The notes under the pieces are model-generated. The model was not told the DNA's origin and made no database searches. It saw only the letters and a list, made by a program, of their open reading frames with translations. Of a stretch of DNA of 64,000 nucleotides, positions 1-64,000 are shown piece after piece (position 1 is the stretch's first letter; every line of letters starts with the position of its first letter). Made by a program: the position numbers and the translations under genes. Origin of the DNA: Euphorbia lathyris (Eukaryota; Streptophyta; Magnoliopsida; Malpighiales; Euphorbiaceae); NCBI RefSeq assembly GCF_963576675.1, contig NC_088913.1, positions 27,235,001 through 27,299,000 of the forward strand, given 5' to 3'.

Positions 1-803
1 TTCATCTTTCTTGTAAACATAGCCATCTCCTCATCATCAGTTGAACTCCCGTCATTGGAGTCAGCCTTCATGACAAGTGACTTCTGCTTCTTGTCATCAG
101 ATTTTTCTTTCACCTCAAAGTTCTTCATTGATATCTCATGGGTCAGCAATGAACCGATGAGTTCGTCATATTTGTAGGTGGTTAAATCCTGAGCTTCCTC
201 AACTGCTGTCTTCTTTGCTTGCCAGTCTTTTGGAAGACTCCTGAGTACCTTTTTGACTTGTTCTTCCTCAGTGAAGATTTTCCCAAGTCTCTTGAGCTCA
301 TTAATGATGTTGGTGAACCTTGCGTTCATGTCTGAAATGCCCTCATCATTGTTCATCTCGAACAGCTCGTACAGTCTCATCTGCTGATTCACCTTGGATT
401 CTTTTACTTTGTTTGTTCCCTCGTAGGTGACTTCCAGCTTTTTCCAGATCTCTTGTGCCGACTCACAACCTGAGATTTTGTTATATTCTGCAGCATCGAG
501 CGCACAGTGAAGCATATTGATAGCCGAAGCATGGTTTTGAAGCTTCTTAAGATCATCCTCTGTCCATTCAACCTCAGCTTTAACAATTGACTGGTCATCA
601 ACAACTTTCACAGGTACAAACGGGCCTTGGACTATAGATAGCCAGGCACTCATGTTTGTAGCTTGAATGAAGTTTTTCATCCTATTCTTCCAAAAGGTAT
701 AGTTTGACCCGAAGAATAGGGGAGGCCTGGTAATGGACAGCCCCTCAGGTAATATCTGAGTTGTCTGGTTTCCAGGGAGAAACCGAGTGCTGTTTTTGCC
801 CAT
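1..803 (-). CDS. gag: Element A: Sirevirus-like copia gag, N-terminal part, runs off the window
   Basis: Gag is the capsid precursor that packages the element RNA. The minus frame from the ATG at 803 stays open to the window edge (about 267 codons). It holds a typical copia gag start (ITRPPLFFGSNYTFW) and then a UBN2/retrotransposon-gag region (SAWLSIVQGPFVP, CALDA.EYNKISG, ARFTNIINELKRLGK). A second in-frame ATG lies at 680, but the conserved N-terminus favours 803. It is closely similar to the gag of C, but keeps tryptophan codons where C has two TGA stops, so A looks younger or less decayed. The zinc knuckles and pol would lie to the left, outside the window. The PBS and 5' LTR follow directly on the right, as expected for a minus-strand element. 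Confidence 0.85.
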   Translation of the reverse strand, partial: MGKNSTRFLPGNQTTQILPEGLSITRPPLFFGSNYTFWKNRMKNFIQATNMSAWLSIVQGPFVPVKVVDDQSIVKAEVEWTEDDLKKLQNHASAINMLHCALDAAEYNKISGCESAQEIWKKLEVTYEGTNKVKESKVNQQMRLYELFEMNNDEGISDMNARFTNIINELKRLGKIFTEEEQVKKVLRSLPKDWQAKKTAVEEAQDLTTYKYDELIGSLLTHEISMKNFEVKEKSDDKKQKSLVMKADSNDGSSTDDEEMAMFTRKM

Positions 804-851
804 GGTATGGATCAACTCAAGGTTGTTAGACCTTTAGTAATGAGCTTTTAA

Positions 852-863
852 GCTCTGATACCA
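852..863 (-). other. Element A primer binding site (initiator Met tRNA type)
   Basis: On the minus strand this reads TGGTATCAGAGC, the usual plant copia PBS complementary to the 3' end of initiator tRNA-Met. It lies 2 bases inside the LTR boundary, which fixes the orientation of A as minus. Confidence 0.9.
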
Positions 864-1301
864 CTTGTTGGTCCCTTGTAAGGTTGCAAATATAGTTCCA
901 AGGGGGGGGGGGGTTAGGAACTATTTTACCTTTTTTTTAAAAATAATTTGGGCAGATTTCTTTTCTTTAAGAAAAGTTTATAAAACATTGGCACTTAACA
1001 CTCAGCAAGACACTGGCTTAGTCAACTAGTGACTAGGACAGCTTCGTTGCTTAGGTCAGGAAATAGCACTTAGAGTCTATTCCTGAACCTGCTCGTTTGT
1101 AGCGCACAACTCAGCTTGACCTCTTTTACTTGGTCAGTTTTAGTTTGTTTTAAGCAAGCAATATGAATAAGGAGTTAAGGTTTAGAAATACTTCACTCAG
1201 CAGATTTATCCAGGTTCGGCTTCTTCTAAGCCTACGTCCTGTCCCCGGAACACCTCCGAGATTTCAAATCCTCTACTGAGCTCTTTAAAGGTAGAGCCTC
1301 A

Positions 1302-1439
1302 AACCTTTTACAATATCAGCAATTGAGTATGACAAGAGTACCTTCCTCTATACTTCTACTCAATCCTAATAACCTTTTACAATATCAGCAATTGAGTATG
1401 ACAAGAGTACCTTCCTCTATACTTCTACTCAATCCTAAT
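1302..1439. repeat. 69-bp tandem duplication inside the element A LTR
   Basis: Two near-identical adjacent copies (1302-1370 and 1371-1439), each beginning AACCTTTTACAATATCAGC. The C-family LTRs have a single copy at the matching place (about 10334-10400). Confidence 0.85.
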
Positions 1440-1695
1440 CTCTCCGCTGAGTACTTAAAACCGAGTACTCAGCCTCTCCTTTCTACTTCTAGAAATGATG
1501 AAGATTTTGTCCTAAACAACAATTGCTAGAACACCTTAGATGATTGAACAACAATCACTCTAGACTTTTACACAAATGAATAGACTTTGTAGTGTAAGAA
1601 TTTTGCTTTGCTTTTGATGGAGAACTTTTGTATACGTTTGGTCAGCGTAGCGACTCTTGCTCAAAGTTCTCTTGAGAATGTGGATTCTGAATGCT

Positions 1696-1705
1696 CTATT
1701 TATAG
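1696..1705 (-). promoter_or_regulatory. Element A LTR TATA box
   Basis: CTATAAATAG on the minus strand. The same box occurs in both C LTRs (near 10652 and 36770), also on the minus strand. It is the likely core promoter for the gag-pol RNA. Confidence 0.55.
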
Positions 1706-2298
1706 AGAGCTATGAGAGCTTCTGGTTATTTCGAATTTCGAGATAACCGTTGGAGGGAAACGGCTACAAGTCGCTTTCACTCAGTCTGTTCAGCAGTTCT
1801 CCTAGCCAATCAGATTCCAGCATCTTCTGTTCTTCGGTCAGTGTGGCAGTATGTTCCTCCAAATCGGGTAATGTCAAACAGACAGCTTTCTGCGTCTTCT
1901 GTTCTTTACCAATAGAGGAAATACTTGGTCTGGAAGTTGCTTTGTAGTTAGCGGCTGTCTTGTACGCTTTGTCGAGACAGCTCAGCAGCTTCATACCGAA
2001 GTTGTCTACGTGGATCTTCTCGATCCTTCTTTGCTCAGCATGCGTTTCATTACTTCGACGGCAGCGTTTTGGAGATACGTGGGCTGAGTGATCTTGGGCT
2101 TGCTTGACTTGGGCCTAGACTTCCATATAGGGCTTGGGCCTTATGATCTTTATGTCTTATAATAAATTATAAACTCAACATTGAACAAACACATTAGTAA
2201 CACTAAATCAAAGCATTTAAACTTAGTGTGTTATAGAATATTTACTTTCACTTAATTAATTTTGTCAAATCAAAATCCTGTGGAAAGGTGTTTCAACA

Positions 2299-3859
2299 GT
2301 AACAATGTCTTCTGTCCGACAGAAAGCTGATCTCACAAGCTTCATATATACAGATATATGGACAGTTACGTGGATCCAATGAAAGGAGTTCATTAGGATT
2401 GGGGATCCGATTTGAGATAACAGGATGGGTAGATTCATCCTTGTGACCTGTTCATCTCATTGGTATTAATAGGTATAACTAATCCTCAGACTCAAAGGAA
2501 TGTTAATTGGTCATTCTGAATTACTGAATATGAGACTTTGATCCTGTTGTAACACGATCCTTAACAGAGATGACTCTAGAGTGTGAACATCAAAGGTCGG
2601 GTGTCACAGGAGGTAATGTCAGGGTAGTTATACATTGGATTGAGCATTTATCACTCCCGATAAATGGGAGATACATCCAAGGATCGCTTGTGGAAGACTC
2701 GACTCTAAATCCTTGCAAGGTGATAGCTTAAGACTTGAAATACAGATTTCAATTAACCTATCTATTTGAGTTGACTCGGCCTGTACAAGTAAAACGAACG
2801 TCTCGCTATATGTGACTTGACATCATCCATAGTCATAAGATTCAGTTCAAGGATGTAGTTGATAAAGGATCGAATTATACTGTAACTAATACGGAAAGGT
2901 TAACGACAGAATCAACCTGTCTTCTTATGGCTCTGGGGGAATGATTACGGACTTGCTAATCACATATGTTGTACATCATTCCGTTATGCAAAGATTAAAT
3001 ATAATTCTTTGAGAATTAATTTAATAGTTGCATACGGCCAGAAGTAATAGAAACCTAATGGATCACACATAAGACTTGGAACCAAAAAGGGATATGGATG
3101 TTAATTAATTGATGGAAGCCCAATTGAGCCCAGTAAGGCCCATGGACCATAGGAGGGTCGAATTATGTATGGTTAATACATAATTAATTAGTTTGATTTT
3201 ACTAATCCTAATTAGATTAGGATTATGAATTAAATTAATTAAAGGATAAATAAGTTAGGAGTTTTAATTAGATTATAAATACTCCTATTATTATCCAATA
3301 AGGTTATTATTATTATCCTTAATATATTAGATATATAATGAGATAATAATTAGGAATTCTATTCCGAAATGAATTCCTATTCAGTAACCTAATTCTATCT
3401 AACTAGGGATTAGATACAAGAGATTATATATACCCCCTATAGAGGAATTTCGGCCAAGACAGTAAGCCAGCCCTAAAGTGATTTTCGAAATTCCTAGTGA
3501 AGAGAGAGAGAGAATTTTGACTCCCCCAGTTCGAGGACGAGATTTTCTACGGCTTCCTTCGATCAATTGATTTCATCTATTTCTCTTTTCTTTGATCTTG
3601 TGTTGATTAATTAGAGGCAATCTATTTTGGTTGCTATTCAAACGGTTGATTCTAACTTAATCTTACTGTGTTCTATCTTGTGCTTGGGAACTCGGAGAAG
3701 AGTTGTGGGCACTTCATTAACAACGGTAGATTGATCATCGAAAGGTAATTCTTCTTATCCCTCTTTATGTGAAATAACGATTAACGGATCCTAGGGTTAA
3801 ATGGAAATAGGTTAAATTTTTTATGTTTCCGCTGCTATACCTTAGCCTAATTTCCAACA
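2299..3859 (+). repeat. Element B 5' LTR, right part (split by A)
   Basis: This stretch is nearly identical to 37429-38980, the right part of the 3' LTR of B, and ends AATTTCCAACA followed by a PBS. Its left part is missing because A is inserted at 2298/2299; in the intact arrangement at 37420-37435 the bases before gtaacaatg are cttgcat. No gene is seen in it. It is AT-rich with a TATA-like stretch near 3424-3430. Confidence 0.85.
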
Positions 3860-3860
3860 G

Positions 3861-3872
3861 TGGTATCAGAGC
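3861..3872 (+). other. Element B primer binding site (initiator Met tRNA type)
   Basis: TGGTATCAGAGC on the plus strand, one base after the LTR end. It fixes the plus orientation of B. Confidence 0.9.
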
Positions 3873-4227
3873 CATCGTTAAATCCGTTATTTCATATATG
3901 AAAATTTAGAAGTTTTTCAATAGGATTGAATAAATGTTTATAGTTAGAATTAATTAACAAATTGTTTTGATTAATTAATTCTAAAGATAAATAAGTTTTA
4001 ATTAATTGTTAATTAAAATAGATTATGCGTATGTTCCTAATTCTTTTGGTTGATAATCATTATAACAAAATCTATTAGTTTTATAGTTAGGTTGATAAAA
4101 TTAGTTTTATTGATTCTAAAAGATAAAACGGAAATCTATTGTAGTTTTTCCGATTTTCTGAAAATCGTTTTAAAACCGTTTTAAAACTGATATATATATA
4201 TTTATAATTAAAAAAAAATAAATACGA

Positions 4228-4326
4228 CAGTGGCTCGGGTCGCGCCTCGCGGCGCGACCAGCCGCCGCTGCCGCATGGCGGCGGCGGTTCAGCCGCCGAA
4301 GGGCTGCTGCCAAACGGCAGCAACCC
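4228..4326. repeat. GC-rich patch of inverted repeats in the element B leader
   Basis: In an AT-rich setting (runs of A and TATATATA just before it) this patch holds several self-complementary words: CGCGCCTCGCGGCGCG, CCGCCGCTGCCG..CGGCGGCGG and GCTGCTGCC..GGCAGCA. It should fold into stable hairpins in RNA. Confidence 0.65.
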
Positions 4327-4831
4327 GAATCCCACTTAATTTTAATTGTTAAAATTAGTTTTTAAATATAATTTAAATATACATGTTTCAGAAATTGATA
4401 GTTTTCTGTTTTGATTATCGAATAAAAATTCGTTTAAAAGTTTGTTTTACCAATTTGTAAATCAAAATATTAAATGAATTGAAATCAAAATAATTGGGAC
4501 GTGCATAATTGACGTTTTGTATAGTTATATTGATCTAAGGATTAATATAAAGATACGAAACGATTAGAAGTAAAATTGGATGAAAGTTAATTTAATGAGT
4601 TAATGTGATTAACCTAAATATTACATAAAATAGTTATGTAATCAACCAATTAAATTTATTTAATTGATTCAATGCATGTTTGGAGTTATGGACATATTTG
4701 GACCCTCTTTTAGTCTTTTGGTATTTTTGAAATAGGGCCTGCGCGTCCTGCCTTTCTACTATCTATTGTAATTTCTCCTCTTATCTAATTCCCTTCAATT
4801 CAATTGAAGTTTTCTTTAGTAGTATAGAAAT

Positions 4832-5332
4832 GGGTTAATTACAAATAACTACCCTGTGGATTGGCCGATTTGCGATGTGGTACCCGTAGTATTTTTTTTT
4901 TTGCAAACATAACCCTATGGTTGCAAAATTTTACATGTTTTTTTTAACTTTGCCGAATTTGGCCGATAACGACTTCGAAATGAAAATTTTCAAGAATTAA
5001 ACTTGTTTGGTATCATATTTACTATGGAACCATATTCTTAATTTTTCAAAATCATCATTTTTGGAGTTTTCTCTCTCTAAACATTATATTTCTCTCTCAT
5101 AAAAAACAACACCTAAATGAACTCTAACCTAAAAAGTTGAAGAATTAAAGTTGCTTAAAATATTATTTAGCTCTTGAAAATTTTCATTCCGAAGTCGTTA
5201 TCGGCAAAATTTGTCAAAGTAAAAAAAACATGTAAAATTTTGCAACCATAGGGTTGTGTTTGTAAAAAAAAATACCACAAGTATCACATCGCAAATCGGC
5301 CAAACCACAGGGCAGTTATTTGTAATTAACCC
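4832..5332. mobile_element. Foldback MITE with about 170-bp terminal inverted repeats
   Basis: The left end GGGTTAATTACAAATAACT is matched in reverse complement at the right end, and the match continues for about 170 bp with few mismatches (through AAAATTTTACATG and GCCGATAACGACTTCG). It is flanked by TAGAAAT on both sides (4825-4831 and 5333-5339), a 7-bp TSD. There is no coding capacity. The long TIRs suggest a Mutator-type or foldback non-autonomous DNA transposon, but a 7-bp duplication is not the usual 8-11 bp, so the superfamily is left open. Confidence 0.8.
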
Positions 5333-6132
5333 TAGAAATTAATATGTAATTTCAAGGCGCCATGGAGAAGACGGAGGACCTAAAGAGAAATATGTAATAG
5401 TTAGTATTTCCCTAGGTTTGGCCTTTTATTCCGTCTCTGGCTCGACGGAATAATTTAGATGATATGTCCATAACGCCAATGTATGTGTCTGATGTATGCT
5501 AAAGCAAATCAAGACTAAGTTAGATTATGAGACTTAAAATAAAAATCCCTCGTTAAAAAGTTAAGTAAATAAGTAAGTTATTAAAATCGGTTGCCCCTCC
5601 CTAATATTATAATTCAGCCGGCAGTACTGGGGGCCTTTGGGTTGTTGAGCAAACTCAAGCTCGGGGTCTTATAGTAACACCTGAATTATCGAAAATCTTT
5701 CTTTCATGAATATGGGGTAATACTTAAATTAGATTATGATAATTGGATGAGCAAGCTCATGTTGTCATAAACTAATGGGCAATATGGTTGGGATTAATAT
5801 GAATAGCATATTAGTTACTAATGTGGTTAGTAACCCAATAACCTAGGAATCACATTAAAGATGTGATTGATTACACGAATCTACCTAACAAATGAGACTA
5901 GCTTGTTGAGCAAACTCAAGGCGAAATCTCAGGAGTTAGGATCCTAGCTCACTAAAGGATTTATGAAATTCTTCGAATTAATATGGAGGGCTATTAATTT
6001 GGCAAAATAGTGGGAGCGATCTAAAATAAACTAAAAGGCCTATAATTTTAGATTGATATACTTTGAAGCAAATGAATGACATACGTTTACTCTTTCTCAC
6101 TCTCAGGTTTAATTAAACACACTCTTAAAATC

Positions 6133-6957
6133 ATGACTAAAACCAATCTGCAAAACATTCTTACCGATAACAAACTGAATGGTTCAAACTTCACCAACTG
6201 TTTCGTAACCTCAAAATCGTTTTGAAGTTCGATAAAATAGGGTATGTACTTGATACATCGATACCCCCCCTGAGGATGATGCTCCCATCGAGGAAATAGA
6301 TGCTTATCAGAAGAACAAGGCTGATGACGATCATGCCGGATGCATCATACTTGCATCGATGATGTCGGAATTACAAAGGCAACATGAGGAAATGGATGCC
6401 TATTCCATCATCATGCACCTAAAGGAACTGTTTGGGAGACAGACCAGGTGCGAACGCTACGAGATATCCAAGTTGCTATATCATTGCAGGATGCAAGAGG
6501 GCACATTAGTCATGACACATTGTGTCAAGATGATTGGCTACATTACCAAACTTTCTAGTATTGGATTTGTGATGGACAACGAATTAAGTATAGACTTGAT
6601 TCTTGAATCCCTCCCAGAGAGTTATTCACAGTTCATCATGAACTATCAGATGAATGACTTGCAAACCTCTCTTGAAGAGCTTGCAAATATGCTCAAGTCG
6701 GTTGAGCCCAATATGAAGAAAGACAAGGCCATACCGGCTCTTGTCATTGAGGGATCAAAGAAGACGAAAGGGAATTCTCCCAATCCTAAATATCCCAAGA
6801 AAGGTAAGAAAGCCGTGCGCAACAAAACTAAGGGAAAGGAAGTGAAGAAGCCCAAAGGAGAGTGCCACTTCTGTGGTAAAGACGGGCATTAGAAGAGGAA
6901 CTGCAAGGAGTACCTAGCTCCCTCAAGAAGGGAAATGGCGGTGCTTCAACATCTAGT
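6133..6957 (+). pseudogene. gag: Element B copia gag, broken
   Basis: Capsid precursor of B. The start at 6133 gives a typical copia gag beginning (MTKTNLQNILTDNKLNGSNF), but the frame breaks soon after. The main body is open from 6359 to 6892 (UBN2-type gag: LKELFGRQTRCERYEISKL, ILESLPESYSQFIMNY). It ends in a zinc knuckle CHFCGKDGH.KRNC split by a TAG at 6890-6892, where related elements have tryptophan, so this is a nonsense change. A further small indel near 6920-6950 separates it from the pol frame. Not functional. Confidence 0.85.
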
Positions 6958-9649
6958 ATGTTTTATATTGAAATAAATACAGTTTCACAGTCTGAATCTT
7001 GGGTACTTGATACCAGATGTGGATCTCATATTTGTACAAATATGCAGGAGCTAAAACAGACTAAGGAACTAAAGAAAGGAAGCATAAACTTGCGAGTAGG
7101 AAATGGAGCAAGAGTTTCCGTCCTCGCAATTGGAGATTATGTTTTGAATTTTCCCTCTGGACTTGTAATAGAATTAAGGAATTGTTTATACGTTCCTGAG
7201 ATGTCTCGTAACATTATTTCTATTAGTCGTCTAGTTGACGACGGTTTTCATATTTCAATAAAAGACAAACATTGCGATTTTTATAGAGATTCGATTTTCT
7301 ATTTCTCAGGAATATCACAAAATGGGATTTATGTGTTGGACAAAATTTCTGTTTTCGCAATTGATACCAAAAGACATAAGCTAGATAATTCAACTTACTT
7401 GTGGCATTGTCGTTTAGGCCATATAAACAAGAGACGCATGCTAAAGCTACATTCAGATGGGCTTATAGATCCAATCGATCCCGAATCATTGGAAACATGC
7501 GAATCATGTTTAAAAGGTAAAATGAAAAAGACACTCTTTAGCAATAAAGGTGAGCGTGTATCAGACAATCTAGGACTTATTCATTCAGATGTATGCGGTC
7601 CTATGTCAGTCCAAGCAAGAGGAGGATTCAGATACTTTATAAGCTTCATAGATGACCATACTCGATATGGTTACATCTACTTGATAAAGCACAAATCAGA
7701 AGCTTTTGAGAAATTCAAATGCTTCAAGAATGAAGTGGAAAATCAATTAGGAAAGAAAATAAAGACGCTTCGATCCGATCTAGGTGGCGAATATCTTTCA
7801 GATGATTTTCTGAATTATCTAACTGAATGCGGGATATGCTCACAATGGAGACCTCCCTATACACCACAACACAATGGTGTATCCGAGAGGAGAAACCATA
7901 CCCTACTAGATATGGTACGATCCATGATGAGCATGGCCTTACTTCCAAAGACGTTCTGGGGCTATGCCTTAGAAACTGCCCTCTTCACCCTGAACCGAGT
8001 ACTAACTAAATCCACTAGTTCCACACCATATGAATTGTTCGTTGGTAGGAAACCCGTGTTCTCATTTATGAGAGTATGGGATTGTTCAGCATTTGTCAAA
8101 CGCATTGCGTCCGACAAACTAGATTTTAAATCTGATAGTAATAGTATCCAAGATGATCAGAAAGTAATAGTATCCAAGAACGCAACCTTCTTAGAGAAAG
8201 AGTTTCTCGAAGAAACACAAAAGGGAAGCATGATTGAAGACTGACGTGGATGGAAAGGTTAGCACCTACAAAGCTAGGTTAGTAGCGAAAGGATATCGTC
8301 AGAAGTAAGGAATTGATTATGAAGAAACTTTCTCTCCTATGGCTATGTCCAAATCAATCAGAATCATGCTTGCTATTGCCGCTCACTACGATTATGAGAT
8401 TTGGCAAATGGATGTGAAAACGGCTTTCCTAAACGGAAACCTGCTTGAGGATGTATACATGATGCAACCTGAAGGTTTCATATCAAAGGATGCAAACAAA
8501 GTTTGCAAACTTCAGAGATCCATTTATGGACTCAAGCAAGCATCAAGAAGCTGGAATAAGCGTTTTGACGAAACCATAAAACAATTTGGTTTCGAACAAA
8601 ATTGCGAAGAAGCTTGCATTTACAAGAAAGCAAGTGGGAGCTCTATAGCGTTTCTCATACTATATGTGGACGATATATTATTAATGGGAAATGACATTGC
8701 TCTACTATAGTCGGTAAAAGTATGGTTATCTGGTAACTTCTCAATGAAAGACCTTGGTGAAGCAGCTTATATACTTGGTATAAAGATCTACAGAGATAGA
8801 TCAAGTAGACAGCTTGGTCTTTCACAGGCTACATACATTGAAAAGGTGCTAAATCGGTTTAACATGCTTGAATCGAAACGAGGTAACTTACCCATGCTAC
8901 ATGGAGTAAAGTTAAACAATCATCAATGTCCTAAAACCGATGATGACAAAAGACACATGGCTGTAGTCCCGTACGCCAGCGCAATCGGTTTGATTATGTA
9001 TGCTATGCTATGCACTAGACCTGACGTAGCGTTCGCGTTAAGTATAACGAGTCGTTACCAAGGGAATCCGGGAGACGAGCATTGGATTGCCGTCAAGAAC
9101 ATTCTTAAGTACTTGAGAAGAACTAAAGATATGTTCCTAGTGTACGGAGAAGGAGATCTGAAAATTGAAGGATTTTCAGACGCTAGTCATCTCACAGATG
9201 AGAATGATTTTAAATCCCAATCAGGATACATGTTTATCTTGAATGGGGGCGCGGTCAGTTGGAAGAGCTCCAAGCAGGGAAGCGTAGCTTTCTCTATGAC
9301 CGAGTCAGAGTATATCGCTGCTGCGGAAGCAACAAAGGAAGCAGTTTGAATTAGAAAGTTCATTACAGAACTTGGTGTGGTGCCTGACATTGTCAATCCC
9401 ATTACACTGTACTGTGATAACAATGGAGCCATTACGCAAGCAAAGGAACCACGGTCTCATAATGCATCCAAACATTACCTAAAACGATACCACATCATAA
9501 GAGAGATTGTGGCTAGAGGAGATGTGAGAATAGAAAGAGTACCTACAGAGGACAACGTTGCAGATCCGTTGACAAAGCCCTTAACCCAAAAAATACATGA
9601 TCGTCATCTAACTTCTATTGGGATAAGTTTTAGAAACAATTGGCTTTAG
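6958..9649 (+). pseudogene. pol: Element B copia pol (protease, integrase, RT, RNase H), broken
   Basis: The order protease-integrase-RT-RNase H is typical of Ty1/copia. Protease: the catalytic triplet reads DTR (VLDTRCGSHIC) instead of DTG, so it is inactive. Integrase: zinc-binding H..H..C..C (LWHCRLGHIN, CESCLKGKM), then D (HSDVCG), D (RSDLGGEY) and E (NGVSERRN). Part of the integrase-RT linker is deleted near 8100-8245. RT: QMDVKTAFLNG and YVDDILL. RNase H: GFSDASH, SMTESEYIAA, YCDNNGA. In-frame stops lie near 8307 (TAA), 8708 (TAG) and 9346 (TGA), each explained by one C:G to T:A change. The lineage looks Tork-like, at low certainty. Confidence 0.9.
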
Positions 9650-9663
9650 TCCAAGTGGGAGTA

Positions 9664-9905
9664 TGATGGGGTTTGGTGTCCTATAGACAATTGTTCTAGG
9701 ATACAAACTTAATGTAAATAAAGTGTTCTTTATATCGTTTGTTTTAATGAGATATATGTTTTATAACTATATAAAGGCAATCCCTTTTACGAACTAAATA
9801 AAGTCTAATAAAAGGAAATCTGTAAGTTTGTTTAAAGTGATTATAAAGTGTTCATACAAGCATGAAGTGAGACTAAACTTTATGATAAACTAATAAACTT
9901 AAAAC
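9664..9905 (+). repeat. Element B 3' LTR, left part (split by C)
   Basis: It begins TGATGGGGTTTGG right after a purine tract (AAGTGGGAGTA) that follows the end of RNase H, as expected for a 3' LTR. It is cut at 9905/9906 by C and resumes at 37362. The start could be 2 bases earlier. Confidence 0.75.
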
Positions 9906-11242
9906 TGTTGGTCCCTTATAAGGTTGCAAGTATAGTTCCAAGGGGGGGTTAGGAACTACTTAAACTTTTTTGCAATTAGGGCAGACTTCTTTGTCTAAGG
10001 AAAAAGGTTTTAACAGCGGCGCTGAGTAAACAGTAGGATACTAGCTTAGTCAACTGGTGACTAGGTCAGTTTCTTATCTTGAGTCAGGAGATAGCACTTA
10101 GAGTCTATTCCTGAGCTCAGATGTTTAACGCGCACAACTCAACTTGACCTTTTTACTTGGTCAGTTTTTGGTTGTTTTAAGCAAGCAATATATATATATA
10201 AGGAGTTAAAGGTAAGAAATACTTTACTCAGCAGATTTATCCAGGTTCGGCTTCTTCTAAGCCTACGTCCTGTCCCCGGAACACGTTCCGAGATTTCGAA
10301 TCCTCTACTGAGCTCTTTAAAGGTAGAGCCTCAAACCTTTTACAATCTTAGCAACTGAGTATAACAAGAGAACCTTCCTCTATACCTCTACTCAATCCTA
10401 ATCTCTCGCTGAGTACTATAACCAAGTACTCAGTCTCTCCTTTCTATTTCTAGAAATGATAAGTGTTTTGTCCTATACAATGATTTGCTAAGACACTTTA
10501 GACGATTGAAACAATCACTCTAGACTTTTACACAAATGTATGAATTGTAGTGTAAGATTTGCTTTGCTTCTTGCTTGCAGAACTTGTGTAGAAATTTGGT
10601 CAGCGTAATGGCTTGATCAAGTTCTGTCTTGAGTGAAGCTTCTGATGGCACTATTTATAGAGACGTCTGGGCATAGGTCATTTCGAATTTTGAAATAACC
10701 GTTGGAGGGAAACGGCTTCCTGTCGTTGTCATCCTGACTTGCTCAGAGCTCTCGGCCAATCAGATTCACGTATCTTCTGTCCTCGGTCAGCTCAGCAGAC
10801 TGTCTCTCCTTTTATGGTAAAGTCAACTAGACAGCATATTGTGTCGTCTGAACTTTACCCAAAGTAGAAATACTTTGTCTGGAAGTTTTCATTAGCCAGT
10901 TGCTGTCTTGTATGCTTTGTCGAGACTACTCAGCAGATTCATCTTGAAGTTGTTCCCGAAGGTCTTCTAGATCCTTCTCTTGCTGAGTTGCGTTTTATCC
11001 AAAGCGACAGCGTTTTAAAAATGCGGGCCGAGTTGTACTGAGTTGTTTGACTTGGGCCTTGGCTTCCGTATTGGGCTTGGGCCTTTTAATTCTTGTGTCT
11101 TATAACAGTTTTAACTCAACATTGAACAAACACATTAGTAGAATAAATCAAAGCATTTAAACTTAGTGTGTTTAGAATATGTATTTAAATTATACTTAAA
11201 CAATTTTGTCAAATCAAAATTATGTGGAAAGGTGTTTCAACA
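9906..11242 (-). repeat. Element C 3' LTR
   Basis: TGTTGGTCCC..TTTCAACA, 1337 bp, in minus orientation. It is nearly identical to the split right-hand LTR of C (80 + 1262 bp). The 5 bases before it are AAAAC. After the other LTR the sequence is AACCACC, which fits a TSD of AAAAC that lost two A in an A run, so the TSD is imperfect. Confidence 0.9.
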
Positions 11243-11784
11243 AACTCCCCCATTTTGATGTTGGCAAAACTATTCAGCGAGGAACTCAGTATTGAGCTCC
11301 CCCGTGATAGTTGACCTAGTATTATTTAGCAAACTCCCCGGTAAGGGTTGAGCTACTGACTTAGTTTTACTCAAAAACATTTAAAGGTTTTGATGAGTAA
11401 GTCTAAGGTCAGTTTTCAGATATAGGTCAGCTATTTCAACATATTCTATTTACTCAGTATTAAGCGGAAGGTTTAATCATATAGAGTGCGCTGAGTAATT
11501 TGTTGTTCAATGAGTTCTTATCAGACAATGTTTTATAAACACATAGGTCAATGTCAAACATGTTATCAGCATTTGATTTAGTCAATAAGTTTTACAAGTA
11601 TTAAACATAGCTGATTTAATTGAAGATACATAATGACTCAGTACGAAGTAACATATATCATAACTCAGGAATTGAATTAAAGATGCAGATATGATATATT
11701 AATAGAAGTCAGTGTTTACACAGCAAAATTTGTAGATAAGGCATATAGATTACAACTGACTTAGTCTATACTGAGCTAGCCTAT
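11243..11784 (-). other. Element C spacer between the extra ORF and the 3' LTR, with polypurine tract
   Basis: Read on the minus strand, the purine tract AAAATGGGGGAGTT abuts the LTR at 11243 and is the likely plus-strand primer. The rest is non-coding and rich in the words ACTCAG, GTCAG and TGAGT, as in the whole A/C/F family. Confidence 0.65.
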
Positions 11785-12123
11785 CTATTTCTTTTTCTTG
11801 TGTTGCGACTGACTTCGCTCATGCTGAGCTCTAGCTGCTTGTTCTTTCTCCCCCGTTTTGTCAGCATCAGGAAGAGGAAGTCTGAAGGCATCAGTTAAGA
11901 CAGCTCGAGTCAGTTCTTGAGACAGCTCCTTAAGTTTCTCAGCGCTTTCATTAACGCCGTAAAAAATTACAACTCCATCAGATGATACCTCTTCGGGTAT
12001 GTTGAGTTCAGCAGCACTGAGCATATTGACGCTAAACGCCTGAGCTTTGCCTTGCCAGATGAGTGCTTCAGTAAGACCAGCAAAGACTTGGTGAAAGGTC
12101 TTTAGGAGAGCTGTGTCGTAATA
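11785..12123 (-). CDS. Element C: in-frame extension of the 3' ORF beyond an amber codon
   Basis: Downstream of the TAG at 12126-12124 the same frame stays open for 112 more codons to 11785, ending in a lysine-rich tail (QHKKKK). The first residues (YYDTALLKTFHQVFAGLTEA) match element F just after its own TAG at 46250 (FYDSALLKMFHQAYAMLTNT). It is therefore likely part of the same protein, reached by readthrough or present before an old stop arose. A separate start at the ATG at 12024 is possible but would drop the conserved part. Confidence 0.6.
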   Translation of the reverse strand, partial: YYDTALLKTFHQVFAGLTEALIWQGKAQAFSVNMLSAAELNIPEEVSSDGVVIFYGVNESAEKLKELSQELTRAVLTDAFRLPLPDADKTGEKEQAARAQHERSQSQHKKKK

Positions 12124-14640
12124 CTATCGTTGAAGATTGGTATGACGAATGTGGTTGAAGGTTTGTTGTGTGAGAGACAGCATCTCATTCTGCTTCATTG
12201 CATCAGTATCCATTTCTTGCTTATTCAGATTAAGCAAGCGAATAGCCTCACCAATTTGCTCTACTGAGCACTGATTGTACGAAACCATTTGCTCGTTGGT
12301 CTTAAGTTGCTCGGTGTGAAGCTGAGCAAAGAGCATCTTGATTTCAGATGAAGTAGCATAGTCGGGATGCACAGCTGACAAGTTCTGTACTTGTTGGTGG
12401 AGAGAGTTCAAGTGTTGCACGGTTGTCAGCTGGATCTCAGCCAGTTTGGCGATTGAATCCTGCTTAGCTTGCTGTGCTTGGAAGGTAATGATTACATTCA
12501 GCAAGTCCTTGAGTCCCTTAACTTCGTTGAGAAGTTGAGTGACCTGGGAAAGCTGAGTATTCTCCAACGTTGAAGACCCAGCAGCAGGAGTGGTGGACTG
12601 TTGAAGGTCTCTGATTAATGCTTGCACTGAGTCAATGATCTTTTTGCCGGACTTAGTGGCATTCAGATAGCGTTGTGATCCTTCAGGGACATTAGTATGA
12701 CCGGAAGGAAGAGGAGTGAAAAGAGTGTCCAGGTCAGTGACTGGAAGTGTTGAACCAATCTGCACTTGTGATAGTGGGATAGTTGATTGATCGGCAGAGA
12801 GTTGAGTTGGAGAAGTGGTAATACGAATACTGTCTGTGCTGACGGCAGAGGTGTGTGGAGTCAGCACCATGCTTGAAGAAATAGCATGAACAATAACCGG
12901 CTCAACCTGACTGGTTGAGGTGGCGGAAGCATTTTGGTCGGCATGTTCCTGTTGAGAAGAAACAGAGGCTTGCTTTTCTAATGGCGCCGACGTAGTGGAA
13001 GTTGATTGGCATTTGAAAAACTTGAGTTTGACGGTAGAGGGGTCCTTAGTTGGCTTTGAGAGGACAAAGTCAGGAAGAGTTGGTGGTTGCACAGGAGGTT
13101 CACTGACTGGCTTCTCACTGGCCTTAACCAACTTTCTCCTTCTACGAGGTGGAGTGACAGTCTGAGTAGGATCTCCTGAGTGAGAAGGAGAAGATTCATG
13201 TTGCTCATCAGCAGGTTGGTCAGTTTGCACTTGGACTTGATCAACGTTTTGTTGGTCAAGTACTTGCTCATCTTCAGCATCCAACCCAGTATTAGCCTGC
13301 TTAGTTCCATGCTCACTGGCTGTCTCCTCAGAGTCCTCAGCATCATCCTGACCGCTGGCCTCTTCTTCTTCTGACTCAGTACTATCACCATCAAGTTCTT
13401 CCTCAACTTGTGAGATGAAGTGGTCATCCAGTTGTACCTCATGTTCTTCGGACTCAGCTATTGTATCTTGACACTGGGTGAAGTGAGAGTCACCCGGTAC
13501 AACGAAGTTTGTAGGTATGGCGTTGAGTGGAGTCAGTGTAGAAGGTTTCTGCTTCTTCTGAGGTTGCTCAGCAGCTTCCTCAGTTCCAGGCTCACCTTGC
13601 CTGCTTCGTCTCTCAGCTGACTTAGCAGCTGACTTCTGTCTTTTTGCTGGAGACTCAACGTTTTGGGAAGGAGTCTCAGCAGTTTTTCTTTTGCAGGAAG
13701 CTGGGGCCTTGGTCCTTCTTCCTTTCTTTGGCTCAGCAGTTTCCTCAGCATGTCCAGCAGTAGCAGCAACTTTTCCTTTCTTCAAAGGCTGTCCAAATTT
13801 TAATGCTCTCAGCGAGGCAGCTGTTATCTCAGATCCTTGAGTCTTCTCCTCACCTTCGAGATCAACTTTATGATCAATGAGGATTCTTGTGATGATTGAC
13901 CCTAGCCTCAGCGTACCAGAGCTGCGTAGGAAGCCAGCGACAAGAAAAACTGGGAGATTGATGGGAGTGTACGTCAGCATATGCCATATAAAGCATTGCT
14001 CGAAGTTAGTTGCTGATGTAGTGCAGTTGATCTTGGGGTAGATGAAGTAGGTCAGCAAGTAATAAGCCATCTTCTGGTGCTGACCCATTGATGAAGCTGA
14101 GACTTCTCCTGAGTGGCCCTCAGGTTTGCAGAAGTTGTGGTCATACTCAGTGCCATCCTGATCTCTAGATCTTCTCAGCCTTGCTCCCTCAGTTTTCAAT
14201 TTGAGCAAATTTCCTAAGTATAGGGGGTTGATGAAGATGGTTTTCTTTTTCACCACTGTGCACAGGTAGTCAGTGTTGTCATTTGCAACTCGGAGGTTGT
14301 GGTAAAATTCCCTTACCAGGTCAGGGTAGGTGTCATCCCTAACCGAAAACAGCTCCGTCCAGCCGTTTTGTGAAATCCATTCGCAGAAAGGTTGTTCGTT
14401 TTGTACGAAGTTTTCTGATACCCATCTTGAGGGCTCAACCTTCCATTCGCGGACGTTTTCAAAGACCTTGGAGTAGGTCCTGACTTTTACAGGCTTTCCT
14501 TGACCAGAGGTTTGGCCAGCTTTTCCTTTGCTCGGCGAGGTGACTTTGGTAGGTTCCGGCACAGAAGTTTGCCTGGAAGTGTCATCGGAGCTGGGCTTGA
14601 AGTGGCCAGCACCGGAGATGTTGTAGGAAACCTTAGTCAT
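12124..14640 (-). CDS. Element C: 838-aa extra ORF downstream of pol (envelope position), plant-transposon-protein-like N-terminus
   Basis: An intact 838-codon ORF lies between pol and the 3' LTR on the element sense strand, the place of the envelope-like ORF in Sireviruses. Residues about 70-270 resemble the putative plant transposon protein domain found in many plant elements (PFCEWISQNGWTELF, LVREFYHNLRVAND, KKTIFINPLYLGNLL, SATNFEQCFIWHMLTY). The middle is low-complexity, Lys/Arg-rich then Glu/Asp/Ser/Thr-rich. The C-terminal 150 residues look coiled-coil (QLLNEVKGLKDLLNVI). I see no clear signal peptide or transmembrane helix, so a true envelope role is not supported. A degenerate homologue is in F (43683-46250). 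The start ATG at 14640 is supported by the homologous MSDSQNISG-type start in F. Confidence 0.7.
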   Translation of the reverse strand: MTKVSYNISGAGHFKPSSDDTSRQTSVPEPTKVTSPSKGKAGQTSGQGKPVKVRTYSKVFENVREWKVEPSRWVSENFVQNEQPFCEWISQNGWTELFSVRDDTYPDLVREFYHNLRVANDNTDYLCTVVKKKTIFINPLYLGNLLKLKTEGARLRRSRDQDGTEYDHNFCKPEGHSGEVSASSMGQHQKMAYYLLTYFIYPKINCTTSATNFEQCFIWHMLTYTPINLPVFLVAGFLRSSGTLRLGSIITRILIDHKVDLEGEEKTQGSEITAASLRALKFGQPLKKGKVAATAGHAEETAEPKKGRRTKAPASCKRKTAETPSQNVESPAKRQKSAAKSAERRSRQGEPGTEEAAEQPQKKQKPSTLTPLNAIPTNFVVPGDSHFTQCQDTIAESEEHEVQLDDHFISQVEEELDGDSTESEEEEASGQDDAEDSEETASEHGTKQANTGLDAEDEQVLDQQNVDQVQVQTDQPADEQHESSPSHSGDPTQTVTPPRRRRKLVKASEKPVSEPPVQPPTLPDFVLSKPTKDPSTVKLKFFKCQSTSTTSAPLEKQASVSSQQEHADQNASATSTSQVEPVIVHAISSSMVLTPHTSAVSTDSIRITTSPTQLSADQSTIPLSQVQIGSTLPVTDLDTLFTPLPSGHTNVPEGSQRYLNATKSGKKIIDSVQALIRDLQQSTTPAAGSSTLENTQLSQVTQLLNEVKGLKDLLNVIITFQAQQAKQDSIAKLAEIQLTTVQHLNSLHQQVQNLSAVHPDYATSSEIKMLFAQLHTEQLKTNEQMVSYNQCSVEQIGEAIRLLNLNKQEMDTDAMKQNEMLSLTQQTFNHIRHTNLQR

Positions 14641-15108
14641 TGTTGAGGATGGGAAGGTTTAGAGGGATTTTTAGAGAGAAAGAGTTTCTTTGCCTTAGAG
14701 TTCGATTAAGCGTAAAAAATAAAAAATGGGGAATTACCCATTATTTATAGATGGGATGTGCGGTGTGGATTTAATCGAATCCATGTGTCAGTTTTGCCTT
14801 GGGATTGTGTACCGATAAAGATCCTGGCATTTATGACACATACGGCGCATACGTCATCCTAGGGCTATACGCGTGCTATTGCATTTATTCTAAACGGATC
14901 TAACACTCAGCGTTTAGAATGCCAAGCGTTTGATATTCTGAGTGGTCAGCATTGCATTAACGGATGATTTCTAAGTTTAAAACTAACTTACTCAGTATGC
15001 AAGTTTACTTCAGTATTTGCTGTGTAATAAATTTCAATGAGTACACAGCAAAGACAATCATTCAGCATAGTAATTCACTCAGCATGCATATACATTTAGT
15101 TCAGGAAT
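14641..15108 (-). other. Element C spacer between pol and the 3' ORF
   Basis: No ORF. It is non-coding and contains several ACTCAGC/GTCAGC words; the matching spacer in F (43215-43682) has the same words as a short array. Confidence 0.5.
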
Positions 15109-18100
15109 TTACTGAAGAGGATTAAACATACCAATAGCTTCTCTCAGTATGCTGAACTGCTCACGAGCCAGTGGCTTCGTGAAGATATCCGCAAGCTGTT
15201 CGTCCGTTGGGACAAAGGTCAACTTGATCTCACCTTTGAGTACATGGTCTCTAATGAAGTGATGTCTGATGCTGACATGCTTCATTCTGCTGTGTTGAAT
15301 TGGGTTCTTGGAAAGATCAATTGCACTTTTGTTGTCACATTTGACTTCAATTGTCTTCGTTTGAACACCATAGTCTTCAAGCTGTTGCTTAATCCATAGG
15401 ACTTGAGCAACACAATGACCAGCAGCAATGTACTCAGCTTCAGTGGTAGACAAGGCTACTGACGCCTGCTTTTTGCTGAACCAGGATACAAGACAGCTTC
15501 CTAAGAAGTGACATCCTCCGGAGGTGCTTTTATGTTCCAGCTTATCCCGTCCATAGTCAGCGTCAGTGTATCCGATGAGTGTAAAATCATGAGTATTTGG
15601 ATACCATAAACCTGCGTTCACTAAGCTTTGCAAATATCTAAGGATTCTTTTTACAGTAATGTAATGAGATTCCTTAGGGTTAGATTGATATCTAGCACAG
15701 TAGCATACTGAAAACTGAATGTCCGGTCTACTGGCTGTTAATTAAAGTAGAGAGCCTATCATACCTCGATATAATTTGCTGTCGACTGACTTACCATTCT
15801 CATCAGCGCAGAGGACAGTGTTAGTGCCCATAGGAGTGGATATTGGCTTGCAATTCTCCAAGTCATATTTCTTTAATATCTCCTTGGCATATTTGGATTG
15901 ACTGATGAAGATGCCATTCTTTCCTTGTTTAATTTGAAGACCGAGGAAGAAGTTGAGTTCTCCCATCATGGACATTTCAAACTCAGTCTGCATTTGTTTG
16001 CTAAACTCCTTGCACATTGATTCGTTAGTTGCACCAAATATTATATCATCAACATAAATTTGGGCCAGCAGGGTATCTTTACCCTTTTTCTTAATGAATA
16101 AGGTTGTATCAGCTTTGCCCCTGACGTAATTTCTAGTCAGCAGGAAACTGGTCAGCCTCTCATACCAAGCATGTGGTGCTTGCTTGAGGCCGTACAGAGC
16201 CTTTTTGAGTTTATAAACATGATTTGGGAATTTTGGGTCCTCAAAACCTGGAGGTTGATTAACATAAACCTCCTCGTTTATAACTCCATTAAGAAATGCA
16301 CTTTTGACATCCATTTGGAATAATTTAAAGTTCATGTAAGATGCATATGCACATAGAATTCTAATTGCCTCTAGCCTTGCCACTGGGGCAAAGGTCTCAC
16401 CATAGTCAATACCTTCTTGCTGACTGTAGCCCTGAGCTACGAGCCTTTCTTTGTTCCTGACTACATTTCCTTGTTCATCCATCTTGTTCCTGAAGACCCA
16501 TCTTGTTCCAATGGTCTTTTGACTCTTTGGATGAGGCACTAGCTCCCATACATCGTTTCTTCTGAATTGATCGAGCTCCTCTTGCATTGCGTTCATCCAG
16601 AATTCATCGTACTCAGCTTCAGCAAAATTCTTCGGTTCTTGAACCGAGACGAAGGCAACATTGCTGAGGTACTTCCTGAGTTGATTCCTCGTCATCAGGG
16701 TATTCCCAGCGGAATCAAGGATTGCACTTTCTGAGTGCCCTCTTGGGATCCTTATCTCTTTAGGTAGATTTATGTCTTGTGCTGTCTGTGTTTCAACAAT
16801 CTCTGCAGAAGTGGATGGGTCAGTAAAAGTAATCTTTGGTTCACTCCTACTCTTGGTCAGCCTTTTTGTGAATGACTCAGTAGCTGGTTCTGGGTCAACG
16901 GTGGTTACTGAGTGTGGATCATCTTCGGTCAGCGGCTGGTATCTACCTGCAGGGTCAGTTTCGTCGAACTCTACATGTACTGACTCTTTTAAAACTTGAG
17001 TTCGCTTATTAAAAACTCTGTATGCTTTGCTGTTTGTCGAGTAGCCCAAAAATATAGCCTCATCAGCTTTTGAGTCAAACTTTGCTAAGCTATCTTTGGT
17101 ATTTAAAATAAAACATCTACAGCCAAAGGCACGAAGTATCCAATATTGGGCTTTCGTCCTTTCCAAAGTTCATAGGGGGTTTTCTTGAGTATAGGTCTAA
17201 CTAGAGCCCTATTAAGAATACAACATGCTGTGTTAACAGCCTCTCCCCAAAAATACTTTGGAAGCCTATGCTCATCCAGCATTGTCCTGGCTATTTCAAC
17301 CAGAGTTCTGTTCTTCCTTTCAACAACCCCATTTTATTGAGGTGTTCTAGGAGCAGAAAAATTGTGGTCAATGTCGCTGGCTTCACAGAATTCAACAAAC
17401 TTTTGGTTCTTGAATTCTCCACCGTTATCGCTACGGATGTGAGCTAATTTTAGGTCTTTTTCATTTTCAATTTTTCTAACCAAATTTGAAAATGTCTCAA
17501 AGGTCTCATCCTTGCTGGTCAGCAAGATAACCCACGTGTACCGAGAGAAGTCATCTACAATGACCAAGGAAATTTTTCTTCCACCCAGACTCAGCGGTTG
17601 GACTGGACCGAAGAGATCCAAGTGTAGTAATTCTAACGGACGCTTAGTTGAGACAATATTTTTGCTATGAAAAGATTGTTTGGTTTGTTTTCCAGCTTGG
17701 CAAGCGTGGCATAATTGATCTTTTTCAAATTTAAGTTCAGGCAATCCCTCAACCAATTGCTTTCTTGCTAATTTGGCCAGGAGGTCCATGCTTACATGAC
17801 CAAGTCTCATGTGCCATAGCCAGGAATTTTCTTCCTTTGAAACTAAGCATACAGTTTTTGAAAACTTTTTCTCTAAGTCTAGCATAAAGACATTGTCTAT
17901 CCGAGGGGCAGTCAAGATTAACTCATTAGTTTTACCCTCATATATTTTACATCCAGTAGCATCAAATATAACTTTTCTCCCATTGTCACATAGCTGAGCT
18001 ACGCTGAGTAAGTTATATTTGAGTCCGCTAACTAGGGAGACAGATTCAATAGTAGGATTACCTCCGATGGTTCCTGATCCTACTATCTTACCCTTCTTAT

Positions 18101-18239
18101 TGTCTCCAAAACTTACGCTCCCTCCTCGTTTACGCTCAAACGTGATGAACTGAGTTTCATCACCCGTCATATGCCTTGAGCATGCGCTGTCAATATACCA
18201 CATCTTTGACTTCTCGGCACATCTCAGGCTTACCTGCAT
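15109..18239 (-). pseudogene. pol: Element C Sirevirus-like copia pol (protease, integrase, RT, RNase H), broken
   Basis: Transcribed leftwards. 18239-17334: protease (WYIDSACSRHMTG), GAG-pre-integrase (LWHMRLGHVSMDLL, CHACQAGK) and the integrase core (D in LLHLDLFGP, D in IRSDNGGEF). A TAA at 17333-17331 interrupts the PQ.NGVVERKN motif, and a one-base loss near 17140 shifts the frame. 17166-15742: end of integrase, then RT ([46 protein letters not shown]). A small insertion near 15740 shifts the frame. 15633-15109: RNase H (GYTDADYGRDK, STTEAEYIAAG, KCDNKSAIDLSKN). The first ATG lies 6 bases after the gag stop, in a different frame. Confidence 0.92.
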
Positions 18240-18244
18240 TGTAA

Positions 18245-19984
18245 CTAGTTACTTTTAGGTACCCAATTATTTTTGGGTCCTGGCTTGTTAGGTGCAACAG
18301 GTATAGCATCATATTTTATTTTATGGCGACATACATGGACAGTATGGCCATTCTTTCCACAGAAGTCACAGCTGACCTTCTGTTTAGGATTTTTCACTGA
18401 CTTGTCAACACCCCAGTGCTGAGCGTGCCAGCACACCTTAGTGGTGTGTCCTTTCTTCCCACAAAAGTCACACTGGACTTTTCGCTGGGGATTCCATCTC
18501 TGCTGAGTACCTTGGTACTGAGTTCTCAGAGGAATGTTATTTTTATTTGGAACCTTTAGTTGGTTCTGGATAGTTGTGACGTCCTTCCTCAGTTTCTTTG
18601 AAACTGATTGGACTTCAGAGACAGACTCATGTATGATTTTCATATTATCATGCAGAGTTGAATTGTCCTGAAGAAGGAATCTGAGGTCACTCAGTTTGAC
18701 CTCTTCCACTTCGTCACAGCGCCTGCTGAGTGCTCTAACTTTCTTATTACACTTCTTGACAAGTGTGTAGAGATCACTCAGGGCATTAACCATATCGTTT
18801 CTGAGCTGGGGAAGAGAAATTATCTCATTTGATTGCTCCTCGTCATCTGATGCGATGGATGGGTCAGCATGCTCAGAGACACATGGCTCAGCAAGCTCGT
18901 CATCCATGAAGCATATCTTCGCTGACTCGGTGACCTCAGTTTCTGTAGATGAAGACTCATCACTGTCGCTCCATGTAGCCACCATTGCCTTTTTACCGCT
19001 CTTCTTGTCTTTCCTCAGTGTGGGACAGCTTGACTTTATATGGCCAGTTTGATGGCACTCAAAGCATGTAATGGGCTTTGAGCTATCCTTTTTGTATTTG
19101 ATGTCGCTTGAGTCAGCTTTATAGTTATCAAACTTTCTGTAAGGCTTTTTAGAATATTTGTCGTTCTTCCTGAATAGCCTTTTCATCTTCCTTGTGAACA
19201 TAGCCATCTCCTTATCATCAGTTGAGCTCCCGTCAGTGGAGTCAGCTTTCATGACAAGTGACTTCTGCTTCTTGTCTTCAGATTTTTCCTTCACCTCAAA
19301 GTTTTTCATGGATATCTCATGGGTCAGCAACGAACCGATGAGTTCGTCATATTTGTAGGTGGTTAAATCCTGAGCTTCCTCAACCGATGTCTTCTTTGCT
19401 TGTCAGTCTTTAGGAAGACTCCTGAGTATCTTTTTGACTTGTTCTTCCTTAGTGAAGATTTTCCCAAGTCTCTTGAGCTCATTAATGATGTTGGTAAACC
19501 TTGCATTCATGTCTGAAATGCCCTCATCATTGTTCATCTCGAACAGCTCGTACAGTCTCATCTGCTGATTCACCTTGGACTCCTTTACTTTATTGGTTCC
19601 CTCGTAGGTGACTTCCAGCTTTTTCCAGATCTCTTGCGCCGACTCACAACCTGAGATTTTGTTATATTCTGCAGTATCGAGCGCACAGTGAAGCATATTG
19701 ATAGCCGAAGCATGGTTTTGGAGCTTCTTTAGATCATCCTCTGTCCATTTGGCCTCAGCTTTTACAACTGTTTGGCCAGCCACAACTTCGACAGGTACAA
19801 ACGGGCCTTGGACTATAGATAGCCAGGCACTCATGTTTGTAGCCTGAATGAAGTTTTTCATCCTATTCTTTCAGAAGGTATAGTTTGACCCGAAGAATAG
19901 GGGAGGCCTAGTAATGGACAGCCCCTCAGGCAGTATCTGAGTTGTTTGGTTTCCAGGGAGAAACCGAGTGTTGTTTTCGCCCAT
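18245..19984 (-). pseudogene. gag: Element C Sirevirus-like copia gag with three zinc knuckles, broken
   Basis: Capsid/nucleocapsid precursor. It is homologous to gag of A from the ATG at 19984. A TGA early in the N-terminus (just before 19861) and another near 19402 stand where A has tryptophan codons; the frame is otherwise open (19861-19403 and 19330-18245). The C-terminal part has three CCHC knuckles: CFECHQTGHIKSSC, CDFCGKKGHTTKVC and CDFCGKNGHTVHVC. Several knuckles are usual in Sireviruses. Two G-to-A nonsense codons and no large deletion suggest decay by methylation-driven mutation. Confidence 0.9.
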
Positions 19985-20032
19985 GGTAGGGATCAGCTCA
20001 AGGTTGTTAGACCTTTAGCAGTGAGCTTTTAA

Positions 20033-20044
20033 GCTCTGATACCA
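20033..20044 (-). other. Element C primer binding site (initiator Met tRNA type)
   Basis: TGGTATCAGAGC on the minus strand, 2 bases from the LTR boundary at 20047. Confidence 0.9.
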
Positions 20045-20046
20045 CT

Positions 20047-20126
20047 TGTTGGTCCCTTATAAGGCTGCAAGTATAGTTCCAAGGGGGGGTTAGGAACTAT
20101 TTAAACTTTTTTGCAATTAGGGCAGA
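20047..20126 (-). repeat. Element C 5' LTR, left fragment (80 bp, split by D)
   Basis: It matches the first 80 bp of the C 3' LTR (9906 onwards) up to GGGCAGA, then is cut by D at 20127. It resumes at 36095/36100. The last five bases, GCAGA, are the left copy of the TSD of D. Confidence 0.92.
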
Positions 20127-21946
20127 TGTTAGACGAGGTGCCGCGGCCTAATCTCCCGGGCGGACCCGGGGGTGGACACCTCATGGCGACGTAAGCGGTG
20201 ATTGGCGCCGAAAGCAACCAATCGTGGAATCAAGCTGCTCGGCAGGACCGAAGCTCGGAGTATGGAAGAGTCGCCACCCACGAATGGGAAAATGATCACC
20301 GATCCCTTGCGGGAGACCGGTGAGGGTTCGGGAAACTTAAGTACGAGCCGAGAAGGCTAGCTCCTTTCCGGAGAAAGGCTACTAGGCACCCCAACATCGC
20401 CCGGTTATGAACCACCGGCCTCCTACTCAGCGTGTTAGGCGATAACGGACAAATCGTATATTTCTTTAAGTTTAAAATTCATTTGAATTACAATAAAAAC
20501 GAATTTAATTACAAGGTTCGCCTAATCCGTCGTTGGAACGGATTAAGGTTTCAACACGTGATATTTTGGAAATAGATTAAAAAAGGTCAAGAAAACGTTA
20601 TTTACACTTTAAGAATGTCTAGAAAACTTAAGTTTAAATAAACAAATTAAAGTCTCTTTTTGTGATTTTATTTTCCCTTTTTCACTCAATCAACTCTTTA
20701 TTCACACATAATTACACCAATGAACCAATTAAACCAAAATTCACCAAGTAAAACTCATTTGGAATATATACGTGTATACCAAAAATAAAATAGAAATACA
20801 TATATATATATGATTTTACCTAAAAATAAGGATATATTTATATATAAAAATAAGCGAGAAATACTATATGATATAATAAAGAAAATGAAAAAGAATACAA
20901 AATATAATACATTTTCATCCTAACTAAGACTATGTAAAAGTAATGGAAGACCATAAATGCAAAAAAAAATGATATAATAAGTATATAGAAAACACCCTCC
21001 CCAAATAATAACTAAACTCCACATTTTGATAACCCAAAAATATATATACATATATACAAATAATGAATCAAAACAATTAAATTTCAAATATGGAATAAAT
21101 AACTACATAATAGATAATTAATAGTTATATGACCCCAAAAATAATTTTTATAATCATATCACATAATTACATACTTACATATATAAGAATCAAATACCAA
21201 AAGGTTGAGAAAATGGGTTAAAAATATGAATTTTCGTTTTCCAGTAGATTACTGACGGAAAATCCGTCGTCAATCTGCTATTAGTGACAGAAAAGGGAGA
21301 ATTACAGCAGCAGTCCAAAACTTTCCAGATTCGTTCAAAAGCTTTAGATTAAGTCTAATTTGATCGTTTTGGATCTCCGAACTACAAAAAATGGATCATA
21401 GTCTATAACGGAGTTTCCTAAAACGACGTTTTTATTTTAAAACGTTATTTGGAAATATCTTTTTAAACTTATAATTACAATGTTTTTTAATACCCGAACT
21501 ACCTTTTAATCGGATCACGGTTCATATTGGGATATCAAAACGAGGTTTTTTATTTTAAAACAAAACCGAATTTTTATTTAACACGGGATAAAAATAAACA
21601 AATACGGGAAATTAAATAAAACGTGACAAATAAATAAATAACTAACTAAATAAAACTATAACATAAAAATAAATAAATAAATGAAATAAATGAAATAAAA
21701 TAGAACGAGTCTAGTCCTCGGATAATACCTCAAGTTCGGTATCTGACAGTCGAAGTCGGTCGATTCCACGAGTTGTGATTTTCTGGTGTTTTTTATGTTT
21801 TTGATAAAATATTTAACTTTTTGGAGATTTTCAATTTTTAGGAAAAAAAATGTTTTCTCCCAAAAAAATCAACTTTCTCTCTCTAGAAAATGTTCTAGTG
21901 TGAGAAGCTCTCCCAATTCTCCCCCAAAATGCATGGGGATCCGTGC

Positions 21947-21956
21947 CTTATATAGG
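21947..21956 (-). promoter_or_regulatory. Element D LTR TATA box
   Basis: CCTATATAAGG on the minus strand. The same box is in the other D LTR (about 33648-33659) and in J (about 49685-49696). The palindrome array begins about 20 bases upstream in element sense, so the array forms the proximal U3 promoter. Confidence 0.55.
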
Positions 21957-21974
21957 CAACGGATCCCCGGAAAC

Positions 21975-22395
21975 TTTGGGCGACGCCCAAAGAAAATTGG
22001 GCGTCGCCCAAAGCCGGTTGGGCGAACGCCCAACTTATGTTGGGCGAACGCCCAACTTTCGTTGGGCGTACGCCCAACATTAGTTGGGCGAACGCCCAAC
22101 ATGGTTGGGCGAACGCCCAACTATCGTTGGGCGTACGCCCAACCAGCGTTGGGCGCGCGCGCCCAACGATCGTTGGGCGCGCGCGCCCAACGATCGTTGG
22201 GCGTCCGCCCAACGTCGCTGGGCGCTCGCCCAACGGCTTCCGGGCGCGTTCGCCCAGCGGCCATCGGGCGTGCGCCACGAGCTGTCGGGCGCGCGCGCCC
22301 CACGGTCGTCGAGCGCGCACTCCGCGCTGCAGGGCGTGCGCGCCCAATGGACGTCGAGCGTGTGCCTCGCGCTGCCGGGCGTGCGTCCAACTATC
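21975..22395. repeat. GGGCG..CGCCC palindrome array in the D 3' LTR
   Basis: A run of short palindromes such as TTGGGCGAACGCCCAA, TTGGGCGTACGCCCAA and GGGCGCGCGCGCCC, about 20-25 bp apart. Roughly ten good units lie up to 22230, then degenerate GGGCG/CGCCC units to about 22395. Apparent proteins read from it in several frames (repeating GRTPN, WANAQ, RARPT) are by-products of the repeat. Confidence 0.9.
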
Positions 22396-22591
22396 ATAGG
22401 ACATGCGTCGGCTGCCGCTAGGCGCTCGAACCACGTCGCTGAGCACTCGCGAGCCGTCCACTTGACGACCGCGACTCACATTAACTTTTCTTTTCTTATT
22501 ATATATTTTTGTTTTAAAACTTCCGGAATCAACCGCTTCGACCGTCTTGTTTACAGGTTTTCGTCACAGGTCCTCTGACTCGGTGTCTACA

Positions 22592-22829
22592 GTTGCCCCT
22601 ACTTTCCTATTTTGACAGTGATGTGTGTGTTTTGAAAACGTTTTTTGCTAACCCAACACATGCAATGTAAAACATATAAAAGTAAGAGACACGTAAAGAG
22701 TAGGAGGAAGAACACTTGACCTTTGCGCTGCGTGTTCCGCCGTCGTTCTCGATTCTTTCCGTCCTTACCTTTGAATCGGCTGCCGGCGGATGTTCTTCTT
22801 ACGGACCCTAGCCTAAGTTGACTGCGGGT
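22592..22829. other. Element D: region between the 3' LTR and the tandem array, with likely polypurine tract
   Basis: On the minus strand, AGGAAAGTAGGGGCAAC abuts the LTR end at 22591 and is a candidate polypurine tract. The rest is non-coding. The matching region in J is 50283-50518. Confidence 0.5.
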
Positions 22830-23312
22830 AAAAATGGCTCAAAAGCAACCTTGGTGCACGACCGCGAGTAAAATGGCTCAAAAGCGACCCCGGCCTACGA
22901 CCGGGGGGAAATGGCTCGAAAGCAACCCTGGTCTACGACCGTGGATAAAATGGCTCAAAAGCAACCCCGGTCTACGACCGGGGGTAAAATGGCTCAAAAG
23001 CAACCCTGGTCCACGACCGCGGGTAAAATGGCTCAAAAGCGACCCCGGTTCACGATCGGGGTAAAATGGCTCAAAAGCAACCCTGGTCCACGACCGCATG
23101 TAAAAATGGCTCAAAAGCGACCCCGGTTCACGACCGGTGTAAAATGGCTCAAAAGCAACCCTAGTCCACGACCACGGGTAAAAATGGCTCAAAAGCGACC
23201 CCGGTCTACGACCGTGGGTAAAATGGCTCAAAAGCGACCCTAGTCTACGACTGTGGGTAAAATGGCTCAAAAGCAACCCTGGTCCACGACCGCGGGCAAA
23301 ACGGCTCAAAAG
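22830..23312 (+). repeat. 38-39 bp tandem array upstream of the antisense gene in D
   Basis: About 13 head-to-tail units of the form AAAATGGCTCAAAAGC, then AACCCTGGTCC, then ACGACCGCGGGT. Units alternate between CAACCCTGG and CGACCCCGG versions. J has about 11 units at 50522-50925. Open frames across it are by-products of the repeat. It ends about 360 bp upstream of the TATA box of the antisense gene. Confidence 0.9.
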
Positions 23313-23671
23313 CAAAAGTTCTTTCTAACAATTCTGAATTCTTTTAAAACACCGTTGTCTGTATTTTCTCACTGGAGCTAGTGTCTTGGAGGTTTGAATG
23401 GTTTGATAGGAACGTCTTTTTAGTCCGGAATGATTCAAACTAACAATTATTTTTCTGTTGACTGTCGTCTGTATTTTGACTGGTGCCGCTGTTCTGTAAA
23501 AATTGGCTGTCGTCTGGAGTTCTATCTTGACATTATTGGTCACTGTTTGGCAGAAGCGCAGGCTAAAACGGACTGCAAATCGGAGGTCTGTGCACCTGGT
23601 AATTAATTATTTACTTTTTACCTTTATGTCACATCGTACCTTTTTCACTATTTACGTGTGTGTCATTCCCT

Positions 23672-23760
23672 TTCCTTATATAAGGTGGTGGGGTTTCATT
23701 CCAACCCCACACCTTCTCTCTCTTCTCTCTCTCTAACTTCTGATTTGGATTATTCTCGGG
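23672..23760 (+). promoter_or_regulatory. Promoter of the antisense PMD gene in D
   Basis: A plus-strand TATA box (CCTTATATAAGG) at about 23674-23685 is followed by a pyrimidine patch (CTTCTCTCTCTTCTCTCTC, near 23711) and then the ATG at 23761. This is a typical plant core promoter layout. J has the same arrangement (51287-51376). Confidence 0.6.
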
Positions 23761-26700
23761 ATGGATTTGGATCAACATGATGGCACGAAGGGCATGGAGG
23801 AGGGTTTCGTGAACCTTACTACAGTGGACCCTTTTCAGGACCCCACATCTCATCTGAGCCGGACCCGCTGTAACCAGGTAAGTACTTTCTTACTTCCTCG
23901 TCTTTTGACTAAATTTCTAGGCTTTAGTATCCCTATTTTGAACATGATTTGCATGCTAACCCCTAGGTTGTCTTAGAAGACCTTAGTTAGAAAACATGAA
24001 TTCCTTTGCTTGCAAGTAACACTTTATTTGTCTTTTTGGAAGAATGCGAATTATATGCATGTGAATAGTAAAACTACGAACAATGCCTGCTAATAGTAAA
24101 CCAAAAACGTGAATAGTGCACGTGAATAGCGAAAACGTGAATAATGCACGTGAATAGTAAAAACTTGACTAACGCATGTGAATAGTAAAAACATGAATAG
24201 TGCACGTGAATAGTAAAAACATGAATAATAAAAACGTGAATAGTAAAAACATGAATAGTGCACGTGAATAGTAAAAACATGAATAATGCATGTGAATAGT
24301 AAAAACTCGAATAATGCACGTGAATAGTGAAAACTTGACTAATGCACGAGAATAGTGAAAACTTGACTAATGCACGTGAATAGTAAAAACTTGAATAATT
24401 CTCTTTGCCAATGCGGACGAGAGTAGATCAAAGAATAATGAATTAATCAAATCCTATGCAAACAACCCTAAGGGAGAGATTTCACAAAATGACGGTCCAA
24501 ATTGACAAGATGTCTCTAGGTTAGATTTGACCGAAAGAATAGCTAGATTAACGTGCTTTCATCAGATGCAAGCCTAGGAACAACATTTAAACTTACCTGT
24601 TCCGTTCTTTCCAGTTCATCGACATTTCCGGGACTACGGCAGATATTCATGTGTGGTATTCCATGCTAGGCGCCGCAGCGAGAGCCCGTGTGCGAGAGTT
24701 GGGCTTTGAGCCCTTTATTTTAGCGCTGCCCCACGCCAACGGGGTGTGCGACCGTTTCAGCCTTCGGGCCTTATGCGAGAGATGGGTTGACTCGACCCAC
24801 ACCTTCCACCTCTCGTTCGGGGAGATGACGATCTCGCCCTGCGACTTCTCTTTACTGATCGGGCTATGGGGGAGTGGTACTCCGGTTCCCTTCTCCTTTG
24901 ATACGACGCGTCCACGGGTTGACCGTGCTAGGTTGGCTGCTTTGATCGGGCCGGGAGTTTACACGGGTGTCAAATCCACCCCGGTGAAGTTCATCACTAC
25001 CTCAAGGCTTTTGAGTCATAGGGACTTTTATGGGACCGATGACACTGATCTGGCTGTCCGCAGCTTCTTGGTGTATGCTTTAGGCGAGACGATCTTCCGC
25101 ACCAAGAGCGGGACGATACATGCGGGTCTCATTCAGGCCTTCAGTGATTTGGACGCGGTGGCGTCTTACGATTGGGCAGGAGTGGGTCTAGCTTACCTGT
25201 ACAAGTTTTTGGATCTGACTTGCCGGAAGCGCAAGGACTTCAGCGGTTACACTTTTGCTCTTCTGGTACGTGGTTCATTCTTAACTTGCCCCTTTTATCT
25301 TCTTCGCGCCTTCTGTTCATAACCTTTGTTTTTACAAGCAGGTTTGGGCCTACGAGAGGCGGATTCTTCCCAGCGAGCGTCGGTGCAGGCCACGGGTAGT
25401 GAAGCCCCCACTTATGGCTCGGTGGAGCGAGTTTGGTCTAGGTACCGGGGAGAGGCAGACGGTGGCGCAGCTCCTAGATTGGATTGATTCACGGACCTTG
25501 GGGCAGGTAAATATCTTCTAATCGCGCTAGATTTTTGTTTGATCAGTCCTGACTTTTTCTTTGTGCTTTCAGATTAGATTCAGGTGGGACGACCTTGACT
25601 TCGGTCCCGATTACGCGTACGTCACCCTGATCCAGGAGCAGCAGAGCGTGCTTACCGGCCCTTGCGTGCAGGCATGGTACTTGGGAGACCGGGGCATCAC
25701 CGGGGTTAGTGCCTCACTTTGGACACCAGGAGAGATCCCCGTCTCCATGTTTACGGTGCGGACTATGCCTTTATCGGTCATTCGTCGGGATTTGACTCGC
25801 CGCTTTGCTGGTAGAGATGTATGGGTTCATGCCGGGGGCCGTGTTCCCTATTTATCGACATTATTGAGCGCGAGGGATGCCCCAGCGGTGGCGATGGAGG
25901 TGGACCCCGTGGCGGACGTGTTTTCGGGGGAGGCTGTCGCTGCAGTCTTTGGTCAGGAGGCGGTTCCGGTGAGTGGTTCGGCCTATTTATTTTTATTTAC
26001 GAGATGGTCAGGGGTGTTTATTGTGTCTCTACTTGCAGGAGGGTTCCTGGAGGAGTGCCCACACGTCAGACTTCTTTGATAGTGCCCGAGCTCAGACATC
26101 TACGAGCGAGCCGCCCTATTATGTCAGCGAGTCCTCCGGCGCCGCCCGACCGGAGAGGTCCCCTTTGGGCGTACCCATCCCTGACTTTGGGAGGGATTTC
26201 GCGACCGTTTGCTATGACCAGTCCGGAGTGGCTTATGCCGGTGTCGAGATGGCCCCTCCTGCCTTTACGTCGAGGATAGCGTTTGATCCCTCAGACGCTC
26301 TCTAGACTTCGAGGGAGACGTGCACCGACTATGTGGGGCTATCTGGTTTCTTTAGAGATCGACTCAGCTTGCGTTGCACCAGTCACCTGGTATGTATCTT
26401 TGTTTTATTTTGGTGTAGTGGAATGTATGCACATGTGTATGTATGACTTCTATTCTAGTCTGTATTTCTTTTTTATATCTGTTTTTTTTTTTTTTACAGA
26501 GCGATCTTCGTGCACATGAGCTGAGACAGAGCGAAGCGCTACGGGAGGCCGATGCCAGGGTTGGCCAGGTGTATCGAGAGAGGAACGACCACTAGTCCGG
26601 GGTGATGCGGGCGGAGACCGCGGGACGCCTTGCTATTGAGGAGAGGGTGCGGAAGGAGACCACGGGGCGCCTAGCTGCCGAGGAGAGACTTCGAGTCGCC

Positions 26701-26775
26701 GAGGAGACCCTATCTGTGGAGCGGGCGTCACATCTGAGGGACTTTGAGGCCCACTGGGATTTCCCTCCTTATTAA
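23761..26775 (+). pseudogene. Antisense six-exon plant mobile domain (PMD) gene carried by element D
   Basis: Proposed exons: 23761-23877, 24615-25265, 25342-25506, 25573-25968, 26039-26389 and 26500-26775. Every intron is GT-AG and phase 0, and lengths match the J copy. The deduced protein is about 650 aa. Exons 2-3 hold the PMD (aminotransferase-like plant mobile domain) signature: WVDSTHTFHLSFGEMTI, then FLVYALGETIF, WAGVGLAYLYKFLDLTC and VWAYERRILP. The last exon is an Arg/Glu-rich coiled coil (LRQSEALREADARV). The gene runs against gag-pol, between integrase and the 3' LTR. D is broken by TAG at about 26303 (exon 5; CAG in J) and about 26594 (exon 6; TGG in J). Host PMD proteins MAIN and MAIL1 act in genome stability and silencing; the role here is unknown. 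Confidence 0.8.
24085..24400 (+). repeat. Intron 1 repeat array with CACGTG boxes (D)
   Basis: Irregular tandem repeats of GTGAATAGTAAAAAC and TGAATAATGCAC within intron 1 of the antisense gene. Many junctions read GCACGTGAATAG and so contain CACGTG, the G-box core. The same array is in J at about 51672-52022 with a different unit count. Minus-strand open frames (repeating HYSCFYYS) come from the repeat. Confidence 0.85.
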
Positions 26776-27229
26776 GCTTATCATGTATAGCTTCGTAGCT
26801 TTTATTAGAATTACCCCGATGTATAGCTTGTGTATAGGGAGTGGGGTAGATAGTACGTAAGCTTTTTATTGTGAAAAGAAAGGTAAGAAATGTATAACTC
26901 ATGATTCATATTATCTTGCATTCAGTAAATTATAACGATCCCAATCATTCTCTTCAAATATACTCATGCCTTTATTTATTTACAAACAACAGAAATACTT
27001 AGCCTCTTATACATTATTTTTATAATTGCTCAAGATATAACTACCGTTACCAGGACCTGCCTTTTTTCGGTTTTCAGATCCCAGCGATTTTTCATCTCTC
27101 CTTTTTCTATCCCGGAATTTTTCAAATGAGTGCCCTTTCGGGTTTTCACCCATTGGGATGTCCCTGATTGTTGCATAGGTCGCCCTTTGCGGGTTTTCAA
27201 CCTATCGGGAATTTTTTTCTTTCTTTTTT
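26776..27229. other. Element D: convergent 3' region between the antisense gene and pol
   Basis: About 450 bp between the end of the PMD gene (plus) and the end of pol (minus). No ORF is supported. It probably holds both 3' ends. A doubled phrase CCTTT(C/G)GGGTTTTC near 27132 and 27185 is shared with J. Confidence 0.45.
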
Positions 27230-28801
27230 TTACGAAAAGTATTTCTTAAGCCTATCCAGATTGGTAGGTTCGGAGAACTCCATGCCGTCCATAGTAGTTA
27301 ACTTCACCGCTCCTTTGCTTAGTATCTTCTTCACGAAGAACGGCCCTTCCCAGTTTGGCCTAAACTTGCCCCTCGGGTCGGTGTGTGTCACACGGATCTG
27401 TTTTAGCACCATATCCCCTTCTTTGATAGGGCTGGCCTTGACTTTTTTGTTGAAGGCTCGGGCCATCCTTCGCTGATATAACTGCACATGGTAAAGGGCC
27501 TCCATCCTTTTCTCGTCCACCAATGCTAACTGTTCATACCGCTTCTTCACCCATTCCGTCTCGGGAATCTCTACTTCTACTGCGATTCTCAACGATCGCC
27601 TTTCAACCTCAATCGGGAGAACGACTTCTGCGTCGTATACCAAGGAGAACGGCGTTGCCCCAGTTGACGCTCTAACTGTCGTGCGATAAGCCCATAAAGC
27701 AAGCGGAAGCTGTTCGTGCCAATTCCGATGCGATTCTACTGTCTTTACGAGTATCCTTTTAAGGTTCTTATTAGCTGCCTCTACTGCGCCATTAGCTTGC
27801 GGACGATACGAAGAAGACCTATGATGTTCAATACCGTACTCTTGGAATAGACTTTTCACTTCTCCTTGAAACTGGACCCCATTATCCGTGATCATATGAT
27901 GAGGCACTCCGAACCTGGTGATCAAGTGCTTTTCAATGAACTTCCTCATCTGTTTAGACCCCAACTTGTTAAATGATTCTGCCTCCACCCACTTGGTGAA
28001 ATAATCAATAGCGACTGCAATGAATTTGTGTCCGTTTGACGCATTAGGCCTCACCTCCCCAATGATATCAATGCCCCAAGCCGCAAACGGCCAAATGGGC
28101 GCTAACACGTGCAATTCCATAGCTGGTAAGTGATTATAATCTCCGTGGATTTGACAATCATGGCATTTCTTCGCATATTCGTTACAATCTCTTTCCATGG
28201 TGAGCCAATAGAAGCCTTGCCTTATGATTTTCTTTGCCAATACCGCTCCTCCCATATGGGCTCCACAAATTCCTGAGTGTACTGACTCCATTGCCTCACG
28301 GGCTTCTCCCGCATCCAAGCACCTCAGTTGTAAACCATCGGTGTGCCTTTTGTAAAGCAAGTCGTTGTGGATGACGAACTGTTGTGCTAACCTTCTAATC
28401 ACAGCCTGATCCCTAAGTTCTGATTCTGCCGGGTATGTTCCACTCTTCATGAAGTTTACGATATCGAAATACCAAGGTTTTTCATCTGCCCCCAACAGCA
28501 TTACATCTTCGTAGCATGGTTTGTGAGACCTTCTCAACACCAAAGGCTTCGAGGCAAGGTTCCGAGGATTATCCCATACTGACACCAAAGTGGCCAAAGC
28601 ATCCGCTGCATGGTTCTGTGCTCGAGGAATGTGATAAAAATGACATTCGCTGAATTTCTGCACCAACCCTTCTAGCTGGTCTAGGTATGGACGCAACCTT
28701 TCTTCCCTCACTTCCCAGTTTCCTTGCGCTTGTTCGATAATCAGTTTTGAGTCGCCCCAGATTTCAACGTATGATGCTCCCAGTGCTGCTAATGACTCCA
28801 A
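27230..28801 (-). CDS. pol: Element D: additional RNase H (C-terminal part) and integrase
   Basis: An intact 523-codon frame. The first 80 residues are the end of the additional RNase H typical of the Tat lineage (IWGDSKLIIEQAQG, HAADALATLV). The integrase follows: HHCC zinc finger (HSGICGAHMGG, CHDCQIHGD), catalytic D (WGIDIIGEV), D (MITDNGVQFQ) and E (NGAVEAANKN), and a C-terminal tail (GDMVLKQIRVTH, GKFRPNWEGPF). Upstream, a deletion fuses the RNase H frame to gag: RT, the first RNase H and most of gag are missing, about 4 kb relative to J. The ATG at 28801 is internal to the original pol and is not a natural start. Confidence 0.85.
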   Translation of the reverse strand: MESLAALGASYVEIWGDSKLIIEQAQGNWEVREERLRPYLDQLEGLVQKFSECHFYHIPRAQNHAADALATLVSVWDNPRNLASKPLVLRRSHKPCYEDVMLLGADEKPWYFDIVNFMKSGTYPAESELRDQAVIRRLAQQFVIHNDLLYKRHTDGLQLRCLDAGEAREAMESVHSGICGAHMGGAVLAKKIIRQGFYWLTMERDCNEYAKKCHDCQIHGDYNHLPAMELHVLAPIWPFAAWGIDIIGEVRPNASNGHKFIAVAIDYFTKWVEAESFNKLGSKQMRKFIEKHLITRFGVPHHMITDNGVQFQGEVKSLFQEYGIEHHRSSSYRPQANGAVEAANKNLKRILVKTVESHRNWHEQLPLALWAYRTTVRASTGATPFSLVYDAEVVLPIEVERRSLRIAVEVEIPETEWVKKRYEQLALVDEKRMEALYHVQLYQRRMARAFNKKVKASPIKEGDMVLKQIRVTHTDPRGKFRPNWEGPFFVKKILSKGAVKLTTMDGMEFSEPTNLDRLKKYFS

Positions 28802-28817
28802 CCCGTAGATGCACGCT

Positions 28818-29543
28818 TCATATTCGGGTAATGAATGCCTTTGCTAGTTCCTTCCAACTTCTCTTTGTTACCAACGGTAGCGCATGAAACCATATGAGTG
28901 CAGCTCCCTCCAGATAAGCATTAAACATCCCCAAGACTTGCTCCTCAGTCAAGATTGTGTGTTTCATCACAGCAATATATCGATTAATGTGAGCAGTAGG
29001 ATCCCCTGTTCCATCAAACTTCTCCATGTCCGGGATCCGGAATTTCAAAGGCAAAGCCGTTGCCAGTAAACAGTTCTTCAAATCATAAAAATCCTGACCC
29101 CCGGAGCTTCCTTCGTGCAAATCTTGCACCTCCTGAGTGACGTGCTGCTTCCATTCCTCTCCTTTAACTTTCTCCTTTTCGAGACGTTTTTAGATGTAAT
29201 CCTTATAGTCATCCTCGTCCCCAAAGCGGGGACCATCGTTCACCTCGTTCTCAGCGCGCTTACTGCCACTCTTGTTGTCCTTCAATGCCAGCTCAGCTAG
29301 CTGGGCCAAAATTGCGGCCAGCTGATCATTGATATTGTTCACAGAGTTTTCCAATTCGACCACCTTTTCGTCGGTCGCAGACATACTGGCTGAAGACTGA
29401 GTATACTCGGACGAAGATGATTCCGAAGCCACAACTGCCGATTCAGAACTGTCAATCTGTAGCTGATCAAACTGCCTGACTAACCGGTTACTCTCGCGAA
29501 ACCACAACCGCTTAATGATGAAGTCTGCGCGAACGGTATCCAT
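28818..29543 (-). pseudogene. gag: Element D gag remnant, N-terminal part
   Basis: It corresponds to residues 1-230 of the J gag ORF. 29543-29190 carries the N-terminus (VRADFIIKRLWFRESNRLV) and a Leu-rich coiled coil (LENSVNNINDQLAAILAQLA). A TAG near 29190 breaks it where J has CAG. 29129-28818 carries the start of the gag domain (KFDGTGDPTAHINRYIAVMK, YLEGAALIWFHALP). The frame then runs into the deletion joined to the RNase H segment near 28840. Confidence 0.85.
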
Positions 29544-31412
29544 TAGTATGTATGCATGATTTTATATGCATGATTCGTGGTGTGTGCGTTTATTTATTTA
29601 CGGATATATAAGATAAGAAGAACAAGCGTTAGTCTAATTACACGTATCACAACATCTCTCTTCCGCCCTTATTCCTCCACGCACTCGATGGTCCAGGGGA
29701 CGCGTGATGCCGACGATTTATTGCGGAAAAGTAAATCACTCATCAGACAATACAGTTCGTTTTGACGTATCAACGTTCAGTGACTAAGATATCGACCAAG
29801 CGGATTGTCCTTTTGGGATAACTCGTCTTTTGTCATTTTACGAGATGCATTAGTTCGGGTTTTGACTCCCTTTGAGTGCATCTCGGTTTTTAGACGTGGT
29901 ACGAGTTATTCTTTCAGTCCAATCATTCGTTATTGACAATGACTCGTTCCTTTTTATTCGCGTGGGTTTGTGTCTCGATTTTTGGATTACGACGGGATCT
30001 TTTGGATCTATCGAGAGACGTAACCACGTGTTCATTCAGTGATGAAAGCACTTTTTATTTTAAGGAACAGACTCATCGTGTAACGTGTTTGTTTTTAGCG
30101 TTAAGAATCCGTTTGCTCGTTTTGGCTACGTAAAAAGACGGCGAGTCTTATTTGAGCGCACGATAATCTTTCGGCTAATAACAACTCTTTATTCCTTCCA
30201 ATCTACGGGATATATCACCTTAGTGTGGTTATAGAAAATCAACGTTTTGTTGAATCGCATGTTTATTCGAAGCAGGGATATTACCGTTTTTTTCAGTTAG
30301 GCTCGAGTTTAAGCAAACATGCATATCGGGCCATATTTCTTGTAGTTTTGGTAACGGTCGAAATGATCGAGTCGTTAGTCAAACCCACAGTCTCGTCCAT
30401 ATGGCGCAATTATGTGGTTTAGCTTAACTCGGCTTTGTGATTTTAAACGGCATACCTACCGGCTCGAGACACGTATTTAACGGCATTGGTTTATTTTCTT
30501 TAACTACCCTCGGGATGGATATATATCGTAGATACAGAATGACTTTGGTCGTTTATTTCTGTTTTTCTTTTATTTTCTTAGTCACTTTTGCGGACACCTC
30601 CATTTCTCTCAAGAACGACACAAGGCATAACGTAAGAGCTCGTCTTTTATTCGGAAGGGACAGGCCACGTTTTGCGAAACTCTTTACGTTACAACAGGGT
30701 CATTCAAAACAGAAATGTTCTTTGTTTTCGTTTCGTCATAATCTCGTTTCATCCCAACCTATTTAAAGAGTGTGAATAACGGCTACTGTTAATATAGTCT
30801 TTTGAATCGAGATATAACTATCCATAATACCAAACCAATTCGTACTAATATGTGCTTACGTCACAACGTATTTCCTGAACATGTGCCTTCTTCGGGACAC
30901 GGAAAGGGACCAGGCGGGTCGCACAAGTTCATTCATACGAGATGACTAAGTCATCTTTAGTTCGAATCGTTTCGATGTTTTGGGGTAGTTTGTATATCGG
31001 TCTAAGAGTATATATTAACGTATCGTTTCATTTTCTTTACATATTTTAGGATTAGACACGTATCATGGCAATTTGAAAACACGAACGGATTCATTCATCA
31101 CATCAAAAATGGTAACGGGTAATCCTATGGCAACTTCTAAGGCTACTATATGCTGACACGGCTGATCGCGGGACCTCACAGGACTGCACAAATTCGCCCC
31201 TAACGAATGGATGGGGACCCTTTGGCACCTTACTGTAAGGGGGAATTTACACTAGCCTCTTTCGAGCGACGAATGGACTCTCGCTAGAGGTTTTGCGGAA
31301 ATTACCCAAAAGGTTTGCAATAATGCTTATGAATGCATACGAAAAGAAATAATACGATCCGTCCCCGTTAAGGGCTTAATACACGCCTTCCGGAATCAAA
31401 TTTCTCGCTTCA
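29544..31412 (-). other. Element D untranslated leader
   Basis: About 1.9 kb between PBS and gag with no conserved ORF. It is near-identical to the J leader (61195-63105), except that about 46 bp present in J near 61350-61397 are absent here. Open frames of 60-109 codons on the plus strand are not kept intact in J and are not supported. Confidence 0.6.
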
Positions 31413-31427
31413 CCAGCAGAGTCGCCA
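31413..31427 (-). other. Element D primer binding site (Arg tRNA type, mutated)
   Basis: TGGCGACTCTGCTGG on the minus strand, 2 bases from the LTR. J has the longer match TGGCGACTCCGCTGGGGA. This PBS is typical of Tat/Ogre gypsy elements and is usually assigned to tRNA-Arg. Confidence 0.75.
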
Positions 31428-31429
31428 CT

Positions 31430-34162
31430 TGTTAGACGAGGTGCCGCGGCCTAATCTCCCGGGCGGACCGAGGGGTGGACACCTCATGGTGACGTAAGCG
31501 GTGATTGGCGTCGAAAGCAACCAATCGTGGAATCAAGCTGCTCGGCAGGACCGGAGCTCGGAGTATGGAAGAGTCGCCACCCATGAATGGGAAAATGAAC
31601 ACCGATCCCTTGCAGGAGACAGGTGAGGGTTCGGGAAACTTAGGTACGAGCCGAGAAGGCTAGCTCCTTTCCGGAGAAAGGCTACTAGGCACCCCGACAT
31701 CGCCCGGTTATGAACCACCGGCCTCCTACTCAGCGTGTTAGGCGATAACGGACTAATCGTATATTTCTTTAAGTTTAAAATTCATTTGAAACCTTTTCTT
31801 TCTTGTTTTGAAAACCGTTTTGAGCATATATTATTGAAAGCCACTTTGGTAAAGAATCACCCATTTACATTGATGCCAAATATATATAAAAGAGAGAGGG
31901 GGAGAAGGAAGAATTGATTTATTTTACAGTGTGTCTTATGCTTCGATTCACATGTTAAGCCTAGACTAAACTCACTCTCCGAAAACGAATTAATTTACAT
32001 GGTTCGTACCTTAATCGCCGTTGGAACGATTTAGGTACGTTTCAAAACCCCGTTGATTTACATGGCATCTACTCGAATCGCCGTTGGAATGACTCGAGCG
32101 TTTGAAGATGTGGAATAAAGGATGTTAACCCAAAAACGTGGTTAGGCATACAAGTCAATTTATTTTGTACAAATCATTTAAGAAAACGATTCAAAACTTT
32201 ATTATTTACAATAAAAACAATTTTAATTATAAGGTTCGCCTAATCCGTCGTTGGAACGGATTAAGGTTTCAACACGTGATATTTTGGAAATAGATTAAAA
32301 AAGGTCAAGAAAACGTTATTTACACTTTAAGAATGTCTAGAAAACTTAAGTTTAAATAAACAAATTAAAGTCTCTTTTTGTGATTTTATTTTCCCTTTTT
32401 CACTCAATCAACTCTTTATTCACACATAATTACACCAATGAACCAATTAAACCAAAATTCACCAAGTAAAACTCATTTGGAATATATACGTGTATACCAA
32501 AAATAAAATAGAAATACATATATATATATGATTTTACCTAAAAATAAGGATATATTTATATATAAAAATAAGCGAGAAATACTATATGATATAATAAAGA
32601 AAATGAAAAAGAATACAAAATATAATACATTTTCATCCTAACTAAGACTATGTAAAAATAATGGAAGACCATAAATGCAAAAAAAATGATATAATAAGTA
32701 TATAGAAAACACCCTCCCCAAATAATAACTAAACTCCACATTTTGATAACCCAAAAATATATATACATATATACAAATAATGAATCAAAACAAATTAAAT
32801 TTCAAATATGGAATAAATAACTACATAATAGATAATTAATAGTTATATGACTCCAAAAATAATTTTTATAATCATATCACATAATTACATACTTACATAT
32901 AAGAATCAAATACCAAAAGGTTGAGAAAATGGGTTAAAAATATGAATTTTCGTTTTCCAGCAGATTACCGACGGAAAATCCGTCGCCAATCTGCTATTAG
33001 TGACAGAAAAGGGAGAATTACAGCAGCAGTCCAAAACTTTCCAGATTCGTTCAAAAGCTTTAGATTAAGTCTAATTTGATCGTTTTGGATCTCCAAACTA
33101 CCAAAAATGGATCATAGTCTATAATGGAGTTTCCTAAAACGACGTTTTTATTTTAAAACGTTATTTGGAAATATCTTTTTAAACTTATAATTACAACGTT
33201 TTTTAATACCCGAACTACCTTTTAATCGGATCACGGTTCATATTGGGATATCAAACGAGGTTTTTTATTTTAAAACAAAACCGAATTTTTATTTAACATT
33301 GGATAAAAATAAACAAATACGGAAAATTAAATAAAACGTGACAAATAAATAAATAACTAACTAAATAAAACTATAACATAAAAATAAATAAATAAATAAA
33401 ATAAAATAGAACGAGTCTAGTCCTCGGATAATACCTCAAGTTCGGTATCTGACAGTCGAAGTCGGTCGATTCCACGAGTTGTGATTTTCCGGTGTTTTTT
33501 ATGTTTTTGATAAAATATTTAACTTTTTGGAGATTTTCAATTTTTAGGAAAAAAAATGTTTTCTCCAAAAAAAATCAACTTTCTCTCTCTAGAAAATGTT
33601 CTAGTGTGAGAAGCTCTCCCAATTCTCCCCCAAAATGCATGGGGATCCGTGCCTTATATAGGCAACGGATCCCCGGAAACTTTGGGCGACGCCCGAAGAA
33701 AATTGGGCGTCGCCCAAAGCCGGTTGGGCGAACGCCCAACTATCGTTGGGCGTCCGCCCAACGATCGTTGGGCGTCCGCCCAACGTCGCTGGGCGCTCGC
33801 CCAGCGGCTGCTAGGCGCGTTCGCCCAGCGGCCATCGGGCGTGCGCCATGAGCTGTCGGGCGCGCGCGCCCCACGGTCGTCGAGTGCGCGCTCCGCGCTG
33901 CCGAGCGTACGCGCCCAACGGACGTCGAGCATGCACCTCGCGCTGCCGGACGTGCGTCCAACTGCCGTCGGACACGCGTCGGCTGCCGCTAGGCGCTCGC
34001 ACCACGTCGCTAAGCACTCACGAGCCGTCCACTTGACGACCGCGACTCACATTAACTTTTCTTTTCTTATTATATATTTTTGTTTTAAAACTTCCGGAAT
34101 CAACCGCTTCGACCGTCTTGTTTACAGGTTTTCGTCACAGGTCCTCCGACTCGGTGTATACA
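31430..34162 (-). repeat. Element D 5' LTR
   Basis: TGTTAGACG..GGTGTATACA in plus orientation, 2733 bp, counterpart of 20127-22591. It keeps the roughly 420 bp missing in the other LTR but has a shorter palindrome array (33681-33975). The last bases, ATACA, were duplicated by insertion of E; the second copy at 36090-36094 is the true end of D, followed by the TSD GCAGA. Confidence 0.92.
33681..33975. repeat. Contracted GGGCG..CGCCC palindrome array in the D 5' LTR
   Basis: The same array as 21975-22395 but with fewer units: about five good palindromes, then the degenerate part. About 130 bp are missing compared with the sister LTR, although both LTRs were identical at insertion. Confidence 0.85.
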
Positions 34163-36089
34163 TGTCACGACCCGAACCTAGCCATGACCGGCGCATAAAT
34201 TAAGACTACCTTAACCTATGCTAGCCTCAAATTCAAATTACAAAATACTATTCTTTTATCTGATAAAACCTTATAATGTGATGAAAAAGAAATATATACT
34301 ACATAATACTCAAAATGTCTCCAAATACGTACAATAACAATATCTGACTAATAATATCCTCCTTCAATATTGAACCCAAATGTATGTCCAGCTATAGATG
34401 ATCTTAATCTGAAAAATATAAAATCAACGTGGTATGAGATTTCCGTCTATGCGAGCGAAAACCTCAGTGAGTGATAATCATAGCACAACAGACGGGGAAC
34501 AGGCAGATATGCAGATAAGTTTCAAATTTGTTTTTAGAATTTATCAAATATAATGGTGGAGAGAAATTAAATAATATTGCGATATTTTCTAAAATCAAGT
34601 AAATCGAATAATAATAAATCACAGAGATTATCAAAACCACGGTACAGTAACATCAGAGTGATGATATTCCACATCACCAAAGGCCAGATAACAGAAACAG
34701 ATGGTAGCGCTACCAGATTCAGATACAGAATGTCTTCACCGACCTTATGCATGATTCTAATACAACTGACATAAAGATAAACACATACACAGATAAAACA
34801 ATAACAAATAATGCAAGCCTAATATGAAGGTCAGTGAGACATGAAAACAGATACAGATAATACTGAGCACATGTACCGGTTTCAAAGTGTATAATTTATA
34901 CCTCATAATATTTTTCGAATAACTTAAATATCCAGACGGCAGAATTCGAATAAAATTTCAGATTTTCAATCCAAACGGTAACAGATAAATCAATCGATTA
35001 ACAGAATTAAGTATAATCTCAAAGAGTTTTTACCTCCAAATAAGATAAATGATATCAGACAAACTAATGTACCAAGGGCCTGTTCCCAGAAGCCTATGCT
35101 CTAATGCAGAGAATATTTGACAAATAAATTTAAGCTCAAGAAAATGTTTATCATCTAACTAAACAATGGCTATTTTGAACAAATAACATTTTTAGGAAAA
35201 TTCATCACAATTGTTTTACAGGAACGAAAATAGGAGATAAATTTCAAATCGGATCGAACTATATTTATCAAACGTTTTGATATTAATCACTAAAGGACAG
35301 AAGATGTTTTAAACGAAATACAGAAAGATGTTTTAAACGAAATACCTTTATCAAACAGATTTCATGCCAGAGATTTCAAAATCAAACAAATGGTGTCATG
35401 AACCATAATTACCACTCACCGTCAAATTTCCTATTCAATCAATCCAACTAAAATTACTCCAAAATTTTCTATCATACTTAATAAAATCTACAACCCAAAT
35501 AAAATTGAGTCAAACTAAACTATTGGGGAATCGAAATAAGTGAATTTTATAATGAATATATGGTTTTATAAAAGAACAAGAACTAATGAGTAAATTACCT
35601 TTTGTTGTTTGAAGAGTAAGATCAAATGCTTCCCAACTTGTTCAAAATCGATGAATACGGTTAAAATAAAGTGTTTCGGTGAAAAGGAGAAGAACTCGAT
35701 TTTTGCAGAGAATTTTATCTTTTAAAAACTGATCTTATTCAATTATTTATTTGTAAAGAGGTTAAGTAGTTTAAGTAAAATAAAAAGCTTTAATATAGGA
35801 GAAGAATAAGGTGCAGAGTATATCTAAAATATATATATATATTTTTTAAACAAAGAAGGATAATTATAAAAAAAACCACTATGATATACTTTTTTCGAAA
35901 ATATTTTCAAATTTAAATACTAAGTTTTTGTGCAGGAATGAAACTTTTAAAAAACTTTAAATATGAATAACATATACAAATTCACCAAATATAACAATTG
36001 GCAATCACTATTTTTTTAAAAGATATATATAATTAATTCAAATATTTTTTTTTAACCAATATACATTTTCAAAAAATCAGGATATTACA
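34163..36089. mobile_element. Element E: apparent solo LTR, 1.93 kb
   Basis: It begins TGTCACGACCCGAAC and ends GGATATTACA, flanked by ATACA on both sides (34158-34162 and 36090-36094). No PBS, polypurine tract or coding region is seen; the open frames near 34567-34774 are short and unsupported. Ends of this type are common in plant gypsy LTRs. With no internal region, a solo LTR is the simplest reading. Orientation is not certain. It is the youngest insertion of the chain F > B > C > D > E. Confidence 0.8.
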
Positions 36090-36094
36090 ATACA

Positions 36095-36099
36095 GCAGA
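36095..36099. repeat. Right copy of the element D target-site duplication
   Basis: GCAGA, matching GCAGA at 20122-20126. Joining the flanks without one copy restores the C LTR sequence as seen at 9990-10000. Confidence 0.9.
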
Positions 36100-37361
36100 C
36101 TTCTTTTTCTAAGGAAAAAGATTTTAACAGCGGCGCTGAGTAAACAGCAGGATACTGGCTTAGTCAACTGGTGACTAGGTCAGTTTCTTAGCTTGAGTCA
36201 GGAGATAGCACTTAGAGTCTATTCCTGAGCTCAGATGTTTAACGCGCACAACTCAACTTGACCTTTTTACTTGGTCAGTTTTTGGTTGTTTTAAGCAAGC
36301 AATATATATATATATATATATAAGGAGTTAAAGGTAAGAAATACTTTACTCAGCAGATTTATCCAGGTTCGGCTTCTTCTAAGCCTACGTCCTGTCCCCG
36401 GAACACGTTCCGAGATTTCGAATCCTCTACTGAGCTCTTTAAAGGTAGAGCCTCAAACCTTTTACAATCTTAGCAACTGAGTATAACAAGAGTACCTTCC
36501 TCTATACCTCTACTCAATCCTAATCTCTCGCTGAGTACTATAACCGAGTACTCAGTCTCTCCTTTCTATTTCTAGAAATGATAAGTGTTTTGTCCTATAC
36601 AATGATTTGCTAAGACACTTTAGACGATTGAAACAATCACTCTAGACTTTTACACAAATGTAATTGTAGTGTAAGATTTGCTTTGCTTCTTGCTTGCAGA
36701 ACTTGTGTAGAAATTTGGTCAGCGTAATGGCTTGATCAAGTTCTGTCTTGAGTGAAGCTTCTGATGGCACTATTTATAGAGACGTCTGGACATAGGCCAT
36801 TTCGAATTTCGAAATAACCGTTGGAGGGAAATGGCTTCCTATCGTTGTCATCCTGACTTGCTCAGAGCTCTCGGCCAATCAGATTCACGTATCTTCTTTC
36901 CTCGGTCAGCTCAGCAGACTGTCTCTCCTTTTATGGTAAAGTCAACTAGACAGCATACTGTGTCGTCTGAACTTTACCCAAAGTAGAAATACTTTGTCTG
37001 GAAGTTTTCATTAGCCAGTTGTTGTCTTGTACGCTTTGTCGAGACTACTCAGCAGCTTCATCTTGAAGTTGTTCCCGAAGGTCTTCTAGATCCTTCTCTT
37101 GCTGAGTTGCGTTTTATCCAAAGCGACAGCGTTTTAAAAACGCGGGCCGAGTTGTACTAAGTTGTTTGACTTGGGCCTTGGCTTCCGTATTAGGCTTGGG
37201 CCTTTTAATTCTTGTGTCTTATAATAGTTTTAACTCAACATTGAACAAACACATTAGTAGAATAAATCAAATCATTTAAACTTAGTGTGTTTAGAATATA
37301 TATTTAAATTATACTTAAACAATTTTGTCAAATCAAAATTATGTGGAAAGGTGTTTCAACA
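36100..37361 (-). repeat. Element C 5' LTR, right fragment
   Basis: It continues the LTR cut at 20126 and matches 9988-11242 closely, ending TTTCAACA. A TA microsatellite at 36302-36322 is longer than in the sister LTR (10190-10200). Confidence 0.92.
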
Positions 37362-38980
37362 AACCACCCCAAGTCAAGTGATATGTTTAGGATTGACATA
37401 TCACTGTTGAGACTTGCATGTAACAATGTCTTCTGTCCGACAGAAAGCTGATCTCACAAGCTTCATATATACAGATATCTGGACAGTTACGTGGATCCAA
37501 TGAAAGGAGTTCATTAGGATTGGGGATCCGATTTGAGATAACAGGATGGGTAGATTCATCCTTGTCACTTGTTCATCTCATTGGTATTAATAGGTATAAC
37601 TAATCCTCAGACTCAAAGGAATGTTAATTGGTCATTCTGAATTACTGAATGTGAGACTTTGATCCTGTTGTAACATGATCCTTAACAGAGATGACTCTGG
37701 GGTGTGAACAACAAAGGTTGGGTGTCATAGGAGGTAATGTCAGGGTAGTTATACATTGGATTGAGCATTTATCACTCCCGATAAATGGGAGATACATCCA
37801 AGGATCGCTTGTGGAAGACTCGACTCTAAATCCTTACAAGGTGATAGCTTAAGAAGTGAAATACAGATTTCACTTAACCTATCTATTTGAGTTGACTCGG
37901 CCTGTACAAGTAAAACGAACGTCTCGCTATATGTGACTTGACATCATCCATAGTCATAAGATTCAGTTCAAGGATGTACTTGATAAATGATCGAATTATA
38001 CTGTAACTAATACGGAAAGGTTAACGACAGAATCAACCTATCTTCTTATGGCTCTGGGGGAATGATTACGGACTTGCTAATCACATACTCTGTACATCAT
38101 TCCGTTATGCAAAGATTAAATATAATTCTTTGAGAATTAATTTAATAGTTGCATATGGCCAGAAGTAATAGGAACCTAATGGATCACACATAAGACTTGG
38201 AACCAAAAAGGGAGATGGATGTTAATTAATTGATGGAAGCCCAATTGAGCCCAGTAAGGCCCATGGACCATAGGGGGTTCGAATTATGTATGGTTAATAC
38301 ATAATTAATTAGTTTGATTTTATTAATCCTAATTAGATTAGGATTATGAATTAAATTAATTAAAGGATAAATAAGTTAGGAGTTTTAATTAGATTATAAA
38401 TACTCCTATTATTATCCAATAAGGTTATTATTATTATCCTTAATATATTAGATTTATAATGAGATAATAATTAGGAATTCTATTCCGAAATGAATTCCTA
38501 TTCAGTAACCTAATTCTATCTAACTAGGGATTAGATAGAAGAGATTATATATACCCCCTATAGAGGAATTTCGGCCAAGACACTAAGCCAGCCCTAGAGT
38601 GATTTTCGAAATTCCTAGTGAAGAGAGAGAGAGAATTTCGACTCCCCCAGTTCGAGGATGAGATTTTCTACGGCTTCCTTCGATCAATTGATTTCATCTA
38701 TTTCTCTTTTCTTTGATCTTGTGTTGATTAATTAGAGGCAATCTATTTTGGTTGCTATTCAAACGGTTGATTCTAACTTAATCTTATTGTGTTCTATCTT
38801 GTGATTGGGAACTCGGAGAAGAGTTGTGGGCACTTCATTAACAACGGTAGATTGATCATCGAAAGGTAATTCTTCTTATCCCTCTTTATGTGAAATAACG
38901 ATTAACGGATCCTAGGGTTAAATGGAAATAGGTTAAAATTTTTATATTTCCGCTGCTATACCTTAGCCTAATTTCCAACA
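37362..38980 (+). repeat. Element B 3' LTR, right part
   Basis: From 37429 on it is nearly identical to the 5' LTR of B (2299-3859), ending AATTTCCAACA. The first 67 bases (37362-37428) have no partner in the window because A interrupts the 5' LTR. Confidence 0.88.
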
Positions 38981-39022
38981 CCCCCCTTGGAACTAAACTT
39001 GTCACGTTATACGGGACCAGCA
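38981..39022 (+). repeat. Element F: last 42 bp of a Sirevirus-like LTR
   Basis: The segment CCCCCCTTGGAACTAAAC..GGGACCAGCA is the reverse complement of the start of the A/C LTR, with several mismatches. B is inserted just before it. It runs directly into pol coding sequence at 39023, so the PBS, gag, protease and integrase are deleted. Confidence 0.75.
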
Positions 39023-39435
39023 TTGACTACGGTGAGACCTTCGCCCCAGTGGCAAGGCTAGAGGCTATAAGATTTTTATGTGCATATGCTAGTTACATGA
39101 ACTTTAAGTTATTTCAAATGGATGTTAAGAGTGCATTCCTTAATGGAGTTATAAACGAGGAAGTCTATGTTAATCAGCCCCCAGGGTTTGAGAATCCCAA
39201 GTTCCCAAACCATGTTTATAAGCTCAAAAAGGCTCTGTATGGCCTCAAACAAGCACCACGTGCTTGGTATGAGAGGCTGACCAGTTTCCTGCTGACTAGA
39301 AATTATGTCAGAGGTAAAGCTGATACAACCTTATTCATTAAGAGGAAGGGTAAAGATACCCTACTGGCTCAGATATATGTTGATGACATTATTTTTTGTG
39401 CAACTAACGAGTCAATGTGCAAGGAATTTAGTAAG
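39023..39435 (+). pseudogene. pol: Element F RT, first part
   Basis: In frame with IDYGETFAP, then [44 protein letters not shown] and [12 protein letters not shown]. It is closely related to RT of C (about 16400-15990). It starts abruptly after the LTR stub and is cut by H at 39435/39436. The last five bases, GTAAG, are the left TSD of H. Confidence 0.9.
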
Positions 39436-40344
39436 TGATCAAAGAAAGGGGTAAAAGGCTCAAAGGGGCTTATCTAGTGGAATTGTTAAGGGATTTTGGC
39501 TAAACAAAGAAATAGGCTAAATTTCACAAAGGGCTATACCTAGGTTGCCTAATCATTTCAAGTTTAATAGAAACACAAAATTCAACCAGTATTGGATGCA
39601 ATTCCTATGAGCACAAAGACAATAAATGTAATCCCACACCTAAGAGATCAATTGTTCCTAATCATGAGTCTAAAATATTGATCTTTATGGCTCTAACTCA
39701 CAATTGAAGGGTTATTTGTATCAATCATAGCCTCAACTAACGTTCCGTTCCATGTCAATTTTAGGCAAATAATACTCTTTAGAGACTCAAACGTTGTTCA
39801 AGATTTTTCGCATGTATAAATTTCATTTAGAATGTGCTAAATTTTAAGCGCATTGTCAACTGTATTGTTGGGATAGCTAAATGTATCAAATTCAATTGCC
39901 TATGATTCTTTTTATTCCTAGAAAAATAAAAAGCAAACAAAAACAAAAAGCATGAAATCCTAAAATTAAAACAAAGACATGCAACTAATATAGAAAAACA
40001 AAAAGAAATTAAAAACATGCAAATGGCAGAATCAAAAATCATCATATCCTAGTATCTGATCCTCACACTTACAACATGCATTTACTTCCATCATTATATA
40101 AAAGTAAATCATAAAGTGCAGAAAAGAAATAGGATAGAAAAACTCCCTCAGGGGTGGCTTGTCAATCCAACCCCGACTTTCCGATGCTAAATTTTCAATT
40201 CCAAGCTGCAGTCCTGAAAATTAATCCGGCGTCGGTGAGTATTCCGATTAGACGGTTCTGCCAATAGAAAAAAAACAAACATAAGAATTGAGAAAGCAAG
40301 AGAAAACGTTTAATTTAATTTTCATTTTTTTTTAAATAAATTTT

Positions 40345-40487
40345 TTTGTGCCCGTCTCGGCGAGATGAACAGTGACTCGCCGAGACGAGACGGAAATTTT
40401 TTTTTTTTTCGGAAAAATTTTTCGGGAATTTTTTTTTTTTTATGTGTCTCGTCGAGACAGCCAGGTGTCTCGACGAGACGACACGAA
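40345..40487. repeat. TCTCG..CGAGA palindromes in H, patch 1
   Basis: Contains GTCTCGGCGAGA, GACTCGCCGAGAC, GTGTCTCGTCGAGACA and TGTCTCGACGAGACGACA, set among T and A homopolymers. It lies left of the PBS-like site. Confidence 0.8.
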
Positions 40488-40689
40488 AAACCCAAAAAAA
40501 ATATATATATTTTTTAAAATTTTTATATACAAATCTAAACAATTGTTTCAACCTATTCAATTTACACAGATTATAAACGAAATAGTCCCCGGCAACACTT
40601 GATGGTGTTGTTGTCGGGTATTTCGAAATATAATCTAATTATAAATAAAATAGTTCCAAGCAAATTTAATCTAATTATAATCAAAATAG

Positions 40690-40707
40690 TCCCCGGCAAC
40701 GGCGCCA
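40690..40707 (-). other. Asp-tRNA-type PBS motif inside H
   Basis: TGGCGCCGTTGCCGGGGA on the minus strand, preceded by GCATCAAGTTTT. A second partial copy of TCCCCGGCAAC lies about 105 bp to the left (near 40587). Confidence 0.6.
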
Positions 40708-41810
40708 AAAACTTGATGCTCGTAAAATATATAGCATTTAATAGGACAAGTGTATCCTATCGCAACAAGTAATATTGTGCTAAGCACGAGATCCAACCAC
40801 AAAGACTATTTGTTATAACTAGCAAATCTACCTAGAATGATCTAATTGTTTAGAGGGTTGGATAAAGATTTGGGTTTTTGATAACTAATTAACTAATTGA
40901 AAGCAATAAAGATAACAAGATAGAGTGAACAATTGACAGGGTAGAAGGTGAATTAATGGATGGCACAACCTAGGCTGAGGAATCCTTTGATTGAATCCTA
41001 TGTATGGGTTTAGGGAGTTGAGATTTATGTTTTACCAATGATTGAAGGTAATTGTCCTAAGTGAAAGACTAATTTGATCAGGATTGTCCTTCCTATTCAC
41101 ATGCATTCGGTGACGGCTTGATTAGGCATATACCCTAGGTCATGCAAAGCATTAGGTTTATTGACAACTAAGGCTAAAGCCGTAGCCCAGCCACAAAGCC
41201 TCATTCCTAGTGGTCTCTAGCGAAGTCATATTTACACAAGTTCGGTATAGACGATTCTGTGGTCAGGTTCTCATCTATCTATAATCCTATTTAATGTCAG
41301 GGTCACAGGCATTAAGCATATTATATACATAAACAGGCTAGTTGATCATTATCAATGTTCATTCTAGCATAAATCTTGTTCCTAACAATTTCTAGGCATT
41401 AAGCATGTATAAACTGATCAATCAAAGGTCCTAGATCCCTAATCATACATATTCATACAATCAATTTCATCCTCATCCCAAATTGGATGAAGATCAGTTC
41501 ATAGACAAACCAATCATAGCAATAGGAAAATAGGAATAATGGAAAAACCTTCAATTGAATATAAAAGGAAAAGATAAGAGGGAGAGATAGAAATCCAAAA
41601 CCCGCTTGTCGATTCTGATTACAAAAATAGAAGATCTGGAGCTTCTCCCATCAATTGTTCTTGAAAGAAATAAAAACTAAAAATAAACCTAATCTAGAAA
41701 GCAGGAAAAGCTGAAATAAAAGCTAAAAATCTACATTGGAGGAGAGAAAGCCCTAGCGGCTCTCTGATTTATTAAGTGGCTAATCCCCCCTGAAAGATTA
41801 GGATTAGCTC

Positions 41811-41824
41811 CCTATTTATAGAGT
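41811..41824 (-). promoter_or_regulatory. Element H LTR TATA box
   Basis: CTCTATAAATAGGG on the minus strand. Palindrome patch 2 (41938-42006) lies about 115 bp upstream in this sense. Confidence 0.5.
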
Positions 41825-41937
41825 TAGGAAGGAAACCCCTAATGCCTCAGGGGTAAAAATGGCATTTACAAAGTGTTTAATGGGCTTTTGGGCTTAATAT
41901 TCGCGGATTTCAGCAAAGGGGAAGGCGCAGGCGCGCC

Positions 41938-42006
41938 TTCCCCCGCCTCGTCTCGTCGAGACAAGGCCTGTCTCGACGAGACATCTTGTGTCTCACCGAG
42001 ACAGGT
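41938..42006. repeat. TCTCG..CGAGA palindromes in H, patch 2 (U3 side)
   Basis: GTCTCGTCGAGACA, TGTCTCGACGAGACA and TGTCTCACCGAGACAGG in about 65 bp, upstream of the minus-strand TATA box. Confidence 0.8.
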
Positions 42007-42322
42007 CCCATTTGGGGGATTAAACTCCGGTTTTTATCCTTTTGAGTCCCTGGGCTTCCGAAAGATGCTCTAATGGTCCCTGATGAATCCCAAAAGTGCT
42101 CCGATGGTCCCTGAAAAGTCCGGTAATTCCCCAATGGGCTTTGGTCTGGTTCGAAAATGCACGAAAAGTCCCTGATGATCCCTGAAAACACCGAAAATGC
42201 CAAAAATAAAGGAAATTGCTAATTTAAACTAAAAGATAATAAAACACTACTGAAATTAAAAGGAAATAAAGCAAAAGGAAGCTAAAAGGGGCCTAAAAAC
42301 CCTATACAAATGGGAGCTATCA

Positions 42323-43214
42323 GTAAGCAGATGTAAACTGAGTTTGAAATGTCAATGATGGGAGAACTCAACTTCTTCCTTGGACTTCAAATCAAACAAG
42401 GGAAAAATGGCATCTTCATCAGTCAAACTAAGTATGCTAAGGAGATATTGAAGAAGTATGAACTTGAGAACTGTAAGTCAATATCTACCCCAATGGGCAC
42501 AGACACTGTCCTCTGCGCTGACGAAAATAGTAAGTCAGTAGACAGCAAATTGTACCGAGGTATGATTGGCTCTTTACTCTACTTAACTGCTAGTAGGCTA
42601 GACATTCAGTTCTCAGTATGTTATTGTGCTAGATATCAATCTAACCCTAAGGAATCTCATTACATAGCTGTAAAAGAATCCTTAGATATTTGCAAGGCTC
42701 CGCGAATGCAAGTTTATGGTATCCCAATACTTATGATTTCACACTCATTGGATACATTGACGCTGACTACGGACGAGACAAACTTGAACGAAAAAGCACA
42801 TTAGGGGGATGTCATTTCATTGGAAGCTGTCTTGTCTCTTGGTTTAGTAAGAAGCAGTCGTCAGTAGTCCTGTCAACCACTGAAGCTGAGTACATTGCTG
42901 CTGGAAGCTGTGTTGCTCAAGTCCTCTGGATTAAGCAACAACTAGAAGATTATGGTGTTCAGACTAAAACAATTGAAGTCAAATGTGACAACAAGAGTGC
43001 CATTGACCTATCAAAGAACCCAATCCAGCACAGCAGGATGAAGCATGTCAGCATAAGACATCACTTCATCAGAGATCATGTACTCAAAGGAGAGATCAAG
43101 CTGACCTACGTCCCAACGGATGAGCAGCTTACTGATATCTTCACAAAGCGACTGGAACGTGAACAATTCAACATACTTAGAGAAGTCATTGGTATGTTTA
43201 ATCCTCTTCAATAA
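42323..43214 (+). pseudogene. pol: Element F RT end and RNase H
   Basis: It resumes the F reading frame after H (a TAA stands where C reads QMQTEFE), then [19 protein letters not shown] and [16 protein letters not shown] frame change near 42690 leads to RNase H: GYIDADYGRDK, STTEAEYIAAGSC, KCDNKSAIDLSKN and DEQLTDIFTK, ending at 43214. It is closely similar to C. Confidence 0.9.
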
Positions 43215-43682
43215 ATTCTAAGTATAACATGTGCTGAGTGATTAATGTATGCTGAGTTGTTTGCTATGCTGAGTTGATACATATCTGCCGAGTTAATACA
43301 TATGCTGAGTACTTGGCAAATGCTGAGTTACTCCACATGATAATAATCTCCTTGCACTTATCTTAGAATATCAGACGTTTATTATTCTTGATACTGGGAA
43401 AAGATATTTGCCCATTTAATGCTAGCACGCGTATTAAATAGCCACCTAGGATGACGTAAGCGCAATAATTAGAAAATATATACGCCGAATGTGTCATAAA
43501 TGCCAGAATCATTGTCGGTTGATTATCTCAAGGTCAAACTGCCACCTCAACGCTTCAGATCAACTCGACACCTTTATAAATAGTGGATGAATTCCCACTT
43601 CTACCTTTTTATGCTTAGAAATTTCTGGTGTTCAAATCTTCTTCTCTAAAATTCCCAAACCTCTCAAAAATCTCTAAAAATC
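43215..43682 (+). other. Element F spacer between pol and the 3' ORF, with GCTGAGT repeats
   Basis: From 43231 to 43338 the word TGCTGAGT(T/G/A) occurs six times, with one GCCGAGTT variant. The matching spacer of C has scattered ACTCAGC words on the plus strand. A TATA-like TTTATAAATAG lies near 43573, about 110 bp before the ATG of the 3' ORF. Confidence 0.6.
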
Positions 43683-46250
43683 ATGTCGGATTCTCAGAAT
43701 ATCTCCGGAGGCGGTTACGATAACAACCGCTCCGATGAAAATCCATCGTACCAAACTAAGTCTCAGAAAGAAGGTCAACATGACCATTCCAAGGTCACCA
43801 CACCAAGTAAGACTCCCCATGCTGACCAAGCTACATCTTCAAAGAAACAGAAGGACAAGGGGAAGAAACCAAAGGAGAGAACCTACTGGTTCTCGAAGGG
43901 GATATAAGGTTGACCACTCCCGCTGGTTCTCGAAGGGATTTGTTGAGGCTGAGCAACCCTTCTGTGAGTGGATCTCAAAGAACGGCTGGACTGAGCTGTT
44001 CTTGATTTGAGAAGCTACCTATCCAGAGCTGGTGAAGGAATTCTACGCCAATTTGCAAGCTGCTGATGATGACCGAGATTATATGGTCACCAAGGTTCAA
44101 GGAAAGGACATCTTTATCAACCCTCCTTACCTCGCCAAACTGCTCAAGTTGAAAACCGAAGGAGCTAAACTCAGAAAATCAGGTGACCACGATAAAATTG
44201 ACTATCCCACTGAGTTCTGCAAACCCGCCGGTCATGTAGGGGAAATCTCAAGTACTTCCATGGGTCAGAATCAAAAGATGGCCCATTATATCCTGACAAA
44301 CTTTCTTTTCCCCAAAATCAATTGCACCTCTTCAGCCACAAATTTCGAACAATGCTTTATCTGGCATATGCTGACCTACCAGCCGATCAACATGCCAGTT
44401 TTCTAATCGGTGGATTTCAACGAAGAACTGGAACCCTTAGGTTTGGCTCACTTATCACCAGAATCCTCAAAGACTACTAAGTGAGCTTGGTAGAGGAAAT
44501 TGAAGTCTGGGGAACTGAGATTACTGCTGCTGTATTATTCGGCTTGGTCTATGACCAACCTATTGTACCTAAGAAAGGTAAAGGGAACGCAGATAAGGAA
44601 TCTCAGGGCATGTTGACCAGAGAAGGCAAGAAAGTAAAGCAAGCTCACGCTGACAGAAAGAGGAAAGTTGTGCAAACCTCTTCCAAAGATGTCAATGTTG
44701 CCCCCAAGAAGCTGCGAATCATGTCAAGCCATAAGAAAGTGAATGCTGAGCAAGGTCAGGAGGAACCTAAGTCAGCAGAAAAACTCAAAAGGCCTGCTGA
44801 GCCTAAGGAAGAAAGTTCGGGGACTCTTGAGCAACCCCTGATGAAGAAGAAAAAGAAGTCTACTGAGCCCAAGCTAATTGATGCACTTCCTACTGATTTT
44901 ATCATATCTGACCACTCACATTTTATGAGGAGTCAAGGTATTGATCTCGAGAAACCACCCACTGACCAAGATGAAGAAGAGTTGGGTAATCTCGGAGGTC
45001 AGTTTGAAGCTGAGGAGACAACCGATGCTGAGCAACATGAGACAGTTCACGCTGATCAAGTCGGGGATACTGATCAGGCTAGGGAAGCTGAGCATGTAGA
45101 AGAAGCTGAGCAGCTTGAAAATGTTGAGGCAGATGATGCTGATCATTCCACTCCTCAAAAGAGCCGCAAAAGAAGAAGACTCAAGAAAAAGGCTCATAAA
45201 ACTCAAGCTATCGACCTTCTGAATGATTCTCCTTTAAAGGATCCTATTACTGACCTCACTGATCTACAGTTCAAGTTCTTTTCAAAGGACACTGAGTCTT
45301 CTCCAATGCAATGAAAGAAAAAGCAAGCCTCTGTTTCTCAACCTAAGGAACATGCCGACTCAACTGCTACTCATGGTCAAGTACATACCGAGCAAGTGCT
45401 CGAAGTTCCTGTTGCTAAGCTTCCTGAGATAGCAAAGGAAAAACCAGCTCAGGTCAGTTCTGGACCTCCTCCTCACACCAGTCAGCTTCAGCCTGACTCT
45501 AAGCAAGTAGATAACTCTGCCGATCAACCTCTTCCAAATCCTCAAGCGCGGAATATCAACCAGTCAGTTCTTGCTGGTAATCTGAACTCAAATCCGGCCG
45601 CTGATCATGCTGGCACTTCCAATAATGAGTGGAACCAAAAGCCTCCACCATCCGGTGCTAACCGTATTCCGGCATCTGGACCAAACATTGATGAATCCTA
45701 CTCTTACTTGCATGCCACTGAGTCTGGACAAAAAATCATCGACTCAGCTCAAGCCTTACTCAAAGACCTTCATCAATCCAATGTCGAAGCCGCTGGGTCT
45801 GTTTCTGTTGAGCAAACTCAACTTTCCTCTGTCACTCAGCTTCTCACAGAGATCAAAGGTCTTAAAGATCTTCTGAGTGTCATGACATCTCTCCAGTCTC
45901 AACAGCCTAAGCAGGAATCAATAACAAAGCTGGTTGAACTCCAGCTGACTATGGTAAATCACATGAACTCTCTCTAGGGTCAACTTCAAAACCTGTCAAC
46001 TGCGAACTCAATGTATGCAACCTCTACTGAGGTTCATCAACTCTTTACCCAGCTTCATTCTGAGCAAGCCAGAACCAACACACAACTCTCTTCCTCCTCT
46101 CAATGCTCCATTGAGCAAATTAGCGAGGTTGTTCGTCTACTCAACTTGAGTAAGGAAGAGATGGAAACTGATCAACTCAAGACAAATGAGCTTCTCCAAT
46201 ACTCCCAATCCATCTTCAAACATGTGCGTCACACGAATGCTCAACGTTAG
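43683..46250 (+). pseudogene. Element F: degenerate extra ORF downstream of pol, homologue of the C 838-aa ORF
   Basis: It aligns with 14640-12124 of C: PFCEWISKNGWTELF, KEFYANLQAADDDRDY, KDIFINPPYLAKLLKLKTEG and SATNFEQCFIWHMLTY, then a charged low-complexity region and a coiled-coil end (QLLTEIKGLKDLLSVMTS). It is broken by a frame change near 43900, stops at about 44011, 44406, 44480, 45314 and 45977, and smaller changes. It ends in CAACGTTAG at the position where C has CAACGATAG. Divergence from C is clear at the protein level but the domain order is the same. Confidence 0.85.
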
Positions 46251-46400
46251 TTTTATGATTCGGCTCTGCTTAAGATGTTTCATCAAGCTTACGCCATGCT
46301 GACTAATACTATCACCTGGGTTGGGAAGTCTCAAGAATATATTTTAAGTCTGTTGAGTGCCTCGATCAGGGTTCCCAGTTCTGTCTTGGATGATGGTGTT
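46251..46400 (+). pseudogene. Element F: conserved coding sequence beyond the amber codon, cut by I
   Basis: In frame with the preceding TAG it reads FYDSALLKMFHQAYAMLTNT, then ITWVGKSQ..LLSA..VPSSVLDDGV with no stop before I. It matches the extension of C (12123-11970) residue by residue in its key positions. Confidence 0.7.
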
Positions 46401-46624
46401 TGATAGGGGCGTTTTGTCCCTATCTTTTAGCGTGGTTTACGGTTTATTTTTGAGCTAAATAAATAAGTTTAATTACAAAAATAGAGTGTTTTGATAAAAT
46501 AATGAAATAAAAATAAAATCTGAGCTTTCAGATAATTTCCGCTGTTTTTAGTTGAATTTAGAGAATAAAACGTCAAGCTAACTCGGCTCGTGAGAAGTGT
46601 ATTTTTCAGGTAGAAAGATACAAT

Positions 46625-47103
46625 ACACGCAGGGCGTATTCCCCTCCACGCGGGACGTGGAGACATTGAGTCAGAAATGATTGCCCAATCCTGAAACACC
46701 ACATGGAATCTACTCAGCATACGCGGGGCGTACTACCTAACACGCGGGGCGTATGACACATGTCAGAAATAATTAGCCTAATCCTAAAAGTCAGACTGCA
46801 TGGTCTCCTGGAGTCAACTCTTGATACGCGGGGCGTATCACCTAACAAGCGGGGCGTGTATAGCAGTTCTTTAACGTCTAAAAACCAGGAGCTCAGACAC
46901 GCGGGACGTCTTCCAGGGTACGCATGGCGTAAAAGGTGTGATTTAAGCAACTCAAAGGCAGAAGCTCAAACACGTAGGACGTATGGTATCATACGCGGGG
47001 CGTGTTCGAGTCAACAAGATCTGGATCTGGTCCACCTGCAAGAGATTTCTGACGGAATGGGCAAACACGCAGGACGTCTCCCACCATACGCAGGGCGTGT
47101 CCT
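46625..47103. repeat. ACGCGGGGCGT motif array in element I
   Basis: Twelve variants of ACGCGGGGCGTA (also ACGCAGGGCGT, ACGCGGGACGT) set in six close pairs, the motifs of a pair about 10-20 bases apart and the pairs about 80-100 bases apart. Most units are imperfect palindromes (ACGC..GCGT). The array lies upstream of the TATA box at 47176. Confidence 0.85.
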
Positions 47104-47175
47104 GTGAATTCTGCAGAAAATAATGTATCTCTATGATTGTATTTTGTGAAATTACCACTCCACCCTTAGCTTGAT

Positions 47176-47186
47176 GTATAAATAAG
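47176..47186 (+). promoter_or_regulatory. Element I TATA box
   Basis: GTATAAATAAG on the plus strand, about 70 bases after the last motif of the array. Confidence 0.5.
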
Positions 47187-47446
47187 AGTGATTAGCACTC
47201 ATTTCAGCATCTAGACTTGGCTATAGAGTTTAGACATTCAGATTTTGTGTAATCTTACTCTACCACCTTGAGAGCTTATCCGTTGATTCCGGCATTCCGT
47301 CAAAGTTCCGTCCAACCTCCGTTCATCAAGCTCGAGAGTTCCACCTCCAAGACCTACGAGACGGCCTAGAGTCCGGTTAGCTAGTTCCGAGGGCGGACTC
47401 CTCCCTTTCCACTTGCTAATTAACTTGCACTCTTCCTATGTACTAG

Positions 47447-50282
47447 TGTTAGACGAGGTGCCGCGGCCTAATCTCCCGGGCGGACCGGGGGGTGGACACC
47501 TCATGGCGACGTAAGCGGTGATTGGCGCCGAAAGCAACCAATCGTGGAATCAAGCTGCTCGACAGGACCGGAGCTCGGAGTATGGAAGAGTCGCCACCCA
47601 CGAATGGGAAAATGAACACCGATCCCTTGCGGGAGACCGGTGAGGGTTCGGAAAACTTAGGTATGAGTCGAGAAGGCTAGCTCCTTTCCAGAGAAAGGCT
47701 ACAAGGCACCCCGACATCGCCCGGTTATGAACCACCGGCCTCCTACTCAGCGTGTTAGGCGATAACGGACTAATCGCATATTTCTTTAAGTTTAAAATTC
47801 ATTTGAAACCTTTTCTTTCTCGTTTTGAAAACTGTTTTGAGCATATATTATTGAAAGCCATTTTAGTAAAGAATCACCCATTTACATCAGTTCAAAATAC
47901 ATAGGAGAGAGAGGGGGGAGAAGAATTGATTTGTTTACAATGTGATTTATGCTTCGTATTGCACACTAACTCTAAACTAAACTCACTTCCCAAAAACGAG
48001 TTTATTTACATGGTTCGTACCTTAATCGCCGTTGGAACGATTTAGGTACGTTTCAAAACCCCGTTAATGACGTTCACTCGAATCGCCGTTGGAACGACTC
48101 GAGCGTTTGAAATGTTGAGATGAAAGCTTTTAACAAGAAAACGTGATTAAACATACAAGTCCATTTATTTTGTACAAAACCATTTAAGAAAACGATTCAA
48201 AACTTTATTATTTACAATAAAAACGATTTTAATTACAAGGTTCGCCTAATCCGTCGTTGGAGCGGATTAAGGTTTCAACACGTGATATTTTGGAAATAGT
48301 TTAAAAAGGTCAAGAAAACGTTATTTACACTTTAAGAATATCTAGAAAATTTAAGTTTAAATAAACAAATTAAAGTCTCTTTTTGTGATTTTATTTTCCC
48401 TTTTTCACTCAATCAACTCTTTATTCGCACATAATTACACCAATGAACCAATTAAACCAAAATTCACCAAGTAAAACTCATTTGGAATATATACATGTAT
48501 ACCAAAAATAAAATAGAAATACATATATATATATATGATTTTATCTAAAAATAAGGATATATTTATATATAAAAATAAGTGAGAAATACTATATGATATA
48601 ATAAAGAAAATGAAAAAGAATACAAAATATAATACATTTTCATCCTAACTAAAACTATGTAAAAGTAATGGAAGACCATAAATGCAAAAAATTGATATAA
48701 TAAGTATATAGAAAACCCCTCCCCAAACAATAGCTAAACCCCACATTTTGATAACCCAAAAAAATATATATATATATATATGTACAAATAGTGAATCAAA
48801 ACAAATTAAATTTCAAATATGGAGTAAATAACTACATAATTGATAATTAATAGTTATATGACCCCAAAAATAATTTTTATAATCATATTATATAATTACA
48901 TACTTATATATATAAGAATCAAATACCAAAAGGTGGAGAAAATGGGCTAAAAAGATGAATTTTCGTTTTCCAGCAGATTACCGACGGAAAATCCGTCGTC
49001 AATCTGCTATTAGTGACAGAAAAGGGAGAATTACAGCAGCAGTCCAAAACTTTCCAGATTCGTTCAAAAGCTTTAAATTAAGTCTAATTCGATCGTTTTG
49101 GATCTCCGAACTACCAAAAATGGATCATAGTCTATAACGGAATTTCCTAAAACGACGTTTTTATTTTCAAACGTTATTCGGAAATATCTTTTAAAACTTA
49201 TAATTACAACGTTTTTTAATACCCGAACTACCTTTTAATCGGATCACGGTTCATATTGGGATATCAAAACGAGGTTTTTTATTTTAAAACAAAATCGAAT
49301 TTTTATCTAACACGGGATAAAAATAAATAAATACGGGAAATTAAATAAAACGTGATAAATAAATAAATAACTAACTAAATAAAACTATAACATAAAAATA
49401 AATAAATAAAAGAAATAAATGAAATAAAATAAAACGAGTCTAGTCCTCGGATAATACCTCAAGTTCGGTATCTGACAGTCGAAGTTGGTTGATTCCACAA
49501 ATCGTGATTTTTCGGGTTTTTTTGTGTTTTTCGTCTTTTTTAGTAAAAATTTAACTTTTGGGAAATTCGGACTTTTTGAGAAAAAAAATATTTTTCTAAA
49601 AAAAAATCACTTTCTCTCTCTAAAAATGTCTAGAGTGAGAAAGTCTCCAAAAATCCCTCATTCTTAAATGTATGGGGATCCGTGCCTTATATAGGCAAAG
49701 CATCCCCGGAAACTTTGGGCGACGCCCGAAGAAAATTGGCCGTCGCCCAAAGCCGGTTGGGCGAACGCCCAACTTATGTTGGGCGAACGCCCAACTTTCG
49801 TTGGGCGAACGCCAAACATGGTTGGGCGAACGCCCAACTATCGTTGGGCGCGCGCCCAACTGACGTTGGGCGTTCGCCCAATGACCGTTGGGCGTCCGCC
49901 CAACGTCACTGGGCGGTCGCCCAGCGGCTGCCGGGCGCGCTCGCCCAGCGGCCATCGGGCGTGCGCCTCGCGCTGTCGGGCGCGCGTGCCCCACGGTCGT
50001 CGAGCCCACGCTCCGCACTGCCGGGCCTGTGCACCCGACGGACGTCGAGCGTGCGCCCCGCGCTACCGAGCGTGCGTCCAACTGTCGTCGGACACGCGTC
50101 GGCTGCCGCTAGGCGCTCGCACCACGTCACCGAGCACTCGCGAGCCGTCCACTTGACGACCGCGACTCACATTAACTTTTCTTTTCTTATTATATATTTT
50201 TGTTTTAAAACTTCCGGAATCAACCGCTTTGACCGTCTTGTTTACAGGTTTTCGTCACAGGTCCTCCGACTCGGTGTCTACA
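47447..50282 (-). repeat. Element J 3' LTR (Tat/Ogre-type gypsy)
   Basis: TGTTAGACGAGG..GGTGTCTACA, 2836 bp, the same family as the D LTRs and full length. The five bases before it, ACTAG, should be the left TSD; the right end of J is outside the window. A minus-strand TATA lies near 49685-49696. No gene; an open frame near 47550-47735 (minus) recurs in the D 5' LTR and at 63229, but only because the LTRs are copies. Confidence 0.92.
49711..50115. repeat. GGGCG..CGCCC palindrome array in the J LTR
   Basis: Same type as in D, intermediate in unit number, with some different spacer pairs (GGGCGCGCGCCC, GGGCGTTCGCCC). It lies directly upstream of the minus-strand TATA box. Confidence 0.9.
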
Positions 50283-50518
50283 GTTGCCCCTAGTTTCCTA
50301 TTTTGACAGTGATGTGTGTGTTTTGAAAACGTCTTTTTGCTAACACAACACATGCAATGTAAAACATATAAAAGTAAGAGACACGTAAAGAGTAGGAGGA
50401 AGAATACCTGACCTTTGCGCTGCGCGTTCCGGCGTCGTCCTCGATTCTTTCCGTCCTTGCCTTTGAATCGGCTGCCGGCGAATGTTCTTCTTACGGACCC
50501 TAGCCTAAGTCGACTGCG
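50283..50518. other. Element J: region between the 3' LTR and the tandem array, with likely polypurine tract
   Basis: The minus strand reads AGGAAACTAGGGGCAAC just before the LTR. Otherwise non-coding and near-identical to D. Confidence 0.5.
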
Positions 50519-50925
50519 GGTAAAAATGGCTCAAAAGCAACCTTGGTGCACGACCGCGAGTAAAATGGCTCAAAAGCGACCCCGGCTTACGACCGGGGGG
50601 AAATGGCTCAAAAGCAACCCTGGTCTACGACCGTGGGTAAAATGGCTCAAAAGCGACCTCGGTTCAGGACCGCGAGTAAAATGGCTCAAAAGCGACCCCG
50701 GTTCACGACCGGGGTAAAAGGGCTCAAAAGCAACCTTGGTCCACGACCGCGGGTAAAAATGGCTCACAAGTAACCCTGGTCCACGACCGCGGGTAAAATG
50801 GCTCAAAAGCGACCCCGGTCTACGACCGTGGGTAAAATGGCTCAAAAGCGACCCTAGTCTACGACTGTGGGTAAAATGGCTCAAAAGCAACCCTGGTCCA
50901 CGACCGCGGGCAAAACGGCTCAAAA
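50519..50925 (+). repeat. 38-39 bp tandem array upstream of the antisense gene in J
   Basis: About 11 units of the same type as in D (22830-23312), with the same alternation of CAACCCTGG and CGACCCCGG units but about two units fewer. Confidence 0.9.
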
Positions 50926-51286
50926 GCAAAGGTTCTTTCTAACAATTCTGAATTCTTTTAAAACACCATTGTCTGTATTTTCTCACTGGAGCTAGTGTCT
51001 TGGAGGTTTGAATGGTTCGATGGGAACATCTTTTTAGTACGGAATGATTCAAGCTAATAATTATTTTTCTGTTGACTGTCGTCTGTATTTTGACTGGTGC
51101 CGCTGTTCTGTAAAAATTGGCTATCATCTAGAGTTCTATCTCGACATTATTGGTCATTGTCTGGCAGAAGCGCAGGCTGAAACGGACTGCAAATCGGAGG
51201 TCTGTGCACCTGGTAAATAATTATTTACTTTTTACCTTTATGTCACATCGTACCTTCTTCACTATTTACGGGAATGTCATTCCCTT

Positions 51287-51376
51287 TCCTTATATAAGGT
51301 GGTGGGGTTTCATTCCAACCCCACACCTTCTCTCTTTTCTCTCTCTCTCTAACTTCTGATTTGGATTATTCTCGGG
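51287..51376 (+). promoter_or_regulatory. Promoter of the antisense PMD gene in J
   Basis: TATA box (CCTTATATAAGG, about 51288-51299), pyrimidine patch and ATG at 51377. Sequence and spacing are nearly the same as in D. Confidence 0.6.
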
Positions 51377-54300
51377 ATGGATTTGGATCAACATGATGGC
51401 ACGAAGGGCATGGAGGAGGGTTTCGTGAACCTTACTACAGTGGACCCTTTTCAGGACCCCACATCTCATCTGAGCCGGACCCGCTGTAACCAGGTAAGTA
51501 CTTTCTTACTTCCTCGTCTTTTAACTAAATTTCTAGGCTTTAGTATCCCTACTTTGAACATGATTTGCATGCTAATCCCTAGGTTGCCTTAGAAGATCTT
51601 AGTTAGAAAACATGAATTTCTTTGCTTACAAGTAACACTTTATTTGTCTTTTTGGAAGAATGCGAATTATATGCATGTGAATAGTAAACATACGAGCAAT
51701 GCATGCCAACAGTAAAAAATATGAATAGTGAAAACGTGAATAGTGCACGTGAATAGTAAAAACGTGAAGAGTGCACGTGAATAGCAAAAACGTGGATAGC
51801 GCACGTGAATAGTAAAAACGTGAATAGTGCACGTGAATAGTAAAAACATGAATAATAAAAACGTGAATAGTAAAAACGTGAATAGTGCACGTGAATAGTA
51901 AAAACATGAATAATGCACGTGAATAGTAAAACTCGAATAATGCACGTGAATAGTGAAAACTTGACTAATTCACGTGAATAGTGAAAACTTGACTAATGCA
52001 CGTGAATAGTAAAAACTTGAATAATTCTCTTTGCCAATGGGGATGAGAGTAGATCAAAGAATAATGAATTAACCAAATCCTATGCAAACAACCCTAAGGG
52101 AGAGATTTCACAAAATGACAGTCCAAATTGACAAGATGTCTCTAGGTTAGATTTGACCGTAAGAATAGCTAGATTAACGTGCTTTCATCAGATGCAAGCC
52201 TAGGAACAACATTTAAACTTACCTGTTCCGTTCTTTCCAGTTCATCGACATTTCCGGGACTACAGCAGATATTCATGTGTGGTATTCCATGCTAGGAGCT
52301 GCGGCGAGAGCCCGTGTGCGAGAGTTGGGCTTTGAGCCCTTTATTTTAGCACTGCCCCGCGCCAATGGGGTGTGCGACCGTTTCGGCCTACGGGTCTTAT
52401 GCGAGAGATGGGTTGACTCGACCCACACCTTCCACCTCTCGTTCGGGGAGATGACGATCTCGCCCCGTGACTTCTCTTTATTGACCGGGCTGCGGGGGAG
52501 TGGTACTCCGGTTCCCTTCTCCTTTGATACGATTCGTCCATGGGTTGACCGTGCTAGGTTGGCTGCTTTGATCGGGCCGGGAGTTTACACGGGTGTCAAA
52601 TCCACCCGGGCGAAGTTCATCACTACCTCGAGGCTTTTGAGTCGTAGGGACTTTTGTGGGACCGACGACACTGATCTGGCTGTCCGCAGCTTCCTGGTGT
52701 ATGCTTTAGGCGAGACGATCTTCCGCACCAAGAGCGGGACGATACATGCGGGTCTCATTCAGGCCTTCAGTGATTTGGATGCGGTGGCGTCTTACGATTG
52801 GGCAGGAGCGGGTCTAGCTTACTTGTACAAGTTTTTGGATCTGACTTGCCGGAAGCGCAAGGACTTCGGCGGCTACACTTTTGCTCTTCTGGTACGTGGT
52901 TCATCCTTAACTTGCCCCTTTTATCTTCTTCGCGCCTTCTGTTCATAACCTTTGTTTTTACAAGCAGGTTTGGGCCTACGAGAGGCGGATTCTTCCCAGC
53001 GAGCGTCGACGCAGGCCACAGGTAGTGAAGCCCCCACTTATGGCTCGGTGGAGCGAGTTCGGTCTAGGTACCAGGGAGAGGCAGACGGTGGCGCAGCTCC
53101 TAGATTGGATTGATTCACGGACCTTGGGGCAGGTAAATATCTTCTAATCGCGCTAGATTTTTGTTTGATCAGACATGACTTTTTCTTTGTGCTTTCAGGT
53201 TAGATTCAGGTGGGACGACCTTGACTTCGGTCCCGATTACGCGTACGTCACCCTGATCCAGGAGCAGCAGAGCGTGCTTACAGGCCCTTGCGTGCGGGCA
53301 TGGTACTTGGGCGACCGGGGCATCACCGGGGTTAGTGCCTCGCATTGGACACCAGGCGAGATCCCCGTCTCCATGTTTGCGGTGCGGACTATGTCCTTAT
53401 CGGTCATTCGTCGGGATTTGACTCGCCGCTTTGCTGGTAGAGATGTATGGGTTCATGCCGGGGGCTGTGTTCCCTATTTATCGACATCATTGAGCGCGAG
53501 GGATGCCCCAGCGGTGGCAATGGAGGTGGACCCCGTGGCGGACGTGTTTTCGGGGGAGGCTGTCGCTACAGTCTTTGGTCAGGAGGCGGTTCCGGTGAGT
53601 GGTTCGGCCTATTTATTTTTATTTACGAGATGGTCAGGGGTGTTTATTGTGTCTCTACTTGCAGGAGGGTTCCTGGAGGAGTGCCCACACGTCAGACTTC
53701 TTCGATAGTGCCCGAGCTCAGACGTCTGCGAGCGAGCCGCCCTATTATGTCGGCGAGTCCTCCGGCGCCGCCCGACCGGAGAGGTCCCCTTTGGGCGTAC
53801 CCATCCCTGACTTTGGGAGGGATTTCACGACAGTTTGCTATGACCAGTCCGGAGTGGCTTATGCCTATCGAGATGGCCCCTCCTGCCTTTACGTCGAGGA
53901 TACCGTTTGATCCCTCAGACGCTCTCCAGACTTCGAGGGAGACGTGCACCGACTATGTGGGGCTATCTGGTTTCTTTAGAGATCGACTCAGCTTGCGTTG
54001 CTCCAGCCACCTGGTATGTATCTTTATTTTATTTTAGTGTAGTGGAATGTATGCACATGTGTATGTATGACTTCTATTCTAGTCTGTATTTCTTTTTTAT
54101 ATCTGTTTTTTCTTCTTTTTTTTTTACAGAGCGATCTCCGTGCACATGAGCTGAGATAGAGCGAAGCGCTGCGGGAGGCCGATGCCAGGGTTGGCCAGGT
54201 GTATCGGGAGAGGAACGACCATTGGTTCGGGGTGATGCGGGCGGAGACCACGGGACGCCTTGCTGTTGAGGAGAGGGTGCAGAAGGAGACCGCGGGTCAC

Positions 54301-54405
54301 CTTGCTGCCGAGGAGAGACTTCGAGTCGCCGAGGAGACCCTATTCGCGGAGCGGGCGTCACATCTGAGGGACTTTGAGGCCCACTGGGATTTCCCTCCTT
54401 ATTAG
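51377..54405 (+). pseudogene. Antisense six-exon plant mobile domain (PMD) gene carried by element J
   Basis: Exons: 51377-51493, 52241-52891, 52968-53132, 53199-53594, 53665-54013 and 54130-54405. Lengths are identical to D (117, 651, 165, 396, 276) except exon 5, which is 349 against 351. That 2-base loss near 53870 shifts the frame. Exon 6 also has a TAG near 54157 where D has CAG. The D lesions are absent here. PMD motifs as in D: WVDSTHTFHLSFGEMTI, FLVYALGETIF, WAGAGLAYLYKFLDLTC and VWAYERRILP, then a C-terminal coiled coil (AEERLRVAEETLFAERAS). Because the gene is antisense to the element RNA, its introns survive retrotransposition. The original may be a captured host gene or an old part of this lineage. 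Confidence 0.8.
51672..52022 (+). repeat. Intron 1 repeat array with CACGTG boxes (J)
   Basis: Irregular GTGAATAGTAAAAACGTG repeats, with GCACGTGAATAG recurring about nine times. It is the counterpart of 24085-24400 in D but differs in unit order and number. Confidence 0.85.
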
Positions 54406-54858
54406 GCTTATCATGTATAGCTTCGTAGCTTTTATTAGAATTACCCCGATGTATAGCTTGTGTATAGGGAGTGGGGTAGATAGTACGTAGGCTTTTTATT
54501 GTGAAAAGAAAGGTAAGAAATGTATAACTCATGATTCATATTATCTTGCATTCAGTAAATTATAACGATCCCAATCATTCTCTTCAAATATACTCATGCC
54601 TTTATTTATTTACAAACAACAGAAATACTTAGCCTCTTATACACTATTTTTATAATTGCTCAAGATATAACTACCGTTACCAGGACCTGCCTTTTTTCGG
54701 TTTTCAGATCCGAGCGATTTTTCATCTCTCCTTTTTCTATCCCGGAATTTTCAAATGAGTGCCCTTTCGGGTTTTCACCCATTGGGATGTCCCTGATTGT
54801 TGCATAGGTCGCCCTTTGCGGGTTTTCAACCTATCGGGAATTTTTCTTTCTTTTTTTT
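54406..54858. other. Element J: convergent 3' region between the antisense gene and pol
   Basis: About 450 bp, near-identical to 26776-27229. No gene is supported; probable 3' ends of both transcription units. Confidence 0.45.
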
Positions 54859-57102
54859 TTACGAAAAGTATTTCTTAAGCCTATCCAGATTGGTAGGTTC
54901 GGAGAACTCCATGCCGTCCATAGTAGTTAACTTCACCGCTCCTTTGCTTAGTATCTTCTTCACGAAGAATGGCCCTTCCCAGTTTGGCCTAAACTTGCCC
55001 CTCGGGTCGGTGTGTGTCACACGGATCTGTTTTAGCACCATATCCCCTTCTTTGATAGGGCTGGCCTTGACCTTTTTGTTGAAGGCTCGGGCCATCCTTC
55101 GCTGATATAACTGCACATGGTAAAGGGCCTCCATCCTTTTCTCGTCCACCAATGCTAACTGTTCATACCGCTTCTTCACCCATTCCGTCTCGGGAATCTC
55201 TGCTTCTACTGCGATTCTCAACGATCGCTTTTCAATCTCAATCGGCAGGACCGCTTCTGCCCCATACACTAAGGAGAACGGTGTTGCCCCGGTTGACGTT
55301 CTAACTGTCGTGCGATAAGCCCATAAAGCGAGCGGGAGCTGTTCGTGCCAGTTCCGATGCGATTCTACTGTCTTTACGAGAATCCTTTTAAAGTTCTTAT
55401 TAGCCGCTTCTACTGCGCCATTAGCCTGTGGACGATACGGAGAAGACCTATGATGTTCAATACCGTACTCTTGGAATAGACTTTTCACTTCTCCTTGAAA
55501 CTGGACCCCATTATCCGTGATCATATGATGAGGCACTCCGAACCTGGTGATCAAGTGCTTTTCAATGAACTTCCTCATCTGTTTAGACCCCAACTTGCTA
55601 AATGATTCTGCCTCCACCCACTTGGTGAAATAATCGATAGCGACTGCAATGAATTTGTGCCCGTTCGAAGCATTAGGCCTCACCTCTCCGATAATATCAA
55701 TGCCCCAAGCCGCAAACGGCCAAATGGGCGCTAATACGTGCAGTTCCATAGCTGGTAGATGATTATAATCTCCGTAGACTTGACAATCATGGCATTTCTT
55801 CGCATATTCGTTACAATCTCTTTCCATGGTGAGCCAATAGAAGCCTTGCCTTATGATTTTCTTTGCCAATACCGCCCCTCCCATATGGGCTCCACAAATT
55901 CCTGAGTGTACTAACTCCATTGCCTCGCGGGCTTCTCCCGCATCCAAGCACCTCAGTTGTAACCCATCGGTGTGCCTTTTGTAAAGCAAGTCATTGTGGA
56001 TGACGAACTGCTGAGCTAACCTTCTAATCACAGCTTGATCCCTAAGTTCTGATTCTGCCGGGTATGTTCCACTCTTCATGAAGTTTACGATATCGAAATA
56101 CCAAGGTTTTTCATCTGCCCCCAACAGCATTACATCTTCGTAGCATGGTTTGTGAGACCTTCTCAACACCAAAGGCTTCGAGGCAAGGTTCCGAGGATTA
56201 TCCCATACTGATACCAAAGTGGCCAAAGCATCCGCTGCCTGGTTCTGTGCTCGAGGAATGTGATAAAAACGACATTCGCTGAATTTCTGCGCCAACCCTT
56301 CTAGCTGGTCTAGGTATGGACGTAACATTTCTTCCCTCACTTCCCAGTTTTCCTGTGCTTGTTCGATAATCAGTTTTGAGTCGCCCCAGATTTCAACGTA
56401 TGATGCTCCCAGTCCTGCTAATGACTCCAACCCGTAGATGCACGCTTCATATTCGGCCATATTATTGGTGAGAGGGAAGGATAGCTTCTTTGCCATTGGG
56501 ATCCTTTCTCCTTCTGGTGAGATAAGTAGCACCCCTACTCCGGCTCCATTCGAATTAACTGCTCCATCGAAGAACATTTTCCATGGTATGACTTCTATTG
56601 CGTTCAAGTGCTCATCGGGGAAATCATAGTTTATCTCCTCCTCTTCTGCGCTCAGAGGCTGATTGGCTAAAAATTCTGCCACGGCTCTCCCTTTAATAAC
56701 TTTCTTCGTCATATACTCGATGTCGAACTCTGATAACAACAACAACAATCGGGCCAGCTTTCCAGTTAAGGATGGAGTTCGGTACAGATACTTCACAGGA
56801 TCCATCCGAGAAATAATGATCACTTTGTAAGATTGAAAATAGTGTCGTAGTTTCTTTGTTAACCATACTACCGCCACACACGTCTTTTCAATCATGTTAT
56901 ATTTAAGCTCGTACTCCAGGAACTTCTTACTCAGATAATACACTGCGTGTTCCACACCAGTGTCCCCTTCTTGGGCCAGCATTGCCCCAATAGATCGCTC
57001 TTCGATTGCTACATAGAGGAGGAGCGGTTTTCCAAGTTTAGGCGGTCTTAGAACAGGCGGATTAGACAAGTATCCCGGATCTTCTCTAAGGCTTGCCGAC
57101 AC
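54859..57102 (-). CDS. pol: Element J: RNase H, additional RNase H and integrase
   Basis: An intact 747-codon frame. About residues 25-125: first RNase H (KPLLLYVAIEERSIGAML, YYLSKKFLEYELKYNMIEK), whose first catalytic Asp is replaced, as is common in the Tat lineage. About 175-310: additional RNase H with D (FFDGAVNSNGAG), E (NMAEYEA), D (WGDSKLI) and D (AADALA). About 385-end: integrase with HHCC finger (HSGICGAHMGG, CHDCQVYGD), D (WGIDIIGEV), D (MITDNGV), E (NGAVEAANKN) and a C-terminal tail. An additional RNase H between RNase H and integrase, with the Arg-type PBS, assigns J to the Tat/Ogre group. The natural polyprotein continues upstream, but frame changes separate it from RT. Confidence 0.92.
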   Translation of the reverse strand: MSASLREDPGYLSNPPVLRPPKLGKPLLLYVAIEERSIGAMLAQEGDTGVEHAVYYLSKKFLEYELKYNMIEKTCVAVVWLTKKLRHYFQSYKVIIISRMDPVKYLYRTPSLTGKLARLLLLLSEFDIEYMTKKVIKGRAVAEFLANQPLSAEEEEINYDFPDEHLNAIEVIPWKMFFDGAVNSNGAGVGVLLISPEGERIPMAKKLSFPLTNNMAEYEACIYGLESLAGLGASYVEIWGDSKLIIEQAQENWEVREEMLRPYLDQLEGLAQKFSECRFYHIPRAQNQAADALATLVSVWDNPRNLASKPLVLRRSHKPCYEDVMLLGADEKPWYFDIVNFMKSGTYPAESELRDQAVIRRLAQQFVIHNDLLYKRHTDGLQLRCLDAGEAREAMELVHSGICGAHMGGAVLAKKIIRQGFYWLTMERDCNEYAKKCHDCQVYGDYNHLPAMELHVLAPIWPFAAWGIDIIGEVRPNASNGHKFIAVAIDYFTKWVEAESFSKLGSKQMRKFIEKHLITRFGVPHHMITDNGVQFQGEVKSLFQEYGIEHHRSSPYRPQANGAVEAANKNFKRILVKTVESHRNWHEQLPLALWAYRTTVRTSTGATPFSLVYGAEAVLPIEIEKRSLRIAVEAEIPETEWVKKRYEQLALVDEKRMEALYHVQLYQRRMARAFNKKVKASPIKEGDMVLKQIRVTHTDPRGKFRPNWEGPFFVKKILSKGAVKLTTMDGMEFSEPTNLDRLKKYFS

Positions 57103-57897
57103 TTATCATTCCAAATCGTGGGTTGATCTTTCCGTAGCAACTTAAAAATCGGCTCGCAGATTGCAGTGAGTCTTGCTATGAACCGACTGATATACTGAAC
57201 CTGCCCCAGAAACCCCCTCACTTCTTTCTCATTCTTTGGCGCCGGCATTTCTTGTATGGCCTTCACTTTGTCGGGATCTACCTCAATTCCCCTGTTTCTG
57301 ATTATATAGCCTAAGATTTTTCCCGAAGAAGCACTTTTTCGGGTTTAACCTTAGTTTGAATTCTGCAATTCGGGCCAAAAACTTCTCGAGTGCAGCGAAA
57401 TGCCCCTCTCTTGTCTCCGACTTGACCATCATGTCATCCACATAAACCTCTACCTCTTTGTGTATCATGTCATGGAATAGTGCCGTAGCCATTCGCTGGT
57501 AAGTTGCCCCGGCATTTTTCAAACCAAACGGCATCACCCTAGAGCAGTATGTTCCCCACTCAGTTGTGAACGAGGTTTTCGCTTTGTGCTTCTCAGCCAT
57601 CTGAACTTGCATGTAGCCCATGAAACCCGTCCACATTCGTGTGTAAGACGCTCGATGTTGCACTGTCGATCAACACGTCAATATGAGGCAACGCGAATTC
57701 ATCTTTGGGGCACGCCTTGTTAAGATCTCTATAATCAACGCACATTCTCACTTTGCCATCCTTCTTTGCGATGGGCACTACATTTGCGACCCAAGGGGGA
57801 TAGTCGATTACTTCGATGAACCCTGCTTCTAACTACTTCTTCACTTCTTCTCTGATCTTATCTGCCGATTCCGGTCTCATGCGTCGGAGTTTCTGTT
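57048..57897 (-). pseudogene. pol: Element J reverse transcriptase, frameshifted
   Basis: RT pieces in changing frames: 57778-57593 (PIAKKDGKVRMCVDYRDLNK), 57663-57283 (TSFTTEWGTYCSRVMPFGLK, VEVYVDDMMVKS with the YVDD active site) and 57266-57048 (MPAPKNEKEVRGFLG). The stretch 57897-57779 carries the region just before RT (KLRRMRPESADK) with a TAG near 57830. At least three indels and one stop fall in 850 bp, while the flanking gag and integrase frames are intact over 5.5 kb. Confidence 0.85.
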
Positions 57898-60800
57898 TCA
57901 TGGGTATGTTGGAATACAGTGAGTTACGATTGATTGATCAATTCCTGGCATGTCTTCGTATGTCCAAGCAAACACTATTTTGTATTTTTTAATTATTCTC
58001 TCAAATTCTTTCCTCTCTTCAATAGTTAATTCTTGAGCAATTTGTATAAGTTTAGGATTTTCATCCGTACCAAGATTGAAAGTTGACATTTCTATTGTAT
58101 TGATTTCAAATGTAGGCATGTTATATGAATGAGAATGCATGGAATGATCACGATCAACATCAAGCAAGTAAGCAAAATCAGAATTCATTTCATTGATAGT
58201 GTTGGCGAGTACATCATCGGATTCAAATAAGGCAGTAATACAATTTTCATCGTCAGGGTTCTCGGGTTTCTCATAGGCTTTAGAGGTACCGGGTTCATCC
58301 ACCGCTCCCACAGTTGCTTCAATAGTGATCACCTGCTCCTCGGCATTCAAATCTAACATCATGATCTCCTCGACAAAGCAGCTTGCCTTTCCTTTGCCCC
58401 AGTCGGTAACATCATTGAAGATCTCAAAGCCCGGCAGAATCTTTCCTTCGGCGCTAACAGCCACTTCCGACTCATCATTAGACTCATCCCAGATGTTGAT
58501 CGGAACCCTCTGATTGATACCTTCCTCGTCGGAGGAACTTCCCCAAATGTCCACGACCATCAAATCCATTATGTGAGGGACATTCGGATTTATGTAGGAA
58601 GGGTCCGACGATCCATACCGAGCCCAGCCTATTAGTTCTTCATAGTCTTTGAGGAACACTCCATTCATTCTTCTAGCCACGAGTGGAATAGCACCCTTCC
58701 GGATGCACATGAGTTGCTCCTGATCACTCAAGGTGACCCGACACAAGGCATACTTGAACCTCCATCTTCTAGCATAATCCACGAATGCTTCCTCGGGAAA
58801 TTGCTTGATCCTTTCTAAATCTTCCAACGACCCAGTCCACGGGATGTACATCTCATATCTCTGCACGAAAGCCTCCATGAAGGACCCCCAGTCCCCTTTT
58901 GCCTTTGCCGAGAGCATTCGGTGCCACATCAAAGCTTCTCCTACGAGTGTCTTTGGAAAGTGCTGAACCAACTCACTTCGATAGAGTCCTGTGTCAAACA
59001 TGTAGGCACGGAAACAGTTTATGTGGTCGATGGGGTTCTCACCTCCTTTGTACTTAGCCATGGTTAACACCGCCTCAGGTGTCTCCTCATCGGGTGACTC
59101 AGGCATTTCCTCTGGATGTCCCCATGCGGTGTATTTCTTGATGAACCTCTTAGTCATTTCTGCCCAATTCACTTTTACGTACATCGGAAGAGACATGTAC
59201 CATACCAGTGACTCTCCTGCCAATGAGTTGCAAAACAAGCTCGTAATCTCCTCCTCTTTGAAACCTAGAGGACCCATAGCCGATAGATAAAAATGCAAGT
59301 GCTCCATGGGGTCCTTCCCTTCATTATACTTGCTGACAGTCGGAAACGGACGTTTGATAGGCCCAATTTGCATCGCGCTGTATTCCCCTGCCTGTGTTTT
59401 GTCTCTTCGATACTTCATCAAAAACAAGCTTGACATCAGTGACCAATCATGCTTAGTCGAGTCAGGTAGCGATTGAAACCACTTCAAAGGTTCGCCCACC
59501 AGCGAAAGATAGAACCATGGAGTGACTTTTTCCACTTTGCATGGCTCCCCAAACATAGCACACACGTATCCATACAAATGAGCTTCGGGGTCTTCTACCC
59601 CACTAAACAATTTCAACACAGGCATGATCCTCCGAGATGATACCTCCTCGGTTTCCTCTGTTTTAGTCCTATCATCCAACACTTCTTCCGTTGGCTCTTC
59701 CTCCAAAACAGACACGTATAAACCATTTCCCACATTCCTTTTCTCATCGGAGTCCAACAACTCCTCTTCGCTTGCCCTGAAGGATCCCATCACTAAACTC
59801 TCTTCGAGCCCCGGCCCGATCATGCTCACCTTATGATTAGGCAATGGATTACGCCTAGTGGAGGGGTTCGCCGACGAAGGATCAGCTATCTTCTTCTCCT
59901 CAATCAAATCCTGAATCTCGTGTTTCAGTCTCTCGCAGTTCTCAATAGTGTGCCCATAACTGCTGTGGAATTCGCAGTATCCCCTAGTTTGTATCTGCGG
60001 AGAAGGTGGAGCTTTGTTATAAGGAGTAAGAGCTTTCAGCAACCCCTTTTTCTGCAATCGTTCGAAAACTTTTGTGTAGGTCTGATCAAATTTGGCGAAC
60101 TGCCTCTTTTCGATAGCATTAAGATCAAGCACTTTCACTGCTGCAGATTCTGCACTCGCGCTTGGCCCTCCGACACTATATCCAGACTTCGTCCACTTGG
60201 TATACGCCTTTTTCGGTTCTCCATCCCCCTCAACTATCAAGGTGCAGCTATACATTTGGTTGAAATCGGTAAAAGGCATGTACCGCAGCTCATTCTTAAT
60301 ATACGGGAATGTGTTACCGACTACCATTCGGATCTGATCCTGCTCAAGAGGCTTCTGTTTCATAACCGTGGCCTTGGCCCTCCATCTTCTTACAAAATCG
60401 GAAAAAGATTCCCCAGTCTGCTGCTTAGTGCTCTCAAGCTCCTTCAAAGTGACCACAAGCATAGTGTTGAAGCTATACTGAGCGATGAATGACTTCGCTA
60501 ACTCTTTCCAATCCCTCTTCGTCACCATTGGCAATGCATGAAACCATGTGAGGGTAGCCCCCTCCAGATAAGTGTTAAACAGCCCCAGGACTTGATCCTT
60601 AGTCAGGATCGTGTGTTTCATCACAGCAACATACTGATTCATGTGGGCAGTGGGATCTCCAGTTCCATCGAACTTTTTCATGTCAGGGAGCCGGAATTTC
60701 AAAGGCAAAGCAGTTGCCGATAAACAATTCTTCAAGTTATAAAAGTCCTGACTCCCAGAACTTCCTCCACATAGATCCTGCACTTCCTGAGTGATGTGCT

Positions 60801-61194
60801 GCTTCCACTCCTCTTCCTTAGCCTTCTCTTTCTCAAGCTGTTTCTGGATATAATCCTGATAGTCATCCTCGTTACCAAAGCGGGGACCGGTGTTCACTTC
60901 ATTCTCAGCGCGCTTACTGCCACTCTTGTTATCCTTCAATGCCAACTTCGCTAGCTGGGCCAAAATTGCGGCCAACTGATCATTGATATTGTTCACAGAG
61001 TTTTCCAATTCGGCCACTTTTTCGTCGGTCGTAGAGATACAGACTGAGGACTGAGTATACTCGGACGAAGATGATTTGGAAGCCACAACTGTCGATTCAG
61101 AATTGTCAATCTGTAGCTGATCAAACTGCCTGACCAACCGGTTACTCTCGCGAAACCACAACCGCTTAATGATGAAGTCTGCGCGAACGGTCAT
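57898..61194 (-). CDS. gag: Element J: 1098-aa gag ORF with three extra gag-like modules
   Basis: Intact frame. Residues 55-90: Leu-rich coiled coil. 165-305: retrotransposon gag domain (KKFDGTGDPTAHMNQYVAVM, YLEGATLTWFHALP, SFSDFVRRWRAK). 407-420: CEFHSSYGHTIENC, a zinc-knuckle-like CX2HX4HX4C. Then three more gag-like blocks: 524-597 (LFSGVEDPEAHLYGYV, SLVGEPLKWFQSLP), 617-688 (KYNEGKDPMEHLHFYL, SLAGESLVWYMSLP) and 709-818 (KYKGGENPIDHINCFRAYM, TLVGEALMWHRML, FVDYARRWRFKYALC). 1055-1098: the segment that normally precedes RT (ELTIEERKEFERI, VFAWTYEDMPGID). No D-T/S-G or DNGSS-type protease motif is seen between gag and RT. The ATG at 61194 matches the D start. Confidence 0.82.
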   Translation of the reverse strand: MTVRADFIIKRLWFRESNRLVRQFDQLQIDNSESTVVASKSSSSEYTQSSVCISTTDEKVAELENSVNNINDQLAAILAQLAKLALKDNKSGSKRAENEVNTGPRFGNEDDYQDYIQKQLEKEKAKEEEWKQHITQEVQDLCGGSSGSQDFYNLKNCLSATALPLKFRLPDMKKFDGTGDPTAHMNQYVAVMKHTILTKDQVLGLFNTYLEGATLTWFHALPMVTKRDWKELAKSFIAQYSFNTMLVVTLKELESTKQQTGESFSDFVRRWRAKATVMKQKPLEQDQIRMVVGNTFPYIKNELRYMPFTDFNQMYSCTLIVEGDGEPKKAYTKWTKSGYSVGGPSASAESAAVKVLDLNAIEKRQFAKFDQTYTKVFERLQKKGLLKALTPYNKAPPSPQIQTRGYCEFHSSYGHTIENCERLKHEIQDLIEEKKIADPSSANPSTRRNPLPNHKVSMIGPGLEESLVMGSFRASEEELLDSDEKRNVGNGLYVSVLEEEPTEEVLDDRTKTEETEEVSSRRIMPVLKLFSGVEDPEAHLYGYVCAMFGEPCKVEKVTPWFYLSLVGEPLKWFQSLPDSTKHDWSLMSSLFLMKYRRDKTQAGEYSAMQIGPIKRPFPTVSKYNEGKDPMEHLHFYLSAMGPLGFKEEEITSLFCNSLAGESLVWYMSLPMYVKVNWAEMTKRFIKKYTAWGHPEEMPESPDEETPEAVLTMAKYKGGENPIDHINCFRAYMFDTGLYRSELVQHFPKTLVGEALMWHRMLSAKAKGDWGSFMEAFVQRYEMYIPWTGSLEDLERIKQFPEEAFVDYARRWRFKYALCRVTLSDQEQLMCIRKGAIPLVARRMNGVFLKDYEELIGWARYGSSDPSYINPNVPHIMDLMVVDIWGSSSDEEGINQRVPINIWDESNDESEVAVSAEGKILPGFEIFNDVTDWGKGKASCFVEEIMMLDLNAEEQVITIEATVGAVDEPGTSKAYEKPENPDDENCITALFESDDVLANTINEMNSDFAYLLDVDRDHSMHSHSYNMPTFEINTIEMSTFNLGTDENPKLIQIAQELTIEERKEFERIIKKYKIVFAWTYEDMPGIDQSIVTHCIPTYP

Positions 61195-63105
61195 CCATTA
61201 GTATGTATGCATGATTTTATATGCATGATTCGTGGTGTGTGCGTTTATTTATTTACGGATATATAAGATAAGAAGAACAAACGTTAGTCTAATTTACATG
61301 TATCACAACATCTCTCTTCCACCCTTATTCCTCCACACACTCGATGGTCCAAGTCTCTTTCCTAGGATTTTGGTTTGGGGCTCACATTGCGGTCCAGGGG
61401 ACGCATGACGCCGATGATTATTGCGGAAAAGTAAATCATCCATCAGACAACACAGTTCGTTTTAACGTATCAGCGTTCAGTGACTAAGATATCGACCAAG
61501 TTGGATTGTCTTTTCGGAATAACTCATCTTCTGTTATTTCGCGAGACGCATTCGTTCGGGTTTTGATTCCCTTTTGAGCGTATCTCGGATTTAGATGCGG
61601 TACGAGTTATTCTTCTGGTTCAATCGTTCGTTATTGACAATGACTCGTTCCCTCTTATTCGCGTGGGTTCGTGTCTCGATTTTTGGATTACGACGGGATC
61701 TTTTGGATCTATCGAGAGACGTAACCACGCGTTCATTCAGTGATGAAAGAACTTTTATTTTAAGGAATGGACTCATCGCGTAACGTGTTTGTTTTTAGCG
61801 TTAAGAATCCGTTTGCTCGTTTTGGCTACGTAAAAAGACGGCGAGTCTTATTTGAGCGCACGGTAATCTTTCGGCTAACAACAACTCTTTATTCCTTCCA
61901 ATCTACGGGATATATCACCTTAGCGTGGTTATAGAAAATCAACGTTTCGTTGAATCGCATGCTTATTCGAAGCAGGGATATTACCGTTCTTTTTCATTTA
62001 GGCACGAGTTTAAGCAAACGTGCATATCGGGCCATATTTCTTGTAGTTTTGGTAACGGTCGAAATGATCGAGTAGTTAGTCAAACCCACAGTCTCGTCCA
62101 TATGGCGCAATTATGTGGTTTAGCTTAATTCGGCTTTGTGATTTTAAACGGCATACATACCGGCTCGAGACACGTATTCAACGGTATTGGTTCATTTTCT
62201 TTAACTACCCTTGGGATGGGTATACATCGTAGATACAGAATGACTTTGGTCGTTTATTTCTGTTTTTCTTTTTCTTAGTCACTTTTGCGGACACGTCCAT
62301 TTCTCTTAAGAACAACACAAGGCGTAACGTAAGAGCTCGTCTTTTATTCGGAAGGGACGGGCCACGTTTATGAACCTCTTTACGTTACAACGGGGTCGTT
62401 CGAAACAGAAATGTTCTTTGTTTTCGTTTTGTCATAATCTCGTTTTATCCCAACCTATTTAAAGAATGTGAATAACGGCTACCGTTAATATAGTCTTTTG
62501 AATCGAGATATAACTATCCTCAATACCAAACCGATTCATACTAATACGTGCTTACGTCATAACGCATTTCCTGAACAGGTGCCTTCTTCGGGACATGGAA
62601 AGGGACCAGGCGGGTCGCACAAGTTCATTCATACGAGATGACTAAGTCGTCTTTAGTTCGAATCGTTTCGATGTTTTGGGGTAGTTTGTATATCGGTTTA
62701 AGAGTATATATTAACGTATCGTTTCATTTTCTTTACATATTTTAGGATTAGACACGTATCATGGCAATTTGAAAACACGAACTGATTCATTTATCACATT
62801 AAAAATAGTAACGGGTAATCCTATGGCAACTTCTAAGGCTACTATATGCTGACAAGGCTGATCGCGGGACCTCACAGGACCGCACAAATTCGCCCCTAAC
62901 GAATGGATAGGGACCCTTTGGCGCCTTATTGTAAGGGGGAACTTACACTAGCCTCTTTCGAGCGACGAATGGACTCTCGCTAGAGGTTTCGTGGAAATTA
63001 CCCAAAAGGTTTGCAATAATGCTTATGAATGCATACGAAAAGAAATAATACCATCCGTCCCCGTTAAAGGCTTAATACACGCCTTCCGGAATCAAATTTC
63101 TCGCT
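61195..63105 (-). other. Element J untranslated leader
   Basis: About 1.9 kb between PBS and gag, near-identical to 29544-31412 in D. No conserved ORF. Confidence 0.6.
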
Positions 63106-63123
63106 TCCCCAGCGGAGTCGCCA
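63106..63123 (-). other. Element J primer binding site (Arg tRNA type)
   Basis: TGGCGACTCCGCTGGGGA on the minus strand, 2 bases from the LTR. The PBS of the Tat/Ogre group, usually assigned to tRNA-Arg. Confidence 0.8.
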
Positions 63124-63125
63124 CT

Positions 63126-64000
63126 TGTTAGACGAGGTGCCGCGACCTAATCTCCCGGGCGGACCGGGGGGTGGACACCTCATGGCGACGTAAGCGGTGA
63201 TGGGCGCCGAAAGCAACCAATCGTGGAATCAAGCTGCTCGGTAGGACCGGAGCTCGGAGTATGGAAGAGTCGCCACCCACGAATGGGAAAATGAACACCG
63301 ATCCCTTGCGGGAGACCGGCGAGGGTTCGGGAAACTTAGGTACGAGCCGAGAAGGCTAGCTCCTTTCCGGAGAAAGGCTACTAGGCATCCCGACATCGCC
63401 CGGTTATGAACCACCGGCCTCCTACTCAGCGTGTTAGGCGATAACGGACTAATCGCATATTTCTTTAAGTTTAAAATTCATTTGAAACCTTTTCTTTCTC
63501 GTTTTGAAAACCGTTTTGAGCATATATTATTGAAAGCCATTTTGGTAAAGAATCACCCATTTACATCAGTTCAAAATACATAGGAGAGAGAGGGGGGAGA
63601 AGAATTGATTTGTTTACAATGTGATTTATGCTTCGTATTACACACTAACTCTAAACTAAACTCACTTCCCAAAAACGAGTTTATTTACATGGTTCATACC
63701 TTAATCGCCGTTGGAACGATTTAGGTACGTTTCAAAACCCCGTTAATGACGTTCACTCGAATCGCCGTTGGAACGACTCGAGCGTTTGAAATGTTGAGAT
63801 AAAAGCTTTTAACAAGAAAACGTGATTAAACATACAAGTCCATTTATTTTGTACAAAACCATTTAAGAAAACGATTCAAAACTTTATTATTTACAATAAA
63901 AACGATTTTAACTACAAGGTTCGCCTAATCCGTCGTTGGAGCGGATTAAGGTTTCAACACGTGATATTTTGGAAATAGTTTAAAAAGGTCAAGAAAACGT
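63126..64000 (-). repeat. Element J 5' LTR, partial at the window edge
   Basis: It begins TGTTAGACGAGG and is nearly identical to 47447 onwards over the visible 875 bp. Few differences from the 3' LTR suggest a fairly recent insertion. Its U3 and palindrome array lie outside the window. Confidence 0.92.

Follow-up and report, generated by a model that had tools for sequence, protein, structure and literature searches.

Two LTR retrotransposons carry a six-exon antisense gene

The window, a stretch of 64,000 nucleotides of Euphorbia lathyris DNA, contains two LTR retrotransposons, here called D and J, each of which carries a gene for a plant mobile domain (PMD) protein (Table 1). The gene was initially annotated as a six-exon unit on the strand opposite to gag-pol, between integrase and the 3' LTR, and the exon map, the domain search and the LTR positions confirm this placement in both copies. 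All five introns start with GT and end with AG in D as well as in J, and the exons are richer in GC (0.53-0.62) than the introns (0.25-0.42). All five introns of D are in phase 0 and J is alike, except that its last intron comes after the frame has already been lost in exon 5; the earlier description of five phase-0 GT-AG introns is upheld, with this qualification for J. Exon lengths are equal in the two copies, as had been noted, apart from the 2-base loss in exon 5 (351 nucleotides in D and 349 in J).

Exons 1-4 are open in both copies. Past exon 4 both are broken, D by in-frame stops, one in exon 5 and another in exon 6, and J because exon 5 loses the frame and exon 6 contains a stop, a feature that the initial annotation had omitted. 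Therefore, the full protein is encoded by neither copy. In either copy the longest stop-to-stop frame of the gene has 243 codons. Chance open reading frames or a mis-drawn exon map were ruled out by the match to the Pfam family PF10536 and by the junctions common to annotated relatives.

Table 1. Positions of the features of elements J and D in the window
Feature	Position	Strand	Remarks
Element J	47447 to beyond window end	gag-pol on -	LTR retrotransposon
J 3' LTR (left)	47447-50282	-	
J 39-bp tandem array	50511-50929	+	10.7 copies, between 3' LTR and gene
J leader-like stretch	51137-51212	+	matches leader of annotated relative P0011 (P0001 by reading); GT directly after
J TATA-like box	51291-51296	+	
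J PMD gene	51377-54405	+	six exons
J exon 1	51377-51493	+	start ATG at 51377; 0/117 differences from D
J intron 1	51494-52240	+	contains 28-bp tandem array
J 28-bp tandem array	51722-52025	+	10.8 copies
J exon 2	52241-52891	+	bulk of PMD
J exon 3	52968-53132	+	
J exon 4	53199-53594	+	
J exon 5	53665-54013	+	linker
J exon 6	54130-54405	+	long helix in model of relative P0001; one in-frame stop
J pol 3' part	54859-57102	-	RNase H, additional RNase H (RVT_3), H2C2, integrase (rve)
J reverse transcriptase part	57283-57669	-	
J ORF with gag domain	57898-61197	-	
J primer-binding-site-like stretch	63107-63123	-	starts TGG, two bases inside 5' LTR
J 5' LTR (right)	63126-64000	-	truncated by window end; 17/875 differences from left LTR
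Element D	20127-34162	gag-pol on -	LTR retrotransposon
D 3' LTR (left)	20127-22591	-	lacks 415 bases found in D right LTR (404 against J left LTR)
D 39-bp tandem array	22820-23315	+	12.7 copies, upstream of gene
D PMD gene	23761-26775	+	six exons; exons 5 and 6 each interrupted by an in-frame stop
D exons 1-3	23761-23877, 24615-25265, 25342-25506	+	
D 28-bp tandem array (intron 1)	24103-24399	+	10.5 copies
D exons 4-6	25573-25968, 26039-26389, 26500-26775	+	
D pol remnant	27230-28843	-	part of additional RNase H, and integrase
D 5' LTR (right)	31430-34162	-	

Classification and state of the elements

The 3' part of the J pol holds two RNase H domains (RT_RNaseH at 24-126 and RVT_3 at 178-295) in the order RNase H, RVT_3, H2C2 and rve, that is, with the additional RNase H between RNase H and integrase, which is the criterion of Ogre and Retand within Tat (PMC6317226). 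By this order of its predicted domains J is placed in the Tat lineage of Ty3/gypsy elements. Within Tat, Ogre is the most likely assignment because the extra gene of D and J carries a PMD rather than Transposase_28, a trait which is frequent in Ogre and not strict. The Tat/Ogre type proposed in the initial annotation is therefore upheld, with Ogre as the most likely clade. Two further traits of the Ogre clade were compared. The clade has a primer-binding site for tRNA-Arg; in D and J a stretch starting with TGG, two bases inside the 5' LTR, is a candidate primer-binding site. For the spliced intron that the clade has between gag-PROT and RT-INT, the observation in J is a gap of 228 bases (57670-57897) separating the two minus-strand frames.

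Element D is without the stretch that matches J 56457-60484, inside which the reverse transcriptase lies, while its PMD gene and both LTRs are retained. The two LTRs of D differ at 52 of 1641 positions in the longest aligned stretch and are 96.7% identical over a further 361 bases and 90.6% identical over 489 bases that include a repeat array. A target site duplication was not found for D, whose flanking bases differ, and a single clean insertion is therefore not demonstrated for this element. D and J diverge unevenly along their length, for instance by 19.3% at J 60485-60784 and by 2.7% at J 61085-61384, so that they are mosaics or belong to different subfamilies. The LTRs also contain palindrome-like tandem arrays (TTGGGCG...CGCCCAA) with units of about 22 bp, at 49744-49923, 21976-22385 and 33682-33847.

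Elsewhere in the window, at 12124-14658 on the minus strand, a frame of 844 amino acids matches Transposase_32 (PF20167, E 9.6e-13). It has a diverged inverted relative at 43951-46287 on the plus strand (71% alike over 521 bases and 68% over 583), and a copia RVT_2 adjoins the first frame just as an inverted copy of it adjoins the second, so that the frame looks like a further extra gene carried by a retrotransposon.

The encoded protein

PF10536, the PMD family, is the only Pfam family detected in exons 1-4. Its scores of 100.7 bits in J (E 1.3e-28) and 96.2 bits in D (E 2.9e-27) are well above the curated cut-off of 34.9 bits, and the PMD identity proposed earlier is thereby established. The match spans positions 23-242 of the 347-position profile in J and 20-242 in D.

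The C-terminal part was read from an AlphaFold model of the annotated relative P0001, made with 46 aligned sequences (mean pLDDT 57.7). In the model a core at about residues 81-300 is moderately confident, most of 343-578 is of low confidence, and a helical end at 579-698 consists of helices at 579-660 and 664-698. The linker between the PMD and the C-terminal helix is probably disordered, judging from the model. The exon 6 part counts 112 residues in P0001 and 91 in D, a difference that, by reading, amounts to three heptads and would be what a coiled coil tolerates. In a simple heptad count on the helix, however, no stretch of 28 residues has more than 5 of its 8 a/d positions hydrophobic, and a coiled coil is therefore not proven. 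Of the coiled-coil end described initially, the long C-terminal helix stands in the P0001 model, whereas its coiled-coil nature does not follow from the heptad count. We know of no long C-terminal helix in the MAIN/MAIL proteins, the related host proteins.

Searches for relatives of solved structure gave no convincing match. By sequence, the one match to exons 1-4 of J had an E of 0.26 and was put down to chance; a profile search gave none at E up to 1; and among the 25 PDB matches listed in the fold search none reached E up to 0.001, so that no fold match points to the function of the PMD. The P0001 model matched an unnamed predicted viral protein of 805 residues (BFVD A0A890CAY5) with a Foldseek E of 5.9e-4, a probability of 0.98 and a TM score of 0.17.

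Annotated relatives in Euphorbia lathyris

Homology searches covered 5.8 billion proteins, with about 8000 candidates scored each time. Among these scored candidates 10 relatives were found in the first search and 51 in the second, and a third, based on a broader alignment, contributed P0052 (an E. lathyris fragment) and P0053 (Paspalum), both with E up to 1e-20. Eleven of the 51 are close, being 67-81% identical to J, and all of these are NCBI-annotated proteins of E. lathyris; the remaining 40 come from outside this species and are 23-35% identical, and P0053 is 45% identical over 7% of the query. A tree of 46 proteins (47 were entered after six of the 53 found had been omitted, and P0006 fell out) contains neither D nor J nor an anchor of a known PMD clade, and in it six E. 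lathyris proteins group together, apart from the rest (support 1.0).

P0001, with 704 amino acids, is open through all six exons. Conservation of the exon junctions was tallied by eye for 10 annotated proteins aligned to D, counting only proteins whose residues fit on either side of the junction and omitting P0008, an isoform of the P0007 locus, and the fragment P0052. Junctions 1 to 5 are kept in 2/3, 6/7, 8/9, 10/10 and 7/7 proteins, respectively. The exceptions are P0007, which passes from exon 1 to exon 3, P0011, with 15 extra residues at junction 2, and P0005, which departs at junction 3; P0001 is four residues short just before junction 3.

In four of the relatives the PMD exons are fused to foreign gag or copia sequence, and part of the annotation is therefore chimeric. 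P0007, P0008 and P0011 start with gag sequence, while P0010 switches from copia RVT_2 sequence to the PMD gene precisely where exon 4 begins. These models look as if retrotransposon exons get trapped into neighbouring transcripts. The isoform labels X1, X2, X6 and X7 occur among the relatives, and such labels in NCBI's pipeline usually mean transcript support.

Promoter region, leader and repeat arrays

The initial annotation had taken an own TATA box and an upstream array as signs of independent transcription. Both are present. TATATA lies 84 bases ahead of the ATG in D and 86 in J and is followed by a CT-rich stretch, and each copy has a 39-bp tandem array upstream of the gene. Two relatives, however, are annotated with a leader from further upstream. 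The leader of P0011 maps to J from 51137 and that of P0001 to D from 23560; by reading, the P0001 leader ends at J 51212, where a GT follows, and thus short of the TATA box. The annotated P0001 protein does not include the TATA-bearing stretch, the upstream leader being joined to the gene start in P0001 and P0011. Some annotated transcripts of the relatives therefore start further upstream, and the TATA box may not be the sole start. Independent transcription of the antisense gene is only suggested by these features.

Intron 1 of both copies contains a 28-bp tandem array with repeated CACGTG, the core of the G-box. This hexamer occurs 23 times in the window against 6.6 expected by chance, with nine copies in the J array and six in the D array, and the array might serve as an enhancer inside the intron.

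Selection between D and J

Between D and J, dN/dS is 0.32 in exons 1-4 (bootstrap 0.18-0.61) and 0.11 in the C-terminal part of pol. Since most changes between the two copies are transitions, the null expectation was built, in four settings, on the substitution rates that noncoding DNA shows in each C/G context. Against this null, 25 of 50 changes in exons 1-4 are nonsynonymous where 66-69% are expected (P 0.0033 to 0.016 over the four settings), and in pol the count is 18 or 19 of 59 (P 1e-9 to 7e-9). Exon 6 alone gives no significant constraint (10/18 nonsynonymous, P 0.23). Differences are about as frequent in the exons (79/1954, 4.04%) as in the introns (41/1058, 3.88%), and the amino-acid differences do not avoid family-invariant columns, falling on 10 of 177 invariant and 12 of 172 variable ones. 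Selection between D and J is therefore weak and mixed, the context-corrected test speaking for it and the column test against it. In our reading much of the difference arose after insertion, without selection. The intact relative argues that the gene is kept in the family.

Proposed role of the antisense gene and alternatives

On balance, and with modest conviction, we lean towards the view that D and J belong to a Tat-lineage family, most likely Ogre, with a complete antisense accessory gene whose PMD protein is used for the benefit of the element. Such a gene would consist of its own promoter region, a 5' leader, six exons, five introns and a 3' region. An LTR element copies itself through RNA, and sense introns are lost when that RNA is spliced. 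The introns of a gene on the opposite strand would go unrecognised on the element's RNA; those of the PMD gene could not be spliced out of the genomic RNA and would be copied unchanged via reverse transcription, so that antisense placement would preserve a split gene. After splicing, the transcript of the opposite strand would give an mRNA encoding some 650 residues, a protein with a PMD, a probably disordered linker and a long C-terminal helix. Intact members of the family would probably produce this protein, and in the nucleus it might act on chromatin or silencing complexes, as the related host proteins MAIN and MAIL1 do, to the advantage of the element. The proposed function draws on this kinship, and by analogy a counter-silencing role is plausible.

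The gene could instead be a passenger or relic that the family no longer needs, with ordinary decay in D and J and with annotated relatives that are merely survivors of gene prediction. The stops and the frame loss in both copies, the divergence of exons to the level of introns and the indifference of amino-acid changes to conserved columns all fit such decay. Yet the nonsynonymous share lies below the neutral expectation, and junctions and frame are kept across about 20% protein divergence, with the 704-residue relative open over all six exons. Other genes of the two copies are damaged too, D being without its reverse transcriptase region and J having its pol split over separate frames, so that the broken PMD gene says only that the copies are old. 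We regard simple decay as somewhat unlikely. If the family of D and J alone had lately acquired a MAIN-type gene from its host, the gene-like anatomy with introns would be accounted for, but we give this hardly any credence: proteins from outside E. lathyris are too distant (including the short Paspalum match), the six E. lathyris proteins of the tree, to which D and J were not added, stand as a clade of their own, and PMD clades of Gypsy elements are spread over angiosperms (PMC5418596). With some 8000 candidates scored per search, a host gene could have been missed.

It is also conceivable that the antisense RNA matters and the protein does not, the RNA pairing with genomic RNA, feeding small RNAs and limiting copy number. 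Antisense transcription and siRNA have been proposed for such genes (PMC7264820), and 175 phasiRNA loci have been reported at PMD genes of tea (PMC10673657). This would leave unexplained the conserved frame, the introns at codon boundaries and the PMD motifs of the relatives, and we consider it very unlikely. Another function, compatible with the explanation that we favour, would be to help the integration complex enter the nucleus or choose its target, a role that has been proposed for accessory proteins which retrotransposons encode in antisense (PMC7264820); the long C-terminal helix of the model could contact element proteins. Neither sequence comparison (Pfam and solved structures) nor fold comparison gave a sign of DNA or integrase binding, however, and this function appears unlikely.

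Returning to an accessory gene that serves the element, the rule that an intron-bearing passenger gene must sit antisense to survive the RNA intermediate is one that we infer from the anatomy and from general knowledge. The rule is simple and can be tested across plant genomes at large; if it holds, surveys relying on long single ORFs should undercount such genes. The full exon map provides exact junctions for RNA data and a protein to test. In its boldest form, which we hold to be rather unlikely, the idea says that antisense orientation lets a retrotransposon carry an entire DNA-style gene, promoter, introns and 3' end included, unseen by the splicing of its own RNA, that split antisense genes form a broad and under-counted class, and that the PMD protein here would be a decoy or partner disabling silencing by MAIN/MAIL1-PP7L.

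Comparison with known systems

Arabidopsis MAIN, MAIL1, MAIL2 and MAIL3 have the PMD in common with the gene of D and J. They are host genes (PMD-C), with MAIN and MAIL1 standing alone and MAIL3 fused to a phosphatase, in contrast to the element-borne gene described here (PMC7156037, PMC5418596). The same sources bear out the earlier remark that MAIN/MAIL1-type host proteins work in silencing, MAIN and MAIL1 acting there and with PP7L. Close kinship of the D/J gene to MAIN/MAIL was not found in the homology searches, among about 8000 candidates scored in each. Anti-silencing use of a captured PMD has already been suggested for MULE elements, and the origin and role of the Gypsy-encoded PMD relative to host silencing proteins are given as an open question (PMC5418596).

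That extra and antisense ORFs occur in such elements and that the PMD is tied to transposable elements, as stated in the initial annotation, is borne out by PMC6317226, PMC5418596 and PMC7264820. Neumann et al. (2019, PMC6317226) reported the PMD in 57% of Ogre elements, which share with the present elements the Tat lineage, the position of the additional RNase H ahead of integrase and after RNase H, and a PMD in an extra ORF. The survey worked with single ORFs of 250 codons or more, whereas the gene of D and J is spread over six exons with a longest frame of 243 codons, so that a split gene of this kind would have been passed over; the available part of the survey does not state the orientation of the PMD ORF, which is antisense in D and J. 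PMD-A1 and A2 were described in 2017 as exclusively Gypsy-encoded PMD clades, and here as there the PMD lies inside Gypsy retrotransposons, widespread in angiosperms; exon structure is not described in the portion of that paper covered (PMC5418596). The PMD is also reported as the most frequent atypical domain common to several species in plant Gypsy elements (PMC9289625).

Maize Grande, like D and J, has an antisense accessory gene between pol and the 3' LTR with its own promoter, and its product is nuclear (via PMC7264820). The antisense extra ORFs of that review are without clear similarity to other proteins; in its available text the PMD is not named among the antisense examples and six-exon splicing is unmentioned, unlike in the gene of D and J. 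The antisense TRP28 ORFs of Retand encode a different domain (PF04195), and introns are unmentioned in the main text as far as it was available (Vicient 2025, PMC11963269). A 2025 review (PMC12786077) names Ogre and EVADE as notable exceptions among the LTR elements of plants in that they have introns; their introns yield subgenomic RNAs of the element's own transcript, whereas those of D and J sit in the antisense gene. In the literature covered, which leaves key older papers outside, no description of a spliced multi-exon antisense PMD gene was found, and we do not claim its absence. PMD genes in Ogre and other Gypsy elements, and antisense accessory genes with their own promoter, are thus of a kind already known; what D and J add is the complete exon map, the proposal that antisense placement would preserve introns, and the undercount that surveys with a 250-codon threshold would entail.
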